64,000 bases of DNA, taken from the NCBI GenBank assembly GCA_023078555.1, contig CM041196.1, positions 10,310,985 to 10,374,984 of the forward strand, written 5' to 3'. The notes beneath the pieces were generated by a model, which was not told where the DNA came from, made no database searches, and saw only the letters and a program-made list of their open reading frames with translations. Below, in pieces: positions 1-64,000 of this stretch; the first letter of the stretch is position 1, and each line of letters starts with the position of its first letter. The translations under genes were made by a program, and so were the position numbers. This DNA is from Ulva prolifera (Eukaryota; Chlorophyta; Ulvophyceae; Ulvales; Ulvaceae).

Positions 1-582
1 GGCAGGGGGTCGCTTGACGCCATGCATGAGGCCCTGGAGGCACTTCTGCAGACAGCAAGGGCACACGCGGTGGGTGGATCGCTCTCGGCTGCGCGCTGGA
101 GTGCGATGCTCGCGTCCACCTTACGGCCGCTGGTGTACACATCTCCCTTTGGCCCAAACGGCGGCTGCTTCTCCTGGAGAATAGCTTCGACAGGTCAGCA
201 TGGCATGGCACAGCCCGCCAGGTCAGCACGGCACTGTTCAGCATTGGCGCATTGTCACGTCGGTCGGCTGTGCCGCTGTACTTTCAACTGCAGCACGGAG
301 CACAGCACGGCCGCCCGGGTAGCGACGTACGCTTGGCACTCAACAATGCCATGGGGCTGCTGTGGCGTGAGGGGCCACAGGGCCCCCCTGCAGCGGCCAG
401 CGCGATCAAGCAGCTCCTCAATTCAACAACACCTGCTCTTCATTTCACACCGACACTGCAACGATCCCTGGCAACGATCCCTGTACTGCGACATACCATA
501 CGCTCTGCCGTAAAGGCCGCGCCGTGCGGCCGCCCCTCCGTATGCCACGCAGCCCACAGCACGCTCACCGGCGGCCCCCGCG
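1..582. other. Left edge; possible minus-strand exon, otherwise unassigned
   Basis: No gene can be assigned firmly. On the minus strand, bases 1 to about 175 read open in a frame with coding-like composition, preceded by a plausible acceptor (a pyrimidine stretch then CAG near 176-180). This could be an exon of a gene that continues off the left edge. The rest, up to the stop codon of the tRNA-ribosyltransferase gene at 583, shows no supported feature. Inference only; I do not recognise the predicted peptide. Confidence 0.25.
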
Positions 583-3500
583 TCACGGGACATCGATGCC
601 GACGTGCGCGAGCGCGTCCCGCACCCACTGCGGACTGCCGCCCTCGCCGTGTTGCGTACGCATGAACTGCCGCACAAACCCCGGGAACTCCCCGGCCGTG
701 ATCGCGGCGCGGATGCAGCGCGTGAGGGTCTGGGTGTACGCGACGTTGTGCACACTCACGAGGGTCGGGCCCGCCGGCGAGCTGTGGCACAGCGTGCTGT
801 GCAGCGCGGCGCGGCTGTAGCCGCGGCATGTCGTGCACTGGCACGCTGCGTCGATCGGCCGCTCATCTTCTGCACAGCACGGGGCGCGTTGCTGCCGGGT
901 GGACCTGTTCGATGCGTAGATGGCCAGGCGAATCGTTGCGGCCGCTGCGGTAGAGCGATCGAGAACATGAAGCAAGGGAGCGAGTGCTGATACGGTGCAC
1001 GCTGGGCGGTGTGTGCTGAGATAGACGGTGCCCACGTAAGAGACAGGGTACCTGCCGCACATTCTGGGCGGCCGGAGGCTGATGACACCAACCAGCCTGC
1101 CCCCCTCGCCGGGAATTCCAGGCGTCGGGCGTGTTCATGTGAGAGGAGGGCGGGTGCGGAGCGGCCACGCACCTTTGAACTGCGCCTGCTTGAGCTTAAT
1201 GAAGCCGCCGTGCGTGTCCACAAGCGCGACGCCGAAGCGCGCGGTCCGCGTCGGGAACACCGAGTCAAACATGTCGGCACCGAGCGCGACGCAGACGACG
1301 ATGTCTACGGGGTAGCCGATGCCCATGACGTAGCGGGGCTTGCCGGCCGGCAGCGCGGGCGTGCACTGCGCGACAACGCGCCAGAAGCTCGCCTTGTCTT
1401 CGCCGCCGGCGAGGCCACCGATCGCGTAGCCTGGCAGGTGGCGTGCTGTGAGGTCCGCGAGGCTCTTCGTGCGCAGCGTGGGGTCGAGGCCACCCTGTAG
1501 CACAGCACGCGGGTGAAGGTTGGTCAAGTAAACCAACTTAAACTGGTGTTTCATTGATGTGAGATTGTGCACGTACCGCGCGTTGCCGCGAGTTGAGTTG
1601 CTGCAGTGGCACGCAAGTCGTGGCACGGGACATGCGGAGCGGGGGGAGGAGCTTCGGCAAAGGTGCTGGTTGTGAGACACAGGGAGAAGGCTAGCCCTGT
1701 GTGGGTGATTGTTGGGCCGGACCGGATTGAGAGTGGCAAAGACTGTGTCAGTATGCAGATGCCGGCCACACGGCCTCGGCGGTGATGGAGGCAGTGGAGC
1801 AGCCGAGAGCAGTGGTTTGGTCTCGGGGGGGGGGGGGGGGCATTCAAACCGGACTGTTGGCCCGGGGGGGGGGGGGGGGGGGGGGGGTCCACATGGCAAC
1901 TTGCTGCACTAGTTACGTTGGAGTGTGGCTACAAGATGAGCCCAGCGTCAGACAGATAGCGCGCGGTATATAGTATACGTGCGCAGCTGAAGCGAACTTG
2001 GCGCACCTCCGCGGAAGGGGAGACGCCGCGAGGCTGACAGATGTGCAAGCGCAGCCGTCATTTGCGGCTTTGATCTGCGACAGCAATGTTGCAGGCGTGA
2101 CAGGCAGCATCAGTCAGGACGGTCACGGCCGGCCATGCACACAGGCCATGCCGAGCGTGCGATGGATGATGCATCCTGGGCAGAAGGCTGTGTGGGTTCA
2201 GGTTGAGCTGCAGTGTCTGTCTGCGCTGCTGTCTCTGAACAGTGCAGCTGCGCTGCGCTCCAGTGGCTCGCGGTGACTCAGCCTGCGCGTAGCGAGCAAT
2301 TCGTGTCGGCTTCGTGGGGCCTTAAGCTCGCAATGCCAGTGCAAATGGGAACAATTGACATCACCGGCCCCACACGATTCCAACCGGAGCGCTGCGGGGC
2401 ACTCGTATGTAGTTACTGAAATCTTCGAAGTGCCTCCGCGGCAAGTGCAGGCGCAGTATTCAGTCAGAAGACACGTTGTGCCATAGCTTTCCAGCTGCAG
2501 AATCACAGACGCCAAACTTTCAATCGTCTACTTTCCCGTAGACTGGATGCATATGCAGCGCTGCGATCTTGGGAATGCGTGTTGCTACCAGGCGGTCAGG
2601 TCTGACCAAGTTTGGCTGCCGGTGAAGCAGTGGGAGGGAGCGTCATGCGGCCTCAACCTCAGCATCTTGTTCCTGCGCACGCAAGCAGGGCAATCCTGAA
2701 TTTCAGGGCATGGTGTCATTCAATGCTCACTGGGACCTGATGTGGGTCATCTGGCTGTCACAGACCGAGTCAAAGACCAGATGCACCAGCGACATTTGCG
2801 CCAGAAGCTACAGACATCGCGCAACAGCAGCTGAGTTCCTGTGTGAACGTCGCTTGTGAGTGCATGCTGGAGCGTGTCGACTGCATGACTGCATGCGACC
2901 TCTGAGGACAGTGCGGCTGTGAAGTGCAGGAGGGTGAAGGTGAGACCCAGATCACGCCTGATGACCCAGTTCTGGTGTGCAGAGCTCCAGACTGTGGATC
3001 CTACAGTTAATGAAATCTTAAGAGCCTCAAAGCTACCAGAAAATTCCCTTGCATGGTGTCTCTGGGTCTGTGGTGACTGTGACCCATGACACAACGTATG
3101 CACACTGCACCAGGTAGAGCTTGATTATCTATCTGGTCATGCATCTTTCACACTTCACACGCCAGATCATTCACCTTTGAACCTCTACCACATCCTTGGA
3201 TAGCACCTGTGCTTGCTGAAGGGCGACATGTGTGCACTCGCTGCTGTGCCAGCATGACAATCGTTTGTGGCGTCTGCTGCCAAGGGCCACATCAGAAGTG
3301 AGTCAATCGCCATGAAACTTATTCGAATCCCCACTCGAATCATTGATGTCGTTGATCAAGAGGGGCCAGCTGAGGCAGCGATCATGGCACATGTGTTCCA
3401 TGAGTGCACTGGGAGCACAAGCACTCCCTCTTGCCTGCCCCTTCACATATATGTAAGCTGCATATGCTGGAACAGCAGAAACAAATATTACATCATGGAC

Positions 3501-6500
3501 GCAACAGTGTAACAGACAGTGTAAAATCTCAGGATTTTTTTTCCTTGGCTGCAAGAAAGCACTGGTGAGAACACGATGCATGCGGGGGGTGGAGCTGCAG
3601 AGCAGCACTTCCCTCCTGGAGGCTGCCCCACCTGGCCCTGGAAGATGAGCTCCATGGTGCAGCATAGTGCACAGACGTGACCATTCACCACATGTCAGAG
3701 GCTCTGCCTCTCAGCTGCTGCTGCCACCTCCCAGCCTCCCAGCCTCCCAACCACGTGTCTATTACTGTGCCACAAGGGCAAAGCCGGAGAGGGAGGTAGC
3801 ACCCCTGCCCACCAACACTCCCCATACACTCCATGCACTCCATGAGGTGTGGCCAGCACCCAACACCGCACGCATGCATGCGTCCCCTGTGTTGTTTGCG
3901 CAGGCGCAATCGCCCACCCACACCCGCATGCACCAACGACCGTGCCGCTTCTGGGTCCGGCCACACACTGCTGCGCTGCGCTGCTGTGCTGCTGTGCGCT
4001 GCGCTGTGCTGCTGTGTGCTGCGCGGTGCTGCTGTGCGCTGCGCTGTGCTGCTGGGTTGTGCGTTCATGGGTGGGAGGGTGTGCTTGGGTGGGTGCGTGC
4101 GTGAGTGAGTACCTGGGTCTTTGCGGATGCGCAGCCGTCTGCTTTCGGGTGGCTGCAGTGCCCTGGAGATGGCAAACCGCGCGCATGCTCTGCTCGTGTC
4201 GAGTGTCAAGTCAGAGCGACTATATGACACTGCTTGTGACATACCTGATCAGGATCGGCCAGGCACACATGATCAACAGGGTTTCGCGCCCCAGCCGCTG
4301 TGGAAGCAGCAGGCAGCAGTGGACAGCAGCAGGCAGCGATGTGCTGCTGTGGAGGGGGCATGACGCACTGCCGGCGTCAGCTGTGCACTCCAGGGGCGGC
4401 GAGACGCCCAAGGCCTGACACCACTGGAGTGTTGACACGCCATGCATGACACAACACACAGCAATTCACAGTCAGGCAAAAGGGGAACGCATGAGCACCT
4501 GCCTCAGGTCAGCTGTGGTGAGTGGCAAGCCGCCCAGCTCCACCTGAACGCGGTAGCCCTGCCCAATCTTGTCTGTGAGGTCAGATACAGTCACATTGAC
4601 AGTCCGAAGAAATCGCCCCGATCTGACCCCTGCCACGGACCCTGAACCACACCATTTGGGAGATTGACAGGCAGCAGGAACTGCAAGAATGGCGCCCTCA
4701 CCGGTGCACCTGGCGGGCACCGTTGCCAAACCTGCTCCCCATCCAGGCGATGTCTCCAGGCGGCGTTGCAACCCGACACGTGTCAAGACGCCGACCGCCA
4801 CCACCCCTCCACCGTCAGCCTTCACCACCATCACTCGGGCGTCTCGGCTTGCGGTCAGCGCACCAGGGCGCGAGCGCCCCAGGGCGATCTCTACCGTGCA
4901 AGGCGCACATCGAGGCGAGGCGACACACGCCAGAGGGCAGCCGTTTCACACAGAGGGGGTGTGCGGTTCCCGTGGATGTTGCCCGCGGTGCTAACTGCCT
5001 TGCTCGCTTTGTCCATGCAACACAGAGGGGCCCCACCACCCGACCACCAGCCACTCGTCAACCCGCCTCCACCATCTAGGCTCCCAACTGCGCGACAACT
5101 CTCTCCGTTTTGTGGTCGCCGGTCTGGGTCGTTGCTTTCAGATGTCGCTGGGATGCGAGTGTGCCACTTCGGGGGTGTTCCCGGCTGCGCATAGGGCACA
5201 CAGGGATGTTGTTCTGGCTCTACCTCCACGCCCAGAAGAACATTGAACAAAAACACGTTGAAACGACGCGATAGTGCCGAAAATGGTCCAAGGCCAGAGC
5301 TGACTGTGATCACGGCTTGGTTAGAGCAGGTGTCTGTGACTGGGCTGCGTGGAAGTCTGCGCCTCTGCATGCCTCAAGCTAGAGTCTGGGCACTTGGCCT
5401 TGATCGAAAGGGTTATGCAAAGGGTTATGCAGCTGCTGGCTGCCGGCAGGCGTTAGTCAGGACCTCCTGGAGGCACAGGCAGACATTTGGACTGGGAAAT
5501 CTCTGATCCCGACAGGATGGTTGTGACGGAATTCCTGTAAATAGGCCCGCAATGACCTGGTCTCCGCATAACACACAGCTGCTGCCATGCACTGCCACAT
5601 GCTGGCAGCTGATGAGTTGCACCATAGTACCAGGCAAGTAGCTGCAGCAGTGCATTGGAGACATAGCCATGGGACATAGCTGCAGGCCACAAAATACGCG
5701 CCAGACCGACAATGCATTGAGTACCGTCTGCATCATTTAGAGTGCCGTCTGCATGTGTATGTCGCTCAAGAACTCCTCCATTGACTAATTCGCCCATTGT
5801 CAAACAGCAAGGGCAAGACGGCTGGGTTGTGGAATTCTGGTTTTTCTTATGCCCGCGGCCGCCGGCATACTACCGGCAGTATTTGCAGACCCATACATAG
5901 GAGGCCCAAGCCAAAGTACAAGCCAATATATTGCAATATGAGAGCAATGCGATTCACTCACTATATATGCCCACCCCACAGTTCCGGGACAGTCCTGGGT
6001 CCTGGGTCCTTGGGGGCTCTGGCACCACGCTCTTGCTGCCTCTCAACCTCCAGAGGAACGTCTCTACCGGACACAGGAAAGGCCGGCCGCAGTTTCGCCG
6101 TGGTTGCAGTACGTACGCCGGGGCACTCTTCAGAGATGCCTGAGTGCAGCTGTGCAGGTCTGACTCAGCGCAAAACCGGCCACCCCCCCCTCCCTGCTGT
6201 CACTTAAAACGCCAGCACAGGCGGCCGCATGCACAGATCCCGAGATCGCCGGTGCGAAACCAGACGGTGTGTCAGTGGTGGACATGACAGGGGCGTGGGC
6301 GGTGCTGTGAGGCTCATGCGGCTGCCTGCGCTTGTCACGTCTGTGTGCAAAGTAAAGTAGATTTCGCTTTACTGAGCCGTATCCTGAACAGGACATGGAC
6401 AACTCCGAAGTAACGGGACCACATGTCGAAGGGGTTATGGTGCTGTGTATGCGTGGTGATGTGGTCTGTGCATGGCGGGAAGTCTAGCCTCAGGGGGCTG

Positions 6501-8096
6501 CTGCCTGCTGGGCCACGCGATGTGCCTCTGTGCTGCAGATTCGCAAATGCAGGCCAACGCCTGTACCGACACGCATGCCTGCACCCCCCCCCCCCCCCCC
6601 CCCCCATGCCTCCATCACATGCATGCGCATCTACAGCGGCAATGTTTGAGGCTGCCTCAGACTGGAGCGGTGCAATCACACGCACGGCTCCGCACACAGG
6701 CATGAGGAACATGACGTGTTGCGCGAGGTGTCACAGACCCTAAAGTGGCAACGAAAGGAAAGGAAGGATGGGGGGGGGGGGGGAGCTAGAGCACCTGCAC
6801 GATGGCGAAGAGGCTCTGCTCGGTGGGCCGCGCGTGCGCCGCAATGCAGCGGTCAATCCAGCGCGTCGTGCGCGCCGTCGCCTCGGCGAAGCGCTCCGCC
6901 GAGTCCGCGACCGACGACACGACGTCGTCGAGGGCCATGAGGATGTCGGCGCCGAGGGAGTTCTGGATCGCGACGGAGTGCTCCGGGGTGAGCAGCATCG
7001 AGGAGCCGTCGACGGGTGACTGGAAGGTGACGCCGGCCTCGGTGATCTCGGCGAGGTGGAGGAGCGACACCATCTGGAAGCCACCTGCGCATGGGTGCGC
7101 GTGCATGTGGGTGGGAGGGGGGAAGGTTCTGGAACAGTATGTTCATGTGAAATGGTTGCGGATGGCTGTGGGATGGAGTTGGATTCCGTTCGTGTGGCGG
7201 ACGGCGGGTATTGCATGATGTGTGGAGGACGCAGAGTGTCCCGGGGTGGAGATTGCTCGGAGATGAAACGGTACATGTGTGATGCAGGCGGCCCGCAGTG
7301 CACCAGGTGAACGCACAAACAAGGGCGCACGGGCTTGCTTGTGGCATGATGGTGTGGCGTGGGAGGCTGGGCATGGTCTGCTGGTGCAGAGGTTGTGGTG
7401 GCAGCAAATCCACACATGGGGTGGCATGGCAGCATTGCCGCAAGCCTGGAAGCAGAGCTTGACTGCTGTATTGCAAACGTACGCATGCTAAAAAGCCTGA
7501 AAGAATTTTATGATGGGGGATCAAGCATGAGGGGGCCCATGCTTCTTTGGCACCTGACAGCCAACTTGAGGGCAGCACCTGAGTCGGTCAACATTGCTCG
7601 ATTCCAGCCCGAGAACTTGTGCAAGCCGCCCAGCTCCTCGACGGCTGAGGCTCCTGGGCGGTTGCCCAAGTGGTAGGTGTTGCCGAGGATGAGGTGGCAC
7701 TTGCAGTCCTCGAGCATCCCAGGTGTGAGCCCCTTGACTGTGCCTGCACAGCTGGCTGCATGGAGGAGCCTGTCGTGGCCAGCTGGCATCGGAATCGCAC
7801 GCTAGCGCCGCACCTTGGGTGCCAACAGGCATGAACATGGGTGTTTCGCATAGGAAATGCGGCAGCTGCATCTGCGCGGCTCTGGCCTGTCCGTCTGTGG
7901 CCCGAACTTGGAATTCCAGTGCTGGAGACTTGGAGTATGGCAGATCCTGGTCTCGCTCGAGTTTGTCGCCAAAGACATAGTTCTTGGGGTGGTCATCGGG
8001 GATGGAGAAGCCTGCCATGTTGCGCAGTCGCTGGCAGCACAGGCGCGACGAGAGAGCTGCAGGCCGGTGGATCAGTGGCGCAGCCGCACGCAGCAT
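583..8096 (-). CDS. QTRT1: Queuine tRNA-ribosyltransferase catalytic subunit (TGT/QTRT1)
   Basis: Exchanges guanine-34 for queuine in the anticodon of tRNA Asp, Asn, His and Tyr. Five exons on the minus strand: 7814-8096, 7579-7743, 6795-7084, 1173-1494, 583-869 (1,347 nt, 448 aa), all phases compatible. Visible family signatures are [15 protein letters not shown] across the first junction, LTDSGGFQ (the substrate-pocket aspartate), [24 protein letters not shown] (nucleophilic Asp in MFD) and the zinc site CQCTTC with a downstream His in SVHNV. The first ATG (8096) adds an Arg/Ala-rich leader that could be a mitochondrial presequence; the second ATG (8016-8018, reading MAGFS) would give a 422-aa cytosolic form. 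Intron 3 is about 5.3 kb, far larger than the others here. Length fits the eukaryotic family. The 8497 gene is transcribed divergently. Confidence 0.93.
1495..6794 (-). other. 5.3-kb third intron of QTRT1
   Basis: Bounded by a donor reading GTGCTC (minus strand, just below 6795) and an acceptor CTACAG at 1495-1500. Contents: G-runs of 16 nt (1825-1840) and 24 nt (1864-1887), a C-run of 22 nt (6584-6605), a G-run of 14 nt (6770-6783), and a GCTG/CTGT-rich low-complexity tract (about 3966-4052). ORFs inside it are short, differ between frames and match no family I recognise. No nested gene is supported. Confidence 0.8.
3966..4052. repeat. GCTG/CTGCG low-complexity tract
   Basis: About 90 bp made almost only of alternating GCTGCG, GCTGT and GTGCTGCT words, inside the large QTRT1 intron. 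Seen directly; typical slippage-derived simple repeat. Confidence 0.8.
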
Positions 8097-8496
8097 GCTT
8101 GCGCGCAGCTCATGATGCAACAATTAAGCTGCCACGTGCGTTGCAAAGTAAAATTGTTGAGCTGGTTTCATATGCGGCGTCTGGTTCAACCGTGTGCTGG
8201 TGTCTGCTTCCGTGCGCACACTCCTGACATGTCGACATCGCGCACTGTGCGCATGCAAATGCCGGCCCAGCTAGCCTGGCCGACTCATCGCCCTAGCAAA
8301 TAATGTCACCATACGTGCTCAGAGTACGGCTTTGCTGTGTTGCCACTGACTTGAGTCCATCTACCTTCTGAATCGTCTGGCCGTGTAATGGTCAGACCTG
8401 CTCGGGTAGGAGTTCGATTGAACTGGTCACAGCAGTATTAGAGCATGCTGGGAAGCTCCTTCATGGATCAGGCCTGTACATTCTGATGCATTCAGC
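8097..8496. promoter_or_regulatory. Divergent promoter region between QTRT1 and the 8497 gene
   Basis: A 400-bp gap separates the start codons of two genes transcribed away from each other, so it should hold both promoters and 5' UTRs. No TATA box at a convincing distance or other defined element was recognised. Inference from gene arrangement. Confidence 0.45.
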
Positions 8497-10474
8497 ATGT
8501 CGCAAGCGAGGGGATCTCAGCTGTGGCTGCAGTACTACCCGCCAGACCATGCAGCATGCAAGCTGGGCTCCTTCCTGGAGAAGCAGCCGATATTACAACA
8601 CGTCCAAGTGATGTATCCCTGCAATGAAGGTAAGGCAAATACGTGAATTTTGCTGTTTTCGAAGTTTCACAGTGCAACAACTCATCCCTGCCTGGCTCCT
8701 CTCTGACAGCAGCAGATCATTTCAGCTCTGTAGTTAATTGTTTGCCAGCGTGCTGCCATGTGAAGCCAATGGCAGTACATTCCACTCGCTCCAAGCACAG
8801 CTTGGGTGCCTAGAATTACTCTTGGCTCATGAAAGCGACGTAGCCTGCAAGACCGCGTGGCCTGTCTCGATCCATTCCGCACCCCAGCAGCATCCTCTTG
8901 ACCACGCAGCATCAATCTTGATCACCTCTGTAACCCGGCTACAACACCACCGTCTGCGCCACAAAGGCTTGTGATCCACATCCCAGCTGTGCATCTGCCT
9001 GAAGAACAGGCTTCGTCTCTACTCCGGCACTGCAGCCTTGCCTCCCCAATGTTCCCCGAAGAAACAAGCCTAGACCGCTGTGAATCCTCGTGATGCTCTT
9101 CCCAATAAACAAGCATAGCCCGCTGTAAATGATCATGATGCTCTCAATCACATGTTTCACTGTCAGGTATCAGGTAAATCACTCCAAGTCGTCCAGATCC
9201 GATCAGAACATGGCCAACGCCAATTCATCTTTCCCTTACTTGCAGGACCACAGGAGCCACCAGCAAAGCGTCTCAAGTCTGCCACCACCAGCCGCGATCC
9301 AGAGGCTGCTGCTGCCTCAGGGGCTGTGACCACAGGTGGCCCTGCACGGCCTGAAAGTGCAGCCCCGCAGGACTGGTTCCAGGGCGCCACGCCACTGCAC
9401 TACTCCACCTCCGCAGCCCTCTCCGCCCTTGTGACTGAGGAGTTCCTGATGCTTGCATTCGGACCAGGCAGGTACATGGCAGCTGTCGCCCTTCAGCCAC
9501 AAACACCGATCCCAGGTATGTACACCTCATTGTGATATCCCATTCAGAGACCGTTTGCTGGACAAGCCGTCTCATGTACAACATTCACGTTCACGTTGCG
9601 GACAAGCACCTGCTGTGTAGCACCACATGGTTGTCTGGCCATTTAATAAACGCATGGATGGAGGCTTCATCGACACATGCTGCCACTGCTCCAGTGACAG
9701 TCTTTTACATGCGTCGATCGTTGAATCCCTGAATCAGCCGACTACATGTGACTCGTATAATCAGGTCACGCTGTAGCTGTATGGACACTGGTGTTTGCAT
9801 GGCAAAACGAGAAACCATAGCACTCGCGACCCAGCCACATACTAGTGGCTCGCGGCGAAAGTCGGCTGATTCAATGTGGCCATCGAAGGCGACTCACTGC
9901 AACCCTATGTTGCGTTCAGTGTCTGAGCATGGGATCAAGGCATGCCATGTAGGTGCCCTTGCCGCCTCACGCCATGTGCGCGCCACCCTACATGCAGACG
10001 AACACCTCCATGCATGTCCTTCATAACGCGTTCAAGCGGAGGGTTGCAGCCATGCAGCCTTCTGAACCCCGCATTTGCGCCTAAAGGTGTAGTCGTGCAG
10101 CATTCAGAGCTCAGCAGTGTCATGAAATGGGAAACTTCTCATCGACGAGGAAACAGAACTAGCGGGGTGCAGGTCTGTCGGCAGCCACGGTGCATCCCGC
10201 CGGCTGGCTCGCGCTCACGCTCTCCGCCGCGGTGTACCAGCGCCTCGGCCTCACCGGCCACCGCGTCGCCGGCCCGAAGCACCACGCAAACGTGCCCCCC
10301 GCCCGCCGCGCGCACCGCGGCGGCGAGTACGCCGTGCTGGTGAAGCTGAAGGGCCTGCACAACCGCCCGAAGCACCAGCGCCGCGTGCAGGAGGCGTTCG
10401 GCCGGCTCGAGGCGCCGCTGACGTGGCGCATGGTGTTCCTCGAGAGGGGGCTGCCGACGGTGCGCCTCAACTGA
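8497..10474 (+). CDS. Unrecognised 234-aa protein, three exons
   Basis: Exons 8497-8629, 9246-9515 and 10173-10474 join in compatible phases (133+270+302 = 705 nt) from an ATG to a TGA. Donors are GTAAGG and GTATGT; acceptors are CTTGCAG and GGTGCAG. The first ~45 residues are rich in aromatic and basic residues (QLWLQYYPPDH). The middle has a basic PPAKRLK stretch resembling a monopartite nuclear localisation signal, then an Ala/Pro-rich linker. The C-terminal ~100 residues look folded and basic, with HPAGWLALTLS, a GGEYAVLVKLKG segment and LTWRMVFLERG. I do not recognise a family and give no function. Third positions in exon 3 are very GC-rich, as in neighbouring genes, so the model is probably real. 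A hairpin begins at the stop codon. Confidence 0.7.
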
Positions 10475-10584
10475 GTCTGTGGCAATCCAATAGTGTGACC
10501 GCTATGCCACTGGACCCTTGCATGTCGCAGCGTGCAAGGGCTCAGTGATGTAGCAGTCGTATGACTGGATTGCCACAGAGTCAC
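10472..10584 (+). ncRNA. miRNA-precursor-like hairpin at the 3' end of the 8497 gene
   Basis: Two arms of about 47-48 nt (10476-10522 and 10533-10580) fold back around a 10-nt loop (10523-10532). The first and last ~12 nt of the stem pair almost perfectly (CTGTGGCAATCCA with its complement; CCCTTGCA with TGCAAGGG). Scattered mismatches lie in the middle. Size, loop and imperfect pairing resemble a small-RNA precursor. A short MITE or other foldback element is the main alternative. It starts at the TGA of the upstream gene, so it would lie in that mRNA's 3' UTR. Confidence 0.45.
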
Positions 10585-11212
10585 CGCTGCTGAGGTGGCG
10601 CTGTTAAGCGCGGGAACATGTTATATGATACAACTCGCGGGTGTTGCGCCTTGCTCAAAGGGGGTGTTCTCTGTGTTGGCGTAGCTGCGGTCGTTGATGG
10701 GTCTGAGCTTTGTTGGTGGATGTTCTGGGTGAGTACACTTGAGTGAACCTGGATTTGGTTGTCCGTATCTTTGAGAGGATATGAGTGATGTCTGGTGCTT
10801 CAGTTGGGCAGTGAAGATGTGCAGTTGTCGGCTGTGAGGGCTCATGTTGGCTTGGCTCTGTTTGCTGTTTGTCAGGAAACTTATGTGCTCTGGCGCCTGG
10901 TGCATGCGGTCGGCTGTGCACTGAGTTTCAGTCCGTTTGATATGCCGGATGCTGTGATTCCATTAGGCTAGTGTATTGTGCCATGTGCCGCGGGCAGCGT
11001 CTCAAGCTGGTGGTGTGAAATAGATGGACCTGTCCTCAAACACTCTTTTGTAAGTGCACCGCAGAGCATGTCTTCCGTGGGTGCTGTTCGAAGCGTGCTG
11101 GTGGATGGTCAGGAGCCTGGAGCAGAGATTGCCTGTGTCGGAGTGACGATTCGGAAGAGATTCTTTCGCTGTATGAGTCTTCACCCGTTCAGGCTTCTGC
11201 AGCAACTAAGCT
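10585..11212. other. Intergenic, no supported gene
   Basis: ORFs are short and inconsistent between frames. Bases 11070-11210 contain some coding-like stretches in different plus frames, possibly a 5' exon of the 11213 candidate, but no start or splice pair could be settled. Confidence 0.4.
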
Positions 11213-11671
11213 ATGGTGGAGTTGCAGGAGGTCAAGCAGCCTGCTGGAATGGACCCATGGGACTGCGGAGCTGCCTTTTCAGCCTTCTCGAAGATCTCCG
11301 ACACTGCTGTCCCTGATATGGCGCAGCTCCTGCGCCAGACAGGTGCCTCTGACAAGCATCAGCAGAGCTCTGGGCTTGATGAGGCTGCTGTGAGGTCTGA
11401 AGAGCGGGCTTCTCAGGTCACAGAGCGACCCGCGGCCACAGAAAACGAGGCAGTTCAGCAACAGGACGAAACCAGGAAAGTGAATGGTTCTGGCAGCAAT
11501 GATACTGGTTCCAGTGACGGTCAAAGTGCGGCTGCCAACAATTCCTTTGGGAAAGCTGTGAAGCCACAGCACTGTCAGTATGTAGCACTGTGTGAGTATA
11601 TTGGGGCGCTGAGTTGTAGAATACGCCCTCTTGCAGTTCAAGAGCTTGGAGTCTGTGCAAAAGCATGTGTA
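11213..11671 (+). CDS. Possible coding region, hydrophilic protein of unknown function
   Basis: A plus-strand frame from the ATG at 11213 stays open for 260 codons, to 11995. The first ~125 residues look like a disordered Ser/Glu/Gln/Asn-rich protein (NGSGSNDTGSSDGQ). A 45-nt GTGAGT...TTGCAG segment (11592-11636) could be an intron but keeps the frame either way, and a further donor-like GTACGG follows at 11672. Beyond that several frames look equally coding, so the 3' end is undefined. I recognise no domain. The choice of start is tentative. Confidence 0.3.
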
Positions 11672-12237
11672 GAGGTACGGTCGTGGACTGGTTTGCTGGC
11701 AGGCACGAGCGTTCCCTCAATTGTTGCAGCATGCCGGGCAGAGCTCCTGCGGGAACACCGTGCCTGGACAGTTGTGCTGATGCACGGCTTCAGGAGCAAT
11801 CCGTTTTGCTGGAATTCGCGACAGAGCGACGATACTGCTATGCAACGGGTTCCTGGTGTTGGTGTCAAGAACTGTGGCGTAGGGGCAACGCCAGGTCCCG
11901 GCCGAGAGTCCATCGGGGCTGTCGTGATCTTGCCGGGTGGCGCGGTATGTTTGATGTGCATGAGTGGAGAAGGCGACAACTTCTGCAAATTCTAGTCGCA
12001 GAACAGAGAGAACGGCGTTCAGCTTCCTGCTATATCCGCGTCATCGCGAAATCGCTTCGGCATCTGTGTCACGTCCAGACGTCAAAGCAGAGGGGCGGCG
12101 GAGAACTCGATGTTGTGAATCACTAAAGGGTGAAGGCGCGTCGATGCAACTTGCAATTGAATGCAGCTGGTGTGCTATTGTCCGGTTCGGACCGTGGCAG
12201 TGCCCGTAACATCTACAAAGTGATCAACGTTAGCTTC

Positions 12238-12644
12238 ATGGCAGATGAAGAGCTTCCTGATGTTAGTGACAAGCTAGTGAAAGGTGTGTCCAGCGCAAGC
12301 CCAGATTTCAAACACCGCGGGCGCAACGTGTGTTCGGTCACAACAGCCATGAAGAGTGCGCTGTGCTGCTCATGGGGCACTGCCCTCGGAACACAAAGCA
12401 GACCGCAATACTTCTCAGCCGTACAAGCCTACTCAAAAAGTCATGAACCCGTTCATTCACTGTCATCAACCTCTCCTTTCATGCAGTTACACACGAAATT
12501 GGCAAGATGCTAGATTGTGGGCTTACCGAGGAACAGACTAGACTGCTTCTCCTTCTCCTGAAGAACAATGAGCACCCAGAAGCGTTGGCAAAAGCAGTGA
12601 AGACAATACGAAACCCTCGGGACAAGTCCGCTTGGGATCAGTAG
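12238..12644 (+). CDS. MZT1: MOZART1-like gamma-tubulin complex subunit
   Basis: Two exons, 12238-12283 and 12487-12644 (46+158 = 204 nt), give a 67-aa protein. MOZART1 (plant GIP1) is a microprotein of about this size that binds the N-terminus of GCP3 and recruits or activates gamma-tubulin ring complexes. The core shows the family pattern: a helix ending IGKMLDCGL, then a helix with TRLLLLLLKNN, then HPEALAKAVKTIR, matching the usual NPEALA-VVKELR end of the domain. The start ATG precedes an acidic MADEELPD leader. Donor GTGTGT, acceptor CATGCAG, phase 1 on both sides. The fit rests on a short domain, so some doubt remains. Confidence 0.75.
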
Positions 12645-13401
12645 GCTGTGTGTTTTCGGCTATGCACAAGCTAACGTACCACAAAAGCGGACTTGATCAT
12701 CTTTCGCATGCTCGCAATTATGAGTCTGGGTTTTCACTTGAGGTTTGTTCACTTTGCAAATCCAGAAGCTGACACCGGCGCAGCAGGTTTTGACACCTGG
12801 TGCCACATATTCGCCCTTTGATGGACCGTTGATTCTGGCTCCAGTCGTACCTCTGTTGGCATGCTCAACCATTTTCAGTATGTGTCTCAACATATTGTGA
12901 ATGTGCCGTGTGTCTGGGACATGCCCCAGACACACGGCACATTCAAGCCGTACAATTGCTGCAGCAGCAGCTCACAGATGCACAAGGGGGATGCTCATGC
13001 GCAGGAGGTGGCTCTCTGAACTGTCGACGACAGAGTGTGGCAACATATGGACTTGTTGGGATGTGTCTTTCAGCTACATGAATTAGCTGATATGGTGTAA
13101 ATTCCCAAAACATATCGTCACACAGTATGAAATATATTTCCGGGCACGAACTGATGCTTCTGCTGATCAGGCAGTGCCACCTGCCGGAATCCTGTCACAC
13201 CACGGAGAGCCTGCACCACCTCGCCACGCTTCGATCGGATCCGACTGCATGCCCGATCCCACAAACTGCAGCTACGTATGAACGTCCAACTTCAGCAATC
13301 TGAGTTCGGTGTGAATTTTTTGTTCGCGTAGATTGCGCGCAGTTCTGGGTTGTGCCTGCGACAGTATTTCTATCTTCCTCGTCTTGGTGTGCATATAAAC
13401 C
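12645..13401. other. Intergenic with a perfect 20-bp inverted repeat
   Basis: Between MOZART1 and the 57-aa gene. Apart from the hairpin at 12899-12944 I see no gene, tRNA or known element. Confidence 0.6.
12899..12944. repeat. Perfect 20-bp inverted repeat, 6-nt loop
   Basis: Arms 12899-12918 and 12925-12944 are exact reverse complements (core GTGCCGTGTGTCTGGG) around the loop ACATGC. It could form a strong RNA or DNA stem. It is too short for a typical miRNA precursor, so a transposon-end remnant or a transcription-end structure of the MOZART1 gene are possible readings. Confidence 0.9.
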
Positions 13402-13689
13402 ATGTCTGCTCTATTCGGCACCACCTACGGCTTTGCCTTGCTAACGGGGCTGTCGTTTGCGACCGTCTATGCTATGCACTACTACCAACAGTGCGTGCTC
13501 AAGGCCTGTGATGTGCTGTCGTCCATAGCTCGCAGGCCCTGGCGGCATGAAGCGAGATTATTTGGAGCGGCTTAATAGATAGCAAATGTGTCTCGGCGTT
13601 GCAGGGAGAAGGGGATCGCAGATGCTCGGGCGTACATTTCAGACGCAGTAGAACAACACCTCAGAAACAAGGGAGAGCTGGAAGAATGA
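13402..13689 (+). CDS. 57-aa single-pass membrane protein, unknown
   Basis: Exons 13402-13490 and 13605-13689 (89+85 = 174 nt, phase 2 junction) encode 57 residues. Residues ~7-27 form one hydrophobic segment (TYGFALLTGLSFATVYAMHYY). A short charged helical tail ends in GELEE. The layout, a near-N-terminal TM helix followed by QQ and a charged helix, recalls small mitochondrial inner-membrane assembly factors such as PET117, but identity is not shown. Donor GTGCGT, acceptor GTTGCAG. A TATAAA at 13394-13399 sits only 3 nt before the ATG, so it is probably 5' UTR sequence. Confidence 0.6.
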
Positions 13690-14893
13690 CCCAATCAGCA
13701 TGGCGGACCCTGTGTGCAGTCCATGAGGTCTTTGAAGGGGGGGTCCATGGTTTGCCCTGTCATGGGATCCTGAGGGCAGTTTCTCTCCTCAGCCCCATCT
13801 GATCATGAACTAGTCATACTGCTCCATGCCACGGGCGGAGGCATGATGGTCCCCGTGACGCCTTCATCACACGGAAAGCCGAGCTGCGGGTCATGGCACG
13901 CTCAGCAGTAGCTGCTGATAGCATACAGTGGCAATCAGGGCCGGATGCTGGCCGTTCTCCAAGCCATGCTCGGCCTGTAGAAATGAGACAGTGTCACTTG
14001 AAATAGAGCTGCAGTGCAGAAGTGAATCTTCGTTCTTCTGAGCTCTTGCAGCAGGATGAGATATAATGCTGTTGCATTGTTTCCTGACAAATTCTGAGTT
14101 CACAACATATGTCGTGCCACATCATGTGTACATTCTTCCGTCAATTCATCACCACCAACTGAAATTTTATCCGGTATACAGCCATTCATTTCCTGTCGTG
14201 CAGTCGTGACAAGTGTGGGATATGGGATGTAGTGGTCAGAGTCGGAATGAACTTTGTGCGCCTCAGTTGAAGATGTCAATATCGTCTTGTGTGTTTCCAA
14301 ACTGTCCCAAGTCTGACATTACACAGACTGTGTTATTACGACACACTAACCACTATCTTCAGCATCTCAGTATAACAATTCCCATTGTATCGTTACACCG
14401 CTAATCTTCCAAGGTCGAGGTATGACAGGTCAGCCTCAACGTCAAATGCCCAGAAGCGTGCACAACAATGTTTTGATCACGAAGTCTGTGATGTGGGGTG
14501 TCTTCATGCCAAGTTGCCACTGCATGTCAATGCGAGTGCGAGGTCACGCCCCAGTGCACCTGTTGCAGTCCCCCGTGTGCACCAAATTCCGAGCACAATT
14601 ACTGGTAGAACTATACATCCATGCTGACGAAATTTGATCACATATCTGTTCTGTTCGCCCCATCGTGTTGAAGCCTCGCCGGCGTGGCCCTTTCATTGGA
14701 GATACACATCCACCAACACCTGCTGGGTGGTCCGATGGCAGTATGCCAGCATGTGTGCACGCCCAGGCATGCATGTATGCATGTAACATTCTCATCAATC
14801 GCCTGCCACACACATACAGTTCATTACTCCGCACGCTCACACTCTGCGCCACTCATCTGGTCTGCACCAGACTGTAGGCCAGGCCGGTACACA
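13690..14893. other. Intergenic, no supported gene
   Basis: No frame shows sustained coding character on either strand. CATGCATG octamers occur near 14768. It probably includes the 3' UTRs of the two convergent neighbours. Confidence 0.5.
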
Positions 14894-16362
14894 CTACGCC
14901 CAGTACTTGGCCGCCTTCTTCTTCTCCAGCTCCGACAGGTCAAGGCTGTTTAGCTTGGAGGCAAACACAAAGTCTCTCCTGGAGAGATCACCTGCAGGTC
15001 ACACCACCGTCACATCAGTTCTCTCTCATGTGACCGTCGCAACGGACGCCACGGGCCGCCTGGAAGAAGGAGACGTGACCCAGAGGCAGGGTGCCAGATG
15101 CCTTCGTAACAGGGAAGCTGCTTTGACCGGGTGTGCAACACCATGCATGCGGCAAAAGGAGCGCAAGGCACCTCAGACATTCTGTCTGTCGTTGAAGCCT
15201 CCTTCACCTGCCCGCCCTGGCAACGCATGCTTGTTGGAGCATCGACGCAGCGCCGCGAACCTCCCAACTTCATCACGGCTGCAAAGCACGCCACGGCCGC
15301 CCAACACCCACGCTCAACACTGCCCTAACATCCGCTGCCACACAACCCCCGGACTTGCACGATTTCGCGCTCCACATCTTTGCCAGACAGTCACCTAAAA
15401 GACACTCTCTTCTACAGAGCGAGGCAGTGGGGAGGGGGGTGGGGGCGCACCATCGACGGGGAGGACGGCAAACACCTGCGACGCGACGCACGTGACCTTC
15501 ACCGGGTGGCCCTGCTCCGAGGCGACGGCCTGGAAGCGCTCCTCCATCTGCTTCGCCTCCTGTGGCCCCTGCACCACACCACCCACCGCTGCAGCCTCCG
15601 CGCACGTCCCCTGCTGCATCGCGTTACACTCCATTGCTTGCAGCTCATCATGGGTATCGCCACAAGGCACGTCGTATTGAGCGAAGTCAATTGTGGGACG
15701 TGTATCTGGTTCAGACCATGGGGCGCGGGGAACAGGCTGGGCGAGCACACATTGCCCTGGCTCCCCACAGAGGCAAGACAACCATGCGTCGAAACCACAC
15801 ACCACGGTGGCGCCTGCTACCGCCCAATCCAGCCGTTCATGCACTCACGCCGACCGAGCATGGCGATCGGCACAGCTAGCTGTGCGAGCCTGCCTGTCCG
15901 AGGCACCGCATCGTGGATCGCCTGCCTTCAGCCTGAATAGCTCATTGAAAGCACCCCACCAGGGGTGAAGGCACAAATTGGCTGAGATGCGGGCAACAAG
16001 CTGCAGAGGCACTGCCTTGACGATGGCCTGTCGCCATCCTCAAGACCTGATGGACGCCACCCCGCCAGGGAACAGGGTGCAACAGCACACAAGATAAGCA
16101 AAAGTTGCGCCACGACGGCTGCATAAAGGGATGTGGCTGGGGGACCGGACGCAAGGGGGGGGGGGGGGGGGGGGGGGGGTTGCGCCGCACCTTGGCCGTC
16201 CAGTCGCGGCGGATGCCGGTGGCGGCCCCGCTGCCCTCCACACGCCACCCAGGCACCTGCTGCCGCAGCAGCTCCCTCGTTTTCTCGTCCACCGGGTCGG
16301 CCGGGGTCTCTGCGCAGTTCTTGGCGCTGAGGCCGACGAGCTCCCCGATCGCGTCAGGGGCC
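14894..16362 (-). CDS. Pterin-4a-carbinolamine dehydratase-like protein, degenerate active site, 5' exon missing
   Basis: Three minus-strand exons, 16191-16362, 15451-15568 and 14894-14991, join in phase. The first begins after an acceptor (GATTGCAG) with two bases of a codon outstanding, so an upstream exon with a targeting leader is missing from the model. The order follows the plant enzyme: a LSAKNC segment like the plant DLSTKKC, then LLRQQVPGW, a basic RRDWTAK strand, a helix ending VASEQGHPVKV, then SRRDFVFASKLN and a Lys-rich tail EKKKAAKYWA. The usual HHP is GHP, and the usual THxxGGLT is replaced by PVDGDLS, so key catalytic histidines are absent. It may be non-catalytic, as proposed for the pterin-dehydratase-like Rubisco factor RAF2. 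Intron 1 starts with a 25-nt poly-C run. Confidence 0.68.
16155..16179. repeat. 25-nt G:C homopolymer in an intron
   Basis: An uninterrupted G run on the plus strand, that is C25 in the transcript, starting at intron position 12 of the pterin-dehydratase-like gene. Confidence 0.95.
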
Positions 16363-18117
16363 CTGCAATCCAATCGTACAGTGACTAAACATGCCTAGAG
16401 TGATGTTTGTGGAATTTTTTCTTGTTAAACTGGTCCATATGTTGGCGCACACCAATTTCACGCATGCATGGACCTATTCGCTGGTGTCTCGGCAACATCC
16501 CTGAGTACAAGCCACTACCTTTTGTGGGCCAGGTAGGTGGCTAGCGTTGCTGAGGTCGTGGTCAGTACAAACATCCTCAGTGATATTAGTAAAGTGCTAT
16601 TTCAACGGGAAGACGTCAGAGTGAACCAGTCCGCATCTGATAGCGGGCTGGGTTTGCATGCTGCATCAACTGCCACGCGCATGCAGCTACAGCCCGTGCG
16701 GTAGCTACCCGGCACTACCTAGCTGCCATATAAAAAATAACACTGCCACATCAAAGAACGTGCCGTCAGCGGAAAGCAAAGGCTTCGCCCTGCCCGACAA
16801 CTCAACAAAGTCCTGCATGTGAGGTAGAAGGGCAAACTGGAGTAGGATGGGCGTGCGTGACCTGGTGCGTATGAACAGGCGGCAGGGCTCGGAAGATGTC
16901 AGTTCGTGATGTACTGGGCTCAGAGGATACTGGGGCACAGCTTTCATCATTCTGAAGTGCTGCAGTCGTGGCTGTTCACGCAGGTATGAGTATGTGCTCG
17001 GGCACGGCTACTTGCCATGTACGTGCACTTCGGAAGGAGCTACTGCAGAGACGTTCGTTTGTCGTGGCGGAGGTTTCGTGTTGGCTACATGGGGGGACGT
17101 GAGCATAGCTGCAATAATCCAACAAAATGCACTGTGTGTCGCAGCTTGTGTGGCAGCAGCGCACTTGATCAGATGCTCAGTGTCCCAGTTCCACAGATTC
17201 TTCTCTCCGAAGTTTGTCTCTGTCTCCCCAGCTGTGGGGTCCCGAGCTCCAAAGTCCTGCAGTTGTGAGGGGCTCGCTCAGATGCTGTGGGCACAAGCAA
17301 ACTGCGCACAAACAGATACACAATAGAGATACGCTATGATGCAGCTCCTTGGTAGTTGCAGATCACGATCTGGACAGACCAGGTGCGACGAATTACACAG
17401 CAACGGCTGCATTAGGCAGCTGTATCGGCTCTCTCGCAATCGCTATGCTCGCAGCTGTCACGATGCAGCAGAAGCCCACCTCTCCAAGGAACGCCCTCTC
17501 GATGTTCTTGCCGGAATCGCTGCGAGCCGGGTGAAGGTTGTGCCGTACGCACGGTCGCGTAGCGCACGCAGGCCGGCATTGGCGAGAGGGAGCAGCCCGG
17601 CACTGCAGAGCAGGAACAGTTTCAGCGAGCCGAGGTCTTCAGATACAGCCTGCACTAATTTGAGTAGCATGGGCCAGGATTGCGTACATGAGAAGCCATA
17701 CTGGCGATCAGGTCCGTGCTGGTGAGCGGCGACAGGCAGAATATGCAGACTGCGAGTGTTACAGCGGATACTTAAGCGTGGCGGTCAGAAACATAGCCCT
17801 CGCTGCGCTCACGAATCTCACAAGAATGCTTCCACAGGGAGTAGGCAGGCTCTCATTCTGAATCGCTTCGCGAGTGCTGTCCTACACGTGCTTGCCTTGC
17901 CATGGCAGCGCACGTGCAAGGCTGGTTGTCGCGATGAGTCGCTGCGGCGCATAGCCACAGCCTCGCACGATGGCGACTTCGATCACCGTCACCTCCGCAA
18001 GCCGCACTGAGCAAAGTCCCCACCATGAGCAAATGTTGTACAGCTACACGTCAGCGAGTCCAGACTGCATCGTGTTTTTGCCTGTTGACTCGATATAGCC
18101 GTTGAAGCACGTCCACC
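16363..18117. other. Gap with coding-like minus-strand segments, not resolved
   Basis: Two minus-strand stretches look partly coding. 16705-16950 includes FVELSGRAKPLLSADG. 17460-17700 includes a hydrophobic LKLFLLCSAGLLPLANAG run. Splice pairs that connect them to each other, or to the pterin-dehydratase-like gene as its missing 5' exon, could not be settled. Plus-strand readings of the same stretches are also open. No product is proposed. Confidence 0.3.
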
Positions 18118-18962
18118 ATGTCTTGTGCAATGTCTGCTAGGCTGACGCCCCTCAGGCGTCCTGCAATGGCCACTCGACCAGCGGGTCTGTCGTCTTCGTT
18201 CGTTTCTTCTGCCCCAACCGGCTCCATGTTCCGTGGCAGCTGCGGTGCGGCCCTCTGCGATCCCATGACATCATGCGCGCACCGAGTCGACAGCCGATTG
18301 CAACTTGTTATGCTAAATTGTTATATCAAATGATACTTATAGAGGCGCACCCGCTGGAACTCATGACGCCGTTCAATTGGCCCGCACAGTCGCAAGACAC
18401 TGTCCCCTGCCAGAGGCCTTTGTCAGGACAGCAAAACAGCGAACATCTCAGAAGTAAGTACACCTGCAGGTATCACTATCGGAGCTCCGCGCCAGGTCTC
18501 TGTTGTCAAGCCATTGACAATCGTCGCCAACGCCAAGAGATGTCTTGGTGCCACCACCGAAGGCTCCAACAGGTATGCCTCTCGGCAGGGACTTGACTAT
18601 GCACATGCCACATCAGCAGCAGTGCTTTGTAGTTGTGTTTACCCTGTTCATTTTCGCGATCTGTTCGCAACTCCATGAGTAGGAGACTGTACAGCTCTTT
18701 GTTGCGTTGCTCCAGCTTGGCACGCGAGCCTAGAATTTCGCTCCTGCAGCCTTCGAGCTTGTGTAGTGGATGCTACGAACTGCTGTGTCACCCTCGCGCT
18801 GTCATGCTTGGTTGATCTTGCAGGCATTCCAAGAAGACATCGGGCTTCAGGGCACGCATGCAGACTCCCACAGGCCGCAAGGTGCTGAAAGCTCGTCGTA
18901 AGAAGGGCCGCAAGCTCATATGCCCTGCTTCTCTGCGCAGAAACGGCAAGACAAGACTGTAA
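18118..18962 (+). CDS. RPL34: Plastid large-subunit ribosomal protein bL34, nuclear-encoded precursor
   Basis: Exons 18118-18244, 18470-18572 and 18824-18962 (127+103+139 = 369 nt) give 122 aa. bL34 is a small, very basic protein of the bacterial-type 50S subunit. The mature part has the family core [26 protein letters not shown] and a Lys-rich end, matching plastid bL34 (HGFRRRM, GRATIKRRRAKGR in spinach). The first ~45 residues are Ser/Ala/Arg-rich with few acids ([20 protein letters not shown]), typical of a chloroplast transit peptide, so import is inferred. Donors GTGCGG and GTATGC; acceptors CCTGCAG and CTTGCAG. The opposite-strand frame over exon 1 is a shadow. Confidence 0.9.
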
Positions 18963-20805
18963 GCACTCCAACTGTCTGAGGACTATGACTGGAAGCAGCT
19001 CAATCCTAACAGGTTGGGGGAGGGACGGTTGCGGTGGGGAGGACCGTTGTTTACAGACCCAGAATTTGGCTGAATAGAAATAGCCTGGCCCGGAGGCTCG
19101 TGCACGAGCAGCCCTGCCATGTGTGGAAACATCTGTCCAATGTTTCCATGATCATGCAAGCACAGCCCACCGTAACAGCACCCGGTGTTGCGGAGCGAAG
19201 ATGTGTAATATCCGCGCACCACGCTGACGTTTTTGTGCATAATGCTTGTGCTGTGGAAATTTCATATCTGATGTAGACATTCACATGATCTGCTTGCACC
19301 GTCAAATGTCCTTTTGTGACGTGTTGGATCTCCCTGTCCATCTTCACCAATCATGAATTGAATCTGCGTCTGCTCCGACCCAGAAGAGCCATTTATGCCG
19401 GTGCATGCGCATGCGGGGGATGCCATGTAGAGTCGCGACGAGATCATGGGCTTGGTTTCAACTCATCGTAGGCCAGACAATCCGCGTGCGGCTTGTCGCA
19501 CCCAAACACACATGGAAAAAAAACTTGTGAATTTTCAGCCGTTTAGCCAGGTATGGCACTGCTGTTCTGCAGCGACCGTGATGGGCCCTGGAAGGTGATT
19601 GTTGACGACGAGCTACAGACAGCAGGCATGGCGCGCCATACACATTTCCGCGCAGACGCGGCTGCCTGAAAGTTATGAGATTTCTGAGCCGTTTATTGAG
19701 TAGTGTGATATCCACTAGCGTTGCCTGTGCACTGAGGACATGCCGTCGACTTGGACTTCAACGAACCTTGCAGGTAGTCGCAAGTGCAGATGTTTTGATC
19801 ATGGTGCCTGACAGCCTATAAATCTCCTGTAAACCTGCAGGCCTGTATATAGATAGTTTCGCAGGGCACTGTTGAATATGGGCGTAAAAATCTGACAACA
19901 ACTCTACTCACGAGTTCACGTCAAGGTGCTGATGTTGGACCGATTTGGTCGGAGGGCCCGGCTCATCCCGAAACCTGACTTCAATATCAAAGTCTCAGTA
20001 TGATTACCTAAGCCACTGTTGCTCTGTATTGTGTGACTGGCATGCAACAGAACTGTTCCATTATGACGGGACCGCACTCTGCATTCCATTACAACCACAG
20101 TCGCATCAGGCTGGTTTGTATGGCCAGGCCAGCCTGGACCTTTAAGGACCATACATCTCTGGAGGCTTTGTGAGACAGGTCAATGTTACAGGGCGTGCTC
20201 TCCTTCAAACATGTGTGGGAATGGGAACTCAACAGAACACGACTCACAGCCCAAGACTGGCACACCCAGCCCAGATCAGCTCACACTGCTCTTCGGGTGG
20301 TGACAGGGTGGTGGGCCCTTTCTCTTGGCAAGCGCGACGTGCACCACACACGGCAGACAATGCGTAACATGCTACAGCACCCTTCACAACCCAGCGGGCG
20401 AAGCCCGTGGCTGCAGTGGCTTTGAGCACACCAGGGCCACTAGCCCTCGAGACAGCCACACCGTGGCTGACCCGTTTCAGCAGCCCTCGCGCGGCCGGCG
20501 CATTCATGCCCCGCAACAAACCAGCCGTGCTGCCGGTGTGGGTATCACTTTCGCAGGGGGCCGCTACAGCAAGGCTACCACGACGGCGAGATTTTCCCGC
20601 GTTGGAGCCACTGTCAACTTCTTGTCTTCTGTGGTCCGCCGCTTCCATGCGCTGGAGCGTGATCACACATGATGATCGGCGGCCAGTTGCTCAAACGCTC
20701 CCACAAAGGGTGCCATGGTAGCTATGGTAGCGACGGCAGTCCCCGACCCGCACCCGTGTTGAGCCCCTGGCGCAGGAGGTGCAGGCGAGAGCTGCAGTGA
20801 ACAGT
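18963..20805. other. Intergenic, no supported gene
   Basis: One stretch (20264-20660) is open on both strands. The plus frame ending TGA near 20672 has slightly better third-position bias, while the minus frame has an ATG at 20509 and a hydrophobic stretch. Neither matches a family I know, and no splice sites were settled. The rest shows nothing. Confidence 0.35.
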
Positions 20806-23800
20806 CTACGTCATTTCGTTCCTGAAGGACACCTCGAGCTTGAGGATGTTGGCCTCTGTGGTGGAGGTGCCACCCTGCCTCAGGCCATCCACCACCATGT
20901 ACAAGTCCACCTGCAGCCACATGCATGCCGTCACCGCAGCTCTCCTTTTTTTTAATTAAATAGTTTCATACTTTTACTTGTTTCCCTCCCTTTTTCGTTT
21001 TTTTACTTACCGTTTTGGGATTTTTTTAAATCTGTACAACCTGAAGCCAGCAAGGTCCATGATTCAGAAACGGCAAACGGAGCGCCACGTCGGGGCCTTG
21101 CAGGCACTGCCATGCGCATGTGGCGTTCCGTGATTGGATCAGCGCAAGTGGCGTTGCGCAAAGCTTTGTGTGTACATGCATACATGCATGCTCTGAGGCA
21201 TGATGTGTCAAGAGGTGGAGGGCACACACATCGCAGTGCGCCACAGCGTCCCTCTTAAGCCAAATCACAGCACAGGAGGTGCATTGGGGAGCTGCTGCAG
21301 GTATCAGAATTGAAAGACGGTAAACAAAGAGATTGCAATCAAATCGGGTGTAAAGGAGATGAGAGGGGCATGCCAGAGCTCTGCGAGGCCCAGGCTGGAG
21401 CGGCAAACACGAAGAGGGTGAATCACAAAGAAACGCGAGCATCCAAAAATGTATGCGTGTAAGGAAGGGACCAGACGTGAGCGCAGTTGCGCACATTGAC
21501 TGTCTTTTGCTGGCTGAGGGCCTCGTTGCCAAAGCACGCACGCACGCGGTTCACGGCGACATGCACGTCCACGCTGCCGCCGGCCGGCACGCTGCCGCGG
21601 ATCGGGAAGACAGATAGCCAGGGCGGCAGCATGCAGCCGCCCGCGCCCGGCGGCGCCTCGGCGCCGGAGGGCAGCGCCCAGCCGCGGAACTGGAAGGCCC
21701 CGTCGCCGTGGCCGTTATTGGAGATGGCGAATGTCGCCGAGTCGCCGTGGATCGAGAGGCTGGCACTTGGCAGCCGGATGTGCGGCGCCTGCGCAAAATC
21801 GTGTGCTCAAACTCGAGTCAGAAGTCTATGACAGGGCGTTGTGATCGCGCTCGGATCAGGTCCCTAACAACCTTATCAATCTCAGCCAGCGCGCACGAGA
21901 ACATGCGAATGTTCCCTCGCCCCGCAGCAGACACCGGCCTGAGACGCTAGCAAACGGCGCGCCATACATCATGGGGGTGAGACAGTGGGGCGGGGCCGGA
22001 GGCGCACGAGGCTAGAGGTGACTTCGGCGTGGAAGTCCGAGAGGATCTTGCCGACGTGGCGCCGGCGGCGCTTGTGGTCGGTGCTCGGCACGTCGGCGCG
22101 CAGCCGCGCGACCACCGGCTTGTGGTCGCTGTCGCACACCTCCGGAAGGCTCGTGTAGTGGCTGCAGCGCACGAGAAGCTGGTCCGGGCCCTCCCGGGTG
22201 ACGCCGGCCGTCGGGTACGGCGACGCCGCCGCCGGCACAAAGTCGAGCTCCGCGGTCGGTGTCTCGAGGCGCGGGAACGGGACGCTGCCTGCATGCATGC
22301 CGTCCATGCACACACCCCTCGAGCGCACAAACACGGCCGCGGGTAGCACTTCCGCACACGCCGCCGATGTGCGACCTGCGGCCGCATGCTGGGCACGCTG
22401 CGGGCCAGGTCTGTGTCGCCGTTCAGCATTTCCGGGGCTGCCATCCAGAATTTGGTCCTAAACAGTCGGACTTGTCTGGAGTGACCGCGCTCGACGGCCC
22501 AACGCTGTTGCAGGCGCACCTTTGAAGAACACGCGGTCGGTCCACGCCGGGATGCGCAGCTTCTCGCTCGAGTCGTACGCGAGCGGGCCGGGCACGCCCT
22601 TGTCGAACTTGTACGTCGGGGGGAACGTCAGCGCGGCCTCGCGCATGCCGTGGAAGACCGCTCCCGCGACCATCTGGCGGCGGGCCTGGTCGTGGGACTT
22701 GAGCGTCTCGAGCGTGCGGCCGGTCTTCAGGGCGCTGTCCACCGCCGACCTGCACACCCCCCCGGAGGCGCCTCAGGCATGCAGGCCCACCGGTTTGTGG
22801 CCTGTGGCCAGACGGCAGCGGCACCATGGTACGACACGCTTGCGATGCGTTGTCAGGTCGAGTAAATTTGGACGTACTCTGCCGATTCGTGAAGAGACAT
22901 TGACGCTGTGAGTAAACGGGACCACATGCCAAAGCGGAAAACCATCTGGACGCCGTATGCTTTGGTGCTCTGCCATGCATTGGCCAGAGCGCTTGTGGGT
23001 TTGCACCCCATGCTATGCCTGCGCACCTCGTCATGTCTATCCGGTAGTTGAAGTCCCCAGTCCAGACCGTCAGCGCCGCGCTGCGGAAGCCCAGCGCCGC
23101 GGCGTCCGGCCGCTCCAGCGCCGCTTGCACCGCCGCGGCGTCGCCCGCGACCCTCGGCAGCTCCGCAGGGTTCGGCAGGGACTCCTCCCGGCGGCTCGGT
23201 GGGGCCCACTGCTCCTGGCTGTTGCGCACCGCGAGCGGCATGGAGTGCACCCCGGCTTGGCCGGGGAGGGGCTCCCCGGTAGGGTTCTCCGTCGCGACGA
23301 GGGCCGGCTGGTACGGCAGCGCGAGGCGGCTGATGATCGCGCGGTAGTCAGCGTTGCGCTTGCGGACCGCACCCTACATGCATGAGCCTCATGCATGGAG
23401 GCGCTGTGCAGAGCATACCAATCTATGCGCCCATACCGGTACGACCGCTCGCGGCGGCCCTGTCCCCCAACAGGCCAATGCAACGCACAGCAGCCTTGCC
23501 CGTGCCATCGCACGGCTCCACGGTACATGGGAAGACATAGAAGGCTGAATGATCAGGCACGTCCTCTCGGGAATGCCCCTGGCGATCGGCTGGGGCGGCC
23601 GCACCTGGTGCGCCGCAAAGTGGCTGTTCATCACCAGCACCCGCTGCCCGAACAGCGAGAAGCTCACGGCCACGGCGCCCTTGTTCCCGCCAAACCCGCC
23701 GACCCCACACGCGACCACTCCGGTCGCAGTGTTCGCCACGTTCGAACACATCGCGCGCCGCGAGTACACGCACAGCAGGAGCCCCGACATCTGGCGCATC

Positions 23801-26800
23801 GCGATGCGCTCCCAGCTGTGGCGGTGTGTGCCGGAGCCGGAGAGGGGGCAGCCCTGGCCGAGGCACGCCGACATCTCGTCGCCCCACCAGCGCGCGTTGT
23901 GGTTGCCCTGCTCGGCGACTTTCTTGCCCATGACCTCCTTCACGGCGCCGACGGCGACGGAGGCCGTGCCCATCTCGATCTCTTGCAGGGCCACGACGAG
24001 GATGTCGATGCCGTCCGCCGACAGGTCCCTGCATGCAGCCGCCACTTTCTGACGATTTTGTTGAGTATTCTGGGCAACTTGGGTTGTTGACTTGATTTGT
24101 TGGGGCTACCGTGTTGCAGCTACGACCGGAAAGTAGCAGTCCGCCTGTGTGATCAGGGGGAGGCGGTCACCTGATGCTGCCGGGGTGTGGAGCGAGAGAG
24201 CATCGGTCAAGCATGTATGGAGCGGCGGATCTGTTTGTACGATTGGAAAGGTCAGCTCCAAAAAAAGAGAGTCGGACATATCTTCTCGGGAACTTCGGGT
24301 GCACTGCCGCAAAATACCATATTAACAATCGGCACGCGACCACATGGCTTTCATTAGCTAAGCACGTAGCTGATCGGGGACAGCGCGAAGGCGCCCCACA
24401 GAGCACACGCACGCAGCGTCCGACACAGACCGCCCAGGGGAGCAGAGGGCGATCCCCTCGGCCTGCAGGGGAGGCGGCGCACCGGTCGAGGTCGTCCGCG
24501 ACGCCAAGCACGCGCTTGATGCTGTCGCGGCCGGGGCGCCCTTCCCCGACGTTCCACGTCGCGACGCGCAGGCCGACGGCCACGCTGTCGACGCTGTCCG
24601 CGACGCGGCCGCCCCACACCTCGAGCGCGCGGCGCCAGCAGCCCTGCCAAAAGGTGTGGCCGGGGTTGACGCAGCCGGAGGGCAGGGTTTTCGGCAGCAC
24701 GCAGGCGTTGATGCCGGAGATGGCACCGGAGGCCGCGAGCGCGTACATCGTCAGGCCGACCTGCGTGTATGAGGAAGTCTTAGGAGATGAGTTCGTGGCC
24801 ACGCACAGCTGAACATCAACACGCCCGGCCACATGGGGCGAGACCGCCAACATCCGCAATGCGCTTGAGTGTGAAGGCTTGAATTGAGCAGCACCATGTG
24901 CGCTGTGGAGATTCATGCAGGGCAGAACGAGATGCTGCCGATGCTACACCGAGTTTGTGCTGGTGCTACCGAGGATGGAGTCCGAGGGCCTCCGCCGACA
25001 AGAAGCGCGTGACGCCTCTGCATGAACAGCAGCATGAAACGCAGGCGCGAGCGCCGCCGGCTGCTGAAGACGCCAAATCTTCACACCGTGACAACAGCGC
25101 GACCCTGTGAGCCCGTCGGCGCATGCATGGGGTGCGTACCTGCTGGAGGCTGACGACGGCGGAGGTGTGGACGTCCTGGAAGGTGACGCGGGCGCGTGTG
25201 CGGCAGTCGACCGCGACGACGCGGCCGCTCGCGAGGCCGAGCCACACGAGGCCCCCGAACGCCGCAGCGCAGCACACCGCAGACGCAAACGCGGCCTCGA
25301 ACTTGCCGTCGTGCTTCCCGCTCGCCGAGAACACCTCCACCACACCCTGCACGGCACAGCACACCTCCAGCGGGCCACAGCATGTGAGTTTGGTTTTACA
25401 ATCGGGGAAAGCGCTCTACTTCACCATTTTGTAGGCTGTTTTGGGGAGAAACATGCTTTCCCGCCTGCAGGATCTTGGACCGAGGTCGCATCATCACGAT
25501 TCACAGGCAGCGGCCCCTTCCCCCGAGGCAGGCTTTCGTCCATCACAATCCATTGTCAAATGTCGAGGTGGAGCACCGGAGCAGCAACAACAACAGCCGG
25601 GCCGGGCATGACCCGAGCTGCCCCCGATTTTCGGCTCAACTGCGGTGCTCAGTTCTGCGGGTGGCATGGGGCGCGGCATGCATGGGGCGCATGCACAGGA
25701 CAGCAGGGGCAGCGCACCACCTCGCTGATGCACCAGATGTGGTTGTCGGGGGTGCAGACGAAGAAGACGCGGCGGGCGGTGGCGGGGGCGGCGGCCTGCT
25801 CCTCTGCCTCAGGGTCTTCGCCACACTGCACACACAGCCACCGCACTGACACTCTCAGGAGATACTTCTCTACGAATGAATGCAGATGTACGAGCGTGGG
25901 AGCAGGGGGAGAGCTTTGAGGAGGTAGGAAGTTCAGCCCAGGCACAGCAGGCCGGCCCACGGAACCCTGGGGATGCTCTGCGTGATACAGGCACTCCGGA
26001 CAGGGCACGCCGCAAACCCAGGAGAAAGCTGTGGCCATTTATTCTCGATACACCATGAGGTTGCTTCACTATCGGATGTCAAATGTGGTATGCATCGCAG
26101 GGCACTCCAGGGCTGCCACATGCTCCCGCAGCTTTCAGTGGGAGGACAGGCGAACAACTGCTCAGACCGGAATGCGGCTAGAAAAGTCATGGAAATGTTC
26201 ATCCCGCATCGATCCAAACAGGGTATGGCTAGTATATGGCTAGTGAGAGTCTGCGCTGCAAGCGGCTGCAGCGCGCGACGCAGTGTTGGGTCCCCTTTCG
26301 GCATTTTTAGGGCTGCCGACCAGAAGTCAGGCCTAAATAGTTGGTATTGTTCTATGTGATCGGGCCCGAGGACCCAGCACTGGTGCGGGAACTGCAGAGA
26401 GGGGCCCCGGCACACCTCGTCTAGGGGGGCAGGGAGGGCCGCCAGCGGCGGCTGCCCGCCCTGCGGCGCCATCAGCGCCTCCATGCCCTTGGACAGCTGC
26501 CTTGACACAATCGACTTCATCCCCGAGAAGCCCCTGCACTCAACGGCGCACGCATGGATACCATGCACTCCCTGGCGGGTGCACGGTCACCAGGCGTGCT
26601 GCCATGCTGTCAGCCTGCCCCGGCCATCAATCCTGTGAGGTGATGACCATGCATGTGTGCTGGCATCAGCAGCGCCCTCGTGATGGCCGTGCTTCGCGGG
26701 AATTGAGGCGGAGTTCGTGATGATGGGGGAGCAGCTGCAATGGCAGGCTGTCGCGTTCGTTCACGTCCAAACCGTTCGTCTTCATTGCAGGTCCATCGCA

Positions 26801-29800
26801 CAGCGCTCCACCGGATGATCGACTGCAGATGAACCGCCAACAACCACTCCGTCAAGGCTCCCGTCAGTCAGCACAACAACGCTGCAGCGCAACAGCGCCA
26901 GCGAGCGATAGATGTCACCAGACAGAGCAGAGCTAGAGCAAGGCAGCCGCGGGGGTGCGCACTTTTTCGCAATCGACGACGTCGTCAGCGCGACCGTGTT
27001 GAGCCGCTGCGCGAGCCGCGCCTCCTCCCCCGGTAGCATGTCCTCCCCGGCCGTGCCGAGCGGCGGCAGCGGCCCCTCTGGGCTGCTCGCGGCGCGGCCA
27101 CCGCTGGTCGCGAGAGGCAGGCCGGCGCCGGGGTCGACGAGGTGGGGGGTGTCGAGGGGGCAGCCGGCGACGGCGACGACGCCGAGGAAGCGGCCGGAGA
27201 AAGCGTCCCACAGCGTCGCGCGGTTGCGGCTCGCCGCGACCACGATCTGCAGCGGCCAGGGTGCAGCGTGGGTGGGGGCGCGTGAGTTGGCGCACATGCA
27301 GAGGCCCGCACAGTGCTACAGCTGAGTCGCGACACGCACAGGGGCACAGAGGACTCGAACAAGCCAGGTGGAATCGAATAGCCGCGCTCGTCCGAGGCTT
27401 TAGCCACCAGAGCGAGAATGAGTCTACCCAGGCACGGGACTTGACAGTGACCATCATGGCCAAACATGGCAATGTGGCACGGAGTCGTCAGGGCACTGTG
27501 TGGGACAAGGCAAGTAGATATGCTGAAACTGGATTTTGAGGAAGATGTGGCATGACTTGAGCTGATCACTCTACCAGAGCCCACGGTGCGGGCGTGTGAA
27601 GGTCAACACACTGGGCTCTGCAGCAGGCCAGGGTCAGAGATGCATCTGGTCGTGGACCAGGGTTTCACAAGGCAGCAGCTCAGTAGAGAAGACAACAGCG
27701 CCGCCGCACAGGCACCACCCCGGCCGTGATGCAGAGCAGCGGCGCAGATTGAAACGAAGCGAGGACAAAGATGAGGCCCGGCGGCCGCACCTGCCCGCCG
27801 CTGGTGAGCTGTAGCGAGGCGATCGCGCCGTGTGCGCGCTCGCCGCTCGCGCGCCGCAGCTCGCACTGCGGCAGCGCGCGGAAGTCAAACGCCGTCGTGT
27901 GTGGCGCCGCCAGCGCCTCCGCCGCCGCCGTCGGCAACCAGCGCAGCGAGCCGGAGGAGCCGGCCGTCCACAGAGCGCCCCACGGCGTCGTCAGCGCCGC
28001 GACGACGGCGGAGCGCGAGTGCGCGCGCACAAGCAGCCGCTGCTGCATCGGCGGCTCGCCGGCGGCGCGGGTGGACGCCATGTTGACGTGCCACAGGATC
28101 GCGGTGCCGTCTGCATGCATGACGACACCGCTGACGCCGCGCGCTGCCGTGGCCTGCGGGAGAGAGGGACTGAAGTGACCGTGGCGGAGCCCTGTGCAGT
28201 GCACGGCTCATAGTGACCGTCATAGATGCTGCTCATAGTGACCGCCATAGATGCTGCTCGTAGTGACCGCCATAGATGCTGCTCGTAGTGACCGCCATAG
28301 ATGCTGCTCGCAGGCCTGATGCAGCATGCCCTCTTGCAGTGCATGCCCTCTTGCAGTGCATGCCCTCTTGCAGTGCATGCCCTCTTGCAGTGCACGGCCC
28401 GGAGGCTTCCGTGCAGTCTCGCAGACCGGCACCGCACCGTCGCAGCAGCTGGGCATGAGCAAGTTTCAATCAAGAGATGTGTCAAACCTCACACCCCACA
28501 TCATGTGCCATGCTCAGCACGTGCCAGGGCCTGAAGGTGTAAGGCCCTGGAGAGTCCTAGAGATTTAAGATTGTGCCTTTTATGGAGCGCGGCGGCCGGC
28601 TGGATCCCTGTGCCGGACATTTGACACAATCTCGGAGGTACATGCGGCACTCGCCGGCCGAGGCGGAGGCTCACCTCGGCGCCTCCTGTCGCAACCCCAC
28701 CACCGCACTCACGCCACAGGAACCGTTGTGCTTCCCACCGCCACACTCCTGGAGCCCCCACACCGGCTCCTTCCACAGCCTGCCTGCCACAATCCATGGC
28801 CACCCGCCACGGAGCGCTGTACACATCAGATCCACATGCATGGGACCGAAGGGGGGCGCGCCTCTGTGGCCGGAGATCAGCATCTCGGTGTACGGGCACA
28901 CATGCATGGCTGTGACCGCGTTGGCCTGCACTCGCTCCGGCAGGCACTCGCGGCCGAACGCGCTCATCGGGTCCTCCCCGTTTCGCACCAGTGGCCACTC
29001 GCTCGGTGGATCCTGCACGGCAACGCGCTAATCATGCCGTGCTGAACAGGGTGCGCGACGGACTGCCGCCATCGAGCGCGAGGGTGACCACACGCGGGGA
29101 CTCCTAGGATTGCAGACCGGAGGGAAGGGGGTGCATGCAGCGGGGGTCACAGGAAACCCCGCGGCTGTGACCATGTGGTGCCTTACACGGTGCGGGTCAG
29201 CGACGCATGCATGCGGATTCCGATCGCCTCGACATCACGGCAAATTGACGCGCCACACAAGAGTTTGCGGATTCCGGATTGCAGTTCGGCTCTGAAGGCA
29301 AGCCACACGGGCATTGCAACCGGGACTGCGAGCACGGCCCCTCGGGAGGGGGCCACGCACGCTGGGCTTGTAGTCCGCGCGTGCAAAGCACAGCATGCCG
29401 CCGGCGCGGGTCGGCGCAGCGAGCAGCGCCTCCTGAACCGCGCACAGCCGCTGCACCGGCGCCGCGGCCGCGGCGTTGTGTGGCTGCAGGCGCACGTCAA
29501 TGCGCAGGGTGTTGGCAGGGGCGTGCCGGCGCCAGGAGTTCGCGGCGAGAACCGCCTCGTCATCATCCGCCGCGGTCGGGGAGCCTTCGGCGCTGCCGGG
29601 GCCTGCAGACAGCATCCCCCTCGTTTCTCCATGCACCGAGCCCGCTGATTGCGGGAGGTAAACTTATGTGTGCATGCATGCCGCCGTGCTGACGCCCACA
29701 GAGGTATTGAACACTGCACCGGCAGCATCGATGCGATCGAATGAGTGCCAGGGCGCCCCAACGCACACACTGCGCCTGGCGGTCACAGGAGGAGCGGGCA

Positions 29801-30734
29801 TGTAGCCCCACAGCTGCCGCGCGGCGCCGCCATGCACACCCTGCTGCATCGTTCAACCCCCCACACGTGCGGGGGTGTGGCTGAAGAACCCACTGAGAGC
29901 CCTCAGCATGGTCTGGGCTATTGGGGGGCTGCCTGCGTGGCTGTTAAGCGTTGCAGATGACCGCTGTGGCTGCCCGGGGCAGCCACTTGTGCTTGTTGTG
30001 CTGGTGTGGCCTCACATGCGGGGCAACAGCGGCTGTGTGAAGAAGGCGAAGCGTACCATCCGCATACTCTGCGACAGAGACACCGACGTCCTGGTTGACT
30101 TTGACTGGGCTGCTGTTGGGTGAGGGGACTCTGGCGGTGCTTGGTTTCGGCTCCGGTGTCGCAGAAGCAGGCACAGGAGCTGGTGGCTTGCGAGCTGGCT
30201 TTGGGGGTGAACATGTTGCTGCTTTGGGCAACTGCAAGTGGGGACCTGATGTACACACGTTGGTCACAGGGGCGTACAGTCAGCAGTGTCGAGCATGGGT
30301 TCTCGCACCGCTGGTTTTGGTGCCTCTACAGGCTTTGCAGTTGTGCTTGCTGGCTGGTTCCCTGCAATCTCTTGAGGCACATACGCCAGGAACTGTTCAC
30401 CGACTGTGGGCGTTGGCAATTGCAGTCCAGTCGTCGGATGCAATGCCTTGTCCACAAATTCCTTGGAGAAGACGCAGCCGACCTGCAGTAATGAAACGAG
30501 CCGGAGCGCGCGCGAGAACTGGGCTGGCGTGAGGCCCCCGGGCTGCGAAGCGGTTGCAGCCTCCCAAACCTGGCTCAGGTTGGTCTTCAACAGGCCGGTG
30601 GAGACAAAAAAGTCGACGGCTTCCTTTCCGCTGACGAGACCGTCGCAGTTGGTGTCGGCCGCGCGGAATATGTCCAGCACTGTGCCAGGGAAGTATGCTC
30701 CGCATTGCAGAACACCTTCGAGTTCACTGCCCAT
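20806..30734 (-). CDS. FRA3: EH-domain / WD40 / type II inositol polyphosphate 5-phosphatase (FRA3-type)
   Basis: Seventeen minus-strand exons: 30309-30734, 30057-30231, 29361-29602, 28862-29012, 28713-28783, 27791-28153, 26963-27246, 26416-26533, 25721-25825, 25140-25346, 24483-24760, 23605-24028, 23027-23373, 22520-22749, 22008-22288, 21495-21788, 20806-20910. They sum to 4,101 nt (1,366 aa) with every phase compatible. Residues ~1-105 are an EH domain (EF-hand loop DTNCDGLVSGKE; conserved Trp in LSQVWEAA). A Pro-rich linker follows, then a WD40 propeller (LISGHR, GTAILWHV, RATLWDAF, DNHIWCISE) and the 5-phosphatase: TWNVGEG, ALQEIEMG, NSHFAAHQ, TGDFNYRID, FPPTYKFD, IPAWTDRVFF, CDSDHKPV. 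A beta-rich C-terminal domain ends the protein. It should remove the 5-phosphate of inositol lipids or inositol phosphates. Plant FRA3 homologues have WD40 plus phosphatase; the EH part is unusual. Exon 4 ends at a GC donor. The phosphatase part is certain, the EH linkage less so. Confidence 0.88.
28207..28310. repeat. 25-bp tandem repeat in an intron
   Basis: About four copies of a 25-bp unit (CATAGATGCTGCTCGTAGTG plus ACCGC), with single-base variants, in the fifth intron of the EH/5-phosphatase gene. Seen directly. Confidence 0.92.
28324..28391. repeat. 17-bp tandem repeat in the same intron
   Basis: Four exact copies of GCATGCCCTCTTGCAGT, 13 bp after the 25-bp array. Each copy holds a TTGCAG word that looks like a 3' splice site on the plus strand but not in the transcript direction. 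There are no unique spacers, so it is not a CRISPR array. Confidence 0.95.
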
Positions 30735-33700
30735 CCCGGACTTGACAGCTGCAAACAGATACAGCTTCTGAATGTACAACGCATAGCAAGCCTTACAAAT
30801 TCTGCCTGGTGCAGGATCATGTCAACGCTTGTCGCTAGCGTCTACAGGTTGCGAGGAATCGGGCATTATCCTGGCCGACGGCACATATACCATCAGCTAC
30901 AGCGATAAATAGTAGACACAACATATCTCTTCTTTGGTGAGGGCGCACATGCGACGAGGGGCTCTGTCTAGGCGTAAGAGCGCATTTGTCAGAACCGGTG
31001 TGACAGGACCTCTTCACAGGGCGTGCAGACAGCGCAAATGCGCATTGAAAATATTAACCTCCAAGTGTCAGGTACAGTCAAACGTCTTGATGCGTCAATC
31101 CGCTAATCCGCCACAATGGATCCAAGCACATATTCCACCATGCTCTGACCAACACTACCCGCAGCTGTCGCCTTGCGCTTCGGCCACTTTCAACGAAAAT
31201 TGCTGTGGTAACAATGTTTGGTCTATCGACTACCAGTGCTTCGCCAGTACTTCTCGCATAGTACGGTGTTCCCCGACTAGTGGCTGCAGGTGGAGCAGAT
31301 CGGACAATTCGGTCTGCCTCGTGTAGTGTGCCTACCCACTGTGGTCACAACAGAATAGTAAACCCATGCCACATCTGATTCGCATAGCCCTCTGATGATA
31401 GATAGCCAGCCATCTACTTCACGTACCGCTGAAAAACATACCAGCGTTGATACTGGTGCACGCGCGAATTCGAAGGTGCACGGGCCGCACGGCCCACTGG
31501 GTGTCGTTTGTGTTGTCGATGATACTGGGCCGCAGCTGCACAGCTACATCATAATCGCATCACCTGCAGCTTAAGTGGCCATATTGTGGGTCCGGTGGAG
31601 TCGGGTTCTGGTAGCGCTGCATCTACAAGGGACACTGACATCAGGTTGTGCACATGAGATGGACTGACGGGTTCACCGGGCGCTGCCAATGTCATACACA
31701 TCCCGATGCCTTCAGCTACACGATCTGAGTGGCGTGGCAAGATCGCAATGGGTGCGTGGAAGCCGCAGTTGATGCGAAGGCGGACATAGCGATAATGCTC
31801 GTGATTCGTAGGTCGAACAGCTCTGTGGCCTGATCTACAAATTATGACACTTCCGAAAGTCTGCCATAACTGCTTATTACTCAAAGCTCAGCGACACGCT
31901 TCCTCGTCGGCGTATTTCGATCATCGCACGGTATTCTGCTTCTGGATATAGTGATTCGATACCTCCAATGCCTCATCTGCATTGCCTCCTGTTCACCACC
32001 GGTCAAGCTACGCCACTTCAGTACCCCTGTGGTCTCACGTTCCGATCCCGCCGTGCCGCACACTTACCGCTTTTGCTTCTGTGGCACGTGATGTACTCTG
32101 CCTTGAAGCTGACCTGCGGTGACACTGCCGCAGCCAGAAACTCCTGCTCAGGCACCCCTTTGCAAGACTGCATTTGTCCTCATGATGCACCACCTGGGCG
32201 CCTGCACGCGCACCCACCCACAATACATCCAGATACGTCCAGGTTGACCGCACTCACTTTCCATAAGCACGATGCCGCTGTACACGTAACGACATCGACT
32301 CGCTCAAGACACTGCAGCAATGCATGCGAGCCTGCGCGGTGGCTGCCTACGGGCTGCACACGGCTCTGGTGGACGCCAGCCGCGTAGACTGGGGCACGGC
32401 ACATGCATGAGGGTCTGTGCGGGGAGGCAAGTGCGATGTGCTGGCGGTGCGATGCGCACTCACGCCGACGTGGCGGGAACTGCGGTGTGTGAAACGTGAA
32501 GTGCGTGCGAGTCGTGCAGATATGAGCCTGCCAGCGGAAAGACGTGGGGCTGCCGCAGCCCAGGCACCCCGGAGCTCCTGCCTCACGGGCGTTCAGAAGT
32601 GCATTTAAATGTCGTGCATGCGTGACCATGCATGGGCTGCACACAGCATCGACGCCTCGCGGCCTTCGCCTTTGTGACACAGGCTGTTGAGGCGTCAGCA
32701 AGCAAGCAGGAAGTGGATTCACTGGACGCCATGCACAACGGATGTGGCGCGTCCGGCGCGAGAAGCGCGCCAGCGGCTCCTGCTCTTGTAGGGAGAATGC
32801 AGTGACTGCGTTGGCACGGCCCCATGCATGTGCACTTGCACAGCGGCCCCATGCATGTGCACCTTCACAGCGGCCCCATGCTGTGCGTTACAAGGACACA
32901 GCGGCCCCATGCATGTGCACCTGCACAGCGGCCCCATGCTGTGCGTTACAAGGACACAGCGGCCCCATGCATGTGCACCTGCACAGCGGCCCCATGCTGT
33001 GTGCAGCCGGCGCTGTGGGCGTACAAGGACATAACACCGGCCCAGCCCAGCGCTCCCATCCCGCAGCCACAACCAGCGCAAGCGCAACCCCAAGCGCCCA
33101 CAGCGGCGCATACAACTCCCTGTGAGGGTCTGCATGCTTATTGGTGGCGGGGGGGTGGTTGGGGGCTTCCACAGGGGGGCAGCTTTTGGCTGCTCCCGTG
33201 GGTGCTCAACCTGCAGATCACGAGACAGACGGACATGTCGAAAGAGATGTACATGTCACCTGGTGATCCATCACTACAGCTGCGTCATAAGCATTGATTC
33301 GCCACGTTCAGATGAGGGCAACGCTGCAGTGGCGTCTGCCCTGTGGCGGCCGCACCTGTGTGTTTGAACGCCTCATGAGGTCGTGGCTGTGTTGTGTGCC
33401 TCCAAATACAAAGCGCCGTTCAGGATAACAGTACTCCGAGTCATGTTGACGATAGACAGGAAGCGTTCTGCTACTCCACTACAAGCAGCAACAATCAGCA
33501 CTGCTACTCGTAATGTGTCAGTCACAGCCCAATCTCCTCAGATCGCGGTCTGATAGTCCGACCTTTGCGGCACCGCATGCGTAACAGCATGTGCCCCTGC
33601 AGGCATGCCATGGCGTGACACAGGATCGCACGAGCTGCAGGCATGTTCCCCGGCAATCAGAGGCTGGACCTGCATGCTAAGGCAGCGATGGTGGATGGCC

Positions 33701-34350
33701 TCTATCATCAACCAGCACGAGATTAGTGCTCCCGCACATGCAGCAGCAGCGCCCAAGAAGCAGAGCTGGACATGTGAAAACAGCAGCCGCGTGCTTGGCT
33801 GAGCGCCATTCGTTACCCAGCCCCCCCTCAGAGCGCAGCGAATTCAGGGAAAAGTTTCAACTTACAACTGTCATGCCTACTGTCTGCAACGCAGACTTAT
33901 TTGCCCGATTGCAGGCCTGAACAGGCCAATGACCAGCACTCGCCCGTTGTGAGCTATGCTAAAGCTGGCACGTTGGGTGCTGCTTCGGGAGATACTTCTT
34001 ACACACTCTTGTGTACCAGATAAGCCCACGCCCTGACGTCACCTGCTACCTATCACCAGGTGCGGTGGTCTAGAGTCCACCTTGCACACCTGCCGAGTGC
34101 TTCTATCTGCTGAGAATTCTCATGGCAGCAGCAACGCCACTTGCGGTGTGCCACTGAGCAGCCGGCCCGCACCGGGACTCGGGATCCGCAGATGCATACG
34201 CACGAAGTGCATCTGTCTCTGGCTGCCATGGTGCGTTTGCATGTGCAATGACCTGGAACGTGGCAACGACGGATGCCAAGCAAGCAGGCCATCGCATCAC
34301 ATGGAGAGCTCAGTGCTAGGACCCAGCTAAGGTGGATCATCCTGATGTGA
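30735..34350. other. Gap with minisatellite; possible unresolved minus-strand exon near 31.6-31.9 kb
   Basis: 31555-31870 on the minus strand reads open with coding-like composition (GFHAPIAILPRHSDRVAEG; PSHVHNLMSVSLVDAALPEP) and ends at a possible GTGATG donor after CTGCAG, but no partner exon or family was found. 32820-33003 is a tandem repeat. The rest shows no supported feature. Confidence 0.4.
32820..33003. repeat. Minisatellite of about 60-bp units
   Basis: Repeated words GCGGCCCCATGCATGTGCAC, CTGCACA and GCGGCCCCATGCTGTGCGTT, with an ACAAGGACACA spacer, form nearly three units. The short word GCGGCCCCATG recurs at least six times. Translations in several frames show the same periodicity, as expected of non-coding tandem DNA. 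Confidence 0.85.
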
Positions 34351-35112
34351 CTACTTCCCTTGCTTCTGATCATGGCTCTGCATGCGCTGCTTTCGTGATC
34401 TGGCCAGTACGGGCCTGAGTATGCCGCAACATGCAAGTCTTTCAGACCTGAACAATGCATGCCAAACGCAGCCGACGCACACCTGCTTTCCAAAATCGAA
34501 GGGCAGATACTTGTACTTGATCATGTGCTTGATCTGCCGTCTCATTGTGATGCCCACCAGCACGAGCCAATACATCAGCAGAATAGGCCAGAACACGGGT
34601 ACGTCCAGGAAAGGGAAGAGTGTGGCTGTCAGACCAATGAGGAATGCCCTTGAGGACATCATCCTGCATCGAGAGCGTGTCATGTCCGTCTGTGCGTTGC
34701 ACGTCGCGTTGCGCCAGCGCCATACCGGACAGCAGCTGAAGCAGGCAGAGCAACAAGGCATCTGAGACACTCGCACGCACTCGGTTCAGCAGCACAGCAT
34801 GAACGCAGCACACCAGAATTTCATCTCCTGCAGCCTGCGCACAAAAGGCCGGTATTCATCGTCGCTTCGGCTCGGCAGCACAGGCCCATCGAGTTCGGGA
34901 TCCGTTGATGGCGAAATGAATCCGAGCAACAGATTCAAATTGTATATACCAAGCGCATACGTGATGATGTAGAAACCTTTGATGGAGAAAATGCGAACAG
35001 CATACAGTGCAACCAGTGCGCCCAAGCCCAGCCATCGATACAGCTTGAACGGAGCTGACTTGTCCAAAAGCTGCTGGAACTTGATATTCACTTTCTTCGA
35101 CCACTCTTCCAT
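34351..35112 (-). CDS. RER1: RER1, Golgi-to-ER retrieval receptor
   Basis: Exons 34814-35112, 34483-34663 and 34351-34386 (299+181+36 = 516 nt) give 171 aa. RER1 sorts ER membrane proteins back from the cis-Golgi through their transmembrane segments. Family hallmarks: [18 protein letters not shown] (first membrane hairpin), the [14 protein letters not shown] turn, the [17 protein letters not shown] cytosolic loop, [17 protein letters not shown] and [16 protein letters not shown]. Four membrane segments are visible, as expected. The last exon encodes only 11 residues rich in Gln and Lys. Donors are GTGTGC twice, both introns in phase. Length is close to plant RER1 (about 190 aa). Confidence 0.96.
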
Positions 35113-35170
35113 AGCTTACGTGCTACACAGGCGCGCCATGCGATCTTGCAGTGCACTAGCTAGACATGTT

Positions 35171-35970
35171 ATAACGTTGAGTACGTAACACGCGAGAGAT
35201 CAGCACGAAATGTGTCAGCCACAATGTCTGTGGGTATCGTATCTAGCAGATGTACCTGCTGGAGTGAGTGTACTGGTGCGACGTCGCCTGAGGAGTTCAA
35301 GGGGCTGTGGCCTCGGCGATCAGCCAGTGGACAGCCACGGCTCATTGCACTCGCGTTTGCTGAAAGAAATTGGGCAGGAGCCGGCGCCTGCTCCTTTCGG
35401 CGCAGTTGCAGCGTGATCAATTCCGTTTTTGGAGCTCATTGCACGTTAGGTTGGCTGCAAGGTGACAACCGAGACAGCCGTTGACAGCGTTGTTGTTGGT
35501 GGACTGACCGGAAGCGCGACGCTTTCTGTGGGCCGCAGAGCGACGCAGTCGGGCAATAGTAATGTCACTGGTTGTTCACATTGTAGCTCACTTGTCTCAT
35601 CCTTTTTTTCGACGCGGAACTGCATCAGCACACCGTCTCGCCAGTGGAGACTCTCCAGTCGCGTGCTCGGTCAAGGGCGCAAATTGACGCCCCACAATTG
35701 TGCACAAGTGTGCTGAACCACGATCTGTATCGCTTGAGGCAAGGGCGTAAAATGTACACGTAGTGCTAGCCAATCACAGGCCGCATCCTGATCTAGCTTC
35801 AAGTTTGTGTTCAGCATGTGTTGCAGCCATTGCAAGCCAGCGTCATGGCCAATCAGAGACGCAAGGCATCTCAGGAACATGCTATTGCAGCTGACCCAAC
35901 TGACCATCTCAACAGGCAGCAGCCCACGCGACCACCAGCCGCGCATTGGTGTCCGGTCTTGCAGATGCAA
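35171..35970 (-). CDS. Unidentified coding segment between RER1 and RST1
   Basis: Three minus-strand open stretches look coding. About 35671-35960 includes FLRCLASLIGHDAGLQWLQH and DWLALRVHFTPLPQ. 35450-35665 includes LHWRDGVLMQFRVEKKDETS. 35171-35400 ends SRVTYSTL. They lie in the 895-bp gap between two minus-strand genes, so a compact three-exon gene is likely, but I could not fix its start codon or splice pairs. A longer RST1 3' end that reads into this region is an alternative. No family recognised. Confidence 0.4.
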
Positions 35971-36007
35971 ATTCAGTTGCCTTCAGTGCACCATCAGCCA
36001 CCCAGAT

Positions 36008-39000
36008 TCATGCCAGCGCAGCAAGATAGGGCACAAGCACAGCCTGGTCCCGAGGAATCAGCCACTGCCACAGCGCCCGCAGCGGCCGGACAAGGAACTC
36101 CACACATTCTGCATCACCCTCTATCTCCAGATCCCGCCATAGCTCAAACAACGCCTGCACAACCTTGTCCCTCCCAGCACTCGGCTTCACGCCATCCACC
36201 CCAACAACAGCCGCAATGGTTCGGTCTAGCACCCTCAGAGGCATATCCCAAGCTGGACCGGCCCTGCTTGCCCCTGCCCCTCCAGGCCACGCAGAAAAGT
36301 CTGCCACATCCATGAGTCCAACCTCGTCCTGCCGCGCTCGATCTGCATACCACGCCACCAGCGCCACAAGCGTGAGCTTCCACCGCACCACCCGCGAGGT
36401 TTCGGCGCCCACGGCGTGTCCGCCGCCGTCCGTGGCCGGCCCTTCCGCCGCTCCACGCGCAGCGTCCAGCAGCTCCAGAACCGCCTCCGCGGCCACAGAT
36501 CCGGCCCCCGCCCCGCCACCGACTGCCGCAGCACACGCCGCTGCAGCCGCAACCCACTCCCCCGGCATCTCCGAGGCAGTGGCTACAGGTGCACCCTGGG
36601 CGATGTCCCGCAGCAGCTGCGCTGCGGCCGGGCGGTGAACAGGGAGATCTCGGCTGACGACCCCGAACGCGAGCCACCGCATGCATGGCTGACATGCGGA
36701 GCCCCCGCACTCGCCGGAGGCAGGTGCTGAATCCGGCGCAACTAACTCTTCGTGGAGGGTTTTGGCCGGCAGCGCCGAGAACGCACTCGCGAGGCACGAC
36801 CAACCCCACATCTGCAGCTCTGGCGCGGTGGGAGCTGCCGGGAAGGTGTGGACCGGTCTGCCGGACGCCCACACCGCCAGCGCGGCCGCCGCGGTCTCCT
36901 CATCCGCGTCCGCGTCATCCGCGTCCGCGTCATCCGCCGCGAACATGCATGCTCGCCGCAGCAGCATCGCAGCCCCGTCCGATGCGTCTGTCAGCACCAA
37001 GCCTGTGAGGGAGGCAAGCTCTGGCCCCTGCAGCAGTGCCGCACAGGGGAGCCGCCACAGCAGGTCAGCAGGCTCTGGCATGACCCTCACGGACCCCTCT
37101 CCCCATGCGGCGGGGATGCCGGCTGACCTGAGGAGCTTCTGGAGCAGCAGCAGAACCTTCTCCTGCAGCCGCTGCTGCTCCGGCCGCGCCGCCACGCTGT
37201 GGCGGAAGATCTGCTTGGCGCACGCCGCGGCCCCAGCACACACAGCACACAGCTGCACTGCGCCCATCAGCGGCACGTCGTGCGCGGCGTGTGTGGCGCT
37301 CCCACCGCCGCCTGCTGTCGTCGCCGCCTCCTCAGCACGCAGCAGCAGGCAGTCCTGCGCCGGAGGGGGCAGCATGGCGAGGAGCTGCGGCAGCCGCGCG
37401 AACGCATGCATGCGGACGTACAGCGGCAGCGCCCCCCACGCGGCAGCGGAGCGCGCCACGCCCGCAAGCCACAGTGCCGGTCCCGCCCCGCGGTGGTGTC
37501 CGTGTACCAGCACCACGTTCATCAGCTCCACGCGGGCGCACCCATGCAGGAGCGCCTCGTCCGCCGTGCCGCATGCATGCTCGGCATGCATGTGGTGCTG
37601 TAGAGCCGCGGCCCAGTTGGCCTGCGCGACCCATGGCGCACGCGCGAGCGAGGCGGCGGCGGCGGTGAGGGCTGCGGGCGATGGGGCGGCGGAGGTGGCG
37701 GTAGGGTTGAGGAGGACGCGCGGAGCGACGGCTGCCATCGCGCCGTCTGCCGGGAAGCTCGCGAGAGGCTTGAGTGCGGAGGTGGTGGCCCCCAGCTGCG
37801 ACGCAGACGCTCGGACCTCCTGCAGCGTGCCGCAGAAGTCAGCGGCGAAGCAGGGAGCGTCGCGTGGCGAGATGGCAGCGCGCACTGGCGACAGGACACA
37901 CATGCATTCACAGCATGCAGGAGAAGGCAGATCACCTCAGGCTGCGCCAGAAGCAGGCTGCCCTATTGTCAACATGCGAACGTCGCTGCAGTGCATGTAT
38001 GGTATACTAGCATGCCGATGTGTGGTCAAACCACTACAGGGGGTGCCTGTGGACTCGAATGATCAATCACCGCACTTTGCAAGGGGCTGGGATATCATGT
38101 GAAACCCAACACAACAATATGGTGCACAGATCAGATCAAGGCGCACCCTGCAACAGCTAGCGAGCAGCGTCGCCGGCAAGCCCCCCGCGCCGACCCCCAC
38201 CGCCAGGGCCTCCCACGCCTTCAGCGCCGCCTTCCCGACACCCACCACGGCCGCCGCGCCGCCCTCCGGCGCCGCCAGCGCCACCCCGACGAGGTCCGCA
38301 CATGCATGCGCGACGCCCGCCGCCGCCAGCTGCGAGCGCTGCAGTTTCTTCGCGCGTTGCAGCGCGGCCGGCAGCTCGTCCACAAACTCCAGCGCATGCG
38401 TAGCCGCGGCTTTGAGAGCCGCGGTTGCAGCAGCCACTGGGTCGCCTGAATCCGCGGGGGCCCCCTCTGAGGGAGTCTGGGAGGCTAGGTGTTGCGCTGT
38501 CGAGTGGCCGTGGAGGGCGGTGTGGAGGGAGAAGGTGGCGGCGGCGGCCTTGGCGCGGGCAGCGGCGGCGAGGTCGCAGCCGTCCCTCGGGTTTGCCCAC
38601 GCCGCTGCTGCCAGGTCCGCCTTCAGGATGAGGTCTATATGGCCCTGAAGCACCATCCACATCAATGAGGCACGTGTGCTTCGCCAGACAGGAGCAGATG
38701 GAAGATGGGCTCATGGGCATGAAATGCTTTGCGAACCGCCGGCGAGGGTATGATCCAAAACCTTCCTGCGTAATAGCGAACGTGGAGCTGCATGAGTGGG
38801 TCAGCAGGTTGAGGCGCACCTGCAGGCCATGCTTCTGCAGCGTGGCCAGCAGGCGCGGCATGCATGCGAGCGCGGCGGCCTCGGCGCCACGCGGCGCCGC
38901 CGCCGGCTCCGCGCGTGCCACCTGCAGCACTGCAACGACGAGAACGGCCAGTAGGTCCCCCTCCTCTGGCGTGCAGGCCTCTAGGAGCTGCAGCAGCACG

Positions 39001-42000
39001 CGCACGGCGGCCGCCTCACACGCCGCAGCCTCATTGCCCTCGAGCTGCGCCACCGCATCAACGCCCGCCTGCAGCTCCGCGTCCAGCGCGGCGGACCAGC
39101 CCTCCGGCAGCTTGCGCACGACGACCGCGACGTGGTCATGCATGGCCGGCATGCATTCGGTGAGTATGTGCACCGTCAGCGTGAACACGCGCCGCACGAG
39201 GTCGAGCGCGGCCGGGCGCTGCTTGCGGTGGCGCATGCCGTACCCGGCCGCGAGGTCCCCCAAAGCCACAAGCTCGGCCGCGGCGGCATCGGCGTCGGCC
39301 CCGGCGTCGGCTACGATGCGCGCAAGCACCGCGGACGTGGCGGCAGTCACCGACGCGGCGTCCGCGTCTGCTTGCGCACCGATGATGGCCACAGCCCCCG
39401 CCGCAGCGCCTGCGGCTACAGGCGGTGGTGAGGCGGGTGCCTTGAGAATGGCTAGAAGGGCCTCTGTGGACTCGGAGGGGCTTCCGGGGGGTAATGGGGT
39501 CACGGCGAACAGTGCCCCGAGAGCTAGGGGCGCGTTGCGTGCGGCGTTGTTGGACTTCGATTGCAGCAGCTGCGTGATCGATGTGTGTAGTTGGGTGTCG
39601 GTGGAGCCTCCAGTCTCTAGCGCCCTGCAGAAGCACGTCTCCAGTCGAAACAGAGGCCCACAGCATTGCTCCTGACGTCAGCTGAGGTACCGCTCAGCAT
39701 GTGCTGGTGGCAATAATGCGGCTATGCCTGCCGTTGAGACCGCTCAGCATTCGGCCCAAATGCGTGGATTGAAGTTGATGGGCAGGCAAAGATGGCTGTA
39801 GTCTGCTGGCGGTGAGGGGGGTGCAGGTGTATGTCGGAATCATGGACGCTTTGCGGGAAGCTCTCGGCAAGGCTGCCTCATGTACGCGCCATCGCAGAAG
39901 GCCTGAGCCACAACAGAAGCGACCGGCGTCTCCCGCACACCGTCGATCAATGGCCCATCAGACACAGCGAAGCACAGCGAGCTCGACAGGAGAGCATCCT
40001 GTTATTGCTCTTTGACATTGATGCACAATGGACGACTTCAGATCTGCGACGCCTGGCTGAAGAACCAAACAAAGAATGATCGTTGAGCAAGACGACACAC
40101 AGTGGACATCTACGACGTGGCCGGTGCGGCCGCATTTTGAAAGGGGACGACTCACAGTGGAGCATTTCCTAGCACTGCCTAGGACGCCTTGCACACTGCA
40201 TCCTCCCTGCGCATGCATGCCGACGCACAGCACAGCACAGCACAGCACGGGGCGAAGCTGCGCACCAGTTGATGAAGCCGCCAAAGGCCGCCTGCACCGT
40301 GGCCAGAGGCGTCTCATTGCCGAGCTCTGGGACGGCGCTCCAGTGCGTCGAGTCCAGCGCGTGCTGCAGCGCCGCCATGCTGTGCTGCGCCATGCTGTGC
40401 TGCGCCGTGCTGTGCTGCGCCGAGCTGTGCTGCGGCGTGGCGCCCAGCGCGCACAGCTCGAGCTGCAGCAGCGCGTTGCCGGGGTGGCGCTCGAGCAGCT
40501 TGGCTGGGAGCATGTCCGAGAGGCGCTTCTGGAGGGCTGCGAGCTGGCTGCTGCTGGTGGCCTGGGGCGCCGCGGTGGCCACGAGCGCGCGCCGGTGTGC
40601 GTGCTCGTGGGCAAGGGCATGCACTGCGAGCGCCTCGAAGCATGGCAGGTGCTCTGGCGAGGCGCCGTCAAGGCTCGGCTGCACAGCACAGCATGGCTAT
40701 CACGCACAGCAAAGCATGGCTGACCTTCGTTGTCACAACAAATAAGACAGCAGAATTTGATGCTAGTATGGATGGCACATGCATGTCAGGTCGAGTGCTT
40801 CAGCAACCCTGTGCCGGACGGCCGACCGCCGCAGCATTACGATCAGAACAAAGCAGCACCCCCGGTCCTGCCGGGACACTCCACACCTGGAAGAACTGCA
40901 TTACGGAAGCATTTGCACAAGGGAGCAGGGGCACAGCATCCCAGGGAGACGACACCTCCGCAGCCCCCCTGTAGCCACAGCCCACCCTGCACAGCTGGTT
41001 CCACACAGTCCCGCATGCATGCAGTCGCGGTTATGACACGATCCCCCCGTAGCCACAGCGCACCTCGCACAGCTCCCGCAGCGGCCGCTCCGCCTCCAGC
41101 TCCTCCACGAGGTCCAGCGGCCATTGCGCGGCGGCGGCCGCCGCCGCGGCGCGCACGCCCGCGTCGCTGTGCCGCAGCGCGCCCCACAATAGCGCGAGCG
41201 CGTTCTGGGCCTGCTCGGCATGCTCGCGTGCGCCGGGGGCGCCGTGCGCGAGGGTGAGGAGCCACTGCGCGCGTGCCAGCGGCGGCTCCGGCAGCTTGGG
41301 GCGCACGGCGGCGATGACGCGCCACGCGCCATACATGTCCAGAGCCTCCTGCAGAGTCGCCGTGTACGTGTTGACTTGCTGAAGTAGCGCAGGCAAGGTG
41401 GGGGCAAGCAACGAATCCGGGTTTTGCAGCGCAGGCATCCGAGGACATGTGGAAATACAGCGCGGTCGTGGAGGAGCGGCGAGGCCGTTCTGGAGCTACG
41501 TAATCAGGCGAGCGCCTCTGAACGAGGGGGCCGATGCGTCCACGGCCTTCGGAATGGGGTGGGCATTCCATGATTGATCGCATGTAACTGAGCTCAGGAG
41601 CCCGCACAGTCTGGCGTGCTACAAGACGTCAGCGCATGAGCTACTCAGCAAAGCTATTCAGATCAGATGGCGGCAGCCCGCCTGCTGGCACATTGCGCCG
41701 ATCGCCTCCAGCCCGGTCGCAGCCGCCGCATCGTCATCATCGCGCAGCGCCCCATGCATCACACTCACGAGGTCCGCCGCTTTGTCCGGGGACTCCCTCG
41801 CCACGGCCACGGCGGCCGCCGCAACGGCGCGCCGCAGGCTCACGGCGCCGGGCCCGTCGCCTCCGCGCCCGGCCGCCACCGCCTCCGGGGACGGCGTCTC
41901 AAACGCGAGCAACGCGGCACGCAGCCGCTGGTAGCCACGGCCGGTCGCGAGCCACAGCGTCAGCAGCATGCGGATGCCCAGCGCATGCATGAGCGGGCCA

Positions 42001-43732
42001 TTGGCCTCCGCGAGGAGCTGCGCGCAGACCCCGAAGAAGGGCCCGTCGAGGTAAGGGGACTGTGCGGTGACTGCCAAGAGCACGAATGGGAGGAGGAGCG
42101 TGGCCGGGTGTGAAGCACCTGCGGCACTTGAGGCGGCGGCCAGGACGGACTGAGCAGTATCAAGGAGGAAAGGGAACAGCGAGATGATGCTGTCTGGTGC
42201 TGCGTATGCACACGCTGCGAGCGATTCCGCGGCTGCGAGAGCGCAGTCGGGGTCCGGGTGACGGAGGAGTGTGGCTACATGTGCTACAAGTAGCGGCTGC
42301 GGTGAAAAGGGTAGAGGAGCGTCGCTGGGAGAGCAGCGGGCGTGGGACGGAGGGGTATCTGCGTCGGAGGGGCAGCAGCCTGGCGGCTGTGGCCACAGGG
42401 ACTGCGTGGACAGTGCTGCGGAGACCGCTGCGAATCTCTCCTGCTTTGCACCGGGCGGGATGGAGGCTGCGGCGCGGTGGGTGAGGGAGCGGAGGAAACG
42501 GATCGTGGCTGAGGTGTGATGAACGCTGTGCACATGCAAAGCAAGTGCACTGTGGGCTTCAAGGGAGGGGTATGGCAATTGAAGGGCCGTGGGCTGTGGC
42601 CACCCAGTGGGGATCAAGCGGAGAAGGGACCGCGAGGTCTCTTGATTGGATGCCGGTGCGGGGATAGAGAGGTGGTGGATCAGCTGAGGCCTGATGCAGC
42701 TGAGGAGCGCGGTGGGGCTTTGACCTGGCTGAGAGGAGAGAGCCTGGAGCATGATGCACAGCATCTGCAGCATGGGACCTTCCGCTGCTGTGGCTGAGGC
42801 AGACACGACGCCTGCGACAAGGTGTGTGATGGCAGAGTGCAGCATCTGTGCGTCTGTGCCCGCCTTGGGCGCAGCTGCGACGGTGGCAGCAGCGAGGGTG
42901 AGCCGGTGCGGAGCGCCAGGAACAGAGCACTTTGGAAGCATGGATACCATCGCCAGGAGCGCGCGAGACTTGAGCGACGCTGGGCTTGAGGGCCACTCGG
43001 GATACTGGAGAAGATCGAGGAGGTGAATAGGGACGTCTGAAGCACAGCTGACCTGATTGACGGTCTCCAGGTGTATGACCATGCACGACACCACAGTTGG
43101 GAGGCATAGCGGACAGAGAGATGCAGCCCGCGCCAAAGCAGATGTTGTGGCCTGAGAAAGGTCATTTCCACCTGATAGGCATCGTAGTATGAACGGCGTC
43201 AAATGGGAGAGGCAGGCTTCTGTTCGGTCGCGCGACGCTTGCGGCGAAGCAAGGCGCATAAGCAAGTTCTGCAAGCAATCTCCCAGATGGAGCTCCAGAT
43301 GGGGTGCAGTCTCAGCTATGGTCAGGAATGGGTCCCCTGGATCGAGATCTGCGAGGACTGCTGAAGTGGCGCTGAGAAACAAGTCTGTAATGGACGATAG
43401 CAGCAGCTGCGCAATGCTGGCCGCTGTGACTCTTGCGATTCCCACAAGGAGGCTAATAGCTTTCACATGATACCCCGGTGTGTCCAGTACTGTTGACAGC
43501 ACGTCCAGAGCTGCGGAGACAACCACCTGCATTTATGACTTGTGGACCATATCAGTGACACTAAGCTGTCCAGCAACAACATCGAAGAATTTCAGCACAC
43601 CTCATCACGGCAGCTCAACAGCTTGTTTAAGCGATCGAATAAATCCGTAGAGCCACCGTTCGTGGTGAGCTGCTGCTTCACGGCCGCGTACCGCAAAGGC
43701 ACAGGGATGCCCGCAAGGCGATCGATGTCCAT
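36008..43732 (-). CDS. RST1: RST1/focadhesin homologue, large ARM/HEAT-repeat protein
   Basis: Seven minus-strand exons, 43601-43732, 41682-43526, 41064-41378, 40266-40678, 38820-39624, 38147-38644 and 36008-37819, total 5,820 nt (1,939 aa) in one frame; Arabidopsis RST1 is about 1,840 aa. The protein is nearly all helical repeat. Diagnostic parts: a DUF3730-like stretch (LLPFVLLAVTAQSPYLDG; LGIRMLLTLWLATGRGYQRL), LEAIGAMCQQ followed by YGAWRVIAAV as in focadhesin, and a C-terminal ANWAAALQHHM segment as in RST1. In plants RST1 works with RIPR as a cofactor linking the cytoplasmic exosome to the Ski complex in RNA decay; that role is inferred. Exon 2 ends at an apparent GC donor. The acceptor of exon 7 was chosen for phase among several candidates. 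Exon 4 holds a 15-bp tandem repeat. Confidence 0.86.
40373..40437 (-). repeat. 15-bp tandem repeat inside RST1 exon 4
   Basis: Four copies of a GCTGTGCTGCGCCAT-like unit encode repeated S-x-A-Q-H pentapeptides in frame. The period is a multiple of three, so copy-number change would not shift the frame. CACAGCACAG repeats also flank the exon on its 3' intron side (40227-40248). Confidence 0.9.
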
Positions 43733-45292
43733 GATCAGCACTCACGAAACAGTTTATGTGACGGTCCTCTTCGGAACTTGCGTAGACAGTACAAGCAGGT
43801 TCACTGAGCACAGACAGGACCGAGAATAAGCGTTTGTACAGGAATTCGCTTGCAACAGCAACAACAGCTGGTCTGGCTTGCACAGTCACAATTGTCTGGC
43901 TCTGCATGCGGGTTGTCGAGCGCATGCACGTTTTGGGCATTATGCTTCTGTGTTGCAGACTCTTCATGCGTCGATACACATCGCAGAAGGATGCCTTCTT
44001 GCGCCCCTCGGCTACCCACTGCCTCTCGATGCATGAACCAGACCATCTCGCATGGCGCCCAGACACGATCCACCCTTGCAAGACGCTGCCGCTTTCGATT
44101 CCTCCACTTCCGGAGACGCTTTGCAAGCAATAAGATGGTGCTGCTCAGCGGGGCCTAGATGCGTCCGGAGCTCTGGGCGTCGCGACGGTGTCGTTGACCA
44201 GTCACAGATCAACACATCCCAGTCCTGATATCTTTCACAGCCCCAACAATGCAAATACGCCTCCTGTATCTGCGTTCTGCATGCACGCCAGAAACGCTGC
44301 AATCCTGTTTCTGGCGCCAAGGGAGGACAGTCGCAATGCCTGAAAGCTTTGCAGCAAGCCATGCACGCCACAATAGCATTGAATGGTAACTGCGGTTGCC
44401 GCTTGAGATTGCAATGAAGTCTGTAGTATGTCTTGGTCATTGTATGAATCTCCGAGTGCTGAAAGCTGTCTCTGCATCCAAAGTGTCCAGGGCAGGACCA
44501 TGCACCCCGGGCGGATGTCACACCGTTTAGCCGAAATCATAAGCATCGCATGGAGACATCACATGATGAAGTTTATGCATCAGAGGTCATCATGATCACA
44601 TGCCTTCGTTCATTGGCCACATTGTGGTGGTTGCGTCCACACGAGTGGTCTTGTAGACACCAGTCGAACAAATGACATTGTATACAGAGCTGCAAGGTGG
44701 TTGGTGCATCATCTGTAAACACAAACCGGGTGAATCAACGCCGAAGCCAGAATAAAGGGGACCAGCAGTTGCAACATGCAGTGAAGTGTGTTTTCAGGCA
44801 GTGTGTGCCTGCAGTCATCTCCCAGGAGGTGCACACAGTTATAGGGCCCTATGAACAAGCTCAGCCTTGACTTGCCTGAGTGTGGCGCTGATGGCTTACA
44901 TGACCCAGAAAAACCGGAATGGTGTCACGGCCGCTCGCAGCAAGCGTTGACGGGATCAGACAGAACTCGCAGCACCGGTGGCAGCACCGGTGGTGTGTGA
45001 AAGCTGTTGAGATTACACTATACTGCACAACAGCCCCTTATGACTATAGCCATGAGGATGTAAGAAGAAGCAGCATCATCTCAGTGGGTACACCATTAAG
45101 CAGGGCTTTCAGGCAAGCCAAGACTTCCAGCTACGTCAGATCACCTACATCATCAGCCGGCTGTCCTTGATGTGACATGCATGTTGTACTGCCATTGATA
45201 CACATCATCATAGTGGTTGTGGCCCTGTCAGAGGAATATGAGATGCACATGCCTGGGTATTACGCACGACACCACTGAGTGTGAATTACATT
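43733..45292. other. Intergenic: RST1 upstream region to the LTR element
   Basis: Should contain the RST1 promoter. Open frames at 43834-44133 (+) and 44012-44521 (-) show no recognised domain and no consistent splice partners. No supported gene. Confidence 0.5.
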
Positions 45293-45297
45293 GAATG

Positions 45298-45500
45298 TGA
45301 TGCCATTTCGCTGAAGCTGCAATGTACCTCGTTATCTCGAGTACTGCAGCGCTGCGGGCTGCTGCCAGGTTGGCACAGCTGACACTGTTCTGAACACAAT
45401 AGGTACATAAGGCAAGACGCCACAGTTTACCTACGGATTTCGATTCAGTATTCTCTTCGTTATCTCGTGTAAACATTACTATCTATCCTCAACGGCTTCA
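45298..45500 (+). repeat. 5' LTR
   Basis: 203 bp, TGATGCC...GGCTTCA, identical to the 3' copy. Short for a Gypsy LTR. Promoter elements inside were not identified. Confidence 0.97.
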
Positions 45501-45502
45501 GT

Positions 45503-45516
45503 TGGTATCGGTGAAG
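45503..45516 (+). promoter_or_regulatory. Putative primer-binding site
   Basis: TGGTATCGGTGAAG starts two bases after the 5' LTR. TGGTATC is the start of the usual initiator-Met tRNA primer site in plant retroelements (TGGTATCAGAGC), but the following bases differ. The primer may be an algal initiator tRNA with a different end, or another tRNA ending GATACCA. Confidence 0.5.
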
Positions 45517-45538
45517 TTTCACTTTGATCGCGTGCACT

Positions 45539-45883
45539 ATGCCCCACGGGGTTAAAGGTTTGAACCCGATGCTTCAAATGCACGCGTATCATGATAGTTT
45601 TGTTGCTACTATCGACAACATTTCTGAGTCAATTTACGATCCCCAATCGGAGTGTCTCGGGTTGCTTGTGTTGGGCTCCCGTGACGCCGCCCGTATAGTG
45701 TTGCTATGTGCACGAGTGTTAGTTTTGGTGGACGAATTCTCGAATTGCCGTGATTTTTCGTCTGCGATTAACTTCTGTCGACACGTACGTTATACGTTAG
45801 GAAGGCGCAAAGTCTTGAATGTCGGCGCCGGATTGCTCCGGGCCGTTGTTCACATGTGGGCGAGTGCTCCGCACCCCACATAA
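45539..45883 (+). CDS. Small leader ORF (114 aa) upstream of gag
   Basis: ATG to TAA in the element's leader, starting 39 nt after the 5' LTR. The product is soluble-looking with several Cys and a hydrophobic middle (LGLLVLGSRDAARIVLLCA); no known domain. Its length in a region that need not code is suggestive, and an extra ORF before gag would be unusual for Gypsy elements. It could also be chance or an intron-removed leader. Confidence 0.4.
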   Translation: MPHGVKGLNPMLQMHAYHDSFVATIDNISESIYDPQSECLGLLVLGSRDAARIVLLCARVLVLVDEFSNCRDFSSAINFCRHVRYTLGRRKVLNVGAGLLRAVVHMWASAPHPT

Positions 45884-45967
45884 AGCACGCTCGTCACATA
45901 CAAATGCTGATTTTCTGAGCAGCCCCGCACACACGGGCTTGTTCCATACTGGCTCATCGCTAGTATC

Positions 45968-46129
45968 ATGAATTTTGGTCGTTTGGAAGCTATTTTCGAT
46001 TGTCTACTCGCTAGAGCCGTACGTTGGGCGCTAGCTACGCCCCCTCGGCACGCCTCATCTAGCTTTTCCTATTTGTCGGCGGCCACCGACAATTCTAGGA
46101 CCTTAGTATGTCCTTTAGTAACCCTTTAA
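45968..46129 (+). CDS. Second small leader ORF (53 aa)
   Basis: ATG at 45968, TAA at 46127-46129. Ser/Ala/Leu-rich, no known domain. It overlaps the start of a 26-codon ORF at 46108 that is in frame with gag. Weak evidence; listed because the leader carries several consecutive ORFs. Confidence 0.25.
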   Translation: MNFGRLEAIFDCLLARAVRWALATPPRHASSSFSYLSAATDNSRTLVCPLVTL

Positions 46130-47199
46130 GGTCCCACAGAGGTCCTTCGAATATTCCGCGTCGCGAGTTTTCGCGATTGCGATCTTGAATGCATGTGCAC
46201 AAGCACTACCCCAAGCACGCATGCGCCCCATTTCAAAAGCGCGTGCTCGAGGCAACAGGCAATATGACGGTCTCTTTGATCTTCGAATTCGGTCGTGCTA
46301 CTCGTGCTGGTAGCCATCGTCCACCTCGTGTTCATTTATACGTCGACCCGGAACTAGATATGTCCCAAAACCAACCCACCGGTTCCGGATCTCAAGGACA
46401 AGGTAATCCACCATCATCCCACAATGTTCCTTCTACTAGTACGACGACAGGTGCAACTTTGAACCAGTTATTGCCAAAAGGTACTCTCTCTTTGCCCGAG
46501 TTTACTGGTACGCCTGAAACTCGTGTGCATGCATCGCACTTCTTGGCACGCGTCGAACGAGTTTTCGCATTGGAACGTTCACTTCCCGAGTATGCCAAGC
46601 TAGTTGCTGTGCAAAGTTGCTTTCCGCTGAGTTCGCCAGCATCCACGTGGTATCAGCTCAAGTTTCATGAGTTCTCGACGCTAGATGATTTTGTCGAAGC
46701 TTTTAAGAAGCGTTTCGGTGCCTCGGACATTGACACATCGTATTTGCGTCGCCAGTTTCGCCGCTTCCGTCAACATGACGGAGATACAGTGAACAAGTAT
46801 TATACAGCGTTATTACAGTTGTCGTCGCAAATTGCGTTGAACGGTACTGGTCTGTCCGACAGCGACATCGTGGACCAATTTGTCCACGGTCTCAAACCGG
46901 CATTGTCCGACTTGGTTTTCCACGAGCAGATCCGTGCTGGTCGCGCATACACGCTTGATGAAATTGTTAAAATTGCTGAAGACATTGAGCGCAGCGAACG
47001 CCTGAAGAATCGAAAGATTCCTGCCGGTGCTCCCGGTAAGAACGTGGCCCCGCAAGCCAATGCATTGCAGAAAACTGGCAAGTACAGTGCATACCACAAG
47101 AGCACATCGCATAATACTGACGATTGCAAGCGAGTGATTCAGTTGAAGAAAGAGGGTAAGTGGCGTGGTAAGCCAGTTGATAAAGCCCAAGCGAATTAA
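46108..47199 (+). CDS. gag: Gag polyprotein of the Gypsy element (with a preceding in-frame ORF)
   Basis: The main ORF runs from the ATG at 46189 to the TAA at 47197-47199 (336 aa). Residues ~90-260 form a retrotransposon Gag domain: a LPEFTGTPE start, WYQLKFHEFSTLDDFVEAF, YLRRQFRRFRQHDGDTVNKY and DQFVHGLKPALSDLV. Near the C-terminus, YHKSTSHNTDDC resembles a CxxH...HxxxxC knuckle, but the first Cys is Ser. A 26-codon ORF from the ATG at 46108 is in the same frame and ends in a TGA directly followed by the gag ATG (TGAATG). Either gag starts at 46189, or translation restarts or reads through there. An internal Met at 46360 would give a shorter Gag. Confidence 0.85.
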
Positions 47200-47207
47200 C
47201 TTTCGCT

Positions 47208-50200
47208 ATGCTCGGGCGAGTTGTTTTCGAGGCTCGGAAACAACCGTCCCCCGAACTCGAACACGAGTTCGCGCCCCTTGAGGGTGCCTACGGTGATGAT
47301 GATCTCGTCTATGACGTGTCTGAATTGCCCTCGAGTGATGCTAAGCACACTCCAGCCCGTCTCTCTAGAGACTGGGGCTCGAAGCCTCCCGTTCGGGACG
47401 CGAAGCCTTCGGGCGCTCATGGCCGCAAGGCTATGCTCAGCAGAAAGGAGAAATCCACTGCTTCAGAGCTTGGTGATATCACCATTTGCTCTTTGCCTTT
47501 AGGCAAGAGGTCTATGACCTTCGAAGGGCAAGCACTCCATGAGTATTGCCTCTTCCTGGCCGACACCGGCGCGTCACACTCTTTCATTTCGAAAGAATTC
47601 TGTGACACAAGAGGAATTCGCTTTCGCGAATATGCCTCTTCGGCCAAGCTGGCCAATGGCTCGTCCACGCCGATTATCGGACAGGTTCACTCCATGTGGG
47701 TGCAGCTTGGGCCGTTTCGAGCGAAACACCATTTCTTGGTTGTTGACATGCCACAGTTTCATGCCATACTCGGCATGGATTTCATGGATGCGCACCATGC
47801 GGTGCTAGCTCCACACGCACGTACTATGCGCCTTAATTACAATGGCAGCACTGTCGTGCTTCACGCACACTCTGAGGATTCTGTCCCAGAATTCGAGTCC
47901 GATTTCATCGAACTCTGTACGTTTCAACAGTTTGCGGCAGACGTGAAACATCTGCCAGCTGAGCAAGTGCAGCAAGCGTTCATGGCCTGTGTAACGCCCG
48001 AACTGCGCGCTGTCACAGAGGATCAAGCTCCTGGAGCTGACGATCCGGAAATGCGCAAACTACTTGACGAGTTCAAAGACGTCTTGGTGCCTCAAATTCC
48101 TGGCGGTCTGCCACCTGTGCGGACCGCTGCAGATGGGTCCATAATCGAACACACGATTGAAACCGCGCCGGACGTTACGCCTTCGTCACGTCCTCCATTG
48201 CCGTTTACGGCTGAGGAACATACGATAATTAAGCAGTACATTGCTGATTTCATCGCGAAAGGCTGGATCAAGCCATCCCTGTCACCATGGGCTGCGCCCG
48301 TGCTGTTTGTGCCTAAGAAGCCTGATCCACTTACAGGCAAACGTTCCTGGCGTATGGTCATTTCGTACGTCAAATTGAATTCGAAAACACTCAACAGGAT
48401 TGCGTACCGGTTGCCGCGTACTGCAGACCTGCTCACACGCATGTCTGGTGCATGTTACTTCAGCAAGCTGGACTTGCTCGATGGGTACTATCAAGTCCGA
48501 ATGAAAAAGGAAGATATACCTAAGACTGCGTTCACCACGCCGTATGGGAACTTCGAGTTCCTTGTCATGCCTATGGGCTTGTGTGGTGCAGCGTCAACGT
48601 TCCAGTTTCTGATGGACGATGCGTTCAGGGATAATGTACGGCTGCCTTCGGGCCAGTATTTGTCCTTCTTGCATTTCATCGCAATCTATCTTGACGATGT
48701 TTGCATATTCAGTCGCTCTCGTGAAGAGCATCTGATGCACATTCGCGCTGTTTTACAACGGCTGCGTGAACGGCAACTGTACGTTAAGCCGTCCAAGTGC
48801 ATGTGGCTGCAGACTACGATCGATTTTCTCGGTCACATTGTCAGCGCCGATGGCATGGCCATCGACCCTCTCCGGGGGGAGGCACTACAGCGTTGGCCTG
48901 AACCAAACAATGTGTCTGAAGTGCGCTCTCTGCTCGGGACCTTCGGGTTCTGGCGAGCGTACATCAAGAACTACGCAGATATCGCTGCTCCACTCACAGA
49001 GCTCACTAGCAAGAGCACGCCATGGTGTTGGGGCGACCGCGAGCGAGCTGCCTTGTGCAAGCTCAAGCAAGCAGTCCTCGACGCACCAGTGCTAATGCAC
49101 CCAGACACATCGAAACCTTTCTTTGTTGTCACAGATGCATCTAATTATGCAGTTGGTGCATCCCTCGAACAGGAGCCTGTTCCAGAGCAAAGACGTCCCA
49201 TAACGTTCTTCTCACACAGCCTCAACCACGCTGAACGAAATTATCCTGTGCACGAGCGAGAGCTCCTCGCTATCGTGTTGGCACTACGTGTCTGGCGACA
49301 CTTTCTATACGGATCTGAGTTCAAAGTCATTTGTCAGACTGATCACAGGCCGCTGCAACATTTCATGACACAGGCGTCGCTTTCAGCGCGTCAGGTCCGT
49401 TGGCAGCAGTTCCTGTCCGAGTTCAACCTCACTGTCAAGTACATTCCGGGTGACTCGAATGACTTCGCTGACGGTCTGTCACGTCGACCAGATCTTAAGC
49501 TAATGATTATTGGTGCAGTCGCGCCATACGATAACTGGCTCAGTCGCATTCAGACTGCAGTCAAGCAGAACAGAGAGTCTTACAGGCTCTATAAACGAGC
49601 GCTGCAAGGCCCAGTGCATGTCTCGAAGACCTCGCATTACGCGCTGCACAACGGTGTATTGTACTACGTCCGTGACAAGGTGCATGCGGTGTACGTGCCT
49701 GACCAAGGCCTGCTGCGTCGTTCGTTGCTGTCGGAGTATCACGACTCCCCATTGGCCGGACATTTCGGTTGGGAAAAGAGTTATCATGCTATTTCGCAGC
49801 ATTATTATTGGCAGTCTATGCGCCAAGACATGAAAGACTACGTCTTGCGGTGCACGAAATGTCAATTGAACAAGCCTACAGTTCAGCCGAAGCCTCCGCT
49901 TCATCCGCTGGAGGTACCGAAAGGACCTTTCCATACAATCACACTCGATTGGTTGAAAGGACTTCCTACGACTGCTGAAGGTTACGATTCTGTACTGAAT
50001 ATCGTCGACAAATTCAGTAAATGGGCTATCATTGTCCCGATTGCTACGCATTCGACCACTAAGGACACAATCCGCATCCTGTGGGAGCGAGTCTTTAGCT
50101 GGGTTGGTTTACCTGAAGTGATCGTTGGTGATCGCGACACCAGGCTGACTGCGTCGATGATGCAAGCTCTCAAGAGCTTCCTTCGAGTCGAATTACGACT

Positions 50201-50687
50201 CTCCTCTGGGTACCACCCTCAGACCGATGGTCAAACGGAACAATTCCATCGCGTGTTTCTCACGTCATTGCGTTCATACGTGAACCAGTATCAGACTGAT
50301 TGGGAACGCAGAGTCCCAGCATTTCTGTTCGCATATCACAACACTGTCCATTCTGCTACAGGATATACGCCTCACAGACTACTGTTTGGCTGGTGTCCTC
50401 GTGATTTGCGTGCACCTCTCACTGGTTTGACGCAATCGCCTCACATTGATGTCGAAGTGTGGCTACACGAGCACGTTGACGAATTCGCCAAAGTACACCT
50501 CACACTCGAGGATGCACGACAAGGCATGATCCGTGCTCACAAAGCATCTGATCGTGCGCATGTCTATCAGGCAGGTGACATGGTCAAGGTGTCTACCAAA
50601 GTGTCGGATGTTGTTCGCACGTCTACACAAGTGCCGAAGTTGCAACCTAAATACGTTGATCCTAGATCGCAAACGAGCTGCTGGTAG
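47208..50687 (+). CDS. pol: Pol polyprotein: protease, reverse transcriptase, RNase H, integrase
   Basis: 1,159 aa from the ATG at 47208, in a different frame from gag and 8 nt after its stop. Aspartic protease DTGASHSF near residue 119. Reverse transcriptase with FSKLDLLDGYYQV and the YLDD active site near 492. RNase H with VTDASNYAVGA and DHRPLQHF. Integrase with an HHCC zinc finger (HFGWEKSYH ... CTKCQLNK, near 850-890) and a DDE core (TLDWLKG, VGDRDTRL, TDGQTEQFH). The protein stops soon after LQPKYV, where Gypsy Pol usually continues into GPF and a C-terminal domain. The downstream sequence (50688-50997) is open in another frame. Confidence 0.95.
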   Translation: MLGRVVFEARKQPSPELEHEFAPLEGAYGDDDLVYDVSELPSSDAKHTPARLSRDWGSKPPVRDAKPSGAHGRKAMLSRKEKSTASELGDITICSLPLGKRSMTFEGQALHEYCLFLADTGASHSFISKEFCDTRGIRFREYASSAKLANGSSTPIIGQVHSMWVQLGPFRAKHHFLVVDMPQFHAILGMDFMDAHHAVLAPHARTMRLNYNGSTVVLHAHSEDSVPEFESDFIELCTFQQFAADVKHLPAEQVQQAFMACVTPELRAVTEDQAPGADDPEMRKLLDEFKDVLVPQIPGGLPPVRTAADGSIIEHTIETAPDVTPSSRPPLPFTAEEHTIIKQYIADFIAKGWIKPSLSPWAAPVLFVPKKPDPLTGKRSWRMVISYVKLNSKTLNRIAYRLPRTADLLTRMSGACYFSKLDLLDGYYQVRMKKEDIPKTAFTTPYGNFEFLVMPMGLCGAASTFQFLMDDAFRDNVRLPSGQYLSFLHFIAIYLDDVCIFSRSREEHLMHIRAVLQRLRERQLYVKPSKCMWLQTTIDFLGHIVSADGMAIDPLRGEALQRWPEPNNVSEVRSLLGTFGFWRAYIKNYADIAAPLTELTSKSTPWCWGDRERAALCKLKQAVLDAPVLMHPDTSKPFFVVTDASNYAVGASLEQEPVPEQRRPITFFSHSLNHAERNYPVHERELLAIVLALRVWRHFLYGSEFKVICQTDHRPLQHFMTQASLSARQVRWQQFLSEFNLTVKYIPGDSNDFADGLSRRPDLKLMIIGAVAPYDNWLSRIQTAVKQNRESYRLYKRALQGPVHVSKTSHYALHNGVLYYVRDKVHAVYVPDQGLLRRSLLSEYHDSPLAGHFGWEKSYHAISQHYYWQSMRQDMKDYVLRCTKCQLNKPTVQPKPPLHPLEVPKGPFHTITLDWLKGLPTTAEGYDSVLNIVDKFSKWAIIVPIATHSTTKDTIRILWERVFSWVGLPEVIVGDRDTRLTASMMQALKSFLRVELRLSSGYHPQTDGQTEQFHRVFLTSLRSYVNQYQTDWERRVPAFLFAYHNTVHSATGYTPHRLLFGWCPRDLRAPLTGLTQSPHIDVEVWLHEHVDEFAKVHLTLEDARQGMIRAHKASDRAHVYQAGDMVKVSTKVSDVVRTSTQVPKLQPKYVDPRSQTSCW

Positions 50688-50997
50688 AGCTCCATCACGT
50701 CTATCATCCTTACTGGACATCCCTGCGGAGTACTTCGTGGTGAGGCATGATGGCGGAGTTGAGTGGCTTCATCAGAGCAAGCTGCAAGAGCCAGAAGAAA
50801 GGAAGTTGTTGAAGTTGTTTGAGAGGAAATTCAAGCGCACAGAGAAGTTGAAGTGTGCGTCAGTCAAGAACTACGGTTCATCAATAATCGAAGAAGTTGA
50901 AGTCGATGAAGACTACGGAAGTGACGATGAGGTGGATGTAGTTTGGGAAAACGCCCTGCATGATTATTTCGGCCCTGATCGAGAAGGCCTGAGCTGA
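50649..50997 (+). pseudogene. Out-of-frame 3' end of pol
   Basis: A frame shifted relative to pol runs to a TGA at 50995-50997 and encodes an acidic, Lys/Glu-rich tail with EYFVVRHDGGVEWLHQSKL, resembling C-terminal extensions of Gypsy integrases. The segment usually lying between (GPF...VHPVFHVS type) is not visible in either frame. A small deletion with a frame change in this copy is the simplest reading; programmed expression from a second frame is less likely. Confidence 0.6.
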
Positions 50998-51064
50998 GCT
51001 TTGTCTGCTCTGCTATTGTTTTGATTTTGATTGTGTGCTATCTTCTCCTGTGCAGCATACAGCT

Positions 51065-51075
51065 AGAGGGGAGGA
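51065..51075 (+). other. Polypurine tract
   Basis: AGAGGGGAGGA, ending one base before the 3' LTR, is the expected plus-strand primer of the element. Confidence 0.85.
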
Positions 51076-51076
51076 C

Positions 51077-51279
51077 TGATGCCATTTCGCTGAAGCTGCA
51101 ATGTACCTCGTTATCTCGAGTACTGCAGCGCTGCGGGCTGCTGCCAGGTTGGCACAGCTGACACTGTTCTGAACACAATAGGTACATAAGGCAAGACGCC
51201 ACAGTTTACCTACGGATTTCGATTCAGTATTCTCTTCGTTATCTCGTGTAAACATTACTATCTATCCTCAACGGCTTCA
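51077..51279 (+). repeat. 3' LTR
   Basis: 203 bp, same as the 5' LTR base for base on reading; followed by the target duplication GAATG. Confidence 0.97.
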
Positions 51280-51284
51280 GAATG

Positions 51285-51873
51285 CATGAAAAATATCAAC
51301 ACGTTACATGTCAGCGAAGCATACAGCCACTGCCTGCTACGAACTTGTACTTGCAACGCATATTGCACAGGTAGTACATGCTATTCAGTGCACAGACGCA
51401 AGGGAGGGGTCACTTCTCAAGATTCTGTCAATGTATCGCAATCTGCGTGCTCATATACCCATGCTTGAACGAACAGTGCATCATTGTGCTTGCAGAAGTT
51501 GGATCGCAATGCTGCGGCTTTGTGGCAGTGTCTTTGGCAGTGCATGTGCAAGCTGCACGGCAAGCAGCATGCTCGCCTGGTGATGCAATTGCTCATCGGC
51601 CAGCAAGGCATGTAAATATACACCAACACGACTGCTGCACGGTCGTGCTGCTCCCGGAACTGGACCTTTGTAGCGAGGTCGGCCACTCCTACACCTGTCT
51701 AGTTGCGGGACAGGTTGACAGCATACACAACATCACAAGTGCTACCATCTAGGAAAAGCCGATCCAGAGGTGTCGGCAACTGTCACGGCCGAAGATCGAT
51801 CTCAGAGAAAGAAGGGTTATAAATGGACAAATCGAAAAAGTGTGCATGCAGCTGCATAAGGATCATGCTGCGG
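51285..51873. other. Intergenic, no supported gene
   Basis: Between the 3' LTR and the stop codon of the ARIADNE gene; probably holds that gene's 3' UTR. ORFs here are short and unconvincing. Confidence 0.6.
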
Positions 51874-54800
51874 CTATGCTGCGACTCCTGCGTACTGTTC
51901 CGACATGTGGTCCAGGCCTTTCTCGAGCTGAGCAACCAGATCATGGAAGAACTTTGCCGCTTGGGTAGTCTTGTTCACGACATCATGCTCCTTCTCCTTG
52001 AACTCGTCATTGATGATGCCAACTTCCTGGCACTGCATCCAGAACTGAGGGAGTCAGACAGTTGGAACAACTGGATGTCGGGCGGCCCACAACGTACAGC
52101 ACAGCACGCTTCACACCTCGACCACAAACCTGTTGCCACTTGCATCGCCCGCGGACAACAGAATGTTCTCTACGCAAGCTGAGCGTGGTGTCTGTGCAGA
52201 CGCAGGTGATGCAGGTTATGGCACAGGACACGTGCATTGTGCATGCGTTTGGCGCATACACCAGGTAAACTCAGGAAACCAAAGGCACACCAGATCACAC
52301 AAATTCGGGCCGTTGCATGGCAGAGCACCAAGGCGGACTACAAGGCATTGCAATTATGAGCAATGATGCTCTGAGGAAAATAATATGCAAAGCAAGCCTG
52401 ATCTGGACAGGGAAGCACACCTCGTCCCGGATGGTGCCCCTTTCCCGCCAGAACTCCTCGCGGCTGTAGAAGTGAGGCAGGTCCTTCTCCAGCACGTCTG
52501 AGAGCCGCTCGAGTGCACTCTCAGCATCTCCCTGCATGTTCGGCCACACATGAAAACCCTCAAGTGACCACAGACACGTACTCAGACACAAGAACAAGCA
52601 AAACCGGTCTCAGCCCATTGCTGTAGGCAAGGCTTCACATTGACAGTGGACTCGTAGAGGAGGGTGCACAGGTATTCCAACACCCACAGCAGCACATGCT
52701 TGCCAGCCCATGACGGAAATGCTCGTCAGGGATGATGTTGGTACCACCTGTCTGCGCACAGCTGGTGCACTGGCCATATTGCTGAGCCGTGCTGCATTTA
52801 GGCAACCAGCTGACAGCTTTCAGAATGACAGGTAGCGCCACACTGCTCATCTGAGCGAAGTCTCAATGCAGGCCATCAAGTATTGTGCAAGACATCCATA
52901 TATACTGTATTACCACCCACGATGTGAAAAAGCGTGGCATCTGCACACAGCATAGCATCGGGCCGCCGCACTAGCCTCACACCTGCTGGAACTCAAAGAA
53001 CGCCTTCTGGTTCAGCAGCTCCTCGCACTGCTTGCGCAACCGCTCCTTCTCCTCGTCGCAGGCGCTGTCGTCCGGCTCGAGGGCTAGCGTGTCGAACTTG
53101 TAGTAGCCGTACGCATACGTCCACTTCAGGATGCGGCGGCACTCCACGACCTGCCTGTGTGCCTGCACCACCAGCGCCCACGGTCACGCACCCGACAATT
53201 GTCACTTCCCCACCAATTTCGCTATACACATACATTCATGTATTCCTGGCAACGGCTCGCTGCCCGACCTCTGTCCTTTGAAACTACATACATGCATACG
53301 GTGTGTTTGTAACGAATGCTTTGCGCCAGGTGAGTGTGGCGTTGTGCGAGGGAATGCTTATGTGCTCTGTACGGGGCTTCAATCTTTGGCGTCTGTTGCC
53401 GGTCGCGCTGAGGTGCGAGCTCATGCCCGGCCTCGGGCCATGAATGAGTGAGTGGGTATGCGAGTGGATTCCGAAAACAGGCTTCATGCCCGGCCTCTGT
53501 CCTTCGTAAATTCATGCATATGTTCATGTACACATACCACAAACACGTACAACAAAGCCAGATAGTCTTGCCAGGTACTCTATGGCAGTGACCCCATGCC
53601 AGCTGCTCCACTGTGCAAGAGCCCTTCATCCTTGCTGCATCACATCCTGATGCCACTAGGTGTCCTGCTTTGCTCTTCTCGCCTTGGGCGGCGGAACGGA
53701 AATGGCAGCTGCCTCGACTAGACAAACCTAGACAAACACACGAAGACACACACCTGGATGACAAACGCGAGCTGGTTCTCCGCGATCTGCGTCGTGCTGC
53801 TGAGGTTCGCGAGGTGCGTGCCGACGGACTCTGCGAGCAGCCGCGCAGCCTCCCGGCGCGCCATGTCGTGCGCGTGGTAGCGCTCATAGTAGTGCGTGTA
53901 GCGCTCGAGCGACTCCCGTGCCGCCTTGCGCCGCATCTCCTCCGCCGAGAACTGCCCCTCCCGCCGCCCCTGCTCGTACCTGCACCCCGCACAAGCTGTT
54001 ATCACACGCGCTGCTTCTGTCCGCACGCGGTGCTGGGCTGGGTGCCGCGACACCAGCGACAGTGGGGTGGGCACTGGAGGTCAGCTCAGGAGCGATCCAG
54101 CAGGCTGCTGCCCAGCGTTTGGGAGGGCCTGAGAGAAAATCTGAGCGACAAGGGACATTCCGGTTGACTGCTGTCTCTCCTCTACACGCATGCGTCCGTC
54201 GACAACGCTACCGCCAGTCGTGCTGAAAGCAGCGGGATCCGGCATTTCAGGGCCATGCACGTGGCGGCCGCACGTGACGTGGACTTACATCAGATCGCGT
54301 GCCCTTGCAAAACTACATGCAATGCAGAGGTGCGCGCGATAGCTACGCTCCTGGGCTGTAGAGTGGGGTCCCCACGTTGCCCACGCAGAGGGCGTAATGC
54401 CGCCGCTCTGCAACCATGCCCTCTCGAGGCCAACAGAGGCAGCGCCGGACGGACGCATGTGGAGGAACAGAACTCTCTCCCACGCATGCTCTGCGCAATG
54501 CGCACACACGCAGGACTCTCGGCGCGCGAGCGTCTACTTCATGGTTAACGCAGGCGAGTCTGGATGCAGTACGGTGCACCGCCCACAGCCACCTGTGTCT
54601 GCTTCATGCACGGAGGTCGGTGCACCGCCCATACTCGCCTGTGTCTGTTTCACGCTTCATGCTCGACACAGGCGAGTCTGCACCGTCCTCCGTGCAAGAC
54701 GCTGTCCTCTGTGGAGGAGGCAGTGTGCGGCGTCAGAGGCGCACTTGTTGCATGCGTAGTACCCCCCGGTGCCGTCTCCATGCTCCTTCCACGAGCCGAG

Positions 54801-56380
54801 GCACAGCCAGCAGAACTCGTAGCTGCACTGACTGCACGTCATGTGCATGCAGCCCTGGTTCTTCTCGATCGGGCGCTGGCACTTCGGACACGGCTTCGTG
54901 TTGGCAATGATCCACGTGAGGTTCTCGCTCTCGGCGCTGTTCTTTACGGTCCACTGCCGCACAGTTTCGCAGTCGACGGGGCGGTGAGCCTCGTTCTTGC
55001 AGGTGAAGCAGAACGTGCCGCTGCATTTGCAGAGCACGTCCAGCGGCCTGCAGCCATCCAGAGTTGTCGAGGTTTGCACTGGACAATGCTGCTGCTTTGT
55101 CACTGTGCTACCACGCCAATTGTGGCGAAACAGCATGGCCACATGAGATAGGCCATCAGGCGTAGCGGTGTACGCTTAGCGGGGCAAGCAGTCCGCACTG
55201 ACCTCATGCAAGGCTAGCAAAACATAGGGCTGATATGTGTGAGACAAACAATGTGGCTGAAGTCGCACATGGGGAATTTTGGGGGTGGCCCATTCACCAC
55301 AGCCACTGCCATGCAGCCTGGGGCTGAGCACCACGAAGCCCGGCTATTTGTCTCGACTAAGAGGGCCTCCTCGTAATCTGTTAGTTTCCCGAGTGCACTG
55401 GCATCCGCAACCTGTGCGAGGAGCGTCCTGGGTGCGATGACAGGGCATGGCTTCCCTTCGTCGGTTATGGCTGGGCAAGTTAATGACATGACCTTCCGCT
55501 TTTCATTAATGTTGGCGTCCAGGTAGCCTTTCCAGCAGTCCTTGCAGGTGTAATGCCCGCACCCAGGCGACAACATTACCTTCTCTTTCATGCTTCGGAA
55601 GCATACAGGGCACGTTCGCTGCATGCTGATACGATTAGGGACGGTGTGGCGCGTTCAACAGCAGAGCATGCAGGGGTGCCAAAACCGCTGTGCAGAGGTA
55701 TGAAGGCACGAACCTCTCGGTTTGGTGTGGCTATAAGCTGATCATTTGTTGGCATTCCAATAGACGCCCGCACTTTGTCGGAATCTTCGTACCAGGAATC
55801 CATGAATCGGTGAACATCCCTGCAAGCCAAAACCATTACAGCGACACAGATCCGTGAGGCAGATCTTGGGTACGCTTGAATCAGGTAAAAGAACAGAGTA
55901 TTGTCGCACCAGTTGTATTTCCGCATGGCAATAACAGCCAGTTCTCGGGGCAGCTTCAGCGTGTCGCAAATTCGAGCGATATCAGATTCGTATATTTGCT
56001 TTACATCCGCGACTGTCATGATCTCAACGCCCTATAGATGCAGAATGACATGTGAGTATGCAAACCTTCAGCTGCGAAGCAGTCTGCCAGGCAGTGTTGA
56101 AGCTGGCCCGGACGTAAACATCAGCGGATGATGGCAGCTCAAATGCATACAGCCACAAGTACGCACAGGGAAGCCCAGATACGATCAAGGAGGCAATTTA
56201 TGACCACGCTAGATTCTGATGCTATGCAGCTACCGAGGCGTGGAAGACAGCACAGCGACACGCCTTTTCTTCCACGGGTTCCACAGCCTCAGCCTGTGAC
56301 ATATCATCTTCACTGTAGCTGAACTCGAACTCGTCCTCATCGGAGTCCCTGCCTGTCGCCATGTCCTCGTCGTCCGACAT
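51874..56380 (-). CDS. ARI: ARIADNE-family RBR E3 ubiquitin ligase
   Basis: Minus-strand exons 56264-56380, 55910-56031, 55714-55819, 55269-55618, 54745-55047, 53754-53979, 52983-53162, 52421-52531 and 51874-52032 sum to 1,674 nt (557 aa). A further phase-0 exon at 52117-52167 (17 codons, [16 protein letters not shown]) would give 574 aa. Domains in order: acidic N-terminus ([20 protein letters not shown]), a UBA-like segment ending RKYNW, RING1 (RTCPVC ... CGHYTC), IBR ([17 protein letters not shown]), RING2 with [19 protein letters not shown], where the catalytic Cys is the one in GCMHM, then the Ariadne helical domain ([38 protein letters not shown]). RBR ligases take ubiquitin from an E2 onto the RING2 Cys. 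Exon 1 appears to use a GC donor. A small gene starts 56 bp upstream on the other strand. Confidence 0.94.
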
Positions 56381-56435
56381 CTTGCTAGGGCAGACCCTCC
56401 CTGTTGTAAGTGTGGCCCGCAACTCACTTTAGACC
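56381..56435. promoter_or_regulatory. Short divergent promoter interval
   Basis: Only 55 bp separate the ARIADNE start codon from the ATG of the plus-strand gene at 56436. If both models are right, the core promoters must overlap each other's 5' regions, or one gene has an upstream start site inside the other. Confidence 0.35.
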
Positions 56436-57052
56436 ATGGCGATCGCGCACTGCTTGGATGAAATGAAGCAAAGACTCGAAATCCTAGGGACTTTCACCGC
56501 AGCTGGGCTCCCTATCTGTGATGTGTGCCCGCGTCCCCCGATGGAAAGTCAATCGCACGATGTCGCTTTGCTGAATTCGTAATGTTTCGAGAGAGCCGTC
56601 TACGTCGACATATATCGTTTTGAGTCGGTGGGGAACATTGTGCTTGGCCTTGCGCCCGCGCTGCGATTTCTGCTCGCGTGGCTGTCGTGTCTCGTCACCT
56701 TCCCGGCAGCGATCGAGTATGAACACGCTTGGCCTGCACAAGAAGGATGTACCAAGCACCCCCGCGCAACAGCTGATCTCTGAGCTGAGGAATACACTAG
56801 ATTGTTTTGGCTCACCGGCGCGAAATGGCATGATCGCATGGATCAGATATGTCGCAGGACAACAGTTGCACCGCGCTCGAGAAGGAGCTGGAATCGGCTC
56901 CAAAATATGGCAGAAATGCTGCTTGGATTCTGTTAAAGGCGCTTGCTGACGAGCAAGAGGGTGCGCAGGGCTCTGGCCAACGAACTATCGATTCTGTCAT
57001 GGCGCTGCTGTATGAACTCATCTACATCGATGAGAACAGGACATCACAGTAG
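56436..57052 (+). CDS. Small protein of unknown function (about 93 aa)
   Basis: Exons 56436-56522 and 56858-57052 (87+195 = 282 nt) join in phase 0, donor GTGTGC, acceptor GTCGCAG. The product begins MAIAHCLDEMKQRLEILG and ends with helical segments including ALEKELESAP, NAAWILLKALADEQEG and ALLYELIYIDENRTSQ. It looks all-helical and soluble. The intron region contains another coding-like stretch in a different plus frame (about 56730-56850, with ELRNTLDCFGSPARNG), so exon structure may be more complex. I do not recognise a family. Confidence 0.42.
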
Positions 57053-58548
57053 ACATGTCGGTGCAGCACAGCAGCTAGGCCCTGCGCCCCCGAGTGCTTC
57101 GGCATCCCCGCATAAGAACCCGAGGAAGGCAGGCTCACAATCTGGGCCCTCTGGCTATGTCAAAGGTGTGGCGTAAAGAGGTGCTGCGCCTTGCTGTCTT
57201 CACCCCTCACAATTATCTTGCGTGGCCCTTGTGGCCCCTGTCTGTGGCAATGAAGTAGAGTAGCGGACTTGTTTGGTTCAAGGGAGAGACACGCTGAGTG
57301 AAGCGCGTCAATGATTTTTGGTGAGTGGCGAGGCATCGTGTCCTTCCATCTGCTGAAAGGTGCTAGATCCATACAGTGTGTGTCGAAGAGGCAAGTATAT
57401 GCTAGCTGTGATCACCCTGTTGGGGCTGTGTTTTGCTTTCATGTAGTGAGGCGATGACACTGGAATGGACAAGCTCCTGCGACTTGCGCGCTTGAACACG
57501 CCTCTCTTTCAGACTTTAGGGATGATTCATGACGCGATCGTCTAAGTGTTTGTGTTGTAGGGGGGCAATCAAGACATGCATGGGCTCTGATTTGAAATGA
57601 ACTCAATCTATGTGTGGTGTGCACGGCTGATACGGCCCCGATGGCCGACGCCATCAACGTTATCGTGAATCAAGCTATATTCAGCATAGATGCACACCTC
57701 GGCAATCTCAGCTCGCATGTGGCAGCCCCTGTGTGTATCCCATCATCACCCATCGCTGTCTGTAGACAATTAAGCAAGCAAACCCACAAGGCTACGCCAC
57801 AGCAGATGGTATACAATGGCCCAAGGTGTTGTTAATTGAGCACAGTAGACAGTACTGCACGTCAGCAAAGCTTGCGGCATCGTTTGTCAGTTGCCCCGGA
57901 GAACATTCTCGCACCGAAGGAGGTCCATCTTGCAGCTTGGTTGCGAGGCAGCATCCCTGAACGCTTCAGTCTACCGGCCAAGTGATTAACCAACAGTAGT
58001 GTCTGCAGTTGACATGGCTCTCTTTGAGGCGATGCCCAAGGTGCTGCGGCCAAACATCGAAGTAAATCGAAAAGCCAAGATTCCACGGGGCCCTCGCATC
58101 ACATGGCTCAACCGCGGCATAGCAATCTACCTCAAATATATCGGCTGTCAAATATTGAAAATTCAGGCTGGTTCCCAGCTCCTGCAGGTGGGCTGCCAGC
58201 ATCTGCTCCACCTGTTTGTATCTGCCACCTTCCTGCTTCTGTCCTTCATGTACGCACCCAGCTCAAACTAAAGGTCCAGCTCGGGCAGGGGCATTGTGCA
58301 GTGGCATTGTGCAGTGGCACCAGGTGCTAACCATGCCAATGTATGGCTTCATCCATGGACACTATGTACATTGACAGCATTATGAGACGCAACTAGCAGG
58401 ATGAATTTCAGTCAGACAAGTGATTCAGCGCTGGTTACGTGACCTGGCGACATGTTTCAGTAGCTTGTCTGCAGTCGGTAGCTTGTCCACCGTCCAGTCA
58501 GCCAGTGTCTATATGGTTCCGTGACAAGACTGCCCTGTGTATCTGCAG
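57053..58548. other. Gap, probably containing unresolved 5' exons of the next gene
   Basis: Two short plus-strand segments with an ATG look like possible 5' exons: 57640-57720 (MADAINVIVNQAIF) and 58014-58061 (MALFEAMPKVLRPNIE followed by GTAAAT). No RING or PHD cysteine pattern is visible, although related proteins carry these domains. Connections to the 58549 exon could not be fixed. Confidence 0.35.
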
Positions 58549-59628
58549 GAGGTCAAGTTTAATGCTGCTCTCTGCCGCTGCGCGATCGCAGCTGCACAAG
58601 CACATGAAGCAGATACGTTTGCCAGCTGTGCCAACTCCACAAAGTACCACGCCGCAATGATGCGCAAGCACCCAGCGCTCAAGTTTGTGCCACACGACCG
58701 CCTTCCAGCACTGTGTACACGGTATGGGCAGCCGTGCCCAGAGCTGCCTGTGGCTGGTGCTGGAGGACAGCCCGCAGTGGCCTCCGGTGCAGCTGCGGAT
58801 GCAGAACCAAGCCACACACCCCGGCAGGCGACAGCTTCGAGTGGGAACCCAGCTGTGCTACTTTCAGATTCTGCTGATGCGGCTGTACAAGAAAAAGAAA
58901 CTGGGCTTGGTGATAGTGATGCGGTTGGAGGTCCTGGGACTTCACATCGTGCAAGTTCTGGGCCGCAGGCAGATGGTGCTGCGGAGGATGATGCCGGTGG
59001 GGAAGGTGAGGTGGACGATCTGTTCAAAGAGCTGTTCGGGGATGATGGCGACGAGGGCGCTGCTGCAACCACGAGTGGCCCGAGGTGTGAAAAGCAGCCT
59101 GCAGTTTCTGGTGCAGACGGTGATGAACCCACGAACGACAACAGAACCGAGGCTCAGGTTGTTGAGGGCACAGCGGTGGTTGGGGATGGGAGCATGCCTG
59201 GACCGGTAGAAGGTGATGAAGAGCAGATTCGAGCACCCGAACAGTCTGATGAACACCCGGTAAAGCCCGCCGAACCTCATCCCGATGATGATTTTCAACA
59301 GTTTGTAAGGGAGCGAAAGCGAGCTAAAAGACAGCACAGTGTTGACCGGGGACAAAGTGGTGGGGTAGAAGCTGCATTCGGGGCTGCTGGCACGCCTCTG
59401 GGTGGCGAAGTGAGGCTGGAGGTGCAAAAGTATGTAGGCGAGCTGTTAGAGCCCTGGTTGAAGGGCGGCAGGATAGATGTGCGGCAGTATACAGACATTC
59501 TCGGGCGAGTTGTGGAGAAAGTCATCGGGGCACATGCTGATGCAGGGGATGCTGGGTTCCTTGAGCAGCATGCTGCAAGCATTCGCAAGCTAGTCGATCG
59601 ATATGTCAAGTTCACAATGAAACGCTGA
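58549..59628 (+). CDS. 3' exon of a protein with SRI-like C-terminal domain (PHRF1 / At4g10930 type)
   Basis: A 1,080-nt exon follows acceptor TATCTGCAG in phase 0 and ends at the TGA 59626-59628 (359 codons). It opens with a helical Cys/Ala-rich segment (KFNAALCRCAIAAAQAHEAD), passes through a long acidic, Ser/Gly-rich linker (EGEVDDLFKELFGDDGDEG) and a basic stretch (RERKRAKRQ), and ends in a ~70-residue helical domain: RLEVQKYVGELLEPWLKGGR, YTDILGRVVEKVIGAH, FLEQHAASIRKLVDRYVKF. That pattern matches the C-terminal domain of plant At4g10930-like and animal PHRF1 proteins, related to SRI domains that bind the RNA polymerase II tail. Nuclear function is inferred. 5' exons are not resolved, so this entry is partial. 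Confidence 0.68.
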   Translation, partial: EVKFNAALCRCAIAAAQAHEADTFASCANSTKYHAAMMRKHPALKFVPHDRLPALCTRYGQPCPELPVAGAGGQPAVASGAAADAEPSHTPRQATASSGNPAVLLSDSADAAVQEKETGLGDSDAVGGPGTSHRASSGPQADGAAEDDAGGEGEVDDLFKELFGDDGDEGAAATTSGPRCEKQPAVSGADGDEPTNDNRTEAQVVEGTAVVGDGSMPGPVEGDEEQIRAPEQSDEHPVKPAEPHPDDDFQQFVRERKRAKRQHSVDRGQSGGVEAAFGAAGTPLGGEVRLEVQKYVGELLEPWLKGGRIDVRQYTDILGRVVEKVIGAHADAGDAGFLEQHAASIRKLVDRYVKFTMKR

Positions 59629-60465
59629 TGCTTGCTTCGGATACGGTGCCACATCGTGTGTGGGCTGACTCTGCTTTCGCATGAGGTGCCTCGTGCCATG
59701 GATGTATTTTCAGGCGCCTACAGTGACAGCATTGGTTGATAGAGGAAGCTCGGCATCAGGCGAACTACCATAACTTGGCTGCGGAAGATGGCATCACCAA
59801 CCCAGCATGTGTTCCTGGCAGTGCCATCTTATGAGCTTCATGACATAGGAGCATGACCTGCAGATCACGATCTCAAATGGGCCGAATGCAAAGCTTCGCT
59901 CGCTGCACGTCGTACAGCATTGGGTGCACTTCCTCAAGTTGACCATGCTGTCGTCCATTGTTTCCAGGTAGTCGCGCTTGTGGGATCACCTGCACATCGT
60001 TTGAGACTGCATGAGCCATTCGAGCAGCGTGGAACTGTGTAAACATCACAACATGGGTTGGGCTCAATTCAGGCCAACCTCACGATGAGGACGGGTGTCT
60101 CGTACGCCAGAGTAGCCAAGCTGTCTGCATTCACAGCTGTTTGCTCTACAGTGATTTCATGTATGGGCACCTGAAGCGTTGAGCGACAGCAGGGGGGGAC
60201 AGAGTGGTCACAGGTGCTTTATGTGTACATGTGACTCGCTGAACATTTCCGATGTTGACTCGCGTGTCCAGCGGTTGCAGAATCTGCATAATTTGCAACC
60301 CAATGAAGGTGGGACATGTCTTGCTTCATATGACAACGACCAGTCGCGAACTTCTGACGAGGACCCGTGACCATATCAGTTTCTGGACAGAAATTGACGA
60401 CCGTTTGACAACTGACCACCTCTTAATACTTTCTGTTTTGACCATCGTATCGTTTTATCGTTGGC
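59629..60465. other. Intergenic, no supported gene
   Basis: Lies between two plus-strand genes; short ORFs on both strands only. It should contain the 3' UTR of the first and the promoter of the second. Confidence 0.6.
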
Positions 60466-63400
60466 ATGGCCCTTTCAATGCCTGATTGCGGGGCTCTCCT
60501 CACGGCCCTTCTTAGTGAAGTGAAAACTCTGTCAGAGGTTGTGAGAATTCAAGGATGTAAGACCGACGCGATTCTTGCTAAACTTTCCATCCGACCTACT
60601 GACTGCGCTTGTGAAGACCAGATGTTGAAGTACGTTCAGCGCTCCCAACATTGAATGCCCTCAGAATCGGCCGCGGCAGCCGACACAAAGTCCGTACGTC
60701 ATGAATGTTCTAAATGCTAAAAGTCTATGCAGTGAAAAAGGGCCTTTGTTCAAGGCTGACGAATCGCTCTCCTCGAAGAGCTGCCTGTCGAGCGATGACG
60801 AAATGCAGCCAGAAGAGACGTTTCCGCACCAAAGTATGTTCTAAATTTATTCTGCTGTCTGCTCCGTTGCGTGTGTGACTTGTGATGAAGATGCTCGGTC
60901 GTGACACCTGCATTCGCAGAACGGTAAAAAAGCTCAATCCGCGGCAGAGCTGCGATCGATCTGAAGCGTACCCATCCTTGAGTGTCAGACGCGCATCTGG
61001 AACATATGTCACTCTCAACAACGCCTTGACCACCTTGGGCTTCTTGCAGACGAGGGACACTCCAGGTCCATTCACTGGAACAACAACCCTCTTGCGATTC
61101 GTGATTCACTGGATGACCATCAAAGTGACGACGATTCCATGATGTCGAATAGTGATATGCCAGTCAATCACAGATATAGTACTGCACCTTCTCCTGCAAA
61201 GCCACGCTTCATTTCTATGAAGGGTGAAGTTACCGACAGTCTGCAAAGTCTGCCATTGCACTTGCTGGCTGACCGTACTGAAGTAGTCCCCCGAAGTGCT
61301 GCAACAGGTTCGCATCATGGACTCTGTACACCAGCGACTGCACACACCATTGGCCATGATATTCTTGCCGTGAGTGTGGCATGATGGTGCAAGAATGAAT
61401 GCCTCGTTTCATACAGAGCGGAATGCTTTCATCCATGACCATCGTTGCATCTCTGCGCCGACTTCTCCCATGGCCAGAGCTAGCACGTGCCCCTCACCAA
61501 CTTCTTTTGGTTTCAAGACTGTATCAGATGCGCCCATGCACCAAGCTTCCAAGGAGTGCTACGGCGAACGCCACACGTTTCGACCATCCTTTGCCCGCTT
61601 TCCCCATATGCCCACAAGAAACAGCGACAGTAGTAGTCACTCCCCAGTGCGCCCTGTTCATGACACTTCCCGTGTTCAGCCCCCCCCACTCGCTCTCCAT
61701 CTGCTGAAAGCCACCGAAGCCACACACGCTTGCCGTGGAGAATCAGAGACAATGGACTGCACATTCCAGCAGGGACCAATGGGAGAGGGCTCCTCAAAAC
61801 CTGCGCATGCACCAGACCATGACTGCATCGACCAACACAACCTTGACAACAACAATAAAGCTGACGACACAGCACCACTTGGAACTGCTGAGCATGGCGT
61901 AGACACGCAGCATCGCCTTATGGTGGATACTTCTATGTTGTCAGAGGCACAGGAATGCCAAGGAAATTGGGATGACACCGTTCAGCAGCACGCTTCAGGT
62001 GGACGGTCAGTGGGTCCACCCGAACATGCATCAGGCGCAATCACTTTCAGGGACATGCTTGGTGGCATCAAGCAGCAGGATGCCTATGGAGCTTGTCCTG
62101 TTTCGAGCCCTGCACTCAGTGATGATGGAGGCGCCATCACATTCCGTCACATGCTCAACACACAAATTGTACAGAAGCCAGAACGTCCCATGCCTCCAAC
62201 AAATGATGACAGCTCTGCACACAGCACCAACACACTCCAGGCAGATCCCAGCAGCCGCTTGTCTGATCCACAGGATGGGGACAGCTATGGCCAACAGGAT
62301 GCCACAGCAAGTGCATGCAGGGAATCTATGCTGGCCCCGCCGCTGACCTTCCGGGACATGCTCCAGATGTCCCCCCCATGTATGGATGCAAAGCAGGTGG
62401 CGCCCACTCCAGCACTCTCATCTGCATCTTTGCTTACTTCGCCTACGGGAGCCAGTGATTTGACGTTTGGATCGTCCCCTGAGTCAGACTTCCCGTGTCT
62501 ATCCGGCTGCATGTCAGACACAGGCGAGGAGCAGCTGGACAACCGATATGAGCCTCGCGTTCATCCACACAACGATCATGAAGGGCTCCAAAATGGATCA
62601 GCACCAATTCACAACGACGCAAGGATTGGCATGGTCATGGAACAAGCGCATCTGCAGTCAGGTGTGGTCATGCTGTGAAGCTTACAAGGAACATGCGCAT
62701 ATGCAGCAGCAGTCTAAGGATCACCTCCGGGTAACTGCTTGATTGCCGAAAGCCTGTCCGCCACAGTGATCTGATAAAATGATCTTAGCACTGCCATACC
62801 TGCTCGAGTGGTCAACTTCATTCGAACCCATGGCATAGCTGTCGTGCAGGACTCAACACTCGAGTACAGGCTCATCCAGTGGACCATCAGCACATCGCGG
62901 TGTTTAAGGCCAGGTTCCGCGCTATGCAGCACGCTCCAGCTGGCCCAGTCACTGGAGCAGGTGGCAGTCACACGACAAGTGGTGCAAGCAGCCAGTACTC
63001 TGACTCAGCTGCAAGTACCCCAAAGCGCAAGTTCATGGAAATGACTCTGCAAGACGGCCCGATCTGTGCTTCGCCGCAGCCACCGCCCCTGCCCACCCAG
63101 GTAACCTCACTGGCCTTGACAGACAATAACACCACCAATAACATTGCAGGAAAGGCGCAGCTTCAGGAAGCATTGCAGTCACGACCTGACCCCGCCTCTC
63201 ATGCACAGCAGACGCTCCACGTGCCTGTATATGTGGCCTCCCGTAACAACTTCATCTCTCCCGAGCTGCGCAAGAGCTGCGCGCTGACGGACCTTGCCGT
63301 GCACTGCAACAGTGAATCGCCGGGCCAATTTTGCCTGCCTGCCGTCACTGAGTGCAGCGAGCCTGCAACCGATCATGCACACCTGCTGTCCTCCGGCAGT

Positions 63401-64000
63401 GCGGTGCTGCAGCAAACGAGCCGGGAGTCACCCTCTGCGATGGACACGAGCTCTGCATCAGAGAGTGGCCAGACCGGCGATGAGAACGAAGCTCCGCTGT
63501 CCGGCCTGACGATACCCGAAAGCCGCACGCATGGGCTTTATGGCAGCGTGGAGTCTGACGTGTATAGTAAGGAGGCAGCACCGGAGAGCTCCTATGAGTC
63601 CCCTCGCTCCATGTTGCTGACGCCCGGTGCACGGCCACCGCCGCCTCTGAGCGCCGAGCAGCTTGCAGTGCTACGCGAGGGGAGTGTCCGCCTGACTAGG
63701 TCGCTTCACGAAGACAGTCCCGTGTCAGCCATGCATGCGCAGAGCCCGGACGTGCCAGTTGACTGGGCCGACGGTGAGGGCCGGCACCCATGGGAGGGGT
63801 CACCATGCATGCGGGCGAGCTCGCAGAGTGCACCAGATGAGCATTGTAGCGGTGCAGCTGTCAAGAACGCAGAGCAGGCTGAAGCCTCCCAGGCATGCTG
63901 CACTGGAGGCGACGACGACGAAGTGTCAGCCTGTGGCACAGCAGACTCTGCCAGCTGGCAGTCTCACGCGCCGGGCAGCGGCGCATGCATTGCGTTGGAC
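60466..64000 (+). CDS. Ser/Pro-rich protein with three TFR(D/H)ML motifs, 3' end beyond the window
   Basis: Exons 60466-60629, 60733-60833, 61050-61369, 61419-62661, 62850-63100 and 63150-64000 join in compatible phases; the last is open to the edge (about 976 codons so far). The N-terminus has an amphipathic helix that could be a coiled coil (ALLTALLSEVKTLSEVVRI). The rest is low-complexity Ser/Pro/His/Asp-rich and probably disordered. In the fourth exon AITFRDML (about 62036), AITFRHML (about 62128) and PLTFRDML (about 62338) recur, spaced 30 and 70 residues apart. AVFKARFRAM and PKRKF (basic) lie in exon 5. I recognise no family; a scaffold with repeated short binding motifs is an inference. 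The acceptor at 61419 (CAGAG) was picked for phase; 61417 is the alternative. Confidence 0.6.

Follow-up and report, generated by a model that had tools for sequence, protein, structure and literature searches.

Animal synaptojanin, a 5-phosphatase, works with EH and SH3 endocytic proteins in trans, its NPF motifs binding the EH proteins. We know of no clear synaptojanin in plants and algae, and to our knowledge no particular 5-phosphatase has been assigned to their endocytic sites. According to the portion of PMC9436410 available to us, Arabidopsis has 15 5-phosphatases, few of which have been characterised. The closest plant enzymes to the one described here are the type II WD40 5-phosphatases (At5PTase12-14 and FRA3), in which a propeller precedes the 5-phosphatase domain; the available portion of PMC6562803 places WD40 domains at the N-termini of land-plant proteins of this type, mentions no EH domain and does not touch on how the domains are arranged in algae. 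Plant EH domains are found in AtEH1/Pan1 and AtEH2/Pan1 of the TPLATE complex, which carry two of them; the first one of AtEH1/Pan1, EH1.1, has a C-terminal proline-rich loop (PMC8144573, available portion). The titles and opening parts of abstracts in the literature searched describe neither an EH-5-phosphatase or EH-FRA3 protein, land plants included, nor a link between the TPLATE complex and a 5-phosphatase.

The Ulva prolifera locus shares the propeller-then-5-phosphatase order of the FRA3 type and differs from it by an EH domain and a proline-rich linker ahead of the propeller. Its sequence probably represents one 16-exon gene encoding a new fusion of 1,312 residues, composed of an EH domain, a proline-rich linker, a WD40 propeller, a 5-phosphatase domain and possibly an ASH-like C-terminus.

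Gene model

A model guided by reading frame and splice sites comprises 16 exons, whose combined length of 3,939 nt is exactly divisible by three; it encodes 1,312 amino acids and ends with a TAG stop at 20806. The calculated mass is 138 kDa for the fusion and 118 kDa for the phosphatase alone. Coordinates refer to the window, i.e. the whole 64,000-nucleotide stretch that was analysed, which contains no N and sits in a 12.7-Mb contig. The features are as follows.

30309..30734, minus strand, exon 1 (426 nt): ATG, EH domain (match at residues 22-111) and the beginning of a tail rich in Pro/Ala/Lys
30232..30308, minus strand, intron 1 (77 nt): donor GTGCGA, acceptor TTGCAG
30057..30231, minus strand, exon 2 (175 nt): proline-rich linker, PPKPAR at residues 151-156
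29603..30056, minus strand, intron 2 in the fusion model or intergenic gap in the two-gene model (454 nt): no TGTAA
29613..29615, minus strand, in-frame ATG (MLSAGPGSAEG...): may be the start codon of a phosphatase that is separate or shorter
29361..29602, minus strand, exon 3: stretch preceding the WD40 propeller and the propeller's beginning, without a Pfam match of its own
28862..29012, minus strand, exon 4: propeller, within the PF23754 stretch 307-394
27791..28110, minus strand, exon 5: propeller, PF23754 stretch 307-394
26963..27246, minus strand, exon 6: propeller region, gene model
26416..26533, minus strand, exon 7: propeller region, gene model
25718..25825, minus strand, exon 8: propeller region, gene model
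25140..25346, minus strand, exon 9: propeller region, gene model
24483..24760, minus strand, exon 10: propeller end and 5-phosphatase start, TWN at residue 745
23605..24028, minus strand, exon 11: 5-phosphatase, LQE at 784 and NSH at 904, PF22669
23027..23373, minus strand, exon 12: 5-phosphatase, GDFN at 1017
22520..22749, minus strand, exon 13: 5-phosphatase, PAWTDR at 1094, PF22669
22008..22288, minus strand, exon 14: 5-phosphatase end, SDHKP at 1157
21546..21788, minus strand, exon 15: possible ASH-like domain, weak (PF21310, E 0.14, below cut-off)
20806..20910, minus strand, exon 16: C-terminus ending in TAG, with the first TGTAA 615 nt beyond

The initial annotation had placed the EH, proline-rich and WD40/5-phosphatase exons on a single strand in compatible phases, and our model reproduces those coordinates and phases: exon 1 is in phase 0, exon 2 leaves phase 1, and exon 3, which opens the phosphatase frame, enters in phase 1. 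It had also counted 17 exons in a multiple of three; the multiple of three stands and the number of exons becomes 16. The phase match alone is weak evidence for the join, as it has one chance in three of occurring. The intron after exon 4 has a GC donor, placed at 28861 from the frame (GHR/DG), the one such intron in the model. On a matrix built from 13 phosphatase acceptors, intron 1 has a poor acceptor score, and the gaps between consecutive CCT exon matches in this genome, 66-98 nt, are comparable to the 77 nt of this intron. An automatic splice model trained on phosphatase codons kept the EH exon only in part and invented short 5′ exons; it was set aside in favor of the frame- and splice-guided model because its codon table penalizes exons of low GC3.

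The propeller and the 5-phosphatase

Pfam analysis of the whole chain identified a 5-phosphatase domain (PF22669, Exo_endo_phos2; 194.3 bits, E 4.2e-57) and a propeller of the IP5P C-F kind (PF23754; 45.9 bits, cut-off 27, E 4.8e-12), while the model of a single WD40 repeat reached 20.8 bits, under its cut-off of 27. The sequences TWN, LQE, NSH, GDFN, PAWTDR and SDHKP, which we take to be the catalytic motifs of 5-phosphatases, are all present. Both kinds of evidence bear out the earlier proposal of a FRA3-type WD40 5-phosphatase downstream of the proline-rich exon. The top solved matches to the phosphatase are 1i9y, presumably a synaptojanin, and human synaptojanin-1. In contrast to synaptojanin, the 1,312-amino acid chain has no Pfam match to a Sac1 domain at E values up to 0.1, and it lacks NPF motifs, having an EH domain in cis where synaptojanin has those motifs. 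As judged from its domains, the protein is reminiscent of synaptojanin and is not a member of the synaptojanin family. Searches with the phosphatase domain returned four pattern stretches from a viral contig collection and 29 from a collection of prokaryote genome contigs, and those with the EH domain returned eight from the viral contigs; none was a relative.

The EH domain

The EH domain that had been assigned to exon 1 is genuine. Pfam detects it in exon 1 alone with 25.2 bits (cut-off 22) and as the one EH stretch of the whole 1,312-amino acid chain with 20.5 bits, slightly under the cut-off. Independently of the Pfam score, its best solved relative is the first EH domain of AtEH1/Pan1 (EH1.1; PDB 6yeu/6yig), which matches residues 22-111 with an E value of 5.3e-12, including the C-terminal proline-rich loop. 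The alignment shows that the calcium-binding first EF loop is kept (residues 27-38, DTNCDGLVSGKE), as is the tryptophan of the NPF pocket: W57 aligns with residue 51 of the 6yeu chain, taken to be W49 of AtEH1 with an offset of two residues. The substitution W49A in AtEH1 abolishes NPF binding, as stated in the available portion of PMC8144573. The EH frame has the best codon score among the six frames of exon 1. A single-sequence structure model of this exon was poor (mean pLDDT 49.3) and placed helices at residues 18-30, 36-46, 54-62 and 70-84. The Ulva protein thus resembles AtEH1/Pan1 and AtEH2/Pan1 in the pocket tryptophan, the calcium loop and the proline-rich loop, and differs from them in having one EH domain instead of two, followed by a phosphatase.

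A separate AtEH-like gene is located elsewhere in the genome, at C7:3095500-3095766, and its GC3 of 0.58 is near that of the EH exon (0.64). These two facts would fit an assembly chimera or a relic in which a decayed AtEH/Pan1 fragment adjoins FRA3 by chance, an explanation that we regard as highly improbable: the EH frame is intact with pocket tryptophan and calcium loop kept, and the window is free of N within its 12.7-Mb contig. The EH exon is no recent copy of the C7 gene either, since their identity is only 42% over 62 residues.

The proline-rich linker and its probable join to exon 3

Translated in the EH frame, exon 2 consists of P, A, K, S, T, E and V to 81%, compared with 49% and 47% for the remaining frames, and a content that high occurs in 0.19% of 35,355 open windows. 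Codon usage is insufficient to establish this exon (-4.5, versus +1.3 for a reverse frame). The linker includes one PxxPxR site, PPKPAR, which we take to be a class II SH3-ligand-like site.

The donor at 30056 (GTACGC) is among the top 1.8% of GT sites on that strand and the acceptor at 29602 among the top 1.2% of AG sites. Among the in-phase joins listed from exon 2, those missing the phosphatase frame were not protein-like, as judged by eye. The strong donor, the absence of a protein-like competing join, and a gap that contains no TGTAA and would leave only 328 nt between two genes make one gene the better reading.

The alternative of two head-to-tail genes would pair a small EH/proline-rich protein of about 157-240 amino acids, terminating at 30264 or at 29944, with a separate FRA3-type phosphatase that begins with the ATG at 29615. 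The phosphatase domains are complete without the EH part, and the ATG lies in frame 13 nt upstream of exon 3. The initial annotation had named a 5′ end with its own start codon just before 29602 as an argument against the fusion, and half of this, the codon itself, exists at the sequence level. Two genes are nevertheless unlikely. From the nearest EH stop to the ATG there are only 328 nt, into which a 3′ end, a promoter and a 5′ end would all need to fit; the end of the recognized upstream neighbor, Rer1, is about 3.6 kb away. The strong donor of exon 2 would be left unused, and past it the combined proportion of Cys, Trp, His, Phe, Met, Tyr, Ile, Arg and Leu in the frame rises from 9% to 41%. 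Furthermore, no poly(A) signal TGTAA was found on the minus strand of the gap (29603-30056), although chance alone also predicts its absence (P 0.90); farther along that strand the motif first occurs at 29187, inside phosphatase intron 3 and 756 nt past the stop at 29944.

The value of TGTAA was calibrated with 16 of 30 LHC and 9 of 30 CCT loci with a match extending to the profile end, plus three 5-phosphatase loci; a further LHC locus reaching the profile end (L036) was left out for an internal stop. Five loci whose tail showed no recognizable C-terminus by eye were dropped (L015 and L018, LHC; L006, L009 and L011, 5-phosphatases). TGTAA occurred within 500 nt past the stop in 21 of the remaining 23 genes, and its reverse complement in 10 of 23; with all 28 calibrators kept, the count was 23 of 28. 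The signal is not universal, since it first appears 892 nt past the stop in one LHC gene, is missing from 1.4 kb in one CCT gene, and lies 615 nt past 20806 in the gene under study. It is also found inside phosphatase introns, at 29187 (intron 3) and 25400 (intron 8).

GC3 across the gene

Codons 1-200 have a GC3 of 0.605 and those from 202 to the end one of 0.922, with a sharp step at the join; the 50-codon blocks ahead of the join have values of 0.68, 0.76, 0.42 and 0.56, and those following it 0.84-0.98. The comparison included 69 of 72 fetched loci, leaving out three exon loci of this gene (L001, L003 and L007), and a GC3 span of at least 0.3 was seen in only one of 23 multi-exon groups of this genome, at least two of which merge neighboring LHC genes. 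That the step falls exactly at the boundary is a further point in favor of two genes. Because of this step and the in-frame ATG upstream of exon 3, the phosphatase may have a transcript that is separate or shorter. Alternative promoters in one locus could generate both a long form with the EH domain and a short phosphatase that begins with the ATG at 29615, making EH recruitment optional. This possibility, which overlaps with the fusion, agrees with the distance of 13 nt between ATG and acceptor and with their shared frame; its promoter in intron 2 would be putative, and we consider this possibility rather improbable. The joining of EH domain and FRA3 in one chain, as the initial annotation had it, is the best-supported gene model on the basis of splice sites, joins and gap, with the in-frame ATG and the GC3 step standing against it.

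Possible function of the proposed fusion

If exon 2 is spliced to 29602, a single chain would result. Its EH pocket could dock the enzyme on endocytic proteins bearing NPF motifs, possibly helped by anionic lipid, and PPKPAR may bind an SH3 protein. The docked phosphatase would then remove the 5-phosphate of PI(4,5)P2 during coat maturation or vesicle uncoating, so that one chain would do in cis what animals do in trans with synaptojanin and EH and SH3 proteins. Endocytic recruitment and phosphoinositide turnover would thus be placed in one protein. Synaptojanin with Eps15/intersectin in animals, and the yeast relatives, are likewise cases of a 5-phosphatase tied to EH/SH3 endocytic partners.

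Proteins fused in one species often cooperate as separate proteins in others. We tentatively propose that in a green-alga lineage FRA3 acquired, by fusion, an EH domain of the AtEH/Pan1 type and a linker that binds SH3 domains, generating a synaptojanin-like enzyme that would target itself to clathrin/TPLATE sites, and that this may reveal a cooperation between FRA3-type phosphatases and TPLATE across the green lineage. The fusion would be a direct pointer to a 5-phosphatase for plant and algal endocytic sites, and it raises the testable question of whether, in land plants, AtEH1/Pan1 or the TPLATE complex associates with FRA3 or 5PTase12-14. A related arrangement is that of Arabidopsis SAC9, which belongs to the Sac catalytic family and for which the available portion of PMC9436410 mentions no EH domain; this phosphoinositide phosphatase is likewise linked to an endocytic protein of the SH3 kind, SH3P2 (PMC9436410).

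Gene model

The putative EH-phosphatase gene was modelled on the minus strand of the window (C1:10310985-10374984) from nucleotide 30734 to 20806 as 16 exons totalling 3,939 nt and ending in TAG, a model guided by reading frames, splice sites and domain homology. The initial annotation had proposed 17 exons and a length that is a multiple of three; the length property holds in the present model, which has 16 exons. The relevant features of the region are as follows.

30309-30734, minus strand, exon 1 (EH domain)
30057-30231, minus strand, exon 2 (Pro-rich)
29603-30056, 454-nt gap, intron 2 of one gene or the space between two
29361-29602, minus strand, exon 3 (first phosphatase exon)
34354-35115, minus strand, Rer1 gene, neighbour
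41661-43532, minus strand, frame with a Focadhesin/RST1 domain, neighbour
1138-1908, minus strand, queuine tRNA-ribosyltransferase, neighbour

A Ty3-like retroelement is found on the plus strand at 46189-50684, with a gag frame and a 1,167-amino acid frame that includes protease, reverse transcriptase, RNase H and integrase domains.

Every donor in the model is GT with the sole exception of that of intron 4, which apparently uses a GC donor at 28861 (GAG/GCGCGC, window 28856-28871), since this site is needed for the GHRDG propeller segment to stay in frame. Intron 4 also harbors two adjoining tandem arrays at 28206-28394, with units of 17 bp (4.2 copies, 100% matches) and 25 bp (4.2 copies, 97%). 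Several acceptors in the gene read GCATGCAG.

EH domain

Pfam EH matched exon 1 with 25.2 bits (cut-off 22) and the full chain with 20.5 bits, just below the cut-off. A phmmer search against solved structures placed 6yeu/6yig on top (residues 22-111, E 5.3e-12), followed by Eps15 and intersectin. According to the available text of PMC8144573, these entries are EH1.1, the first EH domain of Arabidopsis AtEH1/Pan1; the match takes in the C-terminal Pro-rich loop region described there, and the substitution W49A in AtEH1 abolishes NPF binding. W57 is the counterpart of this tryptophan, assuming a two-residue offset between chain and protein numbering. In the first EF loop of the domain, DTNCDGLVSGKE, the Ca ligands are canonical. 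The single-sequence fold prediction for exon 1 was of too poor a quality to be informative.

In searches of the Ulva genome (88.9 Mb, 44 contigs), Pfam EH scored three candidates and reported the EH-phosphatase locus alone, and a protein search identified a second EH gene at C7:3095500-3095766. Its best solved match is likewise EH1.1 (E 6.7e-10), its Pfam EH score is 21.0 bits, just below the cut-off, and it shows 42% identity over 62 residues to the EH domain of the EH-phosphatase. A further EH-like segment downstream in this gene was recognized by eye alone and is unreported by Pfam.

Phosphatase region and comparison with known proteins

Exo_endo_phos2 (E 4.2e-57) and the IP5P C-F beta-propeller (E 4.8e-12) are both recognized in the chain, which also has a weak match to an ASH-like C-terminus (E 0.14) and contains the usual 5-phosphatase catalytic motifs. 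The best solved matches to the phosphatase are human synaptojanin-1 and 1i9y, a synaptojanin whose listed name is phosphatidylinositol phosphate phosphatase. Synaptojanins have a Sac1 domain, whereas none was found among the domain matches for the chain, and the protein is therefore not a synaptojanin; nor is it an AtEH/Pan1, because it has a single EH domain. The enzyme is of the FRA3 type, and its N-terminal module is new. For land-plant FRA3-type proteins, WD40 domains alone are mentioned before the catalytic domain in the available part of PMC6562803, and the titles and abstract beginnings of open-licence papers listed in text searches included no EH-5-phosphatase fusion; similar predicted green-algal proteins may already be deposited in databases. 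Besides this locus, the Ulva genome contains three or more for 5-phosphatases, near C4:6168100-6170086, C20:71011-75086 and C1:7185672-7186895.

One reading frame or two genes

On the points that follow, weighed by judgement, the EH and phosphatase regions quite probably form one fused reading frame, possibly coexisting with a short isoform. In the EH frame exon 2 consists to 81% of P/A/K/S/T/E/V, against 49% and 47% in the other two frames, and carries on the composition of the exon 1 tail (70%); past its donor the frame drops to 49% and reaches a stop after 37 codons. Of all stop-free windows of 58 codons in the 64 kb (35,355), 0.19% attain this composition, a descriptive value rather than a formal test, as the criterion was picked post hoc and overlapping windows were counted, those of exon 2 among them. 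Splice-site matrices were derived from the phosphatase introns downstream (12 donors, 13 acceptors). By these, the exon 2 donor (GTACGC) scored among the best 1.8% of GT sites and the acceptor at 29602 among the best 1.2% of AG sites of the same strand; the intron 1 acceptor scored poorly. When exon 2 was joined singly to each AG at least 40 nt into the gap, joins missing the phosphatase frame gave short or Cys/His/Arg-rich products that were not protein-like by eye. That frame was also entered from weaker AGs at 29662, 29644 and 29626, and from 29584, within exon 3. Two genes would have to fit a 3' end, a promoter and a 5' end into 328 nt; the recognised upstream neighbour, Rer1, ends about 3.6 kb away.

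Of the transcript 5' end with its start codon just before 29602, which the initial annotation had named as evidence against the fusion, the start codon does exist as an in-frame ATG at 29613-29615, and an EH-less phosphatase could start there. GC3 also changes along the chain, from 0.605 in codons 1-200 to 0.922 from codon 202 to the end (by 50-codon blocks 0.68, 0.76, 0.42, 0.56, then 0.86, 0.84 and 0.88-0.98). This step may be the boundary of two genes, the sign of a recent fusion or the flank of a GC-rich block. The GC3 span within 23 multi-exon light-harvesting (LHC), CCT and 5-phosphatase groups, at least two of which combine neighbouring genes, was 0.16 or less in 21, 0.23 in one and 0.47 in one. 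The last is a CCT gene on C6 whose 168-nt 5' exon has a GC3 of 0.46 and whose later exons have 0.79-0.93, so that the step has a precedent, though a rare one. Codon usage alone is no proof of exon 2.

The gap was also inspected for TGTAA, which late-branching chlorophyte algae use as their poly(A) element according to the available text of PMC1868727. The Ulva genome has many light-harvesting genes (38 exon-level matches). As calibrators, 14 LHC and 9 CCT genes were used. In 21 of these 23, TGTAA follows the stop by at most 500 nt, and in 19 by at most 260 nt (its reverse complement in 10 and 3, respectively); restoring five rows left out for unclear tails gives 23 of 28. The element may thus serve to mark gene ends in the Ulva genome. 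The gap lacks TGTAA, the next copy on the strand being at 29187, 756 nt beyond the nearest EH stop and within a phosphatase intron. Since the chance of no TGTAA in the gap is 90% and the calibrators mostly carry the element, its absence is expected for an intron and unusual for a gene end.

Proposed function

The EH domain would dock on endocytic proteins that carry NPF motifs, and an SH3 protein may be bound by the linker; at the docking site the phosphatase would reduce PI(4,5)P2. The chain itself has one PxxPxR site and no NPF. By analogy, a synaptojanin-like role is plausible because parts of such a system are known: in the portions of the reports available, AtEH1 EH1.1 binds a double NPF of SCAMP5 (PMC8144573), and in Arabidopsis PI(4,5)P2 is restricted by SAC9, which binds SH3P2 (PMC9436410).

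Other repeated sequences

Upstream of the gene, at 32817-33001, there is a tandem array of a 58-bp unit (2.8 copies, 99%), alternatively read as 6.6 copies of a 27-bp unit. Relative to base composition, GCATGC (110 copies vs 20 expected) and GCATGCAT (20 vs 0.9) are over-represented in the whole window. Elsewhere in the genome, HSP70-family matches occur on C3 and C5 in closely spaced opposite-strand pairs, and HSP70-family fragments of the same score are present on C3, C5 and C34.
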